Assembly: GCA_002706765.1 (NCBI GenBank)
Contig: PAJV01000035.1
Span: 1-59,927, forward strand
Length of the DNA: 59,927 nucleotides
Direction of reading: 5' to 3'
Source of the DNA: Gimesia sp.
Lineage (GTDB): Bacteria; Planctomycetota; Planctomycetia; Planctomycetales; Planctomycetaceae
A program made the position numbers and the translations under genes. Shown here in pieces: positions 1-59,927 of this stretch; the first letter of the stretch is position 1, and each line of letters opens with the position of its first letter. The notes under the pieces are model-generated. The model ran no database searches. It was not told the origin of the DNA and saw only the letters and a list, made by a program, of their open reading frames with translations.

Positions 1-389
1 AGGCAGGAAACGGCACACAGCCGCTTGAGGCGAAAAAGCAACGCGCCCGGAGCACCAGTCGGTTAATATCACGTAACCTGTTGAAAGTTTTTAAGTTAGC
101 GCAAAGATGTCTCAAAACAACACGTGGAGATTCGGCAACAGGGGAATCAACTGTCTGCTCTGTACTGTGAGGCACGTCGGCATAATTAATTCAATTGTCA
201 GAGTCTGATTGAATAGACCAAAGTGTGCATCATTTCGCTGCATAAAATCAAAAAAGTGTCTGATATCCACGATTTACTTCCGCTCGTACTCTTGACCTCA
301 GCGAATAAGAAGACATAATCTGAGGCACAGGAAGCAAGTACTGAATCCAATGGTGACATCATCACTAAAGGACAGGTACAGGCTGACTC
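1..389. other. gene-poor left edge
   Basis: No gene can be supported here. One forward frame stays open from base 1 to a stop at about 64-66 (21 codons). It could be the tail of a gene that begins outside the window, but nothing in it is recognisable. The rest is AT-rich and probably carries the leader and promoter of the tRNA gene. Confidence 0.4.
292..319 (+). promoter_or_regulatory. putative sigma70-type promoter of tRNA-Gly
   Basis: TTGACC at 292-297 is followed 16 bases later by CATAAT (314-319), or 18 bases later by TAATCT (316-321). It lies about 70 bases upstream of the tRNA gene with no gene between. This is motif matching only. Confidence 0.4.
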
Positions 390-461
390 GCGGGTGTAGC
401 TCAGTGGTAGAGCACCACGTTGCCAACGTGGCTGTCGAGGGTTCAAATCCCTTCACCCGCT
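390..461 (+). tRNA. tRNA-Gly (anticodon GCC)
   Basis: The 72-nt gene folds into a complete cloverleaf. A 7-bp acceptor stem (GCGGGTG with CACCCGC) ends in discriminator U. The D arm is GCTCAGTGGTAGAGC, the anticodon stem CCACG/CGTGG holds loop TTGCCAA with anticodon GCC, and the T arm carries TTCAAAT. The 3' CCA is not encoded (T is followed by CTT), so it must be added enzymatically. A run of eight Ts starts two bases after the gene and may help end transcription. Confidence 0.97.
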
Positions 462-660
462 CTTTTTTTTCGCATACAGAATCTCAGGGATAGAAACCGA
501 GCCCCCATCTTATTGAATGCGGGGCTTTTCATACTTTAAGTAGTATCACCCAATATGCAACGTTGCAGCTGGCTGCTGCCACCCTCAGATATTGAGTGCC
601 GATTTTTGGTAATGCCCCATTGCTGTTTCCAACACATAAGTAAAAGAAAAGGATTGGACC

Positions 661-2121
661 GTGTCTGACGAACTCGCAACAACAGATGAAACCGTCTCAA
701 CGGATGGCGAGTACAAGATGTCCGTGACCGCCAAAATCGATGAGGTCGGTCCCTGTAAAAAACATGTAACCGTAACGGTTCCCCGCGCTGACATCGACCA
801 TTTCTACTCCGAGTCCGTCTCCGAGTTGGGTGATCAGGCAACGGTACCCGGTTTCCGTGTAGGGCATGTGCCAACCAAGTTGATTGAGAAACGCTTTCGA
901 CAGGAACTTTCTGATCAGGTTAAGCAACGTGTCTTGATGGAAAGCCTGGAATTGATTGCTGAAGACAATGATCTTGACCCGATCAATGAACCAACCATCG
1001 ACATCGAGAGCCTTGAGATCCCCGAAGAAGGCGAATTCACTTTCGAATTTGAAGTCGAAGTTCGCCCCGATTTCAAACTTCCGGAATACAAAGGTCTGAA
1101 ACTGGAACGTCCCTCACGCGAGATTGCAGATAAAGACGTTGACGAGTACCTGACTCGATTCCTCGGTCAATACGGCGAAATGGAAGAACGAAAAGGTACC
1201 GCAGAAAAAGAAGACTACCTTGAGCTGTCCATCAAATTTGAACACGATGGAAAACACCTCAGCGAAATTGCCGAGCTGGTTGTGCCTCTGCGACCTGTAT
1301 TACGACTGCGAGACGCGGAAATCACCAACTTTGGTGAACTAATGGCTGATGTCAAGACCGGCGACACCCGTGAAACCGAAGTAGAAGTTTCCGGCGAAGC
1401 AGATCAGATCGAGATGCGAGGCGAAAAAGTAAAAGCTCTGTTTACCGTTAAGAGTGTGAAGTTCATCCAGGCTCCGGAAATCAACGAAGAATTGCTGGAA
1501 CGGATTGGTGCCGAGTCTGAAGAAGAGTTGCGGGAAGAAGTCAAAAATATTCTGGAACGCCAGCTGACTTACGAACAGCGTCAGTCAACCCGTTCTCAGG
1601 TTCTGGACAAAATCACAGAATCTGCTGACTGGGACCTGCCGGAAACTCTTGTTTCCAAACAGGTTGAAAATGCACTGCGTCGTGAAATCTTGGAAATGCA
1701 GCAGGCAGGATTTTCCCGCCAGGATATCCAGGCTCGCGAGAATGAATTGCGACAGAAGGCCATTTCTTCAACCCGCCAGGCCCTGAAGGAACACTTTGTT
1801 CTCGACAAAATTGCGACGACAGAAAATCTTGAAGTTCAGCCTTCCGAAATTGACATGGAAATTTACTACATGGCAATGCAGCAGGGTGAAAGCCCACGTC
1901 GGATTCTAGCTCGTATGGTCAAGTCCGGCATGATTGAAAACCTGGAAGCACAGTTACGTGAACGAAAAGCCGTCGATGTCATTCTGGAAAAAGCAGAATA
2001 CACCGATGTCAAAATGAAACCACAGGAAGAAAACAAAATTTCTGCTGTGGCCCGTTCAGTGTGTTCGAGCTTTGCGGCTTCTGCAGCAGAGGAAGAACCA
2101 GAAGATTCCGACGAAGAATAG
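661..2121 (+). CDS. tig: trigger factor (ribosome-associated chaperone)
   Basis: This 486-residue protein is the cytosolic chaperone that meets nascent chains at the ribosome exit tunnel. The GTG start at 661 is preceded by AAGGA with a 7-nt spacer. The N-terminal ribosome-binding domain (about 20-150) carries the signature region VPGFRVGHVP. The C-terminal chaperone domain (about 260-455) is rich in charged helices. The middle segment (about 165-260) sits where the FKBP-type prolyl isomerase domain should be, but it lacks the usual aromatic and GxGxxIPGFE-type motif, so isomerase activity is doubtful. The protein is longer than the usual 430 or so residues because of an acidic C-terminal tail ending EEEPEDSDEE. 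No clpP/clpX follows, unlike the arrangement in many bacteria. Confidence 0.93.
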   Translation: MSDELATTDETVSTDGEYKMSVTAKIDEVGPCKKHVTVTVPRADIDHFYSESVSELGDQATVPGFRVGHVPTKLIEKRFRQELSDQVKQRVLMESLELIAEDNDLDPINEPTIDIESLEIPEEGEFTFEFEVEVRPDFKLPEYKGLKLERPSREIADKDVDEYLTRFLGQYGEMEERKGTAEKEDYLELSIKFEHDGKHLSEIAELVVPLRPVLRLRDAEITNFGELMADVKTGDTRETEVEVSGEADQIEMRGEKVKALFTVKSVKFIQAPEINEELLERIGAESEEELREEVKNILERQLTYEQRQSTRSQVLDKITESADWDLPETLVSKQVENALRREILEMQQAGFSRQDIQARENELRQKAISSTRQALKEHFVLDKIATTENLEVQPSEIDMEIYYMAMQQGESPRRILARMVKSGMIENLEAQLRERKAVDVILEKAEYTDVKMKPQEENKISAVARSVCSSFAASAAEEEPEDSDEE

Positions 2122-2157
2122 TCTGTTCGTCAGCCCTCTGAGAATTGATTTACCTGA

Positions 2158-2188
2158 AGCGACACTGTTAATGCAGTGTCGCTTTTTT
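2158..2188 (+). terminator. Rho-independent terminator of tig
   Basis: A perfect 10-bp stem (AGCGACACTG with CAGTGTCGCT) and a 6-nt loop are followed directly by a T run, 37 bases after the trigger factor stop codon. Confidence 0.9.
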
Positions 2189-2315
2189 ATTTGCCCAGGA
2201 ATCACTTGAGTTCCCAATAATGGCAATCAGTCTATCCGAACAAACAGAATCTATTAAAATAACTTTCTGCCCCTGAATATACAGATTTCTTACGCACCAC
2301 AGGTATCAACCGGAA

Positions 2316-3125
2316 ATGCCTCTTTCTGAATCATGTGAGATTTCCCACCCCAGCCCTCCGATCATTTTACTCGGGGCAAGTAACCTGACACGCGATTTTC
2401 CACTCATCCTGCGGCTGTTACAATCTTCCCTGAAATCTCCCTTAGATATTTATACTGCGATGGGACACGGACGATCCTATGGCAACTGGAGTCGTGTTCT
2501 TTACCGTGCTTTACCTGGTATCACCCGCTGTGAACTCTGGGATGCCTTTCCCGCCGCACAGGCTGGCAATACCACACCCCTGGCTTTATTGACTGATATT
2601 GGCAACGACCTGATTTACGGCCAGTCGACTGAAACAATCCTGAGCTGGGTGGAACATTGTATTTATCAGCTGTCAAACCGTCAGGCACAGATCACCATCA
2701 CCCTGTTGCCGGAAGCAAGTCTCGCACGACTCTCTTCCTGGCGATTTGAACTGACGCGAAGAATGTTTTTTCCCAAAAATCCCGCATCACTGGCTGACCT
2801 CAAAAGCAAAGTACGCGATTTGAATCAGAGCCTGACTGCGCTGGCAGACCAGAGCCAGATCTCAGTTGTACCAGCACCACAGGAATGGTACGGATTCGAT
2901 CCGATCCACTATCGTTACTCTCAGCGAGCCCGACTCTGGAAAACGATTCTCACCCAATGGGGTCTACCGGAACTGAGTGGGATGACCGCCCGTTATCACT
3001 GGCTCGACTCATTCTATGCCGTGACACAATTAACGCCTTCCACCAGACGTAAGTGGGGAAAACTGCTGCAAACCCCACAACCGGTACGCATCCTGGATGA
3101 GGGGACAAGAATCTCCGTGTTCTAA
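2316..3125 (+). CDS. SGNH/GDSL-type hydrolase-like protein
   Basis: This 269-residue protein has the spaced motifs expected of the SGNH hydrolase fold. ILLGASNLT at 17-25 puts a candidate nucleophile at Ser22 (GAS in place of GDS), TDIGND at 94-99 offers the block III Gly-Asn, and DPIH at 195-198 gives a Asp-x-x-His pair. A strand-rich Rossmann-like pattern runs between them. No signal peptide is evident, so it is probably cytosolic. The substrate is unknown; members of the fold include esterases and acyltransferases. It stands alone between the tig terminator and a giant membrane protein gene. The fold assignment is moderately safe, the activity is inference. Confidence 0.6.
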   Translation: MPLSESCEISHPSPPIILLGASNLTRDFPLILRLLQSSLKSPLDIYTAMGHGRSYGNWSRVLYRALPGITRCELWDAFPAAQAGNTTPLALLTDIGNDLIYGQSTETILSWVEHCIYQLSNRQAQITITLLPEASLARLSSWRFELTRRMFFPKNPASLADLKSKVRDLNQSLTALADQSQISVVPAPQEWYGFDPIHYRYSQRARLWKTILTQWGLPELSGMTARYHWLDSFYAVTQLTPSTRRKWGKLLQTPQPVRILDEGTRISVF

Positions 3126-3308
3126 TTTCCGTATTCAGACAGCCTGAAAGAACATAAGCTTTTAGCTGCCGGTACGTTAGAACAGACAAATTTATATTTT
3201 TCAGACAAATCCATAGATGGAAAGTGATATATTGGAAAACCTGACGCCTGTTTGAATATGTGTGACTCCGATGATTCATGATGGTTATCATCTTTAGAAA
3301 GCAGCAGC

Positions 3309-6300
3309 ATGTCTGGTATCGCCTTCATCAGCATATTAATTGGTTTGATGATCTTTTTGATAATCATCACAGTGCTGGGGCATGGTATCTGGGTTTTTAT
3401 CGCTTCTCTCCTCAGAGCCTCCTCACTGCTCAATACAATCAGCGATGAAGCACGTATCGCTCCCCCTGCTGAGTCTCCGCTGGAACCGGCATTCAATCAG
3501 GATCGACAGACTGCTCAACGTTACCTGCGACGCTTGTATTATGAAGGAAAAATACCAGAGCAGGATTTCCAGAAACTGTTCCAATACACTTCCGAAGAGT
3601 TTATTTTAAAGTCCTCTTCCCAGTCGGGTACATCAACTCAACAGACAGATACCACATTCAAAACAGAGGCCAAACCGCCCGTTCCCGCTGCGTCTGAACC
3701 AGAGAGCGTGGTTGAAGAAATCTCAGATTTCCTGGATGAGAGTGATTTTCTGGAAGAATCAACCATTCAGCCACGGCCGGATAAATCCATAGTCGCCGCT
3801 TATGAACCGCGTCTTCAGAGGGGCAACACTGAACCACCCGCTGAAAAACAGGACATCGGTTCGCTGTTGAATGCCTTTATGGAAGACAAAAACATTCGCT
3901 GGGGTGAACTGGTCAGTGGCCTGCTGATCGTGGGCAGCGCGATCGGGCTCGTCGTCAGCCTCTGGTCGACACTCAAAAACCAGATTCCCTATTTGCCGGC
4001 CCTGCTTTTCCTGCTGGCAACAGCCGCCATTCATGGAGCAGGCCTGTATACTTTCAAACGCTGGAAGCTGGAGTCGACGAGCCGCGGTCTGCTCCTAATT
4101 ACCGTCATCCTTGTTCCGCTTAACTTTCTGGCTGGAATTCGACTCTCAGACCATCGACCGGCAACGGACCCGCTCTTTATCCTGGCAATCAGCGTCGGCT
4201 TTGCCGCGTTTGGCTGGATGGTCAGCTCTGCCAGCCGCATCCTTGTCAGTTTTGGTCGACTTCACTTACTGGCGATCGTACTGGGAACTTCGGCAGGACA
4301 ATTGATCATTTCACGCGTCGCTTCCAGTGAGCCCTCATTCCTGCAGACAAACTTACTCGCACTCCTGCCTGCAGGATGTTTTATCATCGGAATGGCTCTC
4401 ATTCTCAGACAGACGTTGAATTGGAATGAAATCACAGATTCCCGGGCGCGAGAACTGGTCACTCTCGGGGGACTGGCTGTGTTCTCTGTGCTGGCCCCCT
4501 GCTGGCTGCTGGTCTGGAACACGACCAACCGCCTGGAAACATTTTCCTGCCTGACCCCGCTGTTCAGCCTGATGGAAATTCTACTGCTGGGACTGGGGCT
4601 GGTTCTGCATCATCGAAAAAATGGGGACGAGACTCCTCACTGGGCATTAACCGGCTCTTCGATTGCGGTCTTTTCTGCTCTGATGATCTTAGTCAATTTC
4701 GCCATCGCCTGGCCACGAGTCGATATTCTGGTAGTACTGGGGATCATCAACTGCATCAGCCTGTCGATTCTGGCCATTCAGGGTCGATTTCCCCTCTGTC
4801 ATATCCCTGCGTTGATCGCCGCAACCATAGCCGGACTGCTGGGCTTTCATCTTCTCACAGGCACAATCACCTGGGAAGGGACGTCTCAGACGGCACTCAT
4901 TGAATCACTGCTGCTGGGACGCAGTTCCATCGTATTTGCCGTCTTTACTATTCTAACGACTGCAGGAGCATACTTTCTGAAACAAATCGGGAAACGGGAA
5001 GATGCACGTTACTTCCTGTATACCGCAGGTTGCTTTTCTGTCCTCTCGACATTGATCGCGGCCTACGCCGGATTTGTGACACAGACCGATTTGAACTGGA
5101 CTACCCTTGCATTGCTGATGAATACCATTTTCTGCCTGCTGGCTAACTGGTACGTCCGAAAAAAATCACTCTCAGGTATTGCCTCTTTCCTGGGGTTCCT
5201 GACACTCCAACATGCACTCTGCCTCAATACCACTATTCGAAAAGGACTGTCCCACTTCAATCTGTTACCCGATGCGCCTTTTGTCTGGGGCTGTTTCATC
5301 CATGCTACGTGGGGACTGCTGTTTCTGATTGCACTGCATTTCTGGTGTCGGCGCAGAAACCCCGCTCATACTGACTGGTCACTGATCCCGGTAAAGTCTA
5401 ACCCTTTTACTTTGCCGATGCTGGCGGGCTCATTATGCACATCACTGCTGATGATTCCCTACGTACTATTGCAAAATATGCCAGCTGAAATGCATGCCTT
5501 CTATGCGTTCTGGCTGATGCTGATCTGGCTCACGGCGGCATTGATCCTGAAATCAGACTTTTGGTTTCTATTCTCTCAGTTCGCGGGAACTGCCGGCAGC
5601 CTGTATACAGCAACCGTCCTCGGGGAACATTACAATCTGTGGGAAGCCCCGGCGCGGATACATCCCCGCTACTGGCTCATACACATCCTCGCTGTGGTAA
5701 TCTGGATTCTGGTGGGATCAGTCATCCATTCGAGAAAGTATTCACGTAATATGCTGGGAGCCCTCTCCCGCAGTGCCCGCGTAAACCTGCAACCCGCTCT
5801 GCTCACCTGCACCATCGTCGCCACAGGTCTCGTACTCTGGGCGGCTCTGTTCCCGTCCATTCTAAATCAGTTGAAGGATTCCTTTGCCATCTCAGCTATT
5901 CATCGGCTTACAATTCCGTTTCTGGCAGTAATCTTCAGTTACATCATGGTTTTAATGAGTGTGGTCCTGATCAAACCGAAAACGAAGCGACTGCGCACTC
6001 TATCCGGATTGATTATGGCACTGCTACTGTTGACCATGATATCCAACTTGAGCAATTTCGATCAGAACCTGACTCTCTTCAGCTTTCCGCTTAAATATGC
6101 AGCCGAAGCTTTCAGTATCTGGAGCTGGCTCTGCCTGGGATTGTTAATCGTAGCCTGCCTGCCTTATCTTGACAGTCGCTTCCAGTCAGGCACGGCGCTG
6201 GGGGTGCTCTTTATCATCTACCTGGTTCCCTTCCTTATCGCCGGGTATTTCATTGAACAGAACCGTGCGGCGGATGCTTTGCGGTGGGGGCTGAGCCTGT

Positions 6301-9300
6301 ATGCCCTGTCGATCATGCTGCCGGTGATCAAATCGGAAGCGCTTTTGAATTTTCTGCGCGCAAAGCAGATTCGTTTAAAATATCTGCCGCGACTGCTGGC
6401 TGAGAGAACAACATGGCGAGATCTGAGTGTACTGGGAGCCTGCCTGCCCTTATTAATACTCACCGCCTTTCAGATCTTTGGCTACTGGCTGGAATTTTCT
6501 CGTGATCCGCAATTGATTGCCATCTCGGAACGGATCACCCCCATACTGGCATTCTGCATGCCGCTCGTCCTGCTGATGACAGTAATGGTCTTCTATGCGA
6601 TCCATTTTCGATCTACCGGCTGGATGCTGATGGGTTCTCATCTTCTGGCAATGATTGTAATCACGGGAACCATCATGAGCTTTTCCGAAACCATTTCCAC
6701 ATTCGGATCTGCTGCGTGGCTGCGAACTTTGATTTCTATCGGGCTTGCATTGTCCATTTATGGGCTATGCTGGCTGAAACTGGAGCCGAAAATCAATCCT
6801 GATTTTAAAGCTCATCAAACTCTGTTGCCCAATCACTGGCCTCTGATTCGTGTGCATGTGACCTGTATGCTCTGCCTGGTTGCCGGGCCCTACCTGCTGC
6901 CATTCCTGTTGAATTTCCTATCCCCACCCCAAGAATGGGGCACATACTTTCCACAAATTCCGAAAACCGTTTTTGTATCGCTCGGACTGGCAGCCGGTTT
7001 TCTCTGGTGGTTTTCGCGACGCTACACCAGTAGCCTGTTTATAAACGGAATGACATTCCTCAGTTTTGCCTTGATCGGTTTTACGACAATCCTGTTCCGA
7101 CAGCACTCAGACATGTCTGTCTGGAATATCAATTTCCTGATGGAAGTGGGGCTGATTCTGGTAGCCAGTTTCCACACGCTGCGATTCGTGTTGAAATACA
7201 GTCAGATCAACAGGGAACCTGATTCTCAACCAGTCGTCAGTCATCATTTCTACTGGAGTCAGATCCTGGTAGTCATCTTGTTTCTGTATGCATTCCGTGG
7301 TGCCTGGGCAGATGCGCTGAGACCGCTGCCTGCCACGACAATTGCAGGTTTTGGAACGCTGATATATATTCTGCTGGGGATCTGCCTGCGCAAAGAATTT
7401 CTGAAATACGCTTCGCTGGTTACTGCTTTACTGGGCACCCTGTTTTTTGTCACTGCCAACTGGAATATCCAGAGTGGTTCTGTCTCTGAACAACAGGGAA
7501 TCGATCTGATTAAATGGCTGATCACAACGGCTGCCGTCATCTCCGGTTGCTGGCTGACGATTGATCTCTACCAGATGAAACGTATCAAGCCGGAGAGCGA
7601 ATCTGCCAAATCACCGGCTCTGCAACAGGTCATCTCGCGCACTCTGACCTGTATCATCCTGTTCTACACTCTGCTGATCGCAGTCTCGCGAACTTTGCTG
7701 CTGCAAACTGATGTGCCCATCATTCGTGACCTGGCTGGCTGGACTGCATTACTGGCTGTGACACTGCTGTTAATTGGCCTGCTGTGGGATCCTAAAAGCA
7801 GCTATAGCCTGCAGGCGTTATTCGTCATTGGAATCTGTTTTATCGGTACGTTTCTGAGTGATGAAACAAAACTACGCCTGCTGTTACAACATTCCGGACT
7901 GGCTGTCTCCTGTTATGCCTGTCTGATTGGCATTCTGTGGAGGTTGCGCGGCGCAGGACTGCAACTCATCTCACGATTCAGATTGCCGACGCAGTCAGAA
8001 CAATCCTGGCGCTGGCTCCCCTCAGCAGTGACAGGACTCGCCGTTTACTCTATTGTGGCGCTACTGCACAGTGTACTCCGCTTTGAAGATCAGGATCTGC
8101 GGTGGTGGTCTGTGGGGGGCACTCTGCTTACAGGCTTTGCGTTTTACGCTTTCAGTGAACTGAGTGAGTACTCGCAGAAATTCAAAAAACGGACCCTGCT
8201 GGCATTGGGTATTGGCTCTGTGTATGCCGGCTGGGCTCTGTTGCCTGCAGGAGGAAAATTTAACTGGCTCCACCATCTGATTCGTCTGCTGGAAGTGGTC
8301 GCCCTGTTGAGCCTGGTCCTGACTTTGATCCAGGTCAAATGGAAATCTCTCACAGCCGACTGGTCGGAAGCCGTGCGTAGCAATTCACGGACTTTTTTAA
8401 CTGCTGCGGGAATCACACTTCTCTCTATTCTGATCACAGAAGTGAAATATCATCTTGCTGGAGTTCCCCTGCAACTCACCCCAGCCCGAATCGGGGTCGT
8501 TTCACTGACGCTGGTTGCATTGTCAGCGGCCCTTGTCCTGATGGCAGCAATTCCTAAATACGATCCGTTTCAATTAACCCTGAAGCGGCGGATGTGGTAC
8601 GTGTATGCAGCAGAAATCGTACTGGCCCTGCTGTTCCTGCATATTTATCTGACGATGCCCGAACTGTTCCGAGGTTACCTGCTCCCTTACTGGCCTTACA
8701 TCGTGATTGCTATCGCATTCGCAGGTGCCGGAGTGGGAGAATTTTTCGATCGCATCGGCCTGAATGTACTTTCGGAACCGCTGCAGCGAACAGGCACTTT
8801 CCTCCCCTTACTGCCGGCACTCAGTTTCTGGATCCATGCTGCCTCTCATGAGCAGTCACCCATTGCGGGTGAATATTCGATGATCCTGCTGTTGATTGGG
8901 ATCGTGTATGTTACGATGAGCTTATGGCGAAAGTCATTCGTTTACACGACGCTAGCAGCACTTGCCGGCAATGGTGCCTTATGGGCGTTCTGGATGGAAC
9001 AGGGACAGGTCTTTACACAACACCCACAGCTCTGGCTGATTCCCCCTGCCCTGTCCGTATTGATCGCCACGCATCTGAATCGGGAAAAACTCAATTCAAA
9101 CCAGCTGACTGCTGTCCGCTATTTCGCCACGATGTCCATTTATATCAGTTCGACTGGCGACATGTTTATCGCGGGCGTTGCCAACAGCCTGTGGCCTCCC
9201 GTGATTCTCTGCAGCCTGTCAGTTATCGGCGTGTTCGCCGGAATGATGTTTCGGGTACGTGCTTTCCTGTACGCCGGCTCGTCATTTCTGGTACTCTCGA

Positions 9301-9467
9301 TTGTGAGTATGATCTGGCATGCCTCACAGTCGCTGGGACACGTGTGGCCCTGGTGGGCGTTTGGAATCGGCCTGGGAATCTGTATCCTGGCTCTGTTCGG
9401 GATGTTTGAGAAGCGCAGAAACGAGATGCTGGAACTGGTAGGACAGCTCAAAACGTGGGACCGCTGA
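3309..9467 (+). CDS. giant polytopic membrane protein, unknown function
   Basis: The frame stays open for 2052 codons. Residues 1-35 form one hydrophobic segment. Residues 36-190 are soluble and acidic, with a SHOCT-like helix (YLRRLYYEGKIPEQDF, about 75-90). From about 195 to the C-terminus there are dozens of hydrophobic helices separated by short charged loops, so this is an inner-membrane protein with perhaps 50 or more transmembrane segments. I see no catalytic motif, nucleotide site or transporter signature. Its first membrane block (WGELVSGLLIVGSAIGLVVS) resembles large membrane proteins of unknown function such as the DUF2157/DUF2339 type, but this is recalled, not searched. The gene stands alone and is convergent with typA. 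Confidence 0.8.
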   Translation: MSGIAFISILIGLMIFLIIITVLGHGIWVFIASLLRASSLLNTISDEARIAPPAESPLEPAFNQDRQTAQRYLRRLYYEGKIPEQDFQKLFQYTSEEFILKSSSQSGTSTQQTDTTFKTEAKPPVPAASEPESVVEEISDFLDESDFLEESTIQPRPDKSIVAAYEPRLQRGNTEPPAEKQDIGSLLNAFMEDKNIRWGELVSGLLIVGSAIGLVVSLWSTLKNQIPYLPALLFLLATAAIHGAGLYTFKRWKLESTSRGLLLITVILVPLNFLAGIRLSDHRPATDPLFILAISVGFAAFGWMVSSASRILVSFGRLHLLAIVLGTSAGQLIISRVASSEPSFLQTNLLALLPAGCFIIGMALILRQTLNWNEITDSRARELVTLGGLAVFSVLAPCWLLVWNTTNRLETFSCLTPLFSLMEILLLGLGLVLHHRKNGDETPHWALTGSSIAVFSALMILVNFAIAWPRVDILVVLGIINCISLSILAIQGRFPLCHIPALIAATIAGLLGFHLLTGTITWEGTSQTALIESLLLGRSSIVFAVFTILTTAGAYFLKQIGKREDARYFLYTAGCFSVLSTLIAAYAGFVTQTDLNWTTLALLMNTIFCLLANWYVRKKSLSGIASFLGFLTLQHALCLNTTIRKGLSHFNLLPDAPFVWGCFIHATWGLLFLIALHFWCRRRNPAHTDWSLIPVKSNPFTLPMLAGSLCTSLLMIPYVLLQNMPAEMHAFYAFWLMLIWLTAALILKSDFWFLFSQFAGTAGSLYTATVLGEHYNLWEAPARIHPRYWLIHILAVVIWILVGSVIHSRKYSRNMLGALSRSARVNLQPALLTCTIVATGLVLWAALFPSILNQLKDSFAISAIHRLTIPFLAVIFSYIMVLMSVVLIKPKTKRLRTLSGLIMALLLLTMISNLSNFDQNLTLFSFPLKYAAEAFSIWSWLCLGLLIVACLPYLDSRFQSGTALGVLFIIYLVPFLIAGYFIEQNRAADALRWGLSLYALSIMLPVIKSEALLNFLRAKQIRLKYLPRLLAERTTWRDLSVLGACLPLLILTAFQIFGYWLEFSRDPQLIAISERITPILAFCMPLVLLMTVMVFYAIHFRSTGWMLMGSHLLAMIVITGTIMSFSETISTFGSAAWLRTLISIGLALSIYGLCWLKLEPKINPDFKAHQTLLPNHWPLIRVHVTCMLCLVAGPYLLPFLLNFLSPPQEWGTYFPQIPKTVFVSLGLAAGFLWWFSRRYTSSLFINGMTFLSFALIGFTTILFRQHSDMSVWNINFLMEVGLILVASFHTLRFVLKYSQINREPDSQPVVSHHFYWSQILVVILFLYAFRGAWADALRPLPATTIAGFGTLIYILLGICLRKEFLKYASLVTALLGTLFFVTANWNIQSGSVSEQQGIDLIKWLITTAAVISGCWLTIDLYQMKRIKPESESAKSPALQQVISRTLTCIILFYTLLIAVSRTLLLQTDVPIIRDLAGWTALLAVTLLLIGLLWDPKSSYSLQALFVIGICFIGTFLSDETKLRLLLQHSGLAVSCYACLIGILWRLRGAGLQLISRFRLPTQSEQSWRWLPSAVTGLAVYSIVALLHSVLRFEDQDLRWWSVGGTLLTGFAFYAFSELSEYSQKFKKRTLLALGIGSVYAGWALLPAGGKFNWLHHLIRLLEVVALLSLVLTLIQVKWKSLTADWSEAVRSNSRTFLTAAGITLLSILITEVKYHLAGVPLQLTPARIGVVSLTLVALSAALVLMAAIPKYDPFQLTLKRRMWYVYAAEIVLALLFLHIYLTMPELFRGYLLPYWPYIVIAIAFAGAGVGEFFDRIGLNVLSEPLQRTGTFLPLLPALSFWIHAASHEQSPIAGEYSMILLLIGIVYVTMSLWRKSFVYTTLAALAGNGALWAFWMEQGQVFTQHPQLWLIPPALSVLIATHLNREKLNSNQLTAVRYFATMSIYISSTGDMFIAGVANSLWPPVILCSLSVIGVFAGMMFRVRAFLYAGSSFLVLSIVSMIWHASQSLGHVWPWWAFGIGLGICILALFGMFEKRRNEMLELVGQLKTWDR

Positions 9468-9470
9468 TCG

Positions 9471-9500
9471 GCTGCTGTGAATCAAACGACTCACAGCAGC
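9471..9500. terminator. hairpin between convergent genes (bidirectional terminator candidate)
   Basis: A perfect 10-bp inverted repeat (GCTGCTGTGA with TCACAGCAGC, 10-nt loop) fills the short gap between the giant membrane protein gene and typA, which converge here. It lacks a strong T run on either side. Confidence 0.55.
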
Positions 9501-9515
9501 ACGTATCAATCGTGT

Positions 9516-11339
9516 TTATTCAGCAGTTGTAGTCCGCTGGTTCCGCTTACGCTCATTCTCGGTCAGATGAATCTTTCGCAGACGAATGATCTTGGGAGTA
9601 ATTTCCACGTACTCATCGTACTCGATATATTCCAGTGCTGCTTCCAGACTCATGTCACGAGGCGGCTTGAGCACCATGTTCTCATCAGAACCGGAAGCTC
9701 GCACGTTGGTCAGTTTTTTACCGCGAATCGGATTCACAACCAGATCGTTGTTGCGGACGTTCTCTCCGATAATCATACCTTCATAAACGTCTGCCCCGGG
9801 GCCGACGAAGAACTCTGCCCGGTCCCGCAGTTTCCATAAGGCGTAACCAACGGCCTGGCCTTTGTCCTGAGAAATCAGAACTCCATTCGCACGCCGCGGG
9901 ACTTCCCCTTCTGTCGCTTTATAGGCTTCAAAGCGGTGATTGATGATGGCTTCTCCCCGCGTTGCATTCAGCAGACGGGTACGCAGTCCAATCAGACCAC
10001 GCGCAGGGATTGAAAACTTGAGATGGGACATACCTGTTTCGCTGGATGTCATATCTATCATCTGGCCACGGCGGGCACAGACCAGTTCCATCACCGATCC
10101 AACCACTTCTGAGGGAGCATCGACTTCCAGTGACTCAAACGGTTCATGCCATTTACCGTCGATCTTCTTGCGAATAACTTCCGGCTTACCGACAGACAGT
10201 TCATAACCTTCACGGCGCATCTGCTCAATCAGGACTGAAAGATGCAGGATACCGCGACCGGAGACAGAGAAGGAATCTTTGTCTTCCCGCTCGGCAACAC
10301 GGAGTGCCACATTCGATTCCAGTTCCCGCATCAGACGATCACGCAGGTTGCGGCTGGTCACGTATTTTCCATCCTGACCCGCTAAAGGCGAACTGTTGAT
10401 AGTAAACAGCATGGACAGGGTTGGTTCATCAACGTCAATGCGGATCAGAGCCTGTGGCTTTTCTGCACAAGCAACGGTATCACCGATTTCCGGATTATCC
10501 AGGCCTACCAGGGCGACAATATCGCCGGCAGAAGCCACATCGACGGGTGCCCGTCCCAGGTTGTTGTAGAGTTCTACCGAATCAACGGTGCACTTCAGAT
10601 GATCCCCATTACGTTTGATGAGGGTTACGCGTTCGCCGGTACGAACTTTTCCACTGTTGATACGGCCGGTAGCAACACGCCCTACATATTCAGACCATTC
10701 CAGGGTAGTTACCATCATGGTCAAGGGTGCGTCCTGGTTGACATCGGGAGCAGGCACCTTTTCGAGGACCATATCCAGCAGCGGGTGAATACTTTCGCCG
10801 AAGTTGTCGAGATCATGTGTCGCGAAACCTTCGCGGGCGCTGGCGTAGATATACGGGAAATCAAGGGTTTCGTCGTCCGCATCCAGTTCTACAAACAGGT
10901 CGAACATCTCGCTCAGGACATGGTCGGGGCGACAGTCAGAACGGTCAATTTTGTTGATAACGACCAGAGGCTTCAAACCACATTCCAGCGCTTTTTTCAG
11001 AACAAACCGTGTCTGCGGACGAGGGCCTTCAAACGCATCCACCAGAATCAAAACGCCATCAGCCATGCGGAGTACGCGTTCGACTTCGCCACCAAAGTCA
11101 GCGTGGCCTGGAGTGTCGATGATGTTGATTTTGACGCCCTTATACACCAATGCGATGTTCTTGGCCAGAATCGTAATGCCTCGTTCCCGTTCCAGATCGT
11201 TGGAATCCAGAATGCAGTCGCCCTTTAATTGAGAATCACGAAAATGGCCACTTTGATGCAGCAAGGCATCGACCAGTGTCGTTTTCCCGTGGTCCACGTG
11301 CGCGATAATCGCAATGTTCCGCACATCTTCTCGTTTCAT
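9516..11339 (-). CDS. typA: ribosome-associated translational GTPase TypA/BipA
   Basis: TypA/BipA is an EF-G-like GTPase that acts on ribosomes, in ribosome assembly and in stress or low-temperature growth. From the chosen ATG (607 residues) the G motifs appear in order near the N-terminus: [22 protein letters not shown] and SAREG. The EF-Tu-like second domain and the TypA-specific C-terminal domain follow ([10 protein letters not shown] is typical). Starts further upstream are possible (TTG at 11360), but ATG at 11339 has GGAAGAG about 9 bases ahead and matches the usual family start [11 protein letters not shown]. It is transcribed alone, convergent with the giant membrane protein gene. Confidence 0.96.
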
Positions 11340-11627
11340 GACTCGTAACTCTTCCCACAATGAATCTCTCGGGAAACCGTCTTAATATTCAAACGTTCCT
11401 TACAGGGAACAGAGGGTTTCACCAAAAAACCGCCTCACAGCGCATCAGGCAACTATAGAAGCCGCAAAATATATCAACAATAGATTACTAACGCAAAGCC
11501 CAGAATTGGACATTCTTACTGGTAGTTCTGATCAGTTTTAGCGATACTTTTATCAAATACGACGCTTTATCATCTAAAAGTGAGAGTTCTCACCATAAAT
11601 TCATAATTCACAAAGGGGTTATATCGC

Positions 11628-13244
11628 ATGGACTGTCTCCGTCTGCAGATTTACCTTTGCCTGTTATTCTTCGCTTTTTTTCCGTCAGATTCCCTTTACG
11701 CCCAGAATCAGACCTCGTTTGACATCCTGCTCAAAGGGGGAACGATCATTGATGGCACGGGGAAACCAGGCTTTACTGGCGATATTGCAATCAAATACGA
11801 CCGGATCGTACAAATCGGCCCCGAGATCAAAGGGACTGCCAGCGAGACAATTCCCTGTCGCGGACTGACAATTGCTCCGGGATTCATCGACCTGCATAAC
11901 CACAGTGATCGGCAGATTATTTCACCTTTAACCCGGGCGAACATGAATTATGTCACCCAGGGTTGCACCACAATTGTGACGGGAAATTGCGGCAGTGGTC
12001 CGGTCGATACAGAAGAATATTACCGTATCATCGACGCCGCGGGAAGCGGAACAAATGTACTGCACCTGATTCCCCAGGGATCATTGCGTGACGAAGTCAT
12101 GGGATCAGGACAACGCAAGCCAACTGACGAAGAACTGCAGAAGATGAAATCACTGGCTGAAAAAGCCATGCAGGACGGTGCCTGGGGCATGTCTACGGGA
12201 CTGATCTACGTACCGAGCTCTTATGCGGAGACAGACGAACTGGTTGAACTGGCTCAGATTGTTTCTCGTTACCAGGGAATCTACGCCAGCCATATTCGCA
12301 ATGAAAGCACCGAGTTACTGGCAGCCGTCAACGAGGCTTTGAAAATCGGTAAACAGGCGAAGCTGCCTGTTCATATTTCGCACTTTAAATCGAGCGGCCA
12401 GGATGCCTGGGGACTGGTGATTCGCGCGGCTGCCATGATTGAGGATGCCCGGAAACAGGGACAGAATGTGACTGCCGACCAATATCCCTATATCGCTTCC
12501 AGCACCTCACTCGGAGCGACGTTAATCCCCGCCTGGGCCAGAGCTGGCAGTAATAAAGAACTGGTGGCCCGCCTGGAAGCTCCCGAGACTTCAGAAAAAA
12601 TCAGAAAAGCCATTCAGAGTAATATTGAAAAACGCGAAGAGGGAAAAGCGGTTCGTATAGCCCGCTATTCAGAGCGCCCCGACTGGGTGGGCAAAAACCT
12701 GCTGCAGATCGCGGAAAAAGAAAATAAAAGCGTACTGGACATTGTGCTGGAAATCACACGCCAGGGAGGAGCATCAGTAGTTAATTTCAGTATGAATGAA
12801 GCCGATGTCCGACAGATCATGAAAATTGACTGGGTGGCCACCGCGTCTGACGGCCGGGCTTATCTGCCAGGTTCGGATCGCCCCCATCCCCGTAATTACG
12901 GAACCTTTCCCCGTAAGCTGGCATATTACGCGCTTCAGCAGAAAGTGATCCCACTGGAACATGCTGTTCGCAGCATGACCGGTCTGCCGGCTGACATCCT
13001 GGGACTCAAAGACAGAGGCTATCTGCGGGAAGGAGCTTATGCTGATATTGTCGTGATGGATACAGACACCCTGATCGACAAGGCCACCTTCGATGATCCA
13101 CATCAGTATTCGGATGGCATTCGTTTTCTGTATGTGAATGGCAGCCCCGCGATCACAGCCGGCTTTCCCACCGGCAGCCTGGCTGGCAAAGCCCTGCGAC
13201 ACCAGACGGTTGCGAACAACACAAAAAAGCAATCATCGCCGTGA
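11628..13244 (+). CDS. exported D-aminoacylase / N-acyl-D-amino-acid deacylase-like amidohydrolase
   Basis: This 538-residue metal-dependent amidohydrolase has a likely signal peptide (hydrophobic 6-22, cleavage near SLYAQ). The N-terminal beta-sandwich segment DILLKGGTIIDGTG leads into the barrel with PGFIDLHNHSD (metal His-x-His) and GNCG, whose Cys bridges the metal in D-aminoacylases. HIRNES and HISHFKSSG supply further His ligands, and ASDGR near 405 the conserved Asp. The expected reaction is hydrolysis of an N-acyl-D-amino acid, but this large family also includes dihydroorotase- and peptidase-like enzymes, so the substrate is open. AAAGGGG precedes the ATG. Its stop overlaps the start of the next gene by 4 bp, which suggests translational coupling. 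Confidence 0.85.
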   Translation: MDCLRLQIYLCLLFFAFFPSDSLYAQNQTSFDILLKGGTIIDGTGKPGFTGDIAIKYDRIVQIGPEIKGTASETIPCRGLTIAPGFIDLHNHSDRQIISPLTRANMNYVTQGCTTIVTGNCGSGPVDTEEYYRIIDAAGSGTNVLHLIPQGSLRDEVMGSGQRKPTDEELQKMKSLAEKAMQDGAWGMSTGLIYVPSSYAETDELVELAQIVSRYQGIYASHIRNESTELLAAVNEALKIGKQAKLPVHISHFKSSGQDAWGLVIRAAAMIEDARKQGQNVTADQYPYIASSTSLGATLIPAWARAGSNKELVARLEAPETSEKIRKAIQSNIEKREEGKAVRIARYSERPDWVGKNLLQIAEKENKSVLDIVLEITRQGGASVVNFSMNEADVRQIMKIDWVATASDGRAYLPGSDRPHPRNYGTFPRKLAYYALQQKVIPLEHAVRSMTGLPADILGLKDRGYLREGAYADIVVMDTDTLIDKATFDDPHQYSDGIRFLYVNGSPAITAGFPTGSLAGKALRHQTVANNTKKQSSP

Positions 13245-14029
13245 GTCAGATCAGGAAAGAGGCTGCATTGAATCCGCATCAGACACAGTTACTGGTCAGT
13301 GTCAGGAACTGTGAAGAAATTGCCCCCGCGATTGCAGGTGGCTGCGATATTCTCGACTTCAAAGACCCCGCACGCGGTGCCCTGGGGCAAATCGATGAGA
13401 CTACGCTGAGGGCTGTCATGGAATACTGCCAGCAATACTCCGTAACCCTGCCACTCAGCATGGCACTGGGGGAGCTCTGCGAATGGAGAAGAGAGCAAAA
13501 GTGCCTGAAAATCCCACCAGAGATCACATATTTAAAAATGGGTTTCTCTGACAGCAGTGGATCGAAATACTGGAGTTCAGACTGGCAAAATCTGATCCAA
13601 CGCATTGAGGAGAGCAGTGGGCACCAACACCAGTGGATTGCAGTCGCTTACGCCGACTGGAAACAGGCGGATTCTCTCTCTCCAGATGAAGTTCTGGAAG
13701 CAGCCTGTGAAAACCGTTGTGCCGGTCTGCTGATTGACACATTCTCGAAACAGAACGGCAGACTGCTGGACCTGCTCTCTCCAGACACCCTCGGCGAGAT
13801 CATCGAACGGGCGAAAAGCAGCCAACTGAAAATCGCGCTGGCGGGTTCATTACGAATTCAGGACCTGGAAATTCTGTCAGATCTGACACCAGATATTATC
13901 GGCATCCGCGGAGCCGCCTGTCTCAGTTTTAACAGAACCAGTGTGATCCAGGAATCTGCCATCAGTTCCTTTCGGAAACAGATGTGCTTCCGGACAGATT
14001 CAATACGATCAGGACGCGGTAGTTGCTGA
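13241..14029 (+). CDS. mfnB: MfnB-like (5-formylfuran-3-yl)methyl phosphate synthase (DUF556)
   Basis: MfnB makes the furan precursor of methanofuran from two molecules of glyceraldehyde 3-phosphate. The family pattern is clear over 262 residues: LLVSVRNCEE, GGCDILDFKDPARGALG with the Schiff-base Lys candidate at 41, YLKMGF with a second Lys, LIDTFSK with Asp and Lys, then ALAGSL and GIRGAAC near the end. Planctomycetes and methylotrophs carry tetrahydromethanopterin-linked C1 genes, and methanofuran-type cofactors belong to that pathway, which fits. The GTG start overlaps the preceding TGA (GTGA), so the gene is probably co-expressed with the amidohydrolase. Its 3' end overlaps the next, convergent gene by 21 bp. 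Confidence 0.82.
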   Translation: MSQIRKEAALNPHQTQLLVSVRNCEEIAPAIAGGCDILDFKDPARGALGQIDETTLRAVMEYCQQYSVTLPLSMALGELCEWRREQKCLKIPPEITYLKMGFSDSSGSKYWSSDWQNLIQRIEESSGHQHQWIAVAYADWKQADSLSPDEVLEAACENRCAGLLIDTFSKQNGRLLDLLSPDTLGEIIERAKSSQLKIALAGSLRIQDLEILSDLTPDIIGIRGAACLSFNRTSVIQESAISSFRKQMCFRTDSIRSGRGSC

Positions 14030-15103
14030 GACCGTATGCTGCTTGGGTTCTTTCAGAGGATTATAAGGAGCATATTCTTTCAGCTTCAGCTTCTGGATCA
14101 TGGGGACGATGTGGTTGGCAGGGATGGCAAACGATTTTGTTCTGCCGGCACGGGCAATATTCAATCCAATCGCGTTCCCCTGCAGATCGACAATCACGCC
14201 TCCACAGTCTTCCGGACGCAATACGGTATCATGCTGCAGTACTTCGGTAAAACCTGTTTTTCGTCGGCTCAGTTCTCCCCCCATTTTTTTCTGCATTTCC
14301 CGCAGGCGGTCATAAATCAGCATTTGCGGATCTGTAAGGACAACCACCGCATTCACTTCTTCTTTTTCCCGGAGGACCTTAACCAGAACCCGGTCGCCTG
14401 GCAAAAACTTACGCACAAAATTGGACAGGCTGCGGGCACTGTCGATCTCTTCGCCAGCAACACTCAGGATCACATCACCGGGTTTCAAGCCCGCTTCTTC
14501 AGCACCACTTTCACGCATGACCTGTTTCACCAGCGCACCGCCTTCGCCATCGTCAATCTGTACTCCCAGAACTCCGGGTGCTGGATCAATTTTTCGACGG
14601 GCAACACTCAGAACACCAACGCTCACAGGAGACATGCTTAAACCGGGAGTGACCAGCCATTGCCCCACTAATGGATCCGTATCCGATTTCCACCTGACAG
14701 TGGGAAGATTTCTGGCGTCAATTTTGATCAACGCCAGATCGAGTTTTCCATCGACACCAATAATCTCGGCCTGATAGCGTTCTGCCGTCGATAGTTCACA
14801 GGTGACTTCTCCTTCCAGCTGGCTGGCCTTGGTCAGGATCCACCCGTCAGATTCGACGATGGCGCCCAGGGAAGCCTCTTTTCCATTGGAACGAACCCGG
14901 ACAGTCCATGAACGGGGTGTGGAGACGACAGAACGGAAGGCCCTGCGCATCTGGGAGCCACTGGTTAACTGGCTGGGTTGCAGTTGATCACGAGCGTAGC
15001 TCTGAGAAGACAAACCGCCCAGGCAAAGCGAAATCATCCAAACCAATAATACAAAGCGAGCAGTCGTCGCTGTATGGTTTCCAGTATTTTGATCCTGGTT
15101 CAA
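14009..15103 (-). CDS. secreted HtrA-like pseudoprotease with a PDZ domain inserted in the protease fold
   Basis: This 364-residue protein has an N-terminal hydrophobic segment (17-32, ending SQSYA). The first part of a trypsin-like domain (about 58-170) has GAIVESDGWILTKASQLEG, with Ser94 at the place of the catalytic His, and LDLALIKID, keeping Asp122. A PDZ domain (about 176-258, GLKPGDVILSVAGEEI) follows. After it comes the missing end of the protease fold: RPEDCGG puts Cys300 at the place of the catalytic Ser, followed by LQGNAIGLNIA and SFAIPANHIV, which normally precede PDZ in HtrA. It is therefore probably inactive, or a Cys variant, and works by binding. The TTG start has GAGGAG 6 bases ahead. 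It lies 80 bp downstream of an intact HtrA-like gene on the same strand. Confidence 0.78.
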   Translation of the reverse strand: MNQDQNTGNHTATTARFVLLVWMISLCLGGLSSQSYARDQLQPSQLTSGSQMRRAFRSVVSTPRSWTVRVRSNGKEASLGAIVESDGWILTKASQLEGEVTCELSTAERYQAEIIGVDGKLDLALIKIDARNLPTVRWKSDTDPLVGQWLVTPGLSMSPVSVGVLSVARRKIDPAPGVLGVQIDDGEGGALVKQVMRESGAEEAGLKPGDVILSVAGEEIDSARSLSNFVRKFLPGDRVLVKVLREKEEVNAVVVLTDPQMLIYDRLREMQKKMGGELSRRKTGFTEVLQHDTVLRPEDCGGVIVDLQGNAIGLNIARAGRTKSFAIPANHIVPMIQKLKLKEYAPYNPLKEPKQHTVSATTAS

Positions 15104-15183
15104 GTCTATCTCCTCACATTTGGGTATTTCAGGTGATCTTTATTTCGGAGCAGAAACCAAGATCGAAAGCCAGTTGTCTATTG

Positions 15184-16266
15184 TCAGTCTCTTGCGGCAA
15201 GCTGCACTTCAAACGTCATATTTTTACCAGCACGAATGAGAATAATCTGTACGGTCTGACCGGGTTTGTATTGTTGAACCACTTCAGCCAGCTGTTCAAT
15301 TCCGGTAATCTTTTCATCATTGAGTTGAACAATGATATCATCGGTTTGCAACCCGGCAATTTCGGCAGGAAAGCCGCGAGTGACTCCAATCACTTTGCAG
15401 CCACGGTCAGTATCTTCACCATTCACACCCAGGACGGCATTCTGGCCGAGAGGTTTTGCCCCCCACATATCGCCGGCAATCAGTTTTTCCCAGTCATCCT
15501 GAAAGGCGGAAACGGGAATATGAAAATTCCAGCTGGTAGAGGGTCCAATACGACTGTGAATTCCCACGACCTGCCCCTGCATGTTAAACAGCGGCCCGCC
15601 TGAATCGCCACCAATCAGCGTACAATCGGTCTGCAGCAGGTGTTTCTTACGAGAGACGACTCTTCCCAGCCTCACGACAGGATCACGTCCTGACTGATAA
15701 CCATTGGGATGACCGGTCGCCAGTACCCATTCGCCAGACTCCACTTCAGAAACGTCTCCCATTTTCACTGCAGAGAGTTTGCTGATATCAACATCATCAT
15801 CTTCAATCAGTTTAACAAGACCGGCATCGAGCCCTCGATTCAACCCCATGGTACGGCCTTTTAACGTTCGGCCATCATGTAGAATAATCGTCGCATTTTT
15901 TTGTGCCAAACCAATCACATGTGCTGCAGTTAAAATATAACCGGCTTTATTATCGATAATCACGCCGCTGCCTTGTGCTTCTCCCACACGGACAGAGACC
16001 GTGCTCTCAATTGCAGTCCTGGTCAGCGAAGTAACCTGTCGCTCAATTTCCTGCAAATCTTCCAGCGAATCCGGAACGGTTTTGAAGAAGACCTCTGACA
16101 GTTTTGCCACGGGGACTTTCGAAACCGGTTTCTGAACTTTGACGTCCTGCTGAGCAGACAGTGGGGCTGCAGAAAACCCGACCGCAATCAATAGTGCGCA
16201 GGAAAGAAGGGATCTCAGCATAACGTAGCCCGCCATTCTGGTAGTGATTTCAGGGGTTTGTCTCAT
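15184..16266 (-). CDS. secreted HtrA/Deg-type serine protease with one PDZ domain
   Basis: This 360-residue protein has a signal peptide (hydrophobic about 18-35, ending PLSAQ). Its trypsin-like domain has an intact triad: His116 in LTAAHV, Asp147 in GLDAGL and Ser222 in GGDSGGP. One C-terminal PDZ domain (about 275-355, FPAEIAGLQTDDIIVQLND) follows. The expected role is degradation or quality control of exported proteins. It is shorter than classical DegP, which has two PDZ domains. No clear Shine-Dalgarno sequence precedes the ATG, and Met11 or Met16 would also leave a complete signal peptide. The degenerate relative follows after 80 bp and is probably co-transcribed. Confidence 0.9.
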   Translation of the reverse strand: MRQTPEITTRMAGYVMLRSLLSCALLIAVGFSAAPLSAQQDVKVQKPVSKVPVAKLSEVFFKTVPDSLEDLQEIERQVTSLTRTAIESTVSVRVGEAQGSGVIIDNKAGYILTAAHVIGLAQKNATIILHDGRTLKGRTMGLNRGLDAGLVKLIEDDDVDISKLSAVKMGDVSEVESGEWVLATGHPNGYQSGRDPVVRLGRVVSRKKHLLQTDCTLIGGDSGGPLFNMQGQVVGIHSRIGPSTSWNFHIPVSAFQDDWEKLIAGDMWGAKPLGQNAVLGVNGEDTDRGCKVIGVTRGFPAEIAGLQTDDIIVQLNDEKITGIEQLAEVVQQYKPGQTVQIILIRAGKNMTFEVQLAARD

Positions 16267-16576
16267 AAGGCTTCACTTAACAGCTGGTTGGGCTGTATCC
16301 CTCAGGTAAAATGTGTTGACTATAGGATACGCGATACAGGTGTGACTTTTCAAGAAAAAAGATGAAAAAGTCAGAGAGAGGCAGTTTTTCTAAATTCCTT
16401 TAAAATGAGGACTTGTGTACGTGCCGGGCAATGCGAAAGTTTTTGAGAACTCAGAGATCAGACTCTTAGGATTGCTTTTATCCAACAGAATATTCGCTAT
16501 TATTAGCCTGTGTCTTTAAATTTCAACGTACGTAAATTGAATAACCGTTTCCTCTCAAGAAAGAATTCGCTGTCAT
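16267..16576. other. divergent intergenic region
   Basis: This 310-bp gap separates divergent genes (HtrA-type leftward, rfbC rightward), so it must hold promoters for both. A weak leftward candidate is TTGAAA with an 18-nt spacer to TATCCT at about 16317-16347. No ORF or stable hairpin stands out. Confidence 0.35.
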
Positions 16577-17125
16577 ATGGATATACAACAGACTGAATTC
16601 CCCGGCCTGGTGATCATCACTCCCCGTGTTTTTTCTGATGACCGTGGGTTCTTCAAAGAGACCTTCCAGCAGGAACGTTATGAACAGGCAGGAATCCCAG
16701 GGCCTTTTGTTCAGGACAACCATTCGCGATCTTCTGCGGGGATTCTACGGGGACTGCATTTTCAGATTCAGCGCCCCCAGGCAAAACTGGTGTTTGCTGT
16801 AGAGGGTGAAATCCTGGATGTCTGCGTTGACCTCAGAAAGAATTCACCCACATTCGGAAAATCGATCTCGGTCCTGCTGTCGGCAGAAAATCACAAACAA
16901 CTCTTCGTACCCGCCGGATTTGCCCACGGATTTTATGTGATCAGTCCACGGGCCGATTTCATGTATAAGTGCAGCGACTATTATTTTCCCGAATTTGAAC
17001 GAACCCTGCTGTGGAATGATCCTGCCCTGGAAATTGAGTGGCCTCTGTCGGGTGAACCAATTCTGTCTGAAAAAGACCGCAAGGGACTACCACTGTCCGA
17101 ATGTGAAATATTCGAATCCTTATGA
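16577..17125 (+). CDS. rfbC: dTDP-4-dehydrorhamnose 3,5-epimerase
   Basis: RfbC converts dTDP-4-keto-6-deoxyglucose to the L-rhamno form in dTDP-L-rhamnose synthesis, for surface polysaccharide. The 182-residue length and the cupin pattern fit: DDRGFFKETFQ, QDNHSRS, GILRGLHFQ with the catalytic His, and FVPAGFAHGF. No rfbA, rfbB or rfbD lies nearby. The stop overlaps the ATG of pdxA by 4 bp (ATGA), so the two are probably translated together although they serve unrelated pathways. Confidence 0.93.
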   Translation: MDIQQTEFPGLVIITPRVFSDDRGFFKETFQQERYEQAGIPGPFVQDNHSRSSAGILRGLHFQIQRPQAKLVFAVEGEILDVCVDLRKNSPTFGKSISVLLSAENHKQLFVPAGFAHGFYVISPRADFMYKCSDYYFPEFERTLLWNDPALEIEWPLSGEPILSEKDRKGLPLSECEIFESL

Positions 17126-18156
17126 AACTCCCACTCATCGCGTTAACCATGGGCGACGTCTCCGGCATTGGTCCGCAATTGCTGGACGTGCTCTGCAGCA
17201 AACCAGATATCTTTCAGATCTGTCGTCCTGTCATTTACGGAAATGCGACTGTTTTCCGGCGTGCCTCGGAACAGTCTGGTTCCACATTGCAGATCCGAGA
17301 GATCGAATCCGTCTCAGACAGCCTTGAGTTCCAGGCGGGAATCGCAAACTGCATTGATCGCGGAAAATCAGATGTTGTTGATGCAGTCCCCTGTGAAATC
17401 GATGCCCGCTCCGGACAGGCCGCCTTTGATTATCTGGTGAGTGCCATTGATGATTGTCTGGCCGGACAGATGGATGCCATCACGACGGCGCCTCTCAATA
17501 AGGAATCACTCCGACTGGCAGGGATCAATTATCCCGGCCATACAGAAATTCTGGCTGACCATTGCGGCGTTGCCGACTTTGGGATGATGCTTTACCTGCC
17601 GCATGGTGCTGCCATTCAACCTCCCTCCGGCCTGGGTATCGTCCACACGACCCTGCATACTTCCATCGCCAGTGTACCCGGTTTACTCAACACCGATGCG
17701 ATATTTGAAAAAATCAGACTGATCTCGGGATTGATGCAGAAAATGGGCGAAGATCAACCCAGGGTCGCTGTCTGCGCGCTGAATCCGCACGCGGGAGAGC
17801 ATGGTCTGTTTGGCGATGAAGAAGCACGTATCATTGCCCCTGCGGTCGAACGGGCGATTCAATCAGGCCTGAATGCAACCGGCCCGTTACCTGCCGATAC
17901 GCTGATTCGTCGTGCCGTTCATGGCGAGTTCGATGCGGTCGTTGCCATGTATCACGATCAGGGGCATATTCCGTTCAAACTCCTGGGCTTCGACCAGGCA
18001 GTCAACATTACACTCGGTTTGCCAATTGTCAGAACCAGTCCCAGTCATGGTACTGCCTTTGACATCGCCTGGAGCAAGACTGTTCCCGAAACCCGGGGCA
18101 TTGTCGAAGCAATCAAAGCTGCAGCAAAGCTGTCTCAGCAGCAGTTAAACCGGTAA
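17122..18156 (+). CDS. pdxA: 4-hydroxythreonine-4-phosphate dehydrogenase
   Basis: PdxA oxidises 4-phosphohydroxy-L-threonine in the DXP-dependent pathway to pyridoxal phosphate. The 344-residue length is typical. Family motifs are LTMGDVSGIGPQL at the start, TTAPLNKE, YPGHTEILAD with a metal His, CALNPHAGEHGLFG, MYHDQGHIPFK with metal ligands, and RTSPSHGTAFDIA. A PdxA2-type kinase-linked function is less likely because no four-carbon acid sugar kinase is nearby. It is coupled to rfbC by a 4-bp overlap and followed closely by a phosphatase gene. Confidence 0.95.
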   Translation: MKLPLIALTMGDVSGIGPQLLDVLCSKPDIFQICRPVIYGNATVFRRASEQSGSTLQIREIESVSDSLEFQAGIANCIDRGKSDVVDAVPCEIDARSGQAAFDYLVSAIDDCLAGQMDAITTAPLNKESLRLAGINYPGHTEILADHCGVADFGMMLYLPHGAAIQPPSGLGIVHTTLHTSIASVPGLLNTDAIFEKIRLISGLMQKMGEDQPRVAVCALNPHAGEHGLFGDEEARIIAPAVERAIQSGLNATGPLPADTLIRRAVHGEFDAVVAMYHDQGHIPFKLLGFDQAVNITLGLPIVRTSPSHGTAFDIAWSKTVPETRGIVEAIKAAAKLSQQQLNR

Positions 18157-18189
18157 GAGTTCGCCCCCATGATCTCATCAGGACCTGAT

Positions 18190-18858
18190 ATGAAACTTCC
18201 CAAAATGGTACCGCACCCGGAACAGGATGCCACAAACCTGCTGTTAATCCGTCATGGTGCTACACCTCCCAATGAACAACGTCCCTATATCCTGCAGGGG
18301 TGTGGAATTAATCCCAGTCTGAGTGAATCTGGGCAGAAACAGGCTGCTGCGCTGGGACAGTTTCTTTCTGACATCAGTCCGATCCATCATGTTTACTGCA
18401 GCCCCATGATCCGGGCCCGGGAAACTGCGGAAGCAGTCTGCAAACCATTGGGCCTGACGCCTCAGGAAGTGGCTGAAATCCATGAATGCGACGTGGGTCT
18501 CTGGGAGGGAAAATCATGGGACATTATTATGCAGGAGTTCCCGGAAGCATATGAAGCATTCATGCATGACCCCTACATGAACCGGTACGAAGGAGGAGAA
18601 TCGTACGGCGATGTGCTCAACCGGGCAGAGCCCGCGCTCCAGAGTCTGCTGGACCGACATCTGGGAGAAACAATCGTCGTGGTCGCGCACAACGTGGTAA
18701 ACCGTGTCTACCTGGCGAGGGTGCTTGGTCTGGAAATCAGCAAGGCCAAAGACCTCGCACAGACCAATACCGGGATCAACCTGATTCGCTACGAAGACGG
18801 CGCCACGAAAGTCATCACGATGAACTCCATCTTTCATCTGAATGGGATTCCACATTGA
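18190..18858 (+). CDS. histidine phosphatase family protein (phosphoglycerate mutase-like)
   Basis: A branch-1 histidine phosphatase: LLIRHGAT carries the phosphorylated His, SPMIRARETAEAV is the usual second segment, CDVGLWEGKSW holds the acidic residue, and VVVAHNVVNR the second His. Targets in this family range from phosphoglycerate and cobalamin precursors to small phosphosugars, so the substrate is not predictable. I chose ATG 18190 (222 residues) because AGGA lies 6 bases before it; ATG 18169 gives 229 residues with no clear Shine-Dalgarno. It probably belongs to the rfbC-pdxA transcript and is convergent with the pectate-lyase-like gene. Confidence 0.85.
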   Translation: MKLPKMVPHPEQDATNLLLIRHGATPPNEQRPYILQGCGINPSLSESGQKQAAALGQFLSDISPIHHVYCSPMIRARETAEAVCKPLGLTPQEVAEIHECDVGLWEGKSWDIIMQEFPEAYEAFMHDPYMNRYEGGESYGDVLNRAEPALQSLLDRHLGETIVVVAHNVVNRVYLARVLGLEISKAKDLAQTNTGINLIRYEDGATKVITMNSIFHLNGIPH

Positions 18859-18874
18859 TTTCACTGCGGAGAAT

Positions 18875-20329
18875 TCAGTTCGCCTTGATTAGCTCCAGGA
18901 AAGCGCTCAGTTTCTGCAGGTTCTCACTGAAGACTTCACTGGCAATGTACTGACTGTTCACCGGAATTTTTGGCTGTCCCGCCAGGCGTTCTCCGGTGCT
19001 GGTACTGACCCAGCGTGCCTGGGAATCCAGGTTTTTCAGGATGGTTTGTACCTGAGTCGAAAGTTCACGGGGGCTGATTTTTGTAGACTGCTGCTTTCCC
19101 GCCTTGCTTAAATTATATTCACGCTGCAGTTGAGTCAGCTTCGATTCGATTTTCCAGCCATAATGGCGAGGCAGATCGGAATCATCGTAGGTCAGACTGT
19201 AGTTCTTACCACTCCGCGACATATACAGGGGCCGATTGGTTTTGAGTTCATAGTAACGGGCCAGCTGGCCATCCGGTAATTGAGATTTTTTCAGCCACGC
19301 TAATGCCTCTGGAATCGGTTTCAGGTATTTCTGATCACCGCCGCTGAAATGATAGATTTTGATCAGGGTTTCAATCACATCCTGAGTCTCGCCTCCCGTT
19401 ACAGCCGGTGGTTCGAAGCGGCGGGCCCAGATGGGCTGCATCTCATAGTTGTATTGCTGCGCCCACGCGGGTTGAGGCTGTGGCAATTGTGATGCGATCA
19501 GAAAATCCCCCAGTTTCAATACCGCCTGCCGATAACGAGGGTCCTGGTATATTTCATACGCTTCGATGAGCACTGTGGAAACGTAGCCGGCCACCCCATC
19601 ATTCAATGTATACTGATCCCAGTAATTCTTGATTCGTCCTTCCGTCCGCCAGTCGTAGGCAGGGAAGTTTCCTTTCCTGGGCTCTACATTTTTTACCGGC
19701 TCTGTCCAGACCTGTGGAAACGCCCCCACCGGGAACTGGGCGGCAAGTAACGCGTTCAAAGCGATCTCTGCCGCTTCGTGAATTTTCTGATGCTGAAACT
19801 GATGCGCCTGGTCCACATGAATCAACAGGCGAATTGCAGACTGGGTTATACCATCATCAAGGGTCGAATAATTACGCCCCCTGCCTTTCCCGTTCCGGTA
19901 TTCAGCAGTCAACTTGCTGTTCGGATTAAACTCAACCGAATTCGTCCAGCCGCCGGATTTCAACTGACCGTAAACCAGCGCCAGGGCTGCATCCGTTGCC
20001 GCTTCCAGATAAAACGGTTCCCCCGTGGCCTTGTAAGCTGCCAGAAACGCGAGACCGACTGTGGGAGTCCCCGGAGGTTGTACCCAGATCTGATCGGGGC
20101 CGGCCTTCCCCTCTCCCCAGCGTTCCCGCAGATCAAGACTGTAGTAATAGACGTAGCCTCCATGGACGGCCAGTGTATTGCGAAAATATTCACTCGACTT
20201 CCGCATGGCGCGTAGCACGTTCTCCTTTGACTCGATCTCAGCAGCTGAAACCGGCTGATTCTCAAAACTGATCAACGTCACCAGGGCCAAAATCAACAGC
20301 AGCACAAGTCCTTCGATTTTCTTTAACAC
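18875..20329 (-). CDS. secreted pectate lyase-like (alpha/alpha-toroid) protein
   Basis: This 484-residue protein has a signal peptide (hydrophobic 9-21, cleavage near VSAAE). The body is an alpha-helical repeat of the kind seen in PL10 pectic acid lyases and related planctomycete proteins: GGYVYYYSLDL, QPPGTPTVG, LKSGGWTNSVEF, FPVGAFPQVW and YDDSDLPRHYGW. The likely role is cleavage or binding of uronate-containing algal or plant polysaccharide outside the cytoplasm. I cannot confirm PL10 catalytic residues by eye. The GTG start has GAGGAG about 10 bases ahead. It lies 47 bp downstream of the FAD oxidoreductase gene on the same strand and is probably co-expressed. Confidence 0.65.
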   Translation of the reverse strand: MLKKIEGLVLLLILALVTLISFENQPVSAAEIESKENVLRAMRKSSEYFRNTLAVHGGYVYYYSLDLRERWGEGKAGPDQIWVQPPGTPTVGLAFLAAYKATGEPFYLEAATDAALALVYGQLKSGGWTNSVEFNPNSKLTAEYRNGKGRGRNYSTLDDGITQSAIRLLIHVDQAHQFQHQKIHEAAEIALNALLAAQFPVGAFPQVWTEPVKNVEPRKGNFPAYDWRTEGRIKNYWDQYTLNDGVAGYVSTVLIEAYEIYQDPRYRQAVLKLGDFLIASQLPQPQPAWAQQYNYEMQPIWARRFEPPAVTGGETQDVIETLIKIYHFSGGDQKYLKPIPEALAWLKKSQLPDGQLARYYELKTNRPLYMSRSGKNYSLTYDDSDLPRHYGWKIESKLTQLQREYNLSKAGKQQSTKISPRELSTQVQTILKNLDSQARWVSTSTGERLAGQPKIPVNSQYIASEVFSENLQKLSAFLELIKAN

Positions 20330-20376
20330 TACTGATGACTCCTCTTAATCAATTTTGAAATGAGAAAACAGACCGA

Positions 20377-22491
20377 CTATTTTTTCACAGGCACCCACTG
20401 GACCGCATCGATGATCACATACCCGTCAGCACTTTCATTTGATACTTCCACAGTAGCCAACTGATCGGGAGAGAATTCATACTCACCCAGAGATACAAAG
20501 TGTCCTTCCAGCGGTGGCATCTTTTTCTGGTTGATCATGCGGGTTTCTGTTCCCTGCGCGTGCTGCAGTTTCACTTTAACCTGAGAACTCCGATTCCCGT
20601 TCGGCGTGTAGGCATATCGCACTTCATAACGTCCCGACTCGGGAAGCTTCGTTTCAAATCGGGCGACCGCTTTCCCATCCCGGGTATTCGATTCGTGACT
20701 GTAGCTCGAACCGATAAATTTTTTAGCGGAACGGCTGGTAATCCAGTTACCGGTCAGCTTTGCCTGAGTGTCATCCAGAACGATCCCTTTCAAGGTCTCC
20801 GGATTCACTCCGTTTTTGCCATATTTCACCTCTGGAGGCGCTTCCAGAACCTGCCCTTCTTTGATCAGCTGGGCTTTCAGAGTTGAATAAGGCACATCCT
20901 GCACATCCAGCCCCTGATCGAGGGCAATCGCTGCGGCAGTCGCTGCGGAATGTCCCAGAATCATAAAGACCGGTTCCATGCGAATTGAACCAAAGGCAAT
21001 ATGCGAACTGGAAACACATACCGGGACCAGCAGATTAGCGCATTCTCCTTTTTTCGGAACCAGGCTGCCGTAGGCAATTTCATAAGGACCGCGTGTCGAG
21101 ACTCCGATGTCTCCTTCGTTCTGGACGTAACCTTCGGGAGTCACGTACCGCTGCACGTTATGAGAATCCATGGTATAAGATCCCATACCAACCGAATCTG
21201 GAGTGGAGCGTTTCTTCAACAGCTCGTTTTCGGTCATCACAAACTGGCCGATCATGCGACGGGCTTCGCGGATATACAGCTGATGCGGCCAGTTCCCGTT
21301 ATCAGTAAACTCATCTTTCGCCAGACCCCACTTGCGCATCTGCTGCTGGACTTCCTGTGGAACGCGGGGATCATTGGCGATAAAATAGAGCCAGCCCTGC
21401 TGATAGGTTGTGTGCTCCTGGATGATTTCTTTCCGGCGCTCATAAGAGGCTTCCGGGTAATCATAATTATAGCCGATGTTATCGGTACTCATGGGGCCGT
21501 GGTTGTTCGTATCCGTTTTGAAATTCGGAATCGGGTCGAACTTGGCAAAAGTATCTCTCCAGCCGGCATCATAAATTCGCAGCATCAGTTCGTACTGCGA
21601 AGGATCGTACCCCTCAGGTTTCGGGAAGGGAACGCGATTCTCCTCATGATTCGTCAGGCACATACGAAAACAGTAAGCCTGAATTTTATCATCACCCGAA
21701 CCATATTTTCCGGGATCAGCGCCACTGATCCGCGGGAGTAACCCGCTGGCGGGATCGCCGGGCGTTTTATACGGACTGATTTTTTCTTTGACCGCATTCG
21801 GACCAAAGTGGTGCCTGTGATGCAATACTCCTGTCTGGACGCCATTCCACTCTTCGCCATACACACTGTTTGCTTCTCGTCCGACATGATAGCTCACCCC
21901 GGCGGCTGCCAGCAGATCCCCTTCGTAGGTAGCATCGATAAACATCCGGCCTGCGAATGTTTTTCCACTAAGCATCGTAATGGATGTAATCTTATCTGCC
22001 GATTTTTTCACTCCCTGCTTGCGGTCCAGCCATTCGTCACGATAAACGGGGATCTGGTACTCCCTCACAAAATCCTCAAAAACCTGTTCTGCAACATGCG
22101 GTTCGAAAATCCACATGGTCCGCTGTTTTCCGTCAATCGCGGGAGTCCCCTGGCCTTTGTCGCCATACTCATCACGTTTTTGCCACTGCCAGGCCTGCGG
22201 TGACTGGTAATGTTTCCAGACGCGATGATAAAATTCTCTGGCCAGACCGCCGATGACCGCTTTATTCCCCGTATCGGTCCAGCCCAGGCCGCCACTCGAC
22301 AAACCACCCAGATGTTGGTCGGGACAGACGATCACAACAGATTTTCCCAAACGCTTCGCCTGAACGGCGGCAGTCACAGCCCCGGAGGTGCCTCCGTAGA
22401 TGACCATGTCATACTCTTCAGCCGCAGAAACAGTTGAGGTGATCAACATCAGGCACAGACAGCCTGTCATGATTTGACGAACGAAATTCAT
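20377..22491 (-). CDS. secreted FAD-dependent oxidoreductase with C-terminal golvesin/Xly CBD-like domain
   Basis: This 704-residue protein has a signal peptide (hydrophobic 7-21, cleavage near VSAAE). The FAD-binding Rossmann segment is YDMVIYGGTSGAVTA followed by LGGLSSGGLGWTD, as in the PF12831-type FAD proteins common in planctomycetes. Residues from about 590 to the end form a beta-rich domain (SGRYEVRYAYTPNGNRSS, then YVIIDAVQWVP) that resembles the CBD-like golvesin/xanthan-lyase domain and may bind carbohydrate. The substrate is unknown; sugar or uronate oxidation outside the cytoplasm is inference. GGAG lies about 12 bases before the ATG. It is the first gene of a probable two-gene operon with the pectate-lyase-like protein. 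Confidence 0.82.
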   Translation of the reverse strand: MNFVRQIMTGCLCLMLITSTVSAAEEYDMVIYGGTSGAVTAAVQAKRLGKSVVIVCPDQHLGGLSSGGLGWTDTGNKAVIGGLAREFYHRVWKHYQSPQAWQWQKRDEYGDKGQGTPAIDGKQRTMWIFEPHVAEQVFEDFVREYQIPVYRDEWLDRKQGVKKSADKITSITMLSGKTFAGRMFIDATYEGDLLAAAGVSYHVGREANSVYGEEWNGVQTGVLHHRHHFGPNAVKEKISPYKTPGDPASGLLPRISGADPGKYGSGDDKIQAYCFRMCLTNHEENRVPFPKPEGYDPSQYELMLRIYDAGWRDTFAKFDPIPNFKTDTNNHGPMSTDNIGYNYDYPEASYERRKEIIQEHTTYQQGWLYFIANDPRVPQEVQQQMRKWGLAKDEFTDNGNWPHQLYIREARRMIGQFVMTENELLKKRSTPDSVGMGSYTMDSHNVQRYVTPEGYVQNEGDIGVSTRGPYEIAYGSLVPKKGECANLLVPVCVSSSHIAFGSIRMEPVFMILGHSAATAAAIALDQGLDVQDVPYSTLKAQLIKEGQVLEAPPEVKYGKNGVNPETLKGIVLDDTQAKLTGNWITSRSAKKFIGSSYSHESNTRDGKAVARFETKLPESGRYEVRYAYTPNGNRSSQVKVKLQHAQGTETRMINQKKMPPLEGHFVSLGEYEFSPDQLATVEVSNESADGYVIIDAVQWVPVKK

Positions 22492-22783
22492 TGGTCGTAG
22501 TTCTCCAGGTTGTTAAACTCACGAGTGTTTTTTTAATCGATGTATCTCAAATTGAGTCCTTCATTCTACAGCACAATCAAATCAATACAAAGCAAGAAAC
22601 AGGCCTCACTTCTTCGTTCCCACAGGAATCTGATTTGACAGGAAGACTAATTAACAGATCACCTGTTCCATACTCTGTTCAATTTCCGGATTGCTCAGAA
22701 CGGGTGACTTTGATTTAATTCCCGATCATGATTACAAGATCGTAATTGTTTCACTCTTCAAACAGGGATTCAGCGATTCAGGA

Positions 22784-23263
22784 ATGACTGAAGAACTCAC
22801 CGCTTACCACGAAGCAGGCCATGTCCTGATCGCCGTTTATGCTGGCGCCCGCGTGCATTCTGTGACCGTTGATCCCGACTGGGATGATGGCCCGGAACGT
22901 TTCGGCGATGCCCAGATATCCTGGCCCGAAGGCGCACTCAACCAGAAAGCCGGTCTTGAGAAAGCAGTCCTGGTCGCATTAGCGGGACCTGTTGCAGAGA
23001 TGATCCATACGGGCGACCCGTTTCATCCGGCACTCGTCTCGGAATGGTCGGGAGACTGGCGACAGGCCTGGCAGGCGGCGGCGGCACTTGTTCCCCAGCG
23101 CGAAGCCCGCATGCTCTATCTGGAAAAACAGACCATCAGCCTGTATCACCTGCTCAGGGAGGATTCCTACTGGTCGGCGCTGGGAGACCTGGTCGATCAG
23201 TTACTGGCACATGAAACACTGGAAGAAGAAATGATCTACGAAATCATCTCTCACTGGCTTTGA
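22784..23263 (+). CDS. stand-alone M41 (FtsH peptidase)-like domain protein
   Basis: The protein (159 residues from ATG 22784) begins MTEELTAYHEAGHVLIAVYA, which matches the zinc-binding HEAGH helix at the start of the FtsH peptidase domain. LVALAGPVAEMI and a helical C-terminal half follow. There is no AAA+ ATPase domain and no membrane anchor, so it is far shorter than FtsH (about 600-650 residues). The frame can be extended upstream to a TTG at 22691, but without a good ribosome site. It may be a small cytosolic metalloprotease or a binding protein. It converges with the next gene with only 4 bp between stops. Confidence 0.7.
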   Translation: MTEELTAYHEAGHVLIAVYAGARVHSVTVDPDWDDGPERFGDAQISWPEGALNQKAGLEKAVLVALAGPVAEMIHTGDPFHPALVSEWSGDWRQAWQAAAALVPQREARMLYLEKQTISLYHLLREDSYWSALGDLVDQLLAHETLEEEMIYEIISHWL

Positions 23264-23267
23264 AGAA

Positions 23268-23813
23268 TCAATCTGCCAGCTTCGCTTCAATTGTCTTCCG
23301 GAGTTCCCTTAAAAATAAATGATGACGTGCCGAACGTGACTGGTCCGGATCTTCGATCATTTTGACAGCTTGAATCATAGTCCGATACGCAGCAGGAAAT
23401 TGATGAAAGCTGACTCCTTGCGTCACATAATCATGATACCAGTCAAACGGCTGTAAACGAGAATCAATGAATTCCGTCATCGCCTGGTAGGTAAATACAG
23501 GCAGATATTGCTGGTCTGCTACTCTGACTTTCGTTTTCAGAATCTGATAACCTTTTCCCAGGGATTCATGTTGATCGAGTAATATCTTCTGTTCCTGCGA
23601 GATCTGGTACACTGCCCCCCAGACTGTGGAATCCTTCTGGGTGGGCAACTCGATATCACACTTTCCAGATGCATCCAGCCCCACTTTGTGAAAACAGAGA
23701 CGAGCCCCTTCCAACTGTGCCACTGAATACAGCTGACAATCCCCAATCCTGGCTTTCAGGCGCAGCGGGTGAAGGTTTGATCCGTAGGCAAAATAATTAA
23801 GTGTTCGCATCAT
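23268..23813 (-). CDS. gamma-glutamylcyclotransferase-like protein
   Basis: The N-terminal YFAYGSNLHPLRL is the substrate-binding signature of the GGCT/AIG2-like fold, and DQHESLGKGYQ carries the conserved catalytic Glu. The expected reaction is release of pyroglutamate (5-oxoproline) from a gamma-glutamyl compound. Members vary widely, so the substrate is not certain. I chose ATG 23813 (MMRTL, 181 residues) because GGA lies a few bases before it and the motif sits near the N-terminus in this family; the frame reaches back to 23843. Single gene, convergent with the M41-like gene. Confidence 0.78.
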   Translation of the reverse strand: MMRTLNYFAYGSNLHPLRLKARIGDCQLYSVAQLEGARLCFHKVGLDASGKCDIELPTQKDSTVWGAVYQISQEQKILLDQHESLGKGYQILKTKVRVADQQYLPVFTYQAMTEFIDSRLQPFDWYHDYVTQGVSFHQFPAAYRTMIQAVKMIEDPDQSRSARHHLFLRELRKTIEAKLAD

Positions 23814-24238
23814 TAATTTCCGCTTCGACACCACCATCAACACATCAACGTAAGTTGATAAATCACAAGAAATTGTCGCCGTTTCGCCTTCTGTGATTTT
23901 AGTACACTAAGCTCCTGCATGGTCAGAGGATTCAGGAGGGGAATACTTTACCAGCCAGACATCATGCTGTGTATGATTCCTCTAACTGATTCAATTGCTT
24001 AATCAGTATCAATTAGCGCGTTTTTCGCCTGATTATCAAGTGAAATCCCTCCTGATATCTGCAAATAGACAATCACATTTTCCCCTCCGAGAAGAATTCT
24101 GAGGTGATTCCATTTATTTAGCCTCGTTTATTTTCAGATCACTTTCCCAATCCAAAAAAGTCCAGAGATACACCGGATTGCTTACGATTCCAAAGAGATA
24201 CTTGATAAGTAACGCCACTGTTTTTTCAGGATTTCCAA
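23814..24238. other. divergent intergenic region
   Basis: 425 bp of AT-rich DNA between the GGCT-like gene and the hybrid kinase gene, which diverge from here. I see no ORF, tRNA or strong hairpin. Promoters for both genes are expected but I cannot fix their positions. Confidence 0.4.
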
Positions 24239-26242
24239 ATGATATCGATTCCCACATCAACGCCCCCGCAAATCAGCTTCCCTTCGAATCTGCTGATCTG
24301 GGCCTCGAATTCAGATCAACAGCTTGATCTGTTTAACCAGGCATGGCTTGAGTTCACGAACAGTACCCTCGAACAGAACCTCAATGACAGGTGGCAGCAG
24401 TTTATTCATCCTCATGATCTGCAGGGACTACTGCGATCCTGGCAAGAAGCACATACGGCTCAGGCAGCGTTTCAATGTGAATATCGCCTGAAACGGGGGG
24501 ATGGACAATATCGCTGGTTCCAGTGTCAGGCCGAACGACGACCTGCTGTCTCCGATGAATTTTGCGGCTTTATCGCGACCAGTATTGACCTCCTGCTACA
24601 GGAAAAGCAAATCGAGTCAAACAGAGATATTCAAAAGCATCTGGAGGGACTGCTGAGCTCTTCCTCTCACGGAATCTGGGACTGGATCGATCTCAATTCC
24701 ATAGAGCAATGGTGGTCCCCCCGTTTTTACGAGTTGATCGGTTATCAGAACCAGGAAATCGACTCGAGTATGGATACGCTGAAACTTCTGCTGCACCCCG
24801 ATGATGTGGACGACACCTTTCTGGCGATTGCGAATGCTTTGAATAAAAACGACCGCTTCGATCGGGAATACCGACTGCGTATCAAGGGGGGTGCGTATCG
24901 CTGGTTCAGAGGATTTGCAAATGTACTGCGTGATGAATCGGGGCATGCAATCAGGATGACAGGCTCAATGACCGATATCCATCGACGGGTTCAGGCGGAA
25001 GAGGATTTGAAACGTTCAAGACAGGAAGCAGAACAGGCGAAGAAAGAAAAGAATAATTTTCTGGCGATGATGAGTCATGAAATCCGCACACCACTCACTG
25101 CGATTCTGGGCTTCTCTGAAATGATTCTTGAATCAGCTCCAGATCCCGTCACATTGACATCTGCGGAAACGATACACATCAACGGAGAATATCTACTGAA
25201 TACAATGAACGACTTTCTGGATCGATCCAAAATTGAAGAAGGTCAGTTTGATCTGGAGTTATTGGAATGTTCTCCGATCACAGTCATCGAAAATGTTCAA
25301 ACTCTCATGGCTCGCAAAGCAGCGCTCAAGCAGCTCCCCTTTCATGTAGCTTTTGAAAATGAATTGCCGGGAACGATCAAGTCCGACCCGATCCGCCTCA
25401 AGCAGATTCTGTCTAACGTGTTGGGACTGGCAATCAAAATTACGGAAAAGGGAAGTATCGATCTGAAGATCAGTTCGGGTTCCACCGCTGCAGAAAAACA
25501 GATCCTCAAATTCAAAATAACTTTCGAAAACAAAGATTTAACTTACGCACAATTGAAGCAGATCTTTGCCAGTTCCCAACCGGAAGAGATCTCTCTGCCT
25601 GGTCTCGGCGGAGGAACGGGACTGGGACTGTTTGTCTGCCAGCAACTGGCGAGACTACTGGGAGGCCAGATTTCCGTTGATAGGGAATCAGAAAAGACTT
25701 CCCTGAGTTCCATTGAGATAACGATCGGCACGGGACATCAACTGGCGAAACAAATGCATCAGTTTTATTCACCCGATCGTATCCGTGAAATAAAATCATC
25801 CAAAATCAGTTATGACCTGATCCCTCAGAACAGTCGAATTCTGCTGGTTGAAGATGGTATCTACAATCAACGCCTGATCAACTTTCTGCTGAGTAAAGCG
25901 GGAGCCGATGTGAAAGTGGTCGAACACGGTCAGCAGGCATTAGATGAACTGCAGAAAAACAAAACAGTGGATGAGGAAATCGGTGCCGCTTTTGATTTGA
26001 TTCTAATGGACATTCAAATGCCGGTTCTGGATGGATATACGACAACGCGCCGACTCCGGTCCATGGGCTTTACCAAACCTGTTATCGCCTTAACAGCCAA
26101 TGTCATGGCGGGCGATCGTGAAAAATGTATAGCCGCCGGCTGTGATGAATATCTCAGCAAGCCGATTGACCGAAAGCGGCTCATTGAAGTCATCAACGGT
26201 TGTCTGAAAAAGCAAAGACTGAATCAACTGCTTCTGCACTAA
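24239..26242 (+). CDS. cytosolic PAS-PAS hybrid histidine kinase with eroded ATP-binding domain
   Basis: A 667-residue protein without membrane segments. Two PAS domains (about 18-118 and 135-250, each ending in a PAC-like YRW motif) are followed by a coiled segment, then the dimerisation/phosphoacceptor domain with MSHEIRTPL (His280). The ATPase domain is unusual. The N box reads NVLGLAIK, with Leu397 in place of the Mg-binding Asn. The G1 box (normally DxGxG) is replaced by TFENKDLTY. The G2 box GGGTGLGLFV remains. A C-terminal receiver (about 531-655) is complete: VED, phosphoacceptor Asp591 in MDIQMP, and the SKP lysine. It may receive phosphate from another kinase instead of making it. 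AGGA lies 7 bases before the ATG. No response regulator is adjacent. Confidence 0.85.
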   Translation: MISIPTSTPPQISFPSNLLIWASNSDQQLDLFNQAWLEFTNSTLEQNLNDRWQQFIHPHDLQGLLRSWQEAHTAQAAFQCEYRLKRGDGQYRWFQCQAERRPAVSDEFCGFIATSIDLLLQEKQIESNRDIQKHLEGLLSSSSHGIWDWIDLNSIEQWWSPRFYELIGYQNQEIDSSMDTLKLLLHPDDVDDTFLAIANALNKNDRFDREYRLRIKGGAYRWFRGFANVLRDESGHAIRMTGSMTDIHRRVQAEEDLKRSRQEAEQAKKEKNNFLAMMSHEIRTPLTAILGFSEMILESAPDPVTLTSAETIHINGEYLLNTMNDFLDRSKIEEGQFDLELLECSPITVIENVQTLMARKAALKQLPFHVAFENELPGTIKSDPIRLKQILSNVLGLAIKITEKGSIDLKISSGSTAAEKQILKFKITFENKDLTYAQLKQIFASSQPEEISLPGLGGGTGLGLFVCQQLARLLGGQISVDRESEKTSLSSIEITIGTGHQLAKQMHQFYSPDRIREIKSSKISYDLIPQNSRILLVEDGIYNQRLINFLLSKAGADVKVVEHGQQALDELQKNKTVDEEIGAAFDLILMDIQMPVLDGYTTTRRLRSMGFTKPVIALTANVMAGDREKCIAAGCDEYLSKPIDRKRLIEVINGCLKKQRLNQLLLH

Positions 26243-26340
26243 ACCTGAGGAAGTGCGCTGTCAACTTTTCTCAGGAGAGAGAATCTGCTAAAATCAACCG
26301 AGCCCCCTGTTGACTTTAATTTGAGAGGAGTTGATTCAGC

Positions 26341-27420
26341 GTGAGTGACCTGCAGTCTGCCGATGATTTGCCGACCCGATTTTCTATCCCGTCAGCCTGG
26401 AAAGGTGCCGAATTATTTACCCGGGACGACTGGCAATTCCATTTAACGCAGGCTCATCTGGATGATCTCCAGCAGGCGCTCGAAACCATTTCTCGTGAAC
26501 ACCTGAAGCGGGAACACATCACTCCCGCCCGCTTTCCCCTTCCGCATCTGGGGCCTGTTTTACAACAGATCCAGCAACAACTCGAAACGGGCTCTGGAGC
26601 CTGCCAGTTGAAACGCCTGCCGGTAGAAAACTATTCTGCTTCTGAGTTAGAAATTCTGTTCTGGATGATCTCTGTCCACATCGGAACCCCGGTATCACAA
26701 AGCGCCAGCGGGGATAAGATCTTCCACGTCCGCGATGAAGGTTTCCAGGTCGGCCAGAAAGAAGCCCGCGGGCCTAATACGCGCAAACGATTAAGCTTCC
26801 ACACGGACCGTTGTGATGTGATCGGTTTTCTCTGCCTGCAACAGGCACTGTCAGGGGGAAACAATCAGCTGGTCAGTTCTGTTTCTGTATTCAATGAAAT
26901 GCGGCAACGTTTTCCCGAACTGACCAGAATACTGATGCAGCCGTTTTATTATCTCAGGCACAACGTCGATACAGGTAATCAGAAACCGTTCTGCCAGCAA
27001 CCAGTCTTTTCAGTTCAGGACGGGCATTTTGCCGGCAGTTTTCTGCGAGTGCTCATAGAGCGTGCTTATGCATCGCCGGATCTGCCGGACATGAGTCCCC
27101 AGCAGCGGGAGGCGCTGGACCAGTTGGAGACAGTTGCGGAATCTCCTGAATTGAGTGTCACCTTCTCACAGGAACCCGGTGATCTTCTCTTTCTGAACAA
27201 CTGGGTTACATTTCATCGACGAGACGACTTTGAAGACGCCGAGGAATCACATTTGAAACGGCATTTACTGCGCGTCTGGTTAGCCGTTCCCAACAGTCGT
27301 CCGCTGAACCCGCTGTTTGCAGACAATTATGGTAGCACCGCAGCGGGTGCCGTTCGCGGAGGCATGTTGCCAACCCGTGAAATTGATCTCTCAAACAGTA
27401 CGGGTTCTGACTCCAATTGA
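26341..27420 (+). CDS. TauD/TfdA-like Fe(II)/2-oxoglutarate dioxygenase
   Basis: The 359-residue protein has the TauD-family iron site: SFHTDRCDV provides His-x-Asp, and DLLFLNNWVTFHRRDDF carries the distal His with a nearby Arg for 2-oxoglutarate. Homologues hydroxylate small organic substrates such as taurine, betaines or amino acids; the substrate here is unknown. The GTG start is supported by GAGGAG about 9 bases upstream. It stands alone between the hybrid kinase and a DUF454 gene, all on the plus strand. Confidence 0.82.
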   Translation: MSDLQSADDLPTRFSIPSAWKGAELFTRDDWQFHLTQAHLDDLQQALETISREHLKREHITPARFPLPHLGPVLQQIQQQLETGSGACQLKRLPVENYSASELEILFWMISVHIGTPVSQSASGDKIFHVRDEGFQVGQKEARGPNTRKRLSFHTDRCDVIGFLCLQQALSGGNNQLVSSVSVFNEMRQRFPELTRILMQPFYYLRHNVDTGNQKPFCQQPVFSVQDGHFAGSFLRVLIERAYASPDLPDMSPQQREALDQLETVAESPELSVTFSQEPGDLLFLNNWVTFHRRDDFEDAEESHLKRHLLRVWLAVPNSRPLNPLFADNYGSTAAGAVRGGMLPTREIDLSNSTGSDSN

Positions 27421-27510
27421 GTTCTGGCGTTTCGGCCTTGTGACAGTCCGGGATTCAGCTAAAATTCAGATTTGCCTTCTGTATCAGGTTCCCTTCAAAT
27501 CCTGGATCAC

Positions 27511-28017
27511 ATGATTCGTAATTCGCAGCCGCCAGACGATCTCTCCCGTGAATCCGAGCAATCCGGACATACGTTCGAACGCATTGTATTAGATGAGATT
27601 CATCCTGAATTTCTCGATACCCTCGACAAGTCAGCGGTGCCGACTGTAACCGGTGTTAAAAAAATTATCTACCTGATTATGGCTGCCGTTTTTTTTGTAC
27701 TGGGTGTGCTGGGCGTTGCTTTACCCGTTCTGCCGACGACACCATTTCTGTTATTGACCAGTTATTTTCTGATCAGAACCTCCCCGCGATTAAATGCAGC
27801 TCTACTGCGATCTCCGGTACTCGGCCAGGTTCTTAAAGAGTGGCAACAGGATGGGGGGGTACGTCTGAGTGTCAAAATTCAGGCAGTCTCGATTGTGGTC
27901 CTTGTCATTACTGCGACGCTGATTTTTTCCCCCCTTTCGATTCTGCTGAAATCGCTGCTGGTGATATTGGCCTGTATTGGAATCGTAGTCGTGATTCGCC
28001 TGCCTGGCCTCTCCTGA
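27511..28017 (+). CDS. DUF454 (YbaN-like) membrane protein
   Basis: 168 residues from ATG 27511. The first 45 or so are soluble, then VKKIIYLIMAAVFFVLGVLGVALPVLP begins the DUF454 core, with GVALPVLPTTPF and LLLTSYFLIRTSPRLNAALL as the family signature. Three hydrophobic helices suggest a small inner-membrane protein. Function is unknown in this family. An upstream TTG at 27472 keeps the frame but ATG 27511 is preferred. Confidence 0.8.
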   Translation: MIRNSQPPDDLSRESEQSGHTFERIVLDEIHPEFLDTLDKSAVPTVTGVKKIIYLIMAAVFFVLGVLGVALPVLPTTPFLLLTSYFLIRTSPRLNAALLRSPVLGQVLKEWQQDGGVRLSVKIQAVSIVVLVITATLIFSPLSILLKSLLVILACIGIVVVIRLPGLS

Positions 28018-28154
28018 TAAACAGACACAACGTCCACTGAGCATTCTGTTCCAGGTCCCCGGATCAACTTTTCCATGTGACGACTGAATCCTGGTAAAAT
28101 CGGGTGCATCCTCTGCCGCTATGCATTAGAATAAGTCCAACGTTCGTACTTCCT

Positions 28155-28200
28155 TTCGAATCCAGACCGACATTTGCGACTCACGTACATTGGATTCGAA
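28155..28200. promoter_or_regulatory. inverted repeat upstream of the TIM-barrel gene
   Basis: TTCGAATCCA (28155-28164) and TGGATTCGAA (28191-28200) are perfect 10-bp inverted arms 26 bases apart. A second, imperfect pair (CTCACGTAC near 28180 and GTACATGAG near 28214) is interleaved. The site lies 77-122 bases before the ATG, where an operator or a leader structure could sit. Confidence 0.4.
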
Positions 28201-28276
28201 TCTCAAGATATTCGTACATGAGATCACAGATTGAGACGCATACCAGCATTTAAATCCACAACAAGGAGCCCCCCGG

Positions 28277-29200
28277 ATGCAACGTCGAGATTTTCTGAAA
28301 AACAGTGTGGTGGCAGGCAGTGCCGCCCTCTTCGCCGGCACTGCGGCGCAAGCTGCGGAAAAAGACAAGCCAAAACCCTTCCAGCTCAAATATGGCCCGC
28401 ACTTTGGGATGTTTAAAAATGCGGCAGGTAATGATCCCCTCGACCAGTTGAAGTTCGCTGCCGACCAGGGGTTCACCGCCTGGGAAGATAACGGCATGAA
28501 AAAGAAGCCCAAAGAACTGCAGCAGCAGATCGCCGATACCATGGAAAAGCTCAACATGCAGATGGGTGTGTTTGTGGCCCATGGTTCGATTGGTAAAACG
28601 ACATTTACCCGCAAGGACAAAAATGTCTGGGACTCCGTGCTGAAGGAGATCAAAGAATCAGTTGAAGTTGCCAAACGCGTGAATGCCAAATGGATGACCG
28701 TCGTTCCAGGAAATCTGGACGAAGGCCCCCGCAGTCGACTGGCGGAAGGCTATCAGACAGCCAACGTGATTGAATTACTCAGACGTTGTGCCGATATCTT
28801 TGAACCGCACGGGATGGTGATGGTTCTGGAACCACTCAACTGGTATGCCAATCATGGGGGAGTTTTTCTGCAGGGTTCTCCCCAGGCTTATGCCCTCTGC
28901 AAAGCCGTTGACAGTCCCTCCTGTAAAATTCTGTTTGATATCTATCATCAACAGATTACCGAAGGCAACCTGATTGTGAACATTGACAACAGCTGGGATG
29001 AAATCGGTTATTTTCAATCCGGCGATAACCCGGGACGCAAAGAACCGGGAACGGGCGAGATCAATTACCTGAATGTCTTCAAACACATTCATTCTAAAGG
29101 CTTCGAGGGAATCATAGGAATGGAACACGGAAATTCGAAACCGGGAAAAGAAGGTGACCTGGCTGTCATCGAAGCATATAGAGAGGTAGACCGGTTCTAA
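28277..29200 (+). CDS. hydroxypyruvate isomerase-like TIM-barrel protein with Tat signal
   Basis: 307 residues. The N-terminus MQRRDFLKN followed by a hydrophobic run ending AAQAAE is a twin-arginine signal, so the protein is exported folded. The rest fits the xylose isomerase-like AP-endonuclease-2 fold (sugar phosphate isomerase/epimerase): FAADQGFTAWEDN, MVLEPLNW with a metal Glu, ILFDIYHQQ with Asp and His, and GFEGIIGMEHG near the end with Glu. Hydroxypyruvate isomerase is the nearest match by motif, though exported planctomycete members may act on other keto sugars. AGGAG lies 8 bases before the ATG. The DUF2237 gene starts one base after its stop. Confidence 0.8.
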   Translation: MQRRDFLKNSVVAGSAALFAGTAAQAAEKDKPKPFQLKYGPHFGMFKNAAGNDPLDQLKFAADQGFTAWEDNGMKKKPKELQQQIADTMEKLNMQMGVFVAHGSIGKTTFTRKDKNVWDSVLKEIKESVEVAKRVNAKWMTVVPGNLDEGPRSRLAEGYQTANVIELLRRCADIFEPHGMVMVLEPLNWYANHGGVFLQGSPQAYALCKAVDSPSCKILFDIYHQQITEGNLIVNIDNSWDEIGYFQSGDNPGRKEPGTGEINYLNVFKHIHSKGFEGIIGMEHGNSKPGKEGDLAVIEAYREVDRF

Positions 29201-29201
29201 C

Positions 29202-29576
29202 ATGACTCTTAAAAAAGCAAAAAATGTTCTCGGTACCGAACTGGAAACCTGCTCGATGGATCCCGTAACCGGGTTTTATCGCGATGGCTGCTGCAACACC
29301 GGCGCATCCGACATGGGTCTGCATACGGTTTGCATTGAAGCCACGGCAGAATTCCTCGAATTCTCAAAGGAACGTGGCAACGACCTGAGCACCCCTCTTC
29401 CGATGTACGACTTTCCAGGCTTGAAACCGGGAGACCGCTGGTGTCTGTGTGTCGAACGCTGGAAAGAAGCGCTCGAAGCGGGAATGGCACCCCGTGTCAA
29501 ACTGGAAGCTTGCCACATATCAAGTCTTGAATTTGTGGACCTCGAAGATCTGCAGGAGTACGCTGTCAAAATCTGA
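29202..29576 (+). CDS. DUF2237 family protein
   Basis: 124 residues matching the small DUF2237 family: NVLGTELETCSMDPVTGFYRDG near the start, CCNTGASDMGLHTVC, then GDRWCLCVERW and a C-terminal LEACH. The several Cys and His residues are typical of the family and may bind metal. Function is unknown. The ATG follows the previous stop by one base, so it is translationally coupled to the TIM-barrel gene although that protein is exported and this one has no signal. Confidence 0.82.
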   Translation: MTLKKAKNVLGTELETCSMDPVTGFYRDGCCNTGASDMGLHTVCIEATAEFLEFSKERGNDLSTPLPMYDFPGLKPGDRWCLCVERWKEALEAGMAPRVKLEACHISSLEFVDLEDLQEYAVKI

Positions 29577-29601
29577 CACTCCGCTCACACCCTGTCCCTG
29601 T

Positions 29602-29645
29602 AAAAAAACCACGGAACCAGTGATCTGGTCTGCCGTGGTTTTTTA
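29602..29645 (+). terminator. Rho-independent terminator
   Basis: CCACGG (29609-29614) pairs with CCGTGG (29633-29638). The stem is flanked by seven As before and six Ts after, so it could work in both directions. It follows the DUF2237 stop by about 30 bases. Confidence 0.85.
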
Positions 29646-29777
29646 TGGGATGGAGAATATCAGCAATACTCTACTGGTCCATCAATCTTGAATTGACAGG
29701 TGATCGACATCCGGCGAGCACGCCAACGAGCATGCGGACCAGGTCGGGCAACGTGTCATTCCAGTTCTGATCAGACT

Positions 29778-30980
29778 CTATTTTGCTTTCAGCATGAAAA
29801 TTTCACTGAAAGAAGAAGTCAGGAACATCTCGCCATTCTGATCCGTCCCGAACGTCATCACGGGAATACTGGGAGATTCAATCACATGATTGGCGGTCAC
29901 TTTCTTGCCCTGGGCATCGTACTTCAAAGCCCAGAATTTTCCGGAAACATAGTCGCCATAGATGTAAGACCCCACAATGGCTGGAATCGCTTTGCCGCGA
30001 TAAACCGAACCGCCGGTAATCGACTTGCCTACATCATGGTTGTATTCCCAGATCGGCTCAATCAGGTGCTTGCGAGGCTCGACACCATTCAGGCCAAACG
30101 GATGTTTCCCTTCACGTACCGACCAGCCATAGTTTCCACCTTTGACAATCAGATCAATCTCTTCCCAGATCCCTTGCCCGACATCCCCCGCCCACAGCAC
30201 ACCGGTTTCGGGATCGAAGGCAATCCGCCAGGGATTACGTAATCCATACGCCCAGATTTCCTTTCGGACGGTAGGGAATGTTGCTTTCTTCCCGTCTTCG
30301 AATGGATTGTCTGTGGGAATCGCGTAGTTCAGACCTTCCGATTTGTGATCCACATCAATGCGGCAGATGCTGCCCAATACACTGGAAAGATTCTGTCCGT
30401 TATGAAACGCGTCTCCCCCCGCTCCCCCGTCGCCAAAGGCAATATACAGCATACCATCCGGCCCGAAGACAACTGTTCCACCGTTATGATTCCAGGCGGG
30501 TTGTGCCACACGCATCAGCACTTCTTCAGAATCGGCAGCCGCTTTATCAGGGTCATCTTTGGAAACCCGGAAACGGGAAATGACAGAATAATTATGCGAT
30601 TTACCAGGCGTACTGTAATACACGAAGAATTCGCCATTGGTTTTGTAGTCGGGATGAAAAGCGAGTCCCAGTAAACCTTCTTCATTCTTTTTATCGTGGT
30701 AAGATACCTTTTCCGAAATATCGAGGAACAGCTTCCCTTCTTCCAGATCTTCATCTTCCGGCGTATTGGGAACTACAAAGATCTTTCCTTTTTGAGCGGC
30801 AATAAACAGACGGTTCGACTCATCGCCTGCATGGGTAATTACAATCGGCCGGTCAATTTTCAGATAGGGAAATACTTTCACGATCTTCACAGGAGCCGGA
30901 GAGGTATCAACCTGCTCTTCAGCAAACAGAGACGTCGAGAAACACAGCATAATCAGCAACAGTGCAGAGATTGATTTCAT
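29778..30980 (-). CDS. secreted PQQ-dependent sugar dehydrogenase-like protein
   Basis: From ATG 30980 the protein has 400 residues and a clear signal peptide (MKSISALLLIMLCFSTSLFA). The beta-propeller of the glucose/sorbosone dehydrogenase family follows: EEGLLGLAFHPDY, WNHNGGTVVFGPDGMLYIA, GDGGAGGD, YGLRNPWRIAFD and GDVGQGIWEEID. It is expected to oxidise an aldose outside the cytoplasm with PQQ. No PQQ synthesis genes are in the window, and similar planctomycete proteins may have other roles. AAGAAG lies about 8 bases ahead of the chosen start; the frame extends to 31028. Its 3' end faces the DUF2237 terminator. Confidence 0.85.
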   Translation of the reverse strand: MKSISALLLIMLCFSTSLFAEEQVDTSPAPVKIVKVFPYLKIDRPIVITHAGDESNRLFIAAQKGKIFVVPNTPEDEDLEEGKLFLDISEKVSYHDKKNEEGLLGLAFHPDYKTNGEFFVYYSTPGKSHNYSVISRFRVSKDDPDKAAADSEEVLMRVAQPAWNHNGGTVVFGPDGMLYIAFGDGGAGGDAFHNGQNLSSVLGSICRIDVDHKSEGLNYAIPTDNPFEDGKKATFPTVRKEIWAYGLRNPWRIAFDPETGVLWAGDVGQGIWEEIDLIVKGGNYGWSVREGKHPFGLNGVEPRKHLIEPIWEYNHDVGKSITGGSVYRGKAIPAIVGSYIYGDYVSGKFWALKYDAQGKKVTANHVIESPSIPVMTFGTDQNGEMFLTSSFSEIFMLKAK

Positions 30981-31116
30981 CAGGTGTCTTCTTTGTAATG
31001 GTTTGGGATTAACAGGTGGGACATGCATGCGAAGCTGTTAACCAGAATAGAAAAAACAGATCGAGGATGCTACTGAATGACGGGGCATCTTTTCTGTGAC
31101 AGACAGAAAAACTGAT

Positions 31117-32310
31117 TCACTGTTTCTGCAGCAGAACCGGACGTAACCAGTTCACATTATCATCCATGTCGGCGTTCTTACCAAACTCGACTTTCAGAAT
31201 CAGCTCGGCAGCGCCGGTAGTATCGATGCGAGGAACTTCAACCAGCCGCCGCTGGTCGTCTGAGAGCGTCTGCTGAAACACAACGCGCTGATCTACCAGT
31301 ATTAAGACTTCCACATCCCCTCGTCCGGTCGTCGCATCATCCAGGCCAATCAGCGTTTGAAAACCGCTGTATTTACCATCCAGCTGAAATCGAAGTTCAC
31401 CTGCGCTGTGCATCCCCAGGCCGGAGAAATACTCTTTCCCCTCGGCGATCAGCGGTCCGCGGAGCGCATTCCGATTTCGCTGCCAGTCCCATTTCCGGTT
31501 AAAGTACGGGGTGAACCGGTAGGAAGACGGCTCAAGAACTGAGAGCGGTATCACCTGCCCTCCCCGCGGGGTAATTGTTTCGATCAGACTTAATGGACAG
31601 CTCAGTCGGACGCCGAATAACGTTTTCGCTGTGACCTCTTCCTGGCTCAATGCAAGTTCTGAAACAGTAACACGCGTTCCATTTGTCAGGTTCACGACAT
31701 AGCGTAACTGATCCGGCTGTGGAAAATTAATCAGCTCCGGATTAAAGCGGAAAAACTGAATGCCTGCCCGCGGGACCGAAGTTTCCCCTGCACTCGAGTC
31801 AAATCGAAACGAACTCTCATTGAAACTGATGAATTCCCCCTCCAGGTGATCTCCATTTTTCAGAAAGAAGAGATCGTCATTCTGCTCCTGCCTGTCTGCT
31901 TTTTTCAGTAACTCGGTACGGGTAAAACGCGACGCAGGCCAGTCAAAAAACGCCGTCGTGACCGTCTCCAGGGGAACACGCCATTCCGGTTGTCCCGGAA
32001 GCAGATTCATTTTTATCAGCAGAAATTCTTCTTCCGAGCGAACCAGATCACCCAGTATCCGATCGTTGTTGGCCAGGATCACCATGCCCGTCTTTTTCCA
32101 GGGGAGGCGTGTATGGTCCAGGTCGATGCTGATCGTCTCGACAGCCGGGACAGTCTTGCTGTCTGACTTTAACTGCATGGTGATCTGGTTCTGCTTTATT
32201 TCGACCAGCTTTCCCTGCAGTTTATTTCCACCGACCTGATCCAGTTCCGCAGCCTGCAGCTGATTCAGAACCGTGAGCCCGATGAAAGTGAAGAATAAAA
32301 CAGATCGCAT
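31117..32310 (-). CDS. secreted NPCBM-domain protein
   Basis: 397 residues from ATG 32310, with a signal peptide (hydrophobic 3-15, ending NQLQA). The middle holds beta-rich repeats with LKNGDHLEGEFISF-like segments seen in planctomycete surface proteins. The C-terminal 140 or so residues are an NPCBM/NEW2 carbohydrate-binding module: YFSGLGMHSAGELRFQLDG, TLIGLDDATTGRGDVE and a final NVNWLRPVL. It probably binds glycans outside the cell. The frame can extend to a GTG at 32334 but the ATG gives a proper signal sequence. It follows the prenyltransferase-like gene by 33 bp on the same strand. Confidence 0.8.
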   Translation of the reverse strand: MRSVLFFTFIGLTVLNQLQAAELDQVGGNKLQGKLVEIKQNQITMQLKSDSKTVPAVETISIDLDHTRLPWKKTGMVILANNDRILGDLVRSEEEFLLIKMNLLPGQPEWRVPLETVTTAFFDWPASRFTRTELLKKADRQEQNDDLFFLKNGDHLEGEFISFNESSFRFDSSAGETSVPRAGIQFFRFNPELINFPQPDQLRYVVNLTNGTRVTVSELALSQEEVTAKTLFGVRLSCPLSLIETITPRGGQVIPLSVLEPSSYRFTPYFNRKWDWQRNRNALRGPLIAEGKEYFSGLGMHSAGELRFQLDGKYSGFQTLIGLDDATTGRGDVEVLILVDQRVVFQQTLSDDQRRLVEVPRIDTTGAAELILKVEFGKNADMDDNVNWLRPVLLQKQ

Positions 32311-32343
32311 AAGGTTACCCGAGACGATATACACAGAATATTT

Positions 32344-33492
32344 TCAGCGCTGAAAGATGGGAATATTATTACGAGGAATCTGCAGCACAATACATGACAT
32401 GGCGGTACTGTATTCAACACAGTTGGAACTGTCGGGTCTCCAGCTGCCACTGGACATCTGCCCGGAGATCAGTTCTTCCCGAATGGCTGAGTACCAGCCT
32501 TCCCAGTAATTTCTGCCTGCCTGCCACATCGCCTGTACGGCGTAATATTGTCCGTAGTAATAGTGACTGCCCCGAAAGTAACGCTGGTTTGGCAGATGTC
32601 GCATCAGATACCCCAGTCCGTTTTCGATTTCCGGACCTTCGTAAATACCTGCACTGTATAAGGCAACCACACCGGCAGCCGACCGGGGAAACTCGCTCTC
32701 CGCCTGACGCACCAGCTGGTAGCGAAATCCGCCATCCGGGTTCTGACTCTGCTTCACATAATCGATACAACGATCAATCACATCTTTTGAGATAAAGATC
32801 CCGCAGTTTCGTGCGGCCCGCAGCGCCATGATCTGGCAGACTGTCACAGACAGATCCGCGTCTTTACTCTCCGGCGTGTAGCGCCAGCCCCCTTTGGAAT
32901 TCTGTGATTTCACAATCAGTTCCACCGCCTTCTCCAGCTTCGCACGCACGTCTTTGCTGTGTGTCATTCCATAGACTTCAGCTAAAAATAACGTGGCAAA
33001 ACCATGGCCGTACATCGGTCCATGGGAAATACTGTCGGGGGATATGATATAGCCCGAGGGCTTACAGGAAGCCAGAATGAAATCAACGGCTTTCTGCACA
33101 TGTATTCCGTACTTACCTCTGCCGGGCGTACTTCCATCCGCGAGAAAAGCCATGCCACACAACGAGGTCACGGCGACATTATTTTTGAAAGTCGAACCTG
33201 AACCAAAGGAACCATCAGAATGCTGACGTTCCGCCAGGAACTGCAGGCCGCGATTGACGGCAGTGCGCGTCGGCAGCGTATAATACTTTTTCCCCTGGGC
33301 ATCGATGGAACGGTTAATCTCCGTTTGTGCCATCAATTCTGCAGACCCACCTGCGATCAAAAGACCTGACACAAGCAGAAGTCTCGCAAAGAGGGGACGA
33401 ATGCCTGACAGATGTTCTTTGTGAAATAATCGATATCGCAAAATAGCCACTGACCCTGTACAGAGAGAAACGCATCTTTTCATATACAACAT
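32344..33492 (-). CDS. exported prenyltransferase/squalene-cyclase-repeat protein
   Basis: 382 residues with helical alpha/alpha-barrel repeats of the prenyltransferase/squalene oxidase type: FLAERQHSDGSFG, SQNSKGGWRY, KQSQNPDGGFRY and SGSWRPD near the end. A hydrophobic export signal at about 35-50 (ending AELMAQ) is preceded by some 30 polar residues, so the true start may lie further in. No cyclase DxDD motif is seen; planctomycetes use such proteins as extracytoplasmic scaffolds of unknown function. It sits 60 bp after the lipoprotein gene and 33 bp before the NPCBM gene. Confidence 0.75.
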   Translation of the reverse strand: MLYMKRCVSLCTGSVAILRYRLFHKEHLSGIRPLFARLLLVSGLLIAGGSAELMAQTEINRSIDAQGKKYYTLPTRTAVNRGLQFLAERQHSDGSFGSGSTFKNNVAVTSLCGMAFLADGSTPGRGKYGIHVQKAVDFILASCKPSGYIISPDSISHGPMYGHGFATLFLAEVYGMTHSKDVRAKLEKAVELIVKSQNSKGGWRYTPESKDADLSVTVCQIMALRAARNCGIFISKDVIDRCIDYVKQSQNPDGGFRYQLVRQAESEFPRSAAGVVALYSAGIYEGPEIENGLGYLMRHLPNQRYFRGSHYYYGQYYAVQAMWQAGRNYWEGWYSAIREELISGQMSSGSWRPDSSNCVEYSTAMSCIVLQIPRNNIPIFQR

Positions 33493-33552
33493 TGTACGAC
33501 ATGTCAGGGTAATGAAAAGCTGTAGTCAGGAAAAAGCCGGTGGCGTATCCGA

Positions 33553-33912
33553 TCAGGGCCGAATCACTTCCGGATATTTTGAATTCCCACCAGACAACTG
33601 GGGGACGGGACGTAAAGTCTCACCCGGACGGGGCTGAACGTAAGGACGTGTGCGAATTGACTGTTCGATTGCCAGTCGAGACTCCGTCCGCTGTGTACCG
33701 AATTCACGTGGACGCACGACATCAGGTCCCAGAGCATTGGAAGGGAGTGGATCTTCCAGTTCCATCATTTTCCTTTCTTCCATTTTATCACTGCGAGTCA
33801 TTGCCTGACGCCCCGAAAATATACGGGAAATCCTCGTATTAGAGGCATTAATGCAGCCTGTACACACAGGCAACAATAATGTAATCAGAAACAATCGAAC
33901 ACAGGGTTTCAT
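33553..33912 (-). CDS. small predicted lipoprotein
   Basis: 119 residues. A signal (MKPCVRLFLITLLLPVCTGC) ends in a lipobox with the lipidated Cys at 20. The rest is charged, proline-rich and probably unstructured, ending in YPEVIRP. No family is recognised. It is the first gene of a minus-strand run with the prenyltransferase-like and NPCBM genes, which suggests a shared envelope role. Confidence 0.65.
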   Translation of the reverse strand: MKPCVRLFLITLLLPVCTGCINASNTRISRIFSGRQAMTRSDKMEERKMMELEDPLPSNALGPDVVRPREFGTQRTESRLAIEQSIRTRPYVQPRPGETLRPVPQLSGGNSKYPEVIRP

Positions 33913-34254
33913 GAAACAGGGTACTCAGAAAAAATCAGGCTGGTCCCCTGAAGGAGAATCAAGCCGGAACGGGCTCTGGGATAAGAGCGAAATTATAACA
34001 AATGCAGCAGACACCGAATAGACCGGTTTTTCACTCATCTGCATTCGTTTCTTTGTCTTAACTTACTCGTATTTCTGCATTTAGGTATGTACAATTATTG
34101 TCGCTTCTGAGGGATTCAGGAAAACCTGCTTTTTCGAATGGTAAGCGGCTGCTGACGCTGGAAGTAAAGTGGTTTTCAGAATAGCATCCTCAGTAATGAA
34201 GTGAAACGGCTTCGCGAATCGAAAATGAATTGGAAAAGGATGAATTCTGCTCTT
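33913..34254. other. divergent intergenic region
   Basis: 342 bp between the lipoprotein gene and purQ, which diverge. The region is AT-rich with no supported ORF. It must hold both promoters. Bases 34201-34254 are in frame with purQ and could be coding if an upstream start is used. Confidence 0.4.
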
Positions 34255-35070
34255 ATGTCTACGCCTCCCCAAGTTTGTGTGTTACGTGCCCCTGGCACCA
34301 ACTGCGATATCGAGACAGCACATGCATTTGATTTATGCGGAGCCGAGTCCACTCGAATTCATCTCTTAAAGCTCCTGGAAAATCCCAGCCAATTGAATGA
34401 TTATCAGATCCTCTGTCTGCCGGGTGGTTTCAGCTATGGAGATGATGTCGGTGCAGGCGTCATTTTTGCCAGTCACCTGCAGGGACAACTGGCTGATGTC
34501 ATCGGAAACTTCCTCGCTGCCGACAAACTGGTTCTGGGCATCTGTAACGGGTTTCAGGTTTTACTCAAAGCGGGTATTCTGCCCGGAGGGGCAACCGGTT
34601 GGCCTCCTCAGGCAGACCAGTCCCGCGATGCCACCCTGACCTGGAACGATAACGGAAAATATACATCGCTCTGGGTCAACCTGGGAGTCGTGGCTCCTCA
34701 AAATGTGTTCCTGAAAGGAATCGATCAGATCGAACTGCCGATCGCCCACGCAGAAGGCCGCATCGCTGTCAGTGATCCCGCCATCGTCGAAGGCTGGAAA
34801 GCCAATCTGCAGGTCGCCATGTGTTACCGGGCCCCCGGAGAGGAACCAACAGAGCTGCAGGAAGAAATTCTCTCCTACCCGGTGAATCCGAATGGCTCAG
34901 CTTACAACATCGCGGCGCTCAGTGATCCTGCCGGTCGGGTATTAGGGTTGATGCCACACCCGGAACGGTTTCTGTTCGCCACTCAACATCCGCAATGGAC
35001 TCGCCTGGGGCTTACCGGCGAAGGAGCTGGCATCCAGCTCTTCCGCAATGCGGTTAACTATTTTGCATAG
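34255..35070 (+). CDS. purQ: phosphoribosylformylglycinamidine synthase, glutaminase subunit
   Basis: PurQ supplies ammonia from glutamine to PurL in purine synthesis. The class I glutamine amidotransferase motifs are intact: CVLRAPGTNCD at the start, LPGGFSYGDD, LGICNGFQVL with the nucleophilic Cys, and MPHPER with the catalytic His near the end. I use ATG 34255 (271 residues), which gives the usual family start; in-frame starts at 34201 (GTG), 34225 and 34240 are possible, and AAAGGA lies at 34234-34239. purL and purS are not in the window. The short gap downstream carries a dispersed repeat and converges on the synthase gene. Confidence 0.94.
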   Translation: MSTPPQVCVLRAPGTNCDIETAHAFDLCGAESTRIHLLKLLENPSQLNDYQILCLPGGFSYGDDVGAGVIFASHLQGQLADVIGNFLAADKLVLGICNGFQVLLKAGILPGGATGWPPQADQSRDATLTWNDNGKYTSLWVNLGVVAPQNVFLKGIDQIELPIAHAEGRIAVSDPAIVEGWKANLQVAMCYRAPGEEPTELQEEILSYPVNPNGSAYNIAALSDPAGRVLGLMPHPERFLFATQHPQWTRLGLTGEGAGIQLFRNAVNYFA

Positions 35071-35104
35071 TCTGAAACGGTAACCCGCTGGTCATCTGAG
35101 AGCG

Positions 35105-35182
35105 CATCATATTTTAACCATAGCGTCTTAATCTATTGTTCTCGGTACCAATGGCCCTGAAGTCGCTCCAGTCAAACTGGCT
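35105..35182 (+). repeat. dispersed about 80-bp repeat, copy A (diverged)
   Basis: It aligns by eye with the copies at 38588-38673 and 47598-47688: TTTAACCATAGCGTCT, then CTCGGT, CCAATGG, and a second arm near CGCTCCAGTCAAACTGG. Its inverted arms are degenerate. It fills the gap between the convergent 3' ends of purQ and the synthase gene. Confidence 0.7.
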
Positions 35183-35213
35183 ACCGTCTGAGCTGATGTT
35201 TATATCGGGAAAT

Positions 35214-36434
35214 TCAGTCTGTCAGCTTCAACAGCAGATCATCGTCGACGAGTTCTCCTTTGGGGAGTTCTTTGATGGCCTGCAAAACCCGTTGCACAAC
35301 CTGTTCACTCGGTTCTTTTCCCAGTTCGTGTAACCGATGCAAAATCGCTTTTCGGCCACTGTGTCGTCCCAGCACCAGTCGGATACCTGATTCGCCGACC
35401 GTCTCCGGTCGATAAGGCAGGTAGGTATCAGGGTTCTTCAGCAGACCATCCTGATGAATCCCCGCTTCCGTAGCAAAGATATTGCTCCCGCCCACCGGTT
35501 TCATGGGTGACAGCGCGATTCCGGTCAGTTCAGCCACCAGCTTGCACAGAGGCGCCAGCTGGGAGACATCCAGATAATGGGGGCGCTGGTACTCTTCCTG
35601 ATGCAGATGCAGTGCCATCGCCACTTCTTCCAGAGCAGCATTCCCGGCGCGCTCACCGATTCCATTGACAGTACACTGTATCACATTCGCTCCCGCATCA
35701 ATACAGGCCAGCGTATTTGCCACAGCCAGTCCCAGATCATTATGAAAATGGACTGCCAGCAGCACGTTTTCAATCCCGGGTACTTCATCCTGAATCCGAC
35801 AAATGAAGTCCTGGGCTTTCCAGGGCGTCAATATTCCCACCGTGTCCGGAAAGCCAATTGTCGTCGCCCCGGCGGCAATCGCTTCTCGGTAGACTTCGCA
35901 CAAATAATCCACTTCTGTGCGACTGGCATCCTCAGGACTGAAAGCCACGATGTCAAACTTCTCCGCTGCATACTGGATGCTCTCCACAATCAGTTTCAGT
36001 ACTTCCGACTTGCTTTTCTCCAGCTTAAACTGACGATGCAAGGGACTCGTACCGCAAAACAGGCTCACGCCTCGTTTGTGGGGCGGATTGCCCGCCAAGG
36101 CCTCATCAGCTGCATCGACATCTCCGGGTAAAGTCCGACATAAAGCCGTTAGCACCGGTTTTTTGATCACACCTACCATACTTTGAATCGCTTCAATATC
36201 GGCCTGTGAGGACGCAGGAAACCCCGCATCCAGCGAATGAACGCCGGCGGATTCGAGGGCTTTGGCGATCTGCAGTTTTTCGACCGGATCCAGTGTCGCC
36301 CCAGGCATCTGTTCGCCATCGCGAAGCGTTGTGTCACTGAAGAGAACGGCTCCTGACCGGCGGTGATGTCGGATCACCGCCCGTTTGACTTTGTTCTTAA
36401 TCTGCTTCTTCGCACCAGAGAAAAGCTGAAACAT
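35214..36434 (-). CDS. 2-isopropylmalate/homocitrate synthase-like protein (short LeuA/NifV type)
   Basis: About 406 residues. The DRE-TIM metallolyase barrel is clear: [35 protein letters not shown] with metal His residues, [14 protein letters not shown], and GIHQDGLL. The enzyme condenses acetyl-CoA with a 2-oxo acid. It lacks the long C-terminal allosteric domain of classical LeuA (about 510 residues or more), so it resembles homocitrate synthase/NifV, citramalate synthase-like or short LeuA forms; motifs alone do not settle the substrate. ATG 36443 is equally possible, and neither start has a clear ribosome site. No other leu or lys gene is adjacent. Confidence 0.82.
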
Positions 36435-36778
36435 CAAATGCATCCATACAAAGTGAAGTATTCTGAAATCCGATTTGCCGCCGATTATACCTCTGTGCCC
36501 CGATTTATACAGTATTAGTTTTGTCGTTCCAGGAGAATTTCAATTCCCTCCCTGACAGCAGCACAGATTACGTACCTGTTTCAAAAAAGAGATGCACTCT
36601 TCTGATGACAGTCTCCACCCTGGTTCTCTATAATCCGGCTCCTTATGCAAAAAGTCGATAACCTGAAACGCGAATTGTACAATTAAGCTGTTGGTCTGTC
36701 TCACAGACAGGTCTACAATAACAGGCGCGGATTGATTATCAGACATGGAAGTTGACAGAGTCCAAGGATACGCCAGCG
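36435..36778. other. divergent intergenic region
   Basis: 344 bp between the LeuA/NifV-like gene and the antiporter gene. No convincing ORF or stable hairpin. AAGGA at about 36763-36767 is the likely ribosome site of the antiporter gene. Confidence 0.4.
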
Positions 36779-38575
36779 ATGCTATATTTTCCCTGCAACA
36801 GTTTACTGCCTGAATCATTCCCCGTTCTCGCTGTAGCTGATGGGACCATGTGGAATTCCCTGGCAGGCATTCTGGTATTACTGGGTGCAGCACTACTGCT
36901 GGGCACGATCGCCGAACAGCTACGACAGAGTGCACTGCTGGGTTATATTGCAGCGGGAACCCTGGTCGGACCGAATCTGCTCGGCTGGGTTTCAAATCAA
37001 AAAGACATCTTTGATCTCGCAGAACTGGGCGTGGCGCTCCTGCTGTTTGCCATTGGTCTGGAATTCTCACTCCCCCGCTTACGTCGACTCGGGCGCGTCC
37101 CCTTGCTGGCAGGTACCCTGCAGGTCATTTTCACACTGCTGGCGGGATTAGCAGTGACTGTCCTTTTGGGATTTTCCATCCCCGAATCTCTGGCAGTCGG
37201 AGCCATGATCGCGCTCAGCAGTACCGCCTGCGTGGTCCGCATGTTGAACGATCGCGCGGAACTCGATTCTCCGCATGGGCGAACCGCATTGGGTATCCTG
37301 CTCGTCCAGGACATCGCCGTCATCCCCCTGATGCTGATTGTCACCGCCCTGCTTCACGGAGGCACTCCGGGTGAGGTCATCGTCCAGTTGGGCCTCTCAT
37401 TGCTGCTGGCTGCTGTTTTTGTTGCCGTGTTTTATGGATTGTTCAATTTTGTTCTGCCGCGCGTGCTGGAACTTTCTTCTCTGCGGCGAAATCGAGATTT
37501 TCCTGTCCTGCTGGCCATGGTGATGGCCGCGGGATCCGCCTGGGCCGCTCACAGCTTGGGGCTCAGTCCCGCCCTTGGTGCGTTTGTGGCAGGCGTCCTG
37601 CTCGCGATCTCTCCATTCGCTACACAAATTCGAGCCGACATTCAGCCTCTGAAAACGGTTCTTGTCACCCTGTTCTTCGCCGCGGTCGGCATGTTCGCAG
37701 ATCTGGGCTGGATCGCCAGCCATCTGGGGCTCGTGCTGGCAGTGGTCGCGGCAATCGTCCTGGGCAAACTGGTTATCACGTTCGGACTGGCGTACCTGTG
37801 CGGTCAACCCTGGCAATTTGCCGTGGGAACTGGTCTCTGTCTGGCTCAAGTGGGAGAATTTTCGTTCGTGCTGGCGACAGTGGCCCGCGGCGAACCGGGC
37901 GTCAGCAGCATCCTTTCTGAGTCTACCTTTCGCGCCATGATCGCAGCAACCATCGCAACTCTCCTGCTGACTCCCTATCTCATCCAGCTGGCCCCCGGGG
38001 CAGCGGACCTGATTCGTCGATTCTTACAACGTAATTCCAATCAGCCAGACGCTCTGACCGCAGCAACATTGGCCAATCCGGAACAGGTTACCAAAGCCGA
38101 ATCCGATTACATTCTCATCCTTGGCTTCGGGCCCGCCGGCCAACGGGTCGCCGGGGAACTGCTGCAGGTCGGTTTGAAGAAAATCGTTGTCATCGATCTG
38201 AACCATGAAAATCTTCACGTCGCCAGACAATACGGACTGCAGGCACAGCTGGGGGATGCCACTCAGATCGAGGTACTTGAACACGCCGGACTCTACCGCG
38301 CACGCCTGGTTATTATCACTCTTCCCAGCCCCACCATCGGCCGACAGATCATTCACCTCGTGCGTCAGCTGGCTCCCGGGACTTCACTCTATGTTCGCTG
38401 CCGTTATCATCTGCATCACTGGCAACTGCTGGCGGCAGGCGCTGATGTAATCGTCGATGAGGAAGAACATGTCGGCGAACGACTCGCACAACACTTCCTC
38501 GAATCATCTCTATATCAAATATTGAGTAAATCCTCACGCGAGACAGCAGAAAAACGGGATGAGCACCACTCCTGA
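36779..38575 (+). CDS. CPA2-family monovalent cation/proton antiporter with TrkA-N domain
   Basis: 598 residues from ATG 36779, chosen because AAGGA lies about 10 bases ahead (a TTG at 36752 is also in frame). Residues from about 25 to 410 form 11-13 membrane helices of the Na+/H+ exchanger family: LGYIAAGTLVGPNLLGW, LLLFAIGLEFS, SSTACVVRML and LALSPALGAFVAGVLL-like segments. The C-terminal TrkA-N/RCK domain begins ILILGFGPAGQRVAGELL and binds nucleotide. It resembles KefB/KefC or YbaL-type transporters and should exchange K+ or Na+ for protons at the inner membrane. It stands alone; a dispersed repeat follows the stop. Confidence 0.9.
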   Translation: MLYFPCNSLLPESFPVLAVADGTMWNSLAGILVLLGAALLLGTIAEQLRQSALLGYIAAGTLVGPNLLGWVSNQKDIFDLAELGVALLLFAIGLEFSLPRLRRLGRVPLLAGTLQVIFTLLAGLAVTVLLGFSIPESLAVGAMIALSSTACVVRMLNDRAELDSPHGRTALGILLVQDIAVIPLMLIVTALLHGGTPGEVIVQLGLSLLLAAVFVAVFYGLFNFVLPRVLELSSLRRNRDFPVLLAMVMAAGSAWAAHSLGLSPALGAFVAGVLLAISPFATQIRADIQPLKTVLVTLFFAAVGMFADLGWIASHLGLVLAVVAAIVLGKLVITFGLAYLCGQPWQFAVGTGLCLAQVGEFSFVLATVARGEPGVSSILSESTFRAMIAATIATLLLTPYLIQLAPGAADLIRRFLQRNSNQPDALTAATLANPEQVTKAESDYILILGFGPAGQRVAGELLQVGLKKIVVIDLNHENLHVARQYGLQAQLGDATQIEVLEHAGLYRARLVIITLPSPTIGRQIIHLVRQLAPGTSLYVRCRYHLHHWQLLAAGADVIVDEEEHVGERLAQHFLESSLYQILSKSSRETAEKRDEHHS

Positions 38576-38587
38576 TCCCCCTCCAGC

Positions 38588-38673
38588 GCGCCATATTTAA
38601 CCATCGCGTCTCTCATATAATTACCCTCGGTCCAAATGGACTTCGAAATGCTACAGCAAAATGGGACACAGTC
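38588..38673 (+). repeat. dispersed about 85-bp repeat, copy B (diverged)
   Basis: It aligns over its length with the copy at 47598-47688 (opposite strand): TTTAACCATCGCGTCTCTC, CTCGGTCCAAATG, GCTACAGCAAAATGGGACACAGTC. It lies between the convergent 3' ends of the antiporter and Gfo/Idh/MocA genes. Confidence 0.75.
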
Positions 38674-38751
38674 TTATTCTCTGCAAACGAAAACAGGCTC
38701 CTCTATCACAAGAACAGAGGAGCCTGATCATACTTTGTCCGTCAGCGGATC

Positions 38752-40209
38752 TTACAGATTGGCTGAGGTCGGAACCACGAATGGTTTCCGATATTCACGA
38801 GACAACATTGGATTTGCTGTCGAAGCCATGCCACCAGTGAAGGTTTCTGACTTGCTGTCCAGAGACAGTTTGGGACCCAGGCTGATGACAGTGTCATTTT
38901 CATCGAGCTTGTTGTTGCCCAGGTGATCCTGGAACCGGCCCAGTGTTTCCAGAGCTTCGCTGTCTCCCTTGAACTCGCCGGAGACTTCCTTCACAGGCAT
39001 CTTTTCGCCAAGTTCGTAAGAGATATTGCCCAGATGACACAGGGCACTGGAGATATGACCTTCTTCGATATCCGCATTCAGATCACTGATTTTACGGCTG
39101 CGAACGGCATCAACAAAGTTCGCAAAGTGGTCGGCTGATCCAGAGAACTTCTTGATCAGTTTTCCATCCAGGTCGAATGCCGAAGCACTGTTGTAAGAAG
39201 GAATCACAACGTATCCGTCGGTACCGTAGAAGATGACTCCTACTTTAGCACCACGGTAATCGTCGGTTTCCAGACCACGTACTTCAAAGACCAGTCGCTT
39301 GTCGCCAAACTGGTGAATACTGACCTGGGTATTCGCAACGTCACCCGCATCGGTGTAACCCAGACGGCCACCATATGCCTGAACGCTGGTACCCACGTTA
39401 TCAACGCCTAATCCCCAGCGGGCGACATCCATCTGGTGGATCCCCTGGTTACCCAGGTCACCGTTACCCGTGGGTGTCTGCCAGTGCCAGTCGTAATGGA
39501 ATCGCTGACGGGTCAGTGGTGCCATTGGTGCTGGTCCGAGCCACAGATCGTAGTCGACGCTGGCTGGAACATCGTAGTTCCCCTTGGGGCCGATTGATTT
39601 GCGACGTTTGTAACAGGTACCGCGAGCCAGTTTGACTTCACCAATTCCACCTGCTTTGACAAACTCGACGGCGTCAATCAGACCAGGTTGTGAACGGCAC
39701 TGCGTTCCGGTCTGGACGATTTTATTGTGCTTGCGGGCAGCTTCGACGATGCGTCGGCCTTCACTCACATTGTGGCTGACGGGCTTTTCGCAGTAGACAT
39801 CTTTGCCGGCCTGAATGGCCCAGATCGCTCCCAGTGCGTGCCAGTGGTTGGGAGTCGCAATACTGACGATGTCGATATCCTGATCGTCAAATGCCTTTCG
39901 CAGGTCTTTGTAATAAGTTGGTTTTTTGTCAGTCTTTTTGTAAACGTTGCCCACACCTTTTGTCATCCCGACGCTTTCGTCCGGATCAACAATGGCGACA
40001 ATCTCTGTGTCTTTACGACCAGCGAAGGCATTCAGGTGAGACTGACCCCGGCCATTCACCCCCAGCAATGCCACCCGCAGTTTTTCATTCGGGCTGCTGG
40101 ACTGAGACTCGGCTGCTGACAGCTGAGGAATCGAAGTGCTCAAGGCGGCTGCTCCTGCAGCAGCAAACATCGATTGTTCTAGAAATTCGCGACGAGATTG
40201 TTGAGACAT
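38752..40209 (-). CDS. Tat-exported Gfo/Idh/MocA family oxidoreductase
   Basis: 485 residues from ATG 40209. The N-terminus SRREFLEQSMF plus a hydrophobic run ending LSAAE is a twin-arginine signal. The NAD(P)-binding Rossmann fold follows (LRVALLGVNGRGQSHL, IVAIVDPDE), then the hallmark GKDVYCEKPVSHN with the catalytic Lys and GTQCRSQPG. The C-terminal alpha/beta domain includes WHWQTPTGNGDLGNQGIHQMDV. Such exported members, expanded in planctomycetes, act on sugars or glycosides with bound cofactor. GAGGAG lies about 12 bases upstream. An operator-like dyad lies 100 bases before the start. Confidence 0.9.
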   Translation of the reverse strand: MSQQSRREFLEQSMFAAAGAAALSTSIPQLSAAESQSSSPNEKLRVALLGVNGRGQSHLNAFAGRKDTEIVAIVDPDESVGMTKGVGNVYKKTDKKPTYYKDLRKAFDDQDIDIVSIATPNHWHALGAIWAIQAGKDVYCEKPVSHNVSEGRRIVEAARKHNKIVQTGTQCRSQPGLIDAVEFVKAGGIGEVKLARGTCYKRRKSIGPKGNYDVPASVDYDLWLGPAPMAPLTRQRFHYDWHWQTPTGNGDLGNQGIHQMDVARWGLGVDNVGTSVQAYGGRLGYTDAGDVANTQVSIHQFGDKRLVFEVRGLETDDYRGAKVGVIFYGTDGYVVIPSYNSASAFDLDGKLIKKFSGSADHFANFVDAVRSRKISDLNADIEEGHISSALCHLGNISYELGEKMPVKEVSGEFKGDSEALETLGRFQDHLGNNKLDENDTVISLGPKLSLDSKSETFTGGMASTANPMLSREYRKPFVVPTSANL

Positions 40210-40309
40210 CTTCTTTTTTCTCCTCAATTATTATGTCAGAAGGTAGGGTTGCACTGTGCACATTCAGGGCGGGGTTGAAACGACAGCTCCACTTTCATCC
40301 GAAAAGGAA

Positions 40310-40330
40310 TTCAGATCGTACGTATCTGAA
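40310..40330. promoter_or_regulatory. operator-like palindrome upstream of the Gfo/Idh/MocA gene
   Basis: TTCAGAT (40310-40316) and ATCTGAA (40324-40330) are perfect 7-bp arms around CGTACGT. The size and spacing fit a dimeric repressor site about 100 bases upstream of the ATG. The regulator is unknown. Confidence 0.35.
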
Positions 40331-40506
40331 AACGTATCTTCCACAAGCTGCACTTCAATATAATTCTTAACACTCTTCACCAAAGTGTAACCGATGAAAG
40401 TACGAACATTCAAGGTTGAACCGAAAATCAGCTGTCAAACAGGCTTATTTTCTTGCTGAAGCAGCGCTGACGTTCCGATTGGCCAATTCAGCAGATCTAC
40501 CCGTCT

Positions 40507-41220
40507 CTACGCTTTTTCTGCAGGCGTTAATGGTAGAAAACTTTGAATTCCGATCTCTTCCCGACTGGCAAAGGGTTCACCATAAGCCCGATGAATCGAC
40601 CAGCCCCAGTACCGGGCCCGGTCTCTGATGTCGTCTAAGACCGTCGGATGCTCTGTCGGACGGCCGACGATCAGCTGACTCTCATAACACTGTACCGCCT
40701 GCATTTTCTGATCAATATACTCAGATATATCGAAAACAAAGCTCGGTTTAGGGTGAATCCGCAGGTGAATACTCCAGAAGTAATACAGCTGGGGAGGCCA
40801 GAATCGCTCTCCCGGCATGTCCGTTTTACTCAGCTTTGCCCAGAAACGAGCAGCATCTACCAGCTGGCTGGCAGACACATGATCGGGATGTACGTCTTCC
40901 CAGTATGGCGCCAGAATGATCCGGGGACGCTGTGTCCGAAAGACAATCGCCAGCTGGCGCCGGGCTTCCAGGCTCGATTCCAGACTCCGGTTCGGCAGAT
41001 TCAGATTCTCACGCCAGTCCAGATCCAGCACGGCCGTTGAGGCAGCCGTCTCCTGTTCCCGAATCTCCGGGCTGCCGTAAGGCGTGGGTTCACCATTGGT
41101 TAATTCCACAACCCCTACCCGCATCCCCGCTGCTTTGCAGGCCAGAATCGTGCCCCCCACACTGATTTCCGCGTCATCGGGATGCGGAGCCACCACTAGT
41201 ACATCTAAAGCAGAATCCAC
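40507..41220 (-). CDS. bshB1: LmbE-family deacetylase, bacillithiol biosynthesis type (BshB1)
   Basis: BshB1 removes the acetyl group from GlcNAc-malate in bacillithiol synthesis, using zinc. The motif APHPDDAEISVGG holds the first His and Asp residues and HPDH the third ligand. The 237-residue length and the C-terminal segment with CYESQ fit the BshB1 subgroup of the PIG-L/LmbE family. I chose GTG 41220 because AAGGAG lies 5 bases before it; the frame continues upstream to 41271 without a ribosome site. bshA and bshC are not in the window, so the subgroup call rests on motifs alone. Confidence 0.85.
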   Translation of the reverse strand: MDSALDVLVVAPHPDDAEISVGGTILACKAAGMRVGVVELTNGEPTPYGSPEIREQETAASTAVLDLDWRENLNLPNRSLESSLEARRQLAIVFRTQRPRIILAPYWEDVHPDHVSASQLVDAARFWAKLSKTDMPGERFWPPQLYYFWSIHLRIHPKPSFVFDISEYIDQKMQAVQCYESQLIVGRPTEHPTVLDDIRDRARYWGWSIHRAYGEPFASREEIGIQSFLPLTPAEKA

Positions 41221-41434
41221 GTAAACTCCTTCATAGCAGGGATGAAAGCCACCCAAGCCCCTCCCCTGCAAACAGGGGTAGACTCAGTTTTCGAAATCAC
41301 TAAAATGCCGCTCTCTCTCTCACGGGGTTCTCCCCCCACTCAACTATTATCACATCCAATCAGGTGACCATCAATCTTAACGGTTAAGGACCAGCTTGTC
41401 CTCATCTGGCGTAGATTGTATGGAGGAACATCTC

Positions 41435-41728
41435 ATGAAATCGTTGATTTTGACCTGTGTCGTCTTCTCTCCAGCACTATTTCTCGTGGCAGGCTGTAAT
41501 TCCGTCATGCGGCCCATCACGGAACTGAACCGCGAAACCATGCAGATCTTCAAACCCAAACCATTCGATGCAGACTGGAGCGGCGAAGAAGAAATCGACC
41601 AGTGGAGCTACGTCGGCGATGAAGCCCGCGGCGATCGCCCTAAAGAATCCGATCCCGATGGCTGGTGGCAGAAATATGTCATGAGCAACAAAGCCCGCAA
41701 TATCGAGCGAAACCTGGGAATCGAATAA
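41435..41728 (+). CDS. small predicted lipoprotein
   Basis: 97 residues from ATG 41435, which has GGAGG 8 bases ahead. The signal ends in LFLVAGC, a lipobox with lipidated Cys. The mature part is acidic with WSGEEEIDQWSYVGDEARG and a tryptophan-rich segment, followed by a basic end. The pattern is typical of small planctomycete envelope lipoproteins of unknown function. It stands alone. Confidence 0.75.
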   Translation: MKSLILTCVVFSPALFLVAGCNSVMRPITELNRETMQIFKPKPFDADWSGEEEIDQWSYVGDEARGDRPKESDPDGWWQKYVMSNKARNIERNLGIE

Positions 41729-41855
41729 GCGCCAGCGCCCCCTTCTCCCGTAAACGACTTCTCACAGCAATACGGGAGGAATTCTTGCATCTGCTCACTC
41801 CGGAAGTTAAAATAATAAGTAGCTTTAGAGCCTCCTGCATTATTTAAACTTACCT

Positions 41856-41879
41856 GCCGACCGTTCTCAAACGGTCGGC
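41856..41879. terminator. strong hairpin downstream of the lipoprotein gene
   Basis: A perfect 10-bp stem (GCCGACCGTT with AACGGTCGGC) with loop CTCA, 128 bases after the lipoprotein stop and 144 before the DUF1553 gene. Only a weak T-rich stretch follows, so it may be a terminator, a processing site or a leader structure. Confidence 0.45.
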
Positions 41880-42022
41880 TACCGTTGTTCTTTTAGAGCA
41901 GCGGACTGGTTCACCAAACCTGAAATGGCAATCGAGGAAACAGGCGACACTCTCTTGTAATTCAACAGGAGTCTCAATTCACCTGCATTCCACATTGCAT
42001 TCCTACCCGAAGGTGAATACCC

Positions 42023-45000
42023 ATGTTTGATCTCTCCCTGAGACGATTCTCTCAGGCAGGCCTCGCATTCCTGCTGATCACCGCTACCACAGCGGCCTAC
42101 GCTGAATCTCCTGACGCAACATCACCGGAGAAATCCGCCCCCAGCATCGACGTCGATTTCAATCGCGATATCCGCCCCATCCTGTCCAAAAACTGTTTTC
42201 ACTGTCACGGACCCGATGAAGGCACCCGCGAAGCCGAGCTCCGCCTCGACCAGCGCCCCGCTGCCATCGCGAAACTGCCCAGTGACGCCCAGGCAATTGT
42301 CCCCCACAAGGCAGACCAGAGCGAACTCATCCGTCGCATCACTTCCACTGATGAATACGCGGTCATGCCGCCCCCCGAAGTCGGAGAGAAACTGACCGAC
42401 GCACAGATCGCCAAAATCAAAGCCTGGATCAACCAGGGCGCCCCCTACTCAAGACACTGGTCCTTCGTTCCACCCGAACGTCCCCCACTCCCGAACATCA
42501 CTCAACAGAACTGGCCGACCAGTCCCATCGACCACTTCATCCTCGCAAAACTGGAAGCAGCCGGCTTGAAACCCGGCCCGCAAGCCAGTCGCCATACACT
42601 CATTCGCCGCCTCAGCTTCGATCTCCGCGGCTTGCCTCCCACCCAGATTGAAGTCGAGCAGTTTATCAACGACAAATCTCCCGACGCTTACGAAAAGCTC
42701 GTCGATCGCTTCCTCGCTGATCCTGCCTACGGCGAACGCTGGGCCCGGAAATGGCTCGACCTCGCCCGCTATGCCGATTCCAAAGGCTACGGATCCGATC
42801 CTCTCCGCATGACCATCTGGCGTTACCGCGACTGGGTTATCTCCGCGCTCAATAACAATATGCCTTACGACCAGTTCACCCTCGAACAACTGGCCGGCGA
42901 TCTCCTGCCCGAAGCCACGCTCGAACAGCAAATCGCTACCGCCTTCCATCGTAATTCCATGACCAATACCGAAGGTGGAACCGATGACGAAGAATTCCGC
43001 GTCGCCGCCGTCAGCGATCGCGTCGATACCACCATGCAGGTCTGGATGGGCCTCACCATGGGTTGTGCCAAATGTCACACTCATAAATACGATCCGATTT
43101 CGCAGAAGGAATACTATCAGTTCTACGCCTTCTTCAATCAGACCGCAGACAACGATCAACCCACCGATGCCCCCACCATCGCTGCTCCCACCAAAGCGAT
43201 GCTGCAGGAAACCGCCCGCATCGATACCGAACTCGCCGCCCTCAACAAAGTACTGCAGACACCAACCGCAGAACTCGCAGCCGCTCAGCAGAAGTGGGAA
43301 TCCACACTCCAGGCCAAACCCGACTGGCAGACGCTGACGCCACTCGCCGCGACTTCATCCTCTGATAAAACGAAACTTCAGATCCAGGACGACCAGTCCC
43401 TGCTCGCCAGCGGGCCGCCTTCCAACGAAACCTATACCATCGAAACCGAAGTCGATCTCAATACCCTCAAAGCCCTGCGACTCGAAGTCCTCCCCGATCC
43501 CGGCCTGCCCGCCCAGGGGCCCGGCCGCGCCGCAGATGGAAACTTCGTCCTCTCGGAAATCAGCCTCACCAGCAAACCCGTCGCAGCAGACACTCCCGTA
43601 CAGGGACAGTTCCTCCGCATCGAACAGCAGGGAACCGCGAAACAGATCCTCTCGCTCGCCGAAGTCCAGGTCTTCCAGCACGACCAGAACATCGCCGTTC
43701 AGGGAACCGCCACCCAGTCCAGCGTTGCCTATGACGGCCCGGCCAGTCTCGCCATCGACGGCAATACCGACGGCCACTTCTTTAATGCCAAATCAACCAC
43801 CCATACCAAAACCGAAGTCGCCCCCTGGTGGGAACTCAAGTTGAAAGCAACCACACCGCTCGACCGCGTTGTCATCTGGAACCGCACCGACGGGACCGGC
43901 GAACGGCTGGCCAACTTCAAAGTCAGTCTGCTCGATGCCAAGCGCAATGTCGTCTGGCAGACCATCGTCGCCGACTCCCCCAAACCGTCAGTCACCCTGC
44001 CTGTTTCGAACGAGCGATCCATCCCCGTCCGTCGGGCCTTCGCTTCCTTCTCGCAGTCAGGTTTCCCGGTCACCGCCAGCATCAACTCCGCCAGCAAAAA
44101 CCAGAAAGGCTGGGGCATCGCACCGCAGTCTGGCAAACCCAACTCTGCCTACTATATTCTGGAAAACAAACCCGCTGCCGACACCGGCAAACAGCGTCTG
44201 CTCATTTCGCTGTCACACAACTATAAAGATCCTCAATACGCCCTCGGTCGATTCCGCCTTTCCTCTACGACAGAATCCAAACTGGAACCCCGACTCGCTG
44301 TCAGCGATGACCTGCTCGCCATCGTCGACACAAAACCCGAAGACCGCAGCCCTGCCGACCAGAACAAACTCGCCGCCTACTACCGCAGCATCGCTCCTGC
44401 TCTCAAATCAACCCGCGATCAGATCGCGAAACTGCAGAAAGCCAAACCCGTCTACCCGCAGCTCCCCGTCATGCAGGAACTGCCCGTCGACAAACAGCGC
44501 GAAACCCACATCATGGTCCGAGGCAGCTTCCTCACTCCCGGCGATCGCGTTGAACCCGCTGTACTCAGTTCCTTCAATCCGCTCCCCAAAGACGTTCCCG
44601 ATAACCGTATCGCCGTCGCCAAATGGCTCACCGATCCCCAAAACCCGTTAACCGCTCGCGTCGCCGTCAACCGTTTCTGGTCTCAACTGTTCGGCAAAGG
44701 TCTCGTCGTCACCGAAGAAGATTTCGGCACCCAGGGTGAACTCCCCAGTCATCCGCAGCTCCTCGACTGGCTCGCCACCGAGTTCGTCGGCAACGGCTGG
44801 GACCGCAAAGCCCTCCTCAAAACCATCGTCATGTCCAGCACTTACAGGCAGGATTCCACCACCCTGCCCGTGCACCTGGAGAAAGATCCCGATAACCGTC
44901 TGCTCTCGCGGGGTGCCCGCTATCGTCTCGAAGCCGAAATGATCCGCGACCAGGCACTCGCTCTAAGTGGCCTGCTCAACCGAAAGGTCGGCGGTCCTTC

Positions 45001-45541
45001 CGTTTACCCCGTTCAACCCGAAGGCATCTGGCGGGCCGCGTTCAACGGTCAACGAACATGGGCCACCAGTAAAGATGAAGACCGCTTTCGTCGCGGACTT
45101 TACACCTTCTGGCGCCGCACCGTCCCTTATCCGTCCATGGCCACCTTCGATGCGCCCAGTCGCGAAATCTGTACGATCCGACGCATCAGCACCAACACAC
45201 CGCTGCAGGCGATGATCACCATGAACGATCCCGTCTTCATCGAAATCGCCCAGGCCCTCGGCGAACGGCTCTTCCTCGCGGCGGAGACACCCCGTGCCCG
45301 CATCGAATATGGTTTGAAACTCTGCCTGGTTCGTCCACCGCAGCCCGAACAGATTGAACCGCTGCTGAAACTCTACGAATCGGAACTCGCGTTTTACAAA
45401 GCGCATCCCGCAGAAGCCGCCCAGCTCCTGGATAACCCGCTGAAACCGATTCCCGATCAATACGACAAAGCCGAGCTCGCTGCCTGGACGATCATCGCCA
45501 ATGTACTGCTCAATATGGATGGTGTGCTCACCAAAGGATAA
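42023..45541 (+). CDS. exported cytochrome c-type DUF1549/DUF1553 (PSCyt1-PSCyt2-PSD1) protein
   Basis: 1172 residues with a signal peptide (about 10-27, ending AAYAE). Order: PSCyt1 domain with CFHCH (58-62); DUF1549 (PSCyt2), beginning near SPIDHFILAKLEAAGL and holding a second CAKCH (348-352); an inserted discoidin/F5-8C-like domain (about 530-660: AIDGNTDGHF, WWELKL, VVIWNRTD); then DUF1553 (PSD1, LTARVAVNRFWSQLFG, GLVVTEEDFGTQG, RLEAEMIRDQAL). Each CxxCH could hold covalent heme. These planctomycete and verrucomicrobial proteins are linked to extracytoplasmic glycan breakdown, but the reaction is unknown. Codon use is strikingly GC-ending. The DUF1501 gene follows 3 bp after the stop. 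Confidence 0.93.
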   Translation: MFDLSLRRFSQAGLAFLLITATTAAYAESPDATSPEKSAPSIDVDFNRDIRPILSKNCFHCHGPDEGTREAELRLDQRPAAIAKLPSDAQAIVPHKADQSELIRRITSTDEYAVMPPPEVGEKLTDAQIAKIKAWINQGAPYSRHWSFVPPERPPLPNITQQNWPTSPIDHFILAKLEAAGLKPGPQASRHTLIRRLSFDLRGLPPTQIEVEQFINDKSPDAYEKLVDRFLADPAYGERWARKWLDLARYADSKGYGSDPLRMTIWRYRDWVISALNNNMPYDQFTLEQLAGDLLPEATLEQQIATAFHRNSMTNTEGGTDDEEFRVAAVSDRVDTTMQVWMGLTMGCAKCHTHKYDPISQKEYYQFYAFFNQTADNDQPTDAPTIAAPTKAMLQETARIDTELAALNKVLQTPTAELAAAQQKWESTLQAKPDWQTLTPLAATSSSDKTKLQIQDDQSLLASGPPSNETYTIETEVDLNTLKALRLEVLPDPGLPAQGPGRAADGNFVLSEISLTSKPVAADTPVQGQFLRIEQQGTAKQILSLAEVQVFQHDQNIAVQGTATQSSVAYDGPASLAIDGNTDGHFFNAKSTTHTKTEVAPWWELKLKATTPLDRVVIWNRTDGTGERLANFKVSLLDAKRNVVWQTIVADSPKPSVTLPVSNERSIPVRRAFASFSQSGFPVTASINSASKNQKGWGIAPQSGKPNSAYYILENKPAADTGKQRLLISLSHNYKDPQYALGRFRLSSTTESKLEPRLAVSDDLLAIVDTKPEDRSPADQNKLAAYYRSIAPALKSTRDQIAKLQKAKPVYPQLPVMQELPVDKQRETHIMVRGSFLTPGDRVEPAVLSSFNPLPKDVPDNRIAVAKWLTDPQNPLTARVAVNRFWSQLFGKGLVVTEEDFGTQGELPSHPQLLDWLATEFVGNGWDRKALLKTIVMSSTYRQDSTTLPVHLEKDPDNRLLSRGARYRLEAEMIRDQALALSGLLNRKVGGPSVYPVQPEGIWRAAFNGQRTWATSKDEDRFRRGLYTFWRRTVPYPSMATFDAPSREICTIRRISTNTPLQAMITMNDPVFIEIAQALGERLFLAAETPRARIEYGLKLCLVRPPQPEQIEPLLKLYESELAFYKAHPAEAAQLLDNPLKPIPDQYDKAELAAWTIIANVLLNMDGVLTKG

Positions 45542-45544
45542 ATC

Positions 45545-47002
45545 ATGAATCTCAAACAACAACAGCTGCAGGCAGTCACCCGACGCCACTTCCTCGCCCA
45601 GGGTTCCACCGGTATCGGCTCCCTCGCGCTGGGCGCCCTGCTCGCCGAGAACCAGCCCCTCGCCGCCAGCACGCCCGCCAATCAAGATGCCGAACTCCCC
45701 GCGCATCGTCTGCCGACCAAAGCCAAAAGCGTCATCTTTCTGCACATGGCCGGCTCGCCTCCACAGCAGGAACTGTTCGACTATAAACCCGAGCTCATCA
45801 AGCGCAACATGCAGCCCTGTCCCGATTCGTTCCTCAAAGGTCGTGGCTTCCCCTTTATCAAAGGGCACCCCAAGATGCTGGGCACGCCCTACAAATTCAA
45901 ACAGTACGGCGAAAGCGGAACCTGGATGAGCGAACTGCTCCCTAACTTCCAGCAGGTCGCCGACGAAATCACCGTCATCAAATCGATGCACACCGACCAG
46001 TTCAACCACGCGCCCGCCCAACTGTTCCTCTACACTGGCTCCCCCCGTTTCGGCGGCGCCTCGATGGGTTCCTGGATCACCTACGGACTCGGTTCTGAAA
46101 ACAAGAACCTGCCCGGCTTCATGGTCCTGCTCAGTGGCGGCAGCGATCCCAGTGGCGGAAAAAGTCTCTGGGGCAGCGGCTTCCTCCCCTCCGTCTATCA
46201 AGGCGTACAATGCCGCACCACCGGCGACCCCATCCTTTACGTCTCCAACCCCAAAGGCATCAACCGCGATGTCCGCCGCCGCAGCCTGGATGCGCTTAAA
46301 TCGCTGAATGAATTCGAACTCAAACAGTTCGGCAATCCCGAAACCCTCACCCGCATCAACCAGTACGAACTCGCGTTCCGCATGCAGATGTCGGTTCCCG
46401 AAGCCGTCGACCTCGCCAGCGAAACCAAGGAAACCCACGAACTGTATGGCACCACCGGCGCCGCCCCTTCGTTTGCCAACAACTGTCTGCTCGCCCGTCG
46501 CATGGTCGAACGCGGCGTTCGCTTCATCCAGCTCTTCGACTACGGCTGGGACATGCACGGCACCAGCGCCGGCAACGACCTGATCACCGCCGTCCCCAAC
46601 AAGGCCAAAGACATCGACCGCCCCCTGTACGCGTTGATCTCCGATCTCAAACAGCGGGGACTGCTCGATGAAACGCTGGTCGTCTGGAGTGGCGAGTTCG
46701 GCAGAACCTCCATGAACGAAGAACGCAACGGCTCCAAGTTCCTCGGACGCGATCATCACCCCCACTGCTACACCATCTGGATGGCCGGCGGAGGCATCAA
46801 GAAAGGCTTCACCTACGGACAGACCGACGAACTCGGTTACTTCATCGCCGAAAACAAAGCCAGCGTCCGCGATCTGCAGTCCACCATCCTGCACCTCACC
46901 GGCTTCGAAGCCCGCAAATTCAAATTCCCCTACCAGGGACTCGACCAGCGCCTCATCGGCCCCGCCGACGAAGACCACCTGCTCACAGACATCCTCGCCT
47001 GA
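45545..47002 (+). CDS. Tat-exported DUF1501 (sulfatase-fold) protein
   Basis: 485 residues. The N-terminal TRRHFLAQG and a hydrophobic stretch ending LALGALLAEN form a Tat signal. DUF1501 proteins have a sulfatase/alkaline-phosphatase-like fold: FLHMAGSPPQQELFDYKPEL near the start, RFIQLFDYGWDMHG, LVVWSGEFGRTSMNE, and HPHCYTIWMAGGG with likely metal ligands. It is the usual partner of DUF1553 proteins and the pair is one operon (TAA, 3 bases, ATG). Extracytoplasmic action on a sulfated or phosphated glycan is plausible but unproven. Confidence 0.93.
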   Translation: MNLKQQQLQAVTRRHFLAQGSTGIGSLALGALLAENQPLAASTPANQDAELPAHRLPTKAKSVIFLHMAGSPPQQELFDYKPELIKRNMQPCPDSFLKGRGFPFIKGHPKMLGTPYKFKQYGESGTWMSELLPNFQQVADEITVIKSMHTDQFNHAPAQLFLYTGSPRFGGASMGSWITYGLGSENKNLPGFMVLLSGGSDPSGGKSLWGSGFLPSVYQGVQCRTTGDPILYVSNPKGINRDVRRRSLDALKSLNEFELKQFGNPETLTRINQYELAFRMQMSVPEAVDLASETKETHELYGTTGAAPSFANNCLLARRMVERGVRFIQLFDYGWDMHGTSAGNDLITAVPNKAKDIDRPLYALISDLKQRGLLDETLVVWSGEFGRTSMNEERNGSKFLGRDHHPHCYTIWMAGGGIKKGFTYGQTDELGYFIAENKASVRDLQSTILHLTGFEARKFKFPYQGLDQRLIGPADEDHLLTDILA

Positions 47003-47270
47003 TACTGAATGAATAGGACCTGACATACCGTGACCCCTCCCTGGGTTCACCTGATTTCCTGTTGCTGTATAAAGTGAGTCGCTACTGAAAAGATTCCTCT
47101 TGACGCCTGCCCGCCGTTTGCCATCATTTTCGCTTAAATGTGTGTCGCGCGCGTGGTCCAGTATTTTTTCAGTTGATCAGGCCGAACCACTGCGAAAAGC
47201 GGCACTATAAAAGTCCCTTGTTTCTGCACAATTCCGATAAAAACTGCTCAAACATTCTCTGTGGGTCGAC

Positions 47271-47312
47271 ACACACCGCCCCGATATCGCAACACACCGC
47301 CCCGGCATCGCC
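47271..47312. repeat. 21-bp tandem repeat, two units plus a degenerate third
   Basis: The unit ACACACCGCCCCGATATCGC plus one base (47271-47291) is followed by the same unit with two or three changes (47292-47312). A third, weaker unit follows to about 47334. The period of 21 keeps a reading frame on the minus strand, giving Cys-containing heptapeptides. Confidence 0.65.
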
Positions 47313-47597
47313 TCACAACGGTGCCATATCAGCACGTATCGCCACAGCAATTGTCGCATAAGCTCTTGACCTGCCCATGCCCTTCGAGAAAATCCACCCA
47401 CTGGCACAACATTTTTTTCCGTCTCCCTCAAAGATTCAAAGCAAGGTTTCATTTCCATCAAGACCTTCCATTCAGTACAGGATCATTCAATAACAGAAAC
47501 TGGAGCGAATCACGTTTACCATAACGTTTCTTAATTCGAATTGTTGCTACCTGTGTGGGACAACCGGAGCTGATACCCTTCGGCTAATCAGTCATTA

Positions 47598-47688
47598 GAC
47601 TGTGTCCAGTTTTACTGTAGCGTCTCCAGGGTCATTTGAACCGAGTATAATAGATTGAGAGACGCTATGGTTAAATGTGATGCACTCT
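47598..47688 (-). repeat. dispersed about 85-bp repeat, copy C (best inverted arms)
   Basis: Read on the minus strand this copy runs TTTAACCATAGCGTCTCTC, CTCGGTTCAAATG, GAGACGCTACAGTAAAACTGG, ACACAGTC. TAGCGTCTC and GAGACGCTA are perfect 9-bp inverted arms about 40 bases apart, so the element can form a hairpin. It matches copies A and B in the opposite orientation. Confidence 0.8.
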
Positions 47689-47696
47689 AGAAAATC

Positions 47697-47720
47697 AGCC
47701 GCACGGCGTTAGCCGCGGTT
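47697..47720. repeat. REP-like palindromic sequence
   Basis: The 24 bases starting AGCCGCACGG contain two small overlapping palindromes (GCCG-CA-CGGC and CGGC-GTTA-GCCG) and end in CCGCGG. Short G+C-rich palindromes like this are often dispersed in bacterial genomes; no second copy is in this window. Confidence 0.4.
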
Positions 47721-47897
47721 AACACCGATATCGGGAAAGCTGACATAAAGTGAATCATAAATCAGAAGTTCAATTCAAAAGCAGGGACTGTCCCATGTGT
47801 CAGCCCGCAGAACCAGCAATGAATCCCCATTCAACAACAAAGAATTCAACCGGCCTCGCTCCGCCATCGATCTGCCAGCAATCAGCCCCCCGTGTGG

Positions 47898-47919
47898 CAC
47901 TGTTGGCTCGCCAACAGTG
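47898..47919. repeat. perfect hairpin in the gene-poor spacer
   Basis: CACTGTTGG and CCAACAGTG are perfect 9-bp arms around CTCG. No T run follows and no gene ends nearby, so it looks like a dispersed palindrome and not a terminator. Confidence 0.55.
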
Positions 47920-48339
47920 ATCGAGCAACCAGCCCCCACCAGCAATAAAATGGCTAACGCCGAATAAAATTCGACCCGAGCATCGCGAGCAGGAAACGGA
48001 CAGCAAAATCACCCCTGAGCCAAAACCATCGCCGACAAGCTGCAATCTGCCCCAGGCAGAAAAATAACCGACCCATCATACAGAACGGCACCACCCACGC
48101 GAGGTGAAGATCGGGAAGTACAACAGCTTCAAATCTGAAGCTTGCCGTATATATCTCTATATCTCAAATAGTGAGATGTCACTTTCCTGCAATAATCCAA
48201 TACTGAAACACAAGCCACATGTATACATATACACTCTCACTTGTCTGGCACTTTCTAGATTTTTGAAATACAAAATCAAGATAATGAATATCAAACAGAT
48301 GAGATTTGGATTAATTTAATTCGTTACGAAACATCTAAG

Positions 48340-48486
48340 ATGGATAAAATATTAAGCAGCAAGAATTATTCTTGCATTAAGTGCCACGATTATGACAATA
48401 ATAGATATTGTACATTCAAACACTTCAAGCAATTAAATTTGAAAGCCGACCTAATATTATATATTGGTGCACTAAATTTATTCTGA
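48340..48486 (+). CDS. candidate 48-residue zinc-finger-like protein
   Basis: An ATG at 48340 opens 48 codons ending in TGA at 48484-48486, 18 bases before the AAA+ ATPase gene and on the same strand. The product has Cys12, Cys15, Cys24 and His28 (C-x2-C-x8-C-x3-H, including CIKCH), a pattern that could bind zinc, then a hydrophobic C-terminal third. The ribosome site is weak (CTAAG), but the ATPase gene in this AT-rich island also lacks a clear one. A chance ORF of this length is quite possible in AT-rich DNA, so the gene call rests on position and the Cys/His pattern. Confidence 0.3.
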   Translation: MDKILSSKNYSCIKCHDYDNNRYCTFKHFKQLNLKADLILYIGALNLF

Positions 48487-48504
48487 AATTAATGAAAACC
48501 CAAA

Positions 48505-49491
48505 ATGGCAACTGCTGAGCAAATAAAATCATTAGTACGCAGCCACACTGAAGGAGATGACCAGCGTTTCCATTCAGTGATCATGCAGATTGCAGCACAT
48601 GCTGCTAAAGCTGGCAAAAGTAACTTAGCTCATGAACTTCGTGATCTCGTAGATGATGCTAAACGTGAACGAGAACGAATCTCTATCCGTCCCGTTCCAT
48701 TAGCTCGCCCTAAAGGAGAACTTGCAGGGCTTGCAACAGCCTCTTATCCAAAGCTTCGATTAGCCGATATGGTTCTTAATTCGAATCTCGAAGATACACT
48801 CAATAAAGTTCTCACTGAATACCGCCAAAGTGATCGACTTCGATCTTATGGACTTTCACCAAGAAGGAAACTTCTACTTGTTGGTCCACCTGGGTGTGGA
48901 AAAACCATGACTGCTTCTGCATTAGCAGGTGAACTAAGTTTGCCTTTGTTATCAGTACAACTTCATGCCGTGATTACAAAATATATGGGGGAGACCGCAG
49001 CAAAACTTCATTTGCTATTTGATGCAATGCTTGAAACAAGAGGAGTGTATTTCTTTGATGAATTCGATGCAATTGGCGGACATCGGAAATCTGTTAATGA
49101 TGTTGGTGAGATGCGACGTGTACTAAATTCTTTTTTGATGTTTTTGGAACGCGATGACTCAGAGAGCATTATTGTCGCAGCAACAAATCTAGTTGAAATG
49201 CTTGATCCAGCTCTCTTTCGCCGATTCGATGAAGTTATTAAATACTCTCCTCCGGACCGCCCCGCCCGAGAGAATCTAATAAAAAACAAATTGTGTATTT
49301 TTGACATAAAAAGACTTGGCTGGAAGAAAATTCTAGATACTTCAGATGGGTTAAGCCATGCTGACATTACTCGCGCCTGTGATGATGCAGCAAAAGAGAT
49401 GATTCTGAGTGATAAAAAAACCATTCCAACATCGATATTGTTCGATGCAATTCAAAGACAAAATAAACTCCTCGTTACAAGATCGGTTTAG
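48505..49491 (+). CDS. ietA: AAA+ ATPase of an ietAS-like module
   Basis: 328 residues, soluble. The N-terminal helical region (1-80) is followed by one AAA+ domain: Walker A GPPGCGKT at 127-134, Walker B VYFFDEFD at 181-188, sensor-1 Asn228 in AATN, and Arg239-Arg240 in LFRRFD as arginine-finger candidates. KYMGETAAKL is a classic pore/second-helix segment of FtsH/spastin-type AAA proteins. The subtilisin-like protease gene starts 9 bases after the stop. This pairing matches IetA-IetS, described for plasmid incompatibility in Agrobacterium and later listed among anti-phage systems. The gene is clearly AT-richer than its surroundings, which suggests horizontal acquisition. The symbol is by analogy. 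Confidence 0.82.
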   Translation: MATAEQIKSLVRSHTEGDDQRFHSVIMQIAAHAAKAGKSNLAHELRDLVDDAKRERERISIRPVPLARPKGELAGLATASYPKLRLADMVLNSNLEDTLNKVLTEYRQSDRLRSYGLSPRRKLLLVGPPGCGKTMTASALAGELSLPLLSVQLHAVITKYMGETAAKLHLLFDAMLETRGVYFFDEFDAIGGHRKSVNDVGEMRRVLNSFLMFLERDDSESIIVAATNLVEMLDPALFRRFDEVIKYSPPDRPARENLIKNKLCIFDIKRLGWKKILDTSDGLSHADITRACDDAAKEMILSDKKTIPTSILFDAIQRQNKLLVTRSV

Positions 49492-49500
49492 CTTTGTACG

Positions 49501-51993
49501 ATGGCCAAATTCCGTCATTTCACAATTCGAGGAACAACCAAAAGCAGTCCTTACCTATCAACAGGCGGGGGACCAAAAGATTTTAAACTCCCTCCACGTG
49601 ATAATCCGATAGAGCATGCTAAATCGCTTTTAAGTCAATTACATGAAGCTGAAACTCAAACACAAGAAGCAGTCAAGCTTGCACAGAGTAAACCTGACGG
49701 AATCACATTATCTTTCTGGAGCGCGCCAGGATTTAGTGTTTGGATAGAACAATTTGAGAATTTAAGCTCAGGAATAGAACTGCTAAATGTAACTACAGAA
49801 GGTGACTCCGAAATTGCAACTGTTTTTATTCCAGACAAATCTATTGGGCACTTCGACCGACTACTAAATGAATATCTTCAATTTCCTGATATAGCAACAC
49901 CCAAAGGAAATCGAAAAAATCGAAGATTTGCAGATAGTGTTTCCCAAATACGAGCTTCTGCGGTCCGCGAATTCTGGACAGATCATGAGCACTTACTTCC
50001 AAAATCAGGAGTACCCATTTGGTGGGAAGTATGGGTGCGAACCGGCAAATCTGACAACACAATTGACGACGCATTTTCGAAATTTCTTGTTGCTGCCGCA
50101 TACACAAAAATAAAGCTCGGACAACAAGTCGTGCACTTTCCTGAACGAACTGTTGTTCTTGCTTATTGTACTCTTGAGGATTGGGCAGACTCATTAGAAC
50201 TTTTAAGTCATATCGCGGAGCTCCGCCGAGCCAAAGAAATACCAACGGACTATGTAGAATTACAGGCACGTGACCAAATTGAGTTTATTAATTCTTTTCG
50301 TGAACGGATAATTCCGCCTCCAGAAAATGCACCATCAGTATGCCTGTTAGACACTGGAGTGAATCGGGAACATCCATTGTTGGAACTTGCGCTAGATGAA
50401 AGCGATTGGAAATCTGTCAATCCTAACTGGACTCCTGCAGATATTCATCCTGAACAGCATGGTACTGCAATGGCAGGTCTTTCGTTATATGGTTGTTTGA
50501 CAGCGTACTTAAATGGAACTGATTCTTTATCTCTAACACATCGGTTGGAATCAGTAAAAATCTTCTCCAGTATTCCACATGAACCGGAAAATTATGGAGC
50601 AGTTACGATTGATGCAATTGCACGGGTAGAAATTGAAGCACCTTCAAGAAAGCGAGTAGTCTGTCTCACGATTCTCGCAGATGGTCGTGATGGAGGTAGA
50701 CCATCTGCATGGTCTGGAACTATTGATCAAATATGTTCTGGAGCACTAGATGAGGATAGAGAGCACAGACTTGTTATTGTTGCAGCCGGAAATTTAAGTC
50801 GCGAGGCTCGCCTAGATTATCCAAATGGAAACCTAACATCTTTTGCAATTCATGATCCTGCACAAGCATGGAATGCATTGACTGTAGGTGCCTGCACAGA
50901 GAAAGTTCACATACATTCTCAAACTTATCATGGGTGGAAACCACTTGCCAAAAAACCTGGGACTCTTAGTCCCTGCAGTACTACATCAATGACATGGGAC
51001 TGGAAAGGGAGCCCAGTTAAACCTGATATAGTATTAGAAGGTGGCAATTCAGCGATTGATCCTTCAGAAGGACACGTTGAAACGATAGATGACCTTGCAT
51101 TGCTCACGACGACTCTAGATCGGTCTGGCCGTCTATTAACCACGACAGGAGAGACTAGCGCTGCAACAGCTCAAGCTGCTAGATTTGGGGCAATAATCCA
51201 ATCACATTATCCGAACTTCTGGCCTGAGACAATAAGAGGTTTGATTGTCCATTCAGCCAGGTGGACACCTCAAATGTTAGAAGAATTCCCACCTCAGGAG
51301 CGTGAATCTCGATTAAAATGTTATGGGTATGGGGTACCTGATCTAGATCGTGCTATTTATAGTACCGAATCTGTTGCTCACATGGTTGTTCAGAGTTCAT
51401 TACAGCCATTTAGAAAGAAAGGCAATGAGATCCATCCAAATGAAATGCATCTTCATCCTTTACCTTGGCCTCGTGACGTACTTGAAAAGCTCGCAGAATA
51501 TCCTGTGACTCTCCGTATCACTTTGTCTTATTTCATCGAACCAAGTCCAGGAAGACGAGGATGGGGACGAAGGTTTCGGTATCAATCTCATGGTTTACGA
51601 TTTGATGTAAAAAGGCCGACCGATGGTGATACTGAATTTGTACGCAGAATTAATAGAGCTGCTTGGGAAGATTCAGAACAGCGTCCCAAGTCAAGCAGGG
51701 AAAGCCGTCGATGGACACTTGGAAATAATTTACGTACTCGGGGTAGCATCCATTCAGATTCATGGGTCGGTACAGGAGCTGAATTGGCGAACTGTGGATT
51801 AATCGGCATTTATCCAATTACAGGTTGGTGGAAGGAACGTGCCCATTTAAACTGTTGGGATCGACAAGCACGATATGCCCTTATAATCTCACTAGAAACG
51901 CAACCTGAAAATACCCTATTCCCTATAGACACAAACTTATATAGTGCGATTGAAAATATAGTCAAAATCCAGCCCGAGATTGAGATCTGGTGA
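49501..51993 (+). CDS. ietS: subtilisin-like (S8) serine protease of an ietAS-like module
   Basis: 830 residues with no signal peptide, so it acts in the cytosol. The N-terminal 270 residues are family-specific and may contact the ATPase. The S8 catalytic domain has Asp284 in LLDTGV, His320 in QHGTAMAG, the oxyanion Asn431 in VAAGN and Ser553 in GETSAA, so the triad is complete. The Ser motif reads GETSA instead of the usual GTSxA. A C-terminal beta-rich region (about 640-830) follows. Such proteases paired with an AAA+ ATPase (ietAS-like) are thought to be kept inactive until triggered, then to harm the cell or invader. It is AT-rich like ietA and probably co-transcribed. No inhibitor propeptide is evident. 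Confidence 0.85.
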   Translation: MAKFRHFTIRGTTKSSPYLSTGGGPKDFKLPPRDNPIEHAKSLLSQLHEAETQTQEAVKLAQSKPDGITLSFWSAPGFSVWIEQFENLSSGIELLNVTTEGDSEIATVFIPDKSIGHFDRLLNEYLQFPDIATPKGNRKNRRFADSVSQIRASAVREFWTDHEHLLPKSGVPIWWEVWVRTGKSDNTIDDAFSKFLVAAAYTKIKLGQQVVHFPERTVVLAYCTLEDWADSLELLSHIAELRRAKEIPTDYVELQARDQIEFINSFRERIIPPPENAPSVCLLDTGVNREHPLLELALDESDWKSVNPNWTPADIHPEQHGTAMAGLSLYGCLTAYLNGTDSLSLTHRLESVKIFSSIPHEPENYGAVTIDAIARVEIEAPSRKRVVCLTILADGRDGGRPSAWSGTIDQICSGALDEDREHRLVIVAAGNLSREARLDYPNGNLTSFAIHDPAQAWNALTVGACTEKVHIHSQTYHGWKPLAKKPGTLSPCSTTSMTWDWKGSPVKPDIVLEGGNSAIDPSEGHVETIDDLALLTTTLDRSGRLLTTTGETSAATAQAARFGAIIQSHYPNFWPETIRGLIVHSARWTPQMLEEFPPQERESRLKCYGYGVPDLDRAIYSTESVAHMVVQSSLQPFRKKGNEIHPNEMHLHPLPWPRDVLEKLAEYPVTLRITLSYFIEPSPGRRGWGRRFRYQSHGLRFDVKRPTDGDTEFVRRINRAAWEDSEQRPKSSRESRRWTLGNNLRTRGSIHSDSWVGTGAELANCGLIGIYPITGWWKERAHLNCWDRQARYALIISLETQPENTLFPIDTNLYSAIENIVKIQPEIEIW

Positions 51994-52049
51994 TCCGTAG
52001 AGGAGCAGAAAAGGAAGCAAATAAATGCTTCCGCATGACAGCATCAAAA

Positions 52050-52095
52050 GGGAGCAGGTATTGATTATTTGACTCCTGCCCCTTTACCCCCTTCC
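52050..52095 (+). repeat. hairpin-forming dispersed repeat, copy 1
   Basis: GGGAGCAGG, then TTGATTATTTGA, then CTCCTGCCCCTTT. It aligns base for base with 54270-54315. The arms can pair (GCAGG with CCTGC) and a T-rich end follows, so it may also end ietS transcription. It marks the right edge of the AT-rich island. Confidence 0.6.
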
Positions 52096-52136
52096 TTTTC
52101 AACGACAGTCTAACGCACATCACAAGGATGGTTACC

Positions 52137-53084
52137 ATGAAGTACATCGATCGCATTTGCTCTCTGAGTGTTATTCTGATGATGAACTGCGTGGTGTTCG
52201 CTGCTGTCAGTGATGCTGATGAGCCTGACATTGCTGAATTGAAGCGGGCGATCCCGGTGCTTTCGCCGGAGAATGAGGACTTGAACAGTTTTTACTTCGT
52301 CGCAGAATCCGTGATACCGTACGGTGTTCCGACGGCATTTGAAGCCTGCTGGTCGCGCGCAAGCGGTTTCGGATACGTGCTGGTGGATCAGCTTGGCTAT
52401 CCGATGTTGTTCGTCGCTGAGAAACAGATGCTGCTTTGTGATGCCCTGCAGTCGCAGGTGATTCTGTGGAAAGATGTCTCCCCGAATGTCCTGATACAAA
52501 GTAAGAATCGATACCTGACTGTAAATCTGGGATTTAAGAGCAAGCAAAAAGAAAATTTTTTGGTTGACGTGCCATCCTTCGTTTCGACAGCAAAGACAGA
52601 ACCAGATCTGAGCCGTGTCAACGAAACCGACTGGAAGCTGACCTATAACTTCGACAAAAATGCCCAAGTGGTCTACCTGTTTCGAGTGGATCGAGAAATC
52701 GCGTTCAAAAGCGTACTATTGATGAGTCAACAACAGCCACTGATTACCATTCGCAACGTTGTGATCAATCAGCCTGTTCCCGAACGACTGATGAAGTTCC
52801 CTGACAAAAATGTGCTTGCTGCTGCAGTGACCGTCGAGGAATCGCCTGAGAAACCACCTGCTGAATTGGGAGAGGCATTGGGAGAGGTGTTTGACAAAAC
52901 TCTTTCTGCCACGCGTGCACTGGCGATCCCAGCTGCGATTCAGGATACCAGATTGCGCCGATTACCATTTACGTCCGACACCGACTGGGAGGAAGTCGAA
53001 AAGAATCACAAACGCATCGGCGGCAAGTTGAGAGACTTTCTGAGAGTGGATATCAAAGACCGGGTGGTCTTGCCTCTGCAGTAA
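52137..53084 (+). CDS. exported protein of unknown function
   Basis: 315 residues from ATG 52137, chosen because AAGGA lies 8 bases ahead. A signal peptide (hydrophobic 8-22, ending CVVFAAVSDA) is followed by a mixed alpha/beta sequence without recognised motifs. The C-terminal part is charged, with PEKPPAELGEALGEVFDKT. I recognise no family. It starts about 40 bases after a hairpin repeat and converges on the YrhB-like gene. Confidence 0.65.
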   Translation: MKYIDRICSLSVILMMNCVVFAAVSDADEPDIAELKRAIPVLSPENEDLNSFYFVAESVIPYGVPTAFEACWSRASGFGYVLVDQLGYPMLFVAEKQMLLCDALQSQVILWKDVSPNVLIQSKNRYLTVNLGFKSKQKENFLVDVPSFVSTAKTEPDLSRVNETDWKLTYNFDKNAQVVYLFRVDREIAFKSVLLMSQQQPLITIRNVVINQPVPERLMKFPDKNVLAAAVTVEESPEKPPAELGEALGEVFDKTLSATRALAIPAAIQDTRLRRLPFTSDTDWEEVEKNHKRIGGKLRDFLRVDIKDRVVLPLQ

Positions 53085-53147
53085 TTAAATTCAATTCTGG
53101 AACGTTAAGGGGTCAAACCCCGATACCGCCCTCTGTGCCCAATTTTT

Positions 53148-53633
53148 TCATTTCACATCTTTTTGTCGGATTTCAACTACTGCCCCGCGTTCCGACAGGG
53201 CAGCGGCCACGGGTTGTAATGACGTAAGGGACCCCGCGGCTATAATGGCCGGTACTGTTGCCATCTGCTGGCGGGTTTCAACGGCTGTCCAGCCTTTATA
53301 ATCACGCAGGAAGCGATATACAGCTGTTGTGTCGGTGCCAGGATCGGTGAGCAACAGTTCGACGATCGGCCACTGATCGGCGCGCCAGACTGACCTTGCG
53401 CTGGTCTGTATCTTTCCCGAAAATCGGTCGACCGAAATACACCAGGCGCCACTCCGCAGGCAAGGTTGTCCGGTCGACTGGTACGGCTCCATGGCGGGCT
53501 CAAATATCCAGCCCCACTGATATTCGTGACTTAAGTCGTCAACAATCACGTACGCCTCGTGAGGATCGAGTTGATCCGCTTCCGCGTCAGCAACACGCTG
53601 TGCGAGTTCCTTCGCGGTGGCGTATTCAATCAT
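53148..53633 (-). CDS. YrhB/Imm35-like immunity protein with L7/L12 C-terminal-like segment
   Basis: 161 residues, soluble. The N-terminal 90 resemble the YrhB/Imm35 immunity fold: AYVIVDDLSHEYQWGWIFEP and a DRFSGKI segment. The last 60 or so (LLLTDPGTDTTAVYRFLRDY, then VAAALSERGAVVEIRQ) look like the C-terminal domain of ribosomal protein L7/L12, a combination also seen in such immunity proteins. Members protect against polymorphic toxins, but no toxin gene is adjacent, so it may be an orphan. The family call is by pattern recall. No ribosome site is visible before the ATG. Confidence 0.55.
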   Translation of the reverse strand: MIEYATAKELAQRVADAEADQLDPHEAYVIVDDLSHEYQWGWIFEPAMEPYQSTGQPCLRSGAWCISVDRFSGKIQTSARSVWRADQWPIVELLLTDPGTDTTAVYRFLRDYKGWTAVETRQQMATVPAIIAAGSLTSLQPVAAALSERGAVVEIRQKDVK

Positions 53634-53779
53634 GGGAAAATCGCTTTCTATTCACTCTTCACTTTATACTAGACTTGCGTCGAAGTAATCGTACCAGGAT
53701 TTTCAAATCCATCCAGGTTACCAGGCATCTAGCTGGAGTTAGATTAACAGCAGCGTGCAGCAACTTGTTAGATGAAAAC

Positions 53780-54232
53780 TCACCAAAACTTCCACCATGC
53801 CTTTTTATCAATAGCAACCTCTTTATTCACAGCGAGGTGGGATACAGGAACGTAATGTGGTGAGGTCCCATCATAAGTAACCATAACCAACAGAGCATTG
53901 TTAACGTCAGCGCTTTTAATTGCATTAGCGTACGACATAAGACCTGCAAAAAATGAAGCCGCTCCAATTTCTTCCAGCACTTGAAGCGCAGTACCTTGAT
54001 CGGGAAAACTGACCAGGGCGACACCAGGCGACTCGGGCCAATCACGAGATAACATAACTCCCTGCTCGTCAATGGCCACCCAAATGTTCTTTTCCGTAAG
54101 CTCACACAAAACTCGATCGTGCGCCAAGTCAAGCTCAGCATCTGAACCTGCATGGACGACGGCTTTGAGTGCCTCGTGGCGCGCCCATGATATATAGCCA
54201 CCGCTTTCAGATATTCTTTCTAAAACATTCAT
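53780..54232 (-). CDS. small protein of unknown function, weakly SseB-like
   Basis: 150 residues. The segment LCELTEKNIWVAIDEQGVML and VALVSFPDQGTALQVLEEIG has the spacing of SseB-type domains, which occur in secretion-related and immunity-like proteins, but the match is weak. No signal peptide or membrane segment. It is one of several small, isolated minus-strand genes in this accessory region. Confidence 0.4.
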   Translation of the reverse strand: MNVLERISESGGYISWARHEALKAVVHAGSDAELDLAHDRVLCELTEKNIWVAIDEQGVMLSRDWPESPGVALVSFPDQGTALQVLEEIGAASFFAGLMSYANAIKSADVNNALLVMVTYDGTSPHYVPVSHLAVNKEVAIDKKAWWKFW

Positions 54233-54267
54233 TTTCTGCGATCACACAACTTATTAAAAAGGATATA

Positions 54268-54315
54268 GAGAGGTCAGGAGTTGATTAAACGAATCCTGCC
54301 CCCTTTTCGTCTCCC
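54268..54315 (+). repeat. hairpin-forming dispersed repeat, copy 2
   Basis: It aligns with 52050-52095: AGGTCAGGAG, TTGATTAAACGA, ATCCTGCCCCCTTTT. CAGGA with TCCTG can pair and a T run follows. It lies between two minus-strand small genes, so it might act as a terminator on the plus strand or as a mobile repeat. Confidence 0.55.
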
Positions 54316-54337
54316 ACATGCTTGTGATTATCCATTA

Positions 54338-54925
54338 CTACTTTAGTTTGTATCCGCACTCTAAGCACCAGTTTCGAAATTTTGGTAGTGCTTCGATGTT
54401 GGCATTCATTGCAATTGCAGTTCTCGCAATCTCTTGTGCTATCATCCTACAGCAGGTGCGAAGTGTACTGATGGAGTATTCTTCATCACTCATATTACGT
54501 GTTGGTGCCCAATCAGGCGTAATGATGTGCGTTAGTCTAATCTGCTTTCCTGAGCGGAAAAACTCAAGCAATTGCTCTTCCCCTTGAGTCGCGATATCAA
54601 TTCCAAAAACAGATGAAGCATCATCAGTATTAAGCCACTTCATTAGAGACGGTAATTGCTCAAGACAATAAAGTATAGTCGATGATGAAGTGAAGTTTAA
54701 TGTATTCGTACTCGAAGCTCTGATTAATAACTCATGTGTACTATACCTTACCATCCAGTCACAAATCACAGATAAGATCGCTGGTGCATAATTTGTGATA
54801 TTTGAATGAGCAAGTGCATCCAGGGTATCTTCGCAAAGTGGCAGACCTTCCAGTGGTTTCATTGCATTCAAAAAAAGTAAAAAGGGGCCTTCGTTGTTTT
54901 TCATTATATCTTCGCTGGTTTCCAT
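54338..54925 (-). CDS. small protein of unknown function
   Basis: 195 residues from an ATG with AAGGGGAAG about 7-16 bases ahead. The sequence is helical, with several Cys and a serine/threonine-rich middle (SSTNTLNFTSSSTILY), and ends CLECGYKLK. I see no signal peptide, membrane segment or recognisable family. It is AT-richer than the core genes, in line with recent acquisition, and stands alone between two repeat-bearing gaps. Confidence 0.5.
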   Translation of the reverse strand: METSEDIMKNNEGPFLLFLNAMKPLEGLPLCEDTLDALAHSNITNYAPAILSVICDWMVRYSTHELLIRASSTNTLNFTSSSTILYCLEQLPSLMKWLNTDDASSVFGIDIATQGEEQLLEFFRSGKQIRLTHIITPDWAPTRNMSDEEYSISTLRTCCRMIAQEIARTAIAMNANIEALPKFRNWCLECGYKLK

Positions 54926-55041
54926 GGTAGAACTTCCCCTTACTTAAAGAAGAGGTATAAGGAATCAGCCCCCGATTCCGTCTCCTGTTCAGGCAAGAAG
55001 GATCGTAGAGAAAGTCAGTTCCCAATATTTACTCACTCACT

Positions 55042-55671
55042 TCACACAATAAACCGCACCCAATGTTCTTCCGATACAATGGCAAGACCAGTTCCACGTT
55101 CCTGGAGTGCGACGGCCTTTTCGATCTTTCTGCCATGGGTGGAATGGATCCAGTCGGAACTGCCGACTAAGCCGATGACCAGGAAACTGGTGTCCCTGGT
55201 GGGAGAACTCTTCAGGCTGCCATTACGAGCCAGGATCAGCGACTCACACTGCTTCCGGGTTCCCGTCACGAACTTACCGGTCAGACAGAAAATGCGTCCC
55301 TCAAAATCGATTTCAGGATCTGGCGTCGTCAGCGGGAGCGACGTTGACATCGAATTGACATTCTCGCGCAGCGATGGTTCGCCGGTCAGGTCCATCAACG
55401 TCTGCAGCAGTTCTTTCTGTTCTTCGACATCAAGCACATTGTCTGCCAGCATCTCTTCGATTCGTTTGTAAAGCACATTCGCCGGCCAGTGCTCGGAGAT
55501 CTCCTGATTGTTTCTCAGCCAGTTCTGCAGAAACTCCACTTCAAACTGAGTGACTTCTCCGTCCGCCAGTACCCCTTTACAGAGGCCAATCAGCTCATCA
55601 ATCTTTCTGTCATTCAACCGCGCGTCATTAAAAGTCCGGTTGAGCGGCTGCCCGTGCGCGTCTCGATTCAT
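55042..55671 (-). CDS. BRCT-domain protein with helical TerB-like N-terminal region
   Basis: 209 residues from ATG 55671, which has a G-rich ribosome site just ahead. The N-terminal part (about 15-100) is helical: RKIDELIGLCKGVLADGEVT resembles the TerB-like fold. The C-terminal 90 form a BRCT domain of the DNA-ligase type: FEGRIFCLTGKF, a Thr/Arg-rich segment, SFLVIGLVGSSDW and ISEEHW-like end. BRCT domains bind phosphopeptides or DNA ends. This combination is seen in small stress-related or accessory proteins of unknown role. The frame extends to 55809 but the added residues look non-coding. Confidence 0.68.
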   Translation of the reverse strand: MNRDAHGQPLNRTFNDARLNDRKIDELIGLCKGVLADGEVTQFEVEFLQNWLRNNQEISEHWPANVLYKRIEEMLADNVLDVEEQKELLQTLMDLTGEPSLRENVNSMSTSLPLTTPDPEIDFEGRIFCLTGKFVTGTRKQCESLILARNGSLKSSPTRDTSFLVIGLVGSSDWIHSTHGRKIEKAVALQERGTGLAIVSEEHWVRFIV

Positions 55672-55865
55672 TGTGGCCCCCCGATCCTGGTTGTATAGTA
55701 CAGAGAATGAATGTTCAATTGTGAACAGCCAGATGCGCAGATTCAAGCGCAAGCCTAGAGAATTAAGGAAATCAGCCCCCGTCGTTGAATCCGCTTCGTT
55801 TTTTGTCACGCGATCAATGATACGGGAGAGTTGATCTCATTAAGTTATCACCAGGAGTACTGACC

Positions 55866-56087
55866 ATGACTTCTCAACACGACCGACTTGTGACGGTGAC
55901 CACCGCCGCGGATGAACTGGAAGGAGAACTGATCGTTTCCCTTTTGAAAGAGCATGGGATCAGAGCGACCACCACCGGAGGCCTGACCGCGCAATTCCGA
56001 GCCGAAGCCCCCGGAGTAGTCGAGGTACTCGTCATGCAGGATCAACTGGCAGCAGCCAGCGCGATCATCACGGAACAGAACGGCTAA
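55866..56087 (+). CDS. DUF2007 family protein
   Basis: 73 residues from an ATG preceded by AGGAG 8 bases ahead. RLVTVTTAADELEGELIVSL and VEVLVMQDQLAAASAII match the small DUF2007 fold, sometimes called a putative signal transducing protein. It is single-gene and convergent with the PL6-like gene. Its role is unknown. Confidence 0.7.
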   Translation: MTSQHDRLVTVTTAADELEGELIVSLLKEHGIRATTTGGLTAQFRAEAPGVVEVLVMQDQLAAASAIITEQNG

Positions 56088-56161
56088 CGCGGGCAGCAGA
56101 ACCGTTCGAACGGTCACACGGCAAACACGTCGAGACCGCGGGCCGACACATGGGACGGCCC

Positions 56162-57373
56162 CTACTTTGGGGAAGCGACCGGGCCGACGTCTTCCGGTTT
56201 CAATTGCTTGAGAAGTCTCTTTCCGGTGCGGCGGGTGTTTTTGACTGTCACATCTTTCGGCAGCAGCGTGCGCGAGCGGCTGCCCAGGCCGTGGCCCATG
56301 ACGAATTCTTCGCCTGCGTTGTCGATCAGTGTGTTGCCGTCGATGAGTACGTTTTGGACCTGCGCGTGTTGATGCAGTTTCGGGTCTGGCACGCCCGCGC
56401 TCAAGGCAATCGCGCCGTCGATCCGGTCGCCGACCCCTTCGATATGATTGCCGATGATCTGGTGCCCTGTGCCGACAACGCGAATGCCGCCGGAACGCCG
56501 GTCGCCGTCACCCAGGATCAGGTTTTCGCGAACGATGCAGTTGTTGCCGTGCCGCAGTGTCAGAGCGCCGGCACAGCCGACGATCGTGTTCCGCTCGTAG
56601 ATATTGTCGCACGACTTGTTGGAGATGAGTTCAATTTCACCGTCGCAGTTTTCGAACAGGTTTTCGGCGACCACACAATGTGCCGACTTCAGCGAGAATT
56701 CGCTGGTGCCGATCCGCAGGGCCTCGAAGCCGTTGCCGTCTCCCCGTGCCATATCGACGAAGTGATTGCCTGTGATGCGATGCGAGCCGACTTCCCCTTC
56801 TCCCACCAGCCAGACGACCAGCATGTTTCCCGAATGGTTCTTGCCGGCTAAGCGGCAGTGATCGACGCGGTGATGGTGTCCGTACAGGCTGAGCCAGGGA
56901 TAGCGGACGTCGACCTCAGCCGGATTATAGTTTTCAATCGTGCAGCGGGTCACCCGGTGATGCGAACCGGCCACGCGGATCACGTGCCCCGACTTCAGGC
57001 TCCCGTTCTTAAAGGTAAAACCATCAAGCACACCATAAGCGCCATGCAGTCTGAGCGAAGACTCACCCGTCCACGCGACCTGGGAACGCACGGTGACCGG
57101 TTTCTCAGGCGTTCCCGTGAGAGTCAGTTTCAATTCGACGTCATGCCAGTCAGCGCCGACGATGGTGATGATATCCCCCGGCTGAGCCGACTCCGCAGCC
57201 TTCTTTAACCCGGACGGCGTTTCCACACGAAGCTCTTCCGCATTCGCGATGCCAGGACAGGCTGACATAAATAAGACGAGAGACACCAACACGCCCCGGG
57301 TTGAGTGAAGAAAGAACGCTGGTTCACTCTCTGTCGAACGAGTCGAGGCTGGCACTCGATGTTGTTTTTTCAT
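56162..57373 (-). CDS. PL6-like exported beta-helix lyase (alginate lyase/chondroitinase B family)
   Basis: 403 residues. A signal peptide (hydrophobic about 27-45, ending GIANAEE) follows a long polar start. The rest is a right-handed beta-helix with GSGLKKAAESAQPGDII, GAYGVLDGFTFKNG, NGFEALRIGTSE and repeated N-x-x-x-N-ladder turns, as in poly(beta-D-mannuronate) lyase/chondroitinase B (PL6). The expected role is depolymerising alginate-like or glycosaminoglycan-like polysaccharide outside the cell. It seems short for the family, which often has 460 or more residues, so the C-terminus may be trimmed. No clear ribosome site. It follows the TIGR03067 gene by 28 bp. Confidence 0.75.
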   Translation of the reverse strand: MKKQHRVPASTRSTESEPAFFLHSTRGVLVSLVLFMSACPGIANAEELRVETPSGLKKAAESAQPGDIITIVGADWHDVELKLTLTGTPEKPVTVRSQVAWTGESSLRLHGAYGVLDGFTFKNGSLKSGHVIRVAGSHHRVTRCTIENYNPAEVDVRYPWLSLYGHHHRVDHCRLAGKNHSGNMLVVWLVGEGEVGSHRITGNHFVDMARGDGNGFEALRIGTSEFSLKSAHCVVAENLFENCDGEIELISNKSCDNIYERNTIVGCAGALTLRHGNNCIVRENLILGDGDRRSGGIRVVGTGHQIIGNHIEGVGDRIDGAIALSAGVPDPKLHQHAQVQNVLIDGNTLIDNAGEEFVMGHGLGSRSRTLLPKDVTVKNTRRTGKRLLKQLKPEDVGPVASPK

Positions 57374-57401
57374 TGGTACGATTTCTGGCTGATGAATGCG
57401 C

Positions 57402-57899
57402 TTAGCGGGACGAGATCTCTTTCTTACCCTTTACTCTCTCAAACTTCACCAGAATGTGCTGATTCGCGGCGGTCGAAGAAAATTCAGTCGGACGGTTCTG
57501 ACCCGCAGGAGCGAAACACAGCTTGCGCTTATTCTTGTCGACTTCGTAGATTCCCAGCATCGTTTTTCCCTGGTCCTGTCCCGTGGTCGATTTAATGTCG
57601 ATGGTTTTGGGAGTTTGCGTGGGATCGATGGTGGTCGTTCCCCGGCCGACTTCGTTTCCCTCCGAGTGCAGGCTCCAGCTACCGTCTACATCGTTGATTA
57701 CTTTCAACTTGCTGGCATCCTCGTTGCTGGATTTGTTACCATTGATTTCGAGACTCACAATCTTCCATGTGCCTGCAATCCGCTTGCGGTCTTTTTTGAT
57801 CGCGGCCTCTTTCGCATCGTCGGCGAAAGCAACCATGGTCATCGAGATGAGCAGGCCGACTGCTCCGACTGTCATCAACCTGAAATGAGCGCGTTTCAT
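57402..57899 (-). CDS. exported TIGR03067 domain protein
   Basis: 165 residues from ATG 57899, with a GGGGGA run about 7 bases ahead. The signal peptide (hydrophobic 8-25, ending MVAFA) is followed by the TIGR03067 pattern: RIAGTWKIVSLEINGNK, TIDPTQTPKTIDI and MLGIYEVDKNKRKLCFAP. These planctomycete-expanded proteins have a lipocalin-like beta-barrel of unknown role. It lies just upstream of the PL6-like gene and is probably co-transcribed with it. Confidence 0.82.
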   Translation of the reverse strand: MKRAHFRLMTVGAVGLLISMTMVAFADDAKEAAIKKDRKRIAGTWKIVSLEINGNKSSNEDASKLKVINDVDGSWSLHSEGNEVGRGTTTIDPTQTPKTIDIKSTTGQDQGKTMLGIYEVDKNKRKLCFAPAGQNRPTEFSSTAANQHILVKFERVKGKKEISSR

Positions 57900-58043
57900 G
57901 ATATCCCCCGGGGTAGAAGTCCAAACTGGCAGTTGACACATTTGACACAATACCTCATCTTAATCGACCGGAAACGGATCGACAACTTTTTTATCCGGGA
58001 AACAAACAGGGGGAGCCCCCAGAATCAGACCAGGGAAAACAAT

Positions 58044-58376
58044 ATGGCAGAAAAAAGGCCAGATGACTATCACGAACCGCTGTCGAGTGAGGAAATTGCA
58101 GCTTTGAGAGAAGAAGTCACTGGACTGATCGAATCGTGCCGAGGTTTATTGGACCAGGATGGACTCGCGGAAGTCGATCATTATCTCAACCATAATGAGC
58201 CGGAAATGGCGTTTGAAGGACTGTTAATTGAGCTGATCCAGGCCAACAAAGTTCCAGATTCTTTCGATGTAGATCAATGGAAGAGGATCGCACAAACTGC
58301 CGGCTTACCTGCTGGCGGTGTATTTGATGAAGACATCTGGAACAAGTTTTGTATCTGGCTTGATGATGCCGAGTAA
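58044..58376 (+). CDS. small helical protein, MafI-like immunity candidate
   Basis: 110 residues from ATG 58044 (AGGG about 8 bases ahead). It is acidic and alpha-helical: EEIAALREEVTGLIESCRGLL and LNHNEPEMAFEGLLIELIQ have the layout of MafI-type immunity proteins, which use a pair of helices around a G/N-E-x-x-x-A motif. No MafB-like toxin is nearby, so it would be an orphan. The family match is recalled and weak. It converges with map, with 25 bases between stops. Confidence 0.45.
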   Translation: MAEKRPDDYHEPLSSEEIAALREEVTGLIESCRGLLDQDGLAEVDHYLNHNEPEMAFEGLLIELIQANKVPDSFDVDQWKRIAQTAGLPAGGVFDEDIWNKFCIWLDDAE

Positions 58377-58401
58377 ATCGGATTCGGAACAGGTCACGCG
58401 A

Positions 58402-59148
58402 TCAGACCACGGTCAGCAGGATTGGCTTACCTTTCGTAATGACCATGGTATGCTCGAACTGGGCAGACAAGTTTCCTGCTTCGCCTGCCAGCGTCCAGCC
58501 ATCATCGCCTTCCGTGACGATTCGGCTTTTCGTTGACAGGAAGGGCTCGATGGTAATGACAAGTCCTTCATGCAGGATTCGTCTATCTCCGGGTACAAAA
58601 TAACCGGGTATCTCGCCCGGTTCCTCGTGCAGACCTCGCCCGACCCCGTGACTGCATAGGTTACGAATGATGCGAAAACCGGATTGTTTCGCGACCTGCT
58701 GAATGGATTTTCCAATCCCATTGAGGGGACGACCTGCCCTCGCACTATTACAGGCCTGTGTTAAAGCCAGTTGCGTGGCAGCGATCAGTTTGTCCTTCAA
58801 CACATTCCCGGGAGGGACGACGAAGGTGCCGCCCGTGTCTGCAAAATACCCGTTCTTCTCGGCTGAGACATCAATGTTGACGACATCGCCTGGCTGAATC
58901 ACCCGCTTTCCGGGAATCCCATGCGCGGCTTCTTCATTGACGCTGATACAGGTATAGCCGGGAAAATTGTATGTCAGCTTCGGAGCGGACCTGGCCCCGT
59001 GAGATTCCAGTAACGCTTTCCCCACCAGATCCAGCTCGCCTGTGGTCATGCCCGGCTCTGTACAGGCCATCATTTCCTGCAGGGTGACCGCGACGATTCG
59101 GCCGATCTTTCTTAATTCCCTCAGGTCTTTTGCAGTTTCGATTGTCAC
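58402..59148 (-). CDS. map: type I methionine aminopeptidase
   Basis: MetAP removes the initiator Met from nascent proteins. The pita-bread fold motifs are intact: EEAAHGIPG with the catalytic His, VNIDVSAEKNGYFADTGGTF with the metal Asp pair, CSHGVGRGLHEEPGEIP with a metal His, EPFL with Glu, and AQFEHTMV with the last Glu. I chose GTG 59148 (248 residues) because GAGGAG lies exactly 6 bases before it and the start then matches the family (VTIETAKDLRELR); the ATG at 59166 lies upstream of that ribosome site. A second map gene may exist elsewhere, since bacteria often carry more than one. Confidence 0.95.
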   Translation of the reverse strand: MTIETAKDLRELRKIGRIVAVTLQEMMACTEPGMTTGELDLVGKALLESHGARSAPKLTYNFPGYTCISVNEEAAHGIPGKRVIQPGDVVNIDVSAEKNGYFADTGGTFVVPPGNVLKDKLIAATQLALTQACNSARAGRPLNGIGKSIQQVAKQSGFRIIRNLCSHGVGRGLHEEPGEIPGYFVPGDRRILHEGLVITIEPFLSTKSRIVTEGDDGWTLAGEAGNLSAQFEHTMVITKGKPILLTVV

Positions 59149-59208
59149 GAAAAACTCCTCATTCATTATTCAAGCAACAGTCCAGTGCACGACTTTAGCA
59201 TAAACTGA

Positions 59209-59643
59209 TCAAGTCGCAAACAGCTGCGTTTCGATATCTTTGAAGGCTTTGAACTCCAGGGCATTGCCGCTGGGATCAAGAAAAAACATCGTCGACTGCT
59301 CACCCGGTTGACCTTCGAAGCGAATGTAGGGTTCGATCACGAATTCGATGCTGTGTTCGCGGAGTCGATCAGCCAGGGAATTCCAGCGGTCCATCGTCAG
59401 CACCACGCCGAAATGCGGGACGGGAACGCCATGGCCATCAACGGGATTGGCGTGCGAAGCGATTTTCCCCTCCGCCCCCAAAGCCGGATTCAGATGGCAG
59501 ACGACCTGGTGACCGAAGAAATTGAAATCGACCCACGTCTCGGCACTGCGACCTTCACTACAGCACAGCAGTCCGCCATAAAAGGCTCTGGCTTCAGTAA
59601 TGTCACGCACCTGAAACGCAAGATGAAACGGATCAACGGGCAT
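59209..59643 (-). CDS. VOC superfamily (glyoxalase/dioxygenase-like) protein
   Basis: 144 residues forming one pair of beta-alpha-beta-beta-beta modules: [21 protein letters not shown] at the start and [15 protein letters not shown] at the end. His7 and Glu near 132 are candidate metal ligands. The substrate could be an aldehyde, thiol adduct or antibiotic; nothing nearby decides. It precedes map on the same strand by 42-60 bases. Confidence 0.82.
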
Positions 59644-59780
59644 AGTCTGTCTCGGCTGCTGGAGTAAGTTTGGGGGTAAGGTCCGAGTCCTGACCCTTTT
59701 TTCACCGAACTGGAACGGAAATGGAGGCTTGTCAAAACCACCGGCATAATAATTTCATGCTAATAATTCCATACTGATTT

Positions 59781-59809
59781 TTGAGCTTATCGTTTTGTAT
59801 TGTTATACA
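59781..59809 (+). promoter_or_regulatory. putative sigma70-type promoter
   Basis: TTGAGC and TATACA are separated by 17 bases. Transcription would start about 75 bases before the ATG of the gene at the right edge. Confidence 0.45.
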
Positions 59810-59891
59810 CGATGCTGGATCCCATGAACTGCGATAGCCCAAGACTGGCGGACTCCTGAAGAATACTTCAGAATCTTCTTAGGAGGAATTT

Positions 59892-59927
59892 ATGAGCAAG
59901 GAGTCCAAAGTGTCAGGGAAACAGCAT
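59892..59927 (+). CDS. 5' end of an unidentified gene (truncated by the window edge)
   Basis: ATG at 59892 follows AGGAGGA with a 4- to 5-base spacer, the strongest Shine-Dalgarno in the window. Only 12 codons are visible (MSKESKVSGKQH), polar and basic, too few to identify. Confidence 0.6.
   Translation, partial: MSKESKVSGKQH

Follow-up and report, generated by a model that had tools for sequence, protein, structure and literature searches.

What kind of system is encoded by the two adjoining genes, here called ietA and ietS, in the analysed stretch of Gimesia sp. DNA (the window, 59,927 nucleotides), and how might it act? The earlier note had read them as an ietAS-like module of an AAA+ ATPase and a cytosolic subtilase in an AT-rich island. 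Open reading frames, motifs and Pfam matches agreed with a complete Walker A/B ATPase and an S8 protease on the same strand, ietA first, with a spacing of 9 bases (Table 1).

Table 1. Coordinates of the ietAS pair and of the surrounding features in the window.
Feature	Coordinates	Strand	Description
ietA	48505..49491	+	328 aa, ATG start; intact ORF
ietS	49501..51993	+	830 aa, ATG start; intact ORF
AT-rich leader 5' of ietA	48156..48504	+	homology to sister species G008 detectable up to 48155
Variable segment	48156..55589	.	no homology detectable here in sister species G008, other genes there instead

When PADLOC matches were judged by profile E-value, four IetA profiles matched the first protein (best E 7.7e-72, profile positions 2-323 of 374) and five IetS profiles the second (best E 7.3e-34, positions 73-736 of 795), with 83-86% of the best profile covered for both proteins. 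The IetS profiles also matched all 36 members of alignment A3, the window copy included. The ietAS identity proposed earlier, which was to be abandoned if no such profile matched, was borne out by these matches, and gene order and conserved residues agreed with it. A chance origin of the pair is excluded by these E-values and by the fetched IetS loci, of which 121 out of 130 carry an IetA homologue directly 5' of the protease gene. Scores for the IteA and IteS anti-phage equivalogs of NCBIfam (the NF042959/NF042956 pair) did not reach the curated cut-offs (195.5 against 510 bits and 51 against 900 bits, respectively); at scores this far below them, the pair is classified, from its sequence, as a diverged member of the broad IetAS family outside these curated equivalogs. 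IetA showed ~60% identity to its nearest relative, so that, with the NCBIfam cut-offs also missed by far, function is carried over a distance. The IetAS family of phage- and plasmid-resistance systems is known already; new here is a diverged planctomycete lineage.

IetA is a classic-clade AAA+ ATPase (Pfam AAA, E 5.4e-30), in which a helical N-terminal part (residues ~4-59) is followed by the AAA module (~76-328). Walker A (GPPGCGKT, 127-134), Walker B (FFDEFD, 183-188) and RRFD (239-242) motifs were located, and Lys133, Asp185, Glu186, Asn228, Arg239 and Arg240 were invariant in all 123 IetA sequences. The candidate pore loop, Y160-M161-G162, which we take to be pore loop 1 on the strength of PAN and FtsH sequences, was conserved across the same set, with F or Y in 122 of 123 sequences at its first position and M, L or F, followed by G, in all 123. 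IetA is thereby predicted to be a threading ATPase of the FtsH/PAN type with an aromatic-hydrophobic-glycine pore loop 1. It differs from FtsH, PAN, 26S Rpt and p97 in being a separate protein of 328 residues with its own helical N-terminal part, and in having an S8 protease as neighbour where those have a metalloprotease or 20S chamber.

In IetS, an N-terminal tail precedes the S8 domain (~277-620; Pfam Peptidase_S8, E 4.5e-48, residues 277-611) and a C-terminal beta domain (~621-800). The triad, described earlier as intact with Ser553 as active-site residue, was located at Asp284, His320 and Ser553; together with Asn431 (in the motif AAGN) these residues were invariant in 122 of 122 IetS sequences. 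No hydrophobic stretch was found at the N-terminus (the best 12-residue Kyte-Doolittle mean there was -0.34, whereas orf318, a neighbour, reached 2.51), in line with the reported lack of a signal peptide, and this hydropathy suggests a cytosolic-type subtilisin-like protease.

The predicted structure of the IetS N-terminal region comprised a less regular alpha/beta part (~67-152) and a segment with beta-alpha-beta-beta-alpha-beta order (~173-243). Pfam propeptide models gave zero matches across 36 IetS members. In a Foldseek search, the best hit of the IetS model was ProN-Tk-SP, with its propeptide (668 columns, E 3.9e-17, rmsd 22 A); 9ues_B, apparently the ProN-Tk-SP enzyme without propeptide, aligned over 574 columns (E 4.3e-13, rmsd 9 A). 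These rmsd values indicated that domain placement differs between the single-chain IetS model and both structures. With a second structural aligner, the residues covered in at least a fifth of rows were 262-621 only, and the N-terminal part was barely covered. The model thus hints at a propeptide-like fold N-terminal to the protease domain. Since this fold precedes the protease, it might, speculatively, act as a built-in inhibitor gated by IetA.

Among the nine fetched loci without an adjoining IetA, seven had an IetS frame starting at most 42 bases from the end of the locus, one (L188) held an IetS fragment 299 bases from the locus end, and in one (L086) IetA was present but overlapped an over-long IetS ORF call; the 130 loci thus included no clear case of an orphan IetS. 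IetA and IetS trees of 75 pairs were congruent (Mantel r 0.741; highest of 999 permutations 0.176), with 47 of 72 splits in common. The fork holding the window's IetA was without resolution in the IetA tree, and in the IetS tree, with G005 left out, the window grouped with G003 and G011 among 13 rows, with a support of only 44.

Of the 17 genus genomes, 6 gave an IetS match and a seventh held a divergent ietAS pair; IetA reached at least 55% identity in 4 of the 17 (own genome included). These counts rule out a core-genome gene, the other outcome that the earlier note had said would count against its reading. IetS relatives occurred in 14 of 59 searched genomes (E<=0.001) and in 18 of 294 Planctomycetota genomes (E<=1e-60), own genome included in both counts; an IetA query alone matched all 59 genomes, as other AAA ATPases were picked up as well. 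Homology to the sister species G008 returned only at 55590. Two close species carried other genes in the same chromosomal stretch and one congener another IetAS lineage near the corresponding site. The pair is an accessory element in a variable chromosomal stretch, and its distribution is patchy and mobile-like. The AT-rich island was confirmed: GC lay at 0.40-0.44 in each of the four bins that cover 48-52 kb, compared with 0.58-0.61 for 42-47 kb and 0.49-0.50 for 52-54 kb. GC3 was 0.28 for ietA and ietS alike and ranged over 0.37-0.78 in the ten other genes compared. One more low-GC bin (54-55 kb, GC 0.43) lay outside the pair.

The view that a chromosomal planctomycete copy is an unusual context was not supported by these genome counts. 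The 76 tree rows spanned 10 phylum-level groups and, according to a published survey, plasmids carry only 15% of the pairs (PMC5006074). IetAS-type pairs thus occur in many bacteria as well as on hundreds of plasmids: an IetS relative was present in 487 of 72,556 plasmid records, 341 of them predicted to be conjugative and one a planctomycete plasmid (Paludisphaera borealis, 42,519 bases), and IetS was ~39-40% identical to the plasmid copies from Agrobacterium and rhizobia listed among these records. A phage-borne origin was rejected, as only 2 of 50,697 phage records matched, against 50 loci in IMG/VR contigs, which can include mispredicted host DNA.

The leader presumably holds the ietA promoter. 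A sigma-70-like scan gave no match within this leader, and one match, on the minus strand within ietS, across 47900-52300 (mean of shuffles, 9.0); Rfam gave no match in the leader. Neither a regulatory RNA nor a promoter at ietA was thus detected by these two scans.

Several described systems resemble the locus. IetAS of the Ti plasmid pTiC58 likewise has an AAA ATPase followed by an S8 protease, although in a plasmid instead of a chromosomal context. SgiAT of Salmonella genomic island 1 (SGI1), as described in PMC5006074, shares the kinds of protein, the position of the ATPase gene in front and the location on a chromosomal accessory island, with the protease as toxin and the ATPase as antitoxin, as proposed here; SGI1 is, however, an integrative mobilisable element, whereas no integrase was among the seven proteins scanned at the present locus. 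SgiT lowered transformation 100- to 1000-fold and SgiA rescued it (PMC5006074). Mycoplasma TA132/3, from a different phylum, combines a 353-aa AAA-ATPase and a 757-aa subtilisin-like protease in one operon and was reported as functional TA, and earlier work, cited there, found that deleting only the ATPase was lethal (PMC8562856). IetAS on a Pf phage has been associated with resistance, in a 2025 paper that still calls the mechanism unknown (PMC11878078), in agreement with the earlier note, which calls trigger and target poorly understood.

By analogy with these homologues and from its anatomy, the locus is probably an acquired IetAS module in which a protease toxin is restrained by an ATPase antitoxin. 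Both genes are intact in fixed order, belong to this family, encode invariant active sites and lie at a patchily occupied, variable chromosomal site. IetS would stay cytosolic, its activity curbed both by the N-terminal region of IetS itself and by IetA, whose ring would thread polypeptide via the aromatic pore loop and spend ATP to hold IetS closed or remodelled. An invader would disturb IetA through sequestration, loss of fresh synthesis, or shut-off of ATP or expression; freed IetS would then cleave cellular proteins and arrest the infected or segregant cell. In this way the pair would both defend against phage and maintain or exclude mobile elements. A possible, though doubtful, form of this control is an ATP-gated subtilisin, with a propeptide-like part fused before the protease and the threading ring acting on that N-terminal region. 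IetS would then never undergo the usual secretion or maturation, IetA's pulling or its arrest would decide between a shut and an open protease, and the protease would be fired by an invader that halts IetA or draws it away. If true, bacterial immunity would here make use of a zymogen switch that is mechanical and operated by an ATPase. The anatomy of the planctomycete copy, with a near-invariant aromatic pore loop in the ATPase and a possible propeptide-like part in the subtilisin, points to mutants with which 'antitoxin' and 'unfoldase' models could be told apart.

A threading ATPase beside a protease could also form a two-gene ATP-dependent protease, comparable to the 20S proteasome served by PAN or to FtsH with its two halves, in which IetA mainly selects and unfolds invader proteins, such as phage or plasmid replication proteins, and passes them to IetS, the toxicity of lone IetS being a side effect of the lost gatekeeper. 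We consider this rather unlikely, as the active site of a subtilisin fold lies in an open cleft and not in a closed chamber; no docking motif was noted, short of a systematic search, and homologue assays gave simple toxin/antitoxin behaviour (PMC8562856 and PMC5006074). Persistence purely as an addiction module, by stabilising a carrier element with no defence role in the present host, would fit the plasmid records described above, the Paludisphaera borealis plasmid among them, and the stabilisation of pTiC58 by IetAS, as cited in PMC5006074, and of SGI1 by SgiAT (PMC5006074). It is nevertheless improbable, because the pair lies in a chromosomal accessory segment, where the seven proteins scanned (48.5-55.8 kb) included neither an integrase nor a replication protein, and the native sgiAT operon, under its own promoter, caused no post-segregational killing (PMC5006074). 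Finally, the variable site, odd composition and lack of a detected promoter would suit a passenger that has decayed or fallen silent, is not expressed or of use any more and is on its way out. Intact frames, and retention of each catalytic residue examined at ~50-60% identity to the nearest relatives, indicate purifying selection along most of the branch and make this explanation very improbable.

Genes within 6 kb of 120 ietAS contexts were surveyed. Filtering by length and adjacency had left 107 of the 130 fetched loci; to these were added the window and 12 other genome contexts, some of which are the same records as fetched loci. A fixed third component was ruled out, as no partner was common to most contexts. 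Named from a single example each and counted without a background rate, the clusters with most contexts were HsdM (9 contexts), a resolvase-type recombinase (8), HsdR (7) and an N6/N4 DNA methylase (6), followed by HsdS, UvrD helicase and two integrase clusters (5 each); IMG/VR contigs are biased towards recombinases. No gene next to the pair in the window itself belonged to any cluster of the 120 contexts. Smaller clusters of 3-4 included a 169-aa frame just 5' of ietA, present in G011, L090 (the same record as G011), L093 and L094.

Both proteins of the ATPase-protease pair matched several PADLOC profiles of the IetAS system (best E-values 7.7e-72 for IetA and 7.3e-34 for IetS), consistent with the IetAS-like identity proposed in an earlier note on this DNA. 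The IetS profiles were matched by all 36 members of alignment A3, which comprised the window IetS and 35 fetched relatives. PHROGs families 3757 (IetA, E 1.3e-92, residues 1-320) and 3964 (IetS, E 1.6e-38, residues 2-806), both annotated as function unknown, matched over nearly the full length of the proteins, while scores for the narrower, curated anti-phage equivalogs IteA and IteS of NCBIfam were far under the cut-offs. Judged by these profile matches, the locus is an IetAS module in the broad sense of that family and falls outside NCBIfam's curated anti-phage groups. The module is real and correctly named, and is a diverged addition to an already known family, ordinary in kind.

The earlier description of two complete ORFs, an ATPase and an S8 protease separated by 9 bases in an AT-rich setting, was confirmed. 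IetA (Pfam AAA, E 5.4e-30) carries Walker A (GPPGCGKT, residues 127-134) and Walker B (FFDEFD, residues 183-188) motifs and RRFD at residues 239-242. In IetS (Pfam Peptidase_S8, E 4.5e-48), Ser553, previously named as active-site residue, occurs together with Asp284, His320, and Asn431; hydropathy revealed no evident hydrophobic leader at the N-terminus, in line with the claimed lack of a signal peptide. GC content was 0.40-0.44 across the 48-52 kb bins and likewise low (0.43) at 54-55 kb. GC3 was 0.28 for both genes, as compared with 0.37-0.78 for ten other genes. Elsewhere, the pair had a GC3 of 0.26-0.35 in G000, G003, and G011 and of 0.44-0.46 in G018; six other planctomycetes gave 0.58-0.78.

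Features at and around the ietAS locus (window coordinates)
Feature	Position	Strand	Remarks
Left-flank genes, presumably DUF1553 and DUF1501	42023-47002		
~230 bp unit	47478-47781		single copy
Inverted repeat, left arm	47778-47808		31 bases
ietA	48505-49491	+	328 aa, complete
ietS	49501-51993	+	830 aa, complete
orf318	52128-53084		just downstream of ietS; 318 aa, hydrophobic N-terminus
Four further ORFs	53148-55809	-	
Inverted repeat, right arm	56138-56168		31 bases

Among 130 fetched loci, ietA was located directly upstream of ietS in 121, with gaps of -8 to 33 bases except for three overlaps of 23 to 95 bases and eight gaps of 39 to 840 bases. In seven of the other nine, the IetS frame lay at most 42 bases from the locus end; L188 held an IetS fragment 299 bases from the end, and in L086 IetA overlapped an over-long ORF call. 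Trees of both proteins, as the earlier note had recommended, were built for 75 pairs; their distances correlated, with a Mantel r of 0.741 against at most 0.176 in 999 permutations, and the two trees had 47 of 72 splits in common. The residue counts cover 122 IetS sequences (the window, nine copies from other genomes, five divergent pairs, and the 107 of 130 fetched loci that were left after filtering) and 123 IetA sequences (the same loci plus G005); a few records occur twice in these sets. The catalytic residues tested were invariant throughout, while other IetS positions varied (E240 in 119/122, R242 in 113/122).

Published work on homologues describes a toxic lone protease whose toxicity is relieved by the ATPase, both for SgiAT of SGI1 in E. 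coli (PMC5006074) and for a mycoplasma pair (PMC8562856). Combined with the anatomy of the window pair, these reports led us to propose that IetS would act as a protease toxin and IetA as the threading ATPase that gates it; we infer the gating step. Disturbance of IetA by an invader would then free IetS, trigger and substrates being presumed. The main rival explanation is a targeted ATP-dependent protease acting on invader proteins. Published work also associates IetAS on a Pf phage with phage resistance, the mechanism being given as unknown (PMC11878078), and reports no post-segregational killing by the native sgiAT operon (PMC5006074) and no SOS regulation of the sgiAT promoter in Salmonella (PMC9927553). 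Among the listed titles and abstract openings of open-licence papers on the system and its mechanism, an account solving how IetAS works was not found.

IetS relatives were detected at E ≤ 0.001 in 14 of 59 genomes and, within the genus, in 6 of 17, both counts including the host genome (7.9 Mb, 78 contigs). The pair is therefore not ubiquitous core genome, a possibility the earlier note had raised. Genus matches were strong in G000, G003, G005, and G011 and weak in G002 and G016. Reading of ORFs additionally identified, in G009, a divergent pair of an IetA-like gene and an adjacent S8 gene that the IetS query had missed, so that 7 of the 17 genomes hold some such pair. This very divergent pair (L040:2373-5772) has an IetA with a C-terminal extension resembling, by eye, a helix-turn-helix, a possible sign of autoregulation or of binding to DNA. 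The IetA query was unspecific alone (59/59 genomes at E ≤ 0.001). Across Planctomycetota, 18 of 294 genomes (counting the host) had an IetS match at E ≤ 1e-60; among the 280 with ≥90% completeness and ≤5% contamination, the number was 15. Matches were found in 487 of 72,556 plasmid records, including a 42,519-base Paludisphaera borealis plasmid, in 2 of 50,697 phage records, and at 50 IMG/VR loci; public genome contigs yielded at least 585 confirmed relatives among 592 candidate stretches listed, the best 80 of which were taken further. These counts thus indicate that a planctomycete chromosomal copy is uncommon, yet not exceptional, and its earlier portrayal as unusual context was not upheld. 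Identical IetA sequences occurred in MAGs labelled Planctomycetaceae (L135) and Rhodobacteraceae (L140); because both isolate names start with S141, recent transfer is a less likely cause than a binning error.

The left flank was matched in two single-contig congeners of 7.8-7.9 Mb each, G008 and G014, which places the locus, by inference, on the chromosome. The DUF1501 protein is 96% identical between the window and either congener. Homology to G008 was detectable, with gaps, up to 48155 and resumed at 55590; for G014, these limits were 47974 and 56181. Between these limits, G008 carries, among other genes, one for an HSP90-like ATPase, and G014 one that encodes an rve integrase-core domain, as identified in a scan of 10 of the listed ORFs. 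In G005, ietA lies ~3.0 kb past the DUF1501 gene, versus 1.5 kb in the window. In the IetA tree, G005 groups with G003 (SH-aLRT 99) within a larger set supported at 98; the window copy lies outside this set, at an unresolved fork. The ietS gene of G005 is divided between two contigs, and the IetS tree omits this genome. It seems that two distinct IetAS lineages have arrived at almost the same part of the chromosome; this hints at an insertion hotspot, two cases being no more than suggestive. The HSP90-like ATPase of the sister species G008 (L041:11209-13791, 861 aa) showed partial matches to PADLOC TmtA (best E 2.1e-12, residues 9-121), and this place in the chromosome may be a more general hotspot that receives accessory genes, some perhaps with a role in defence.

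For orf318, no Pfam match was found at E 0.1 and no relatives at E ≤ 1e-5 among the 16 other genus genomes. Two of the four minus-strand ORFs had no Pfam match; one matched Imm35 very weakly (E 0.074) and one BRCT weakly (E 0.0028). The inverted repeat arms, 87% complementary and 8.3 kb apart, flank the variable segment. Their 20-base core has nine copies in the 7.9 Mb genome (≤2 mismatches), versus none for a reversed control; no copy was found (≤4 mismatches) in the stretches fetched from G008 and G014, and similar copies occur in those from G001, G009, G010, and G012. The repeat is possibly a dispersed mobile repeat. The ~230 bp unit is present in four to five tandem copies in G014 (L042, about 4130-5170).
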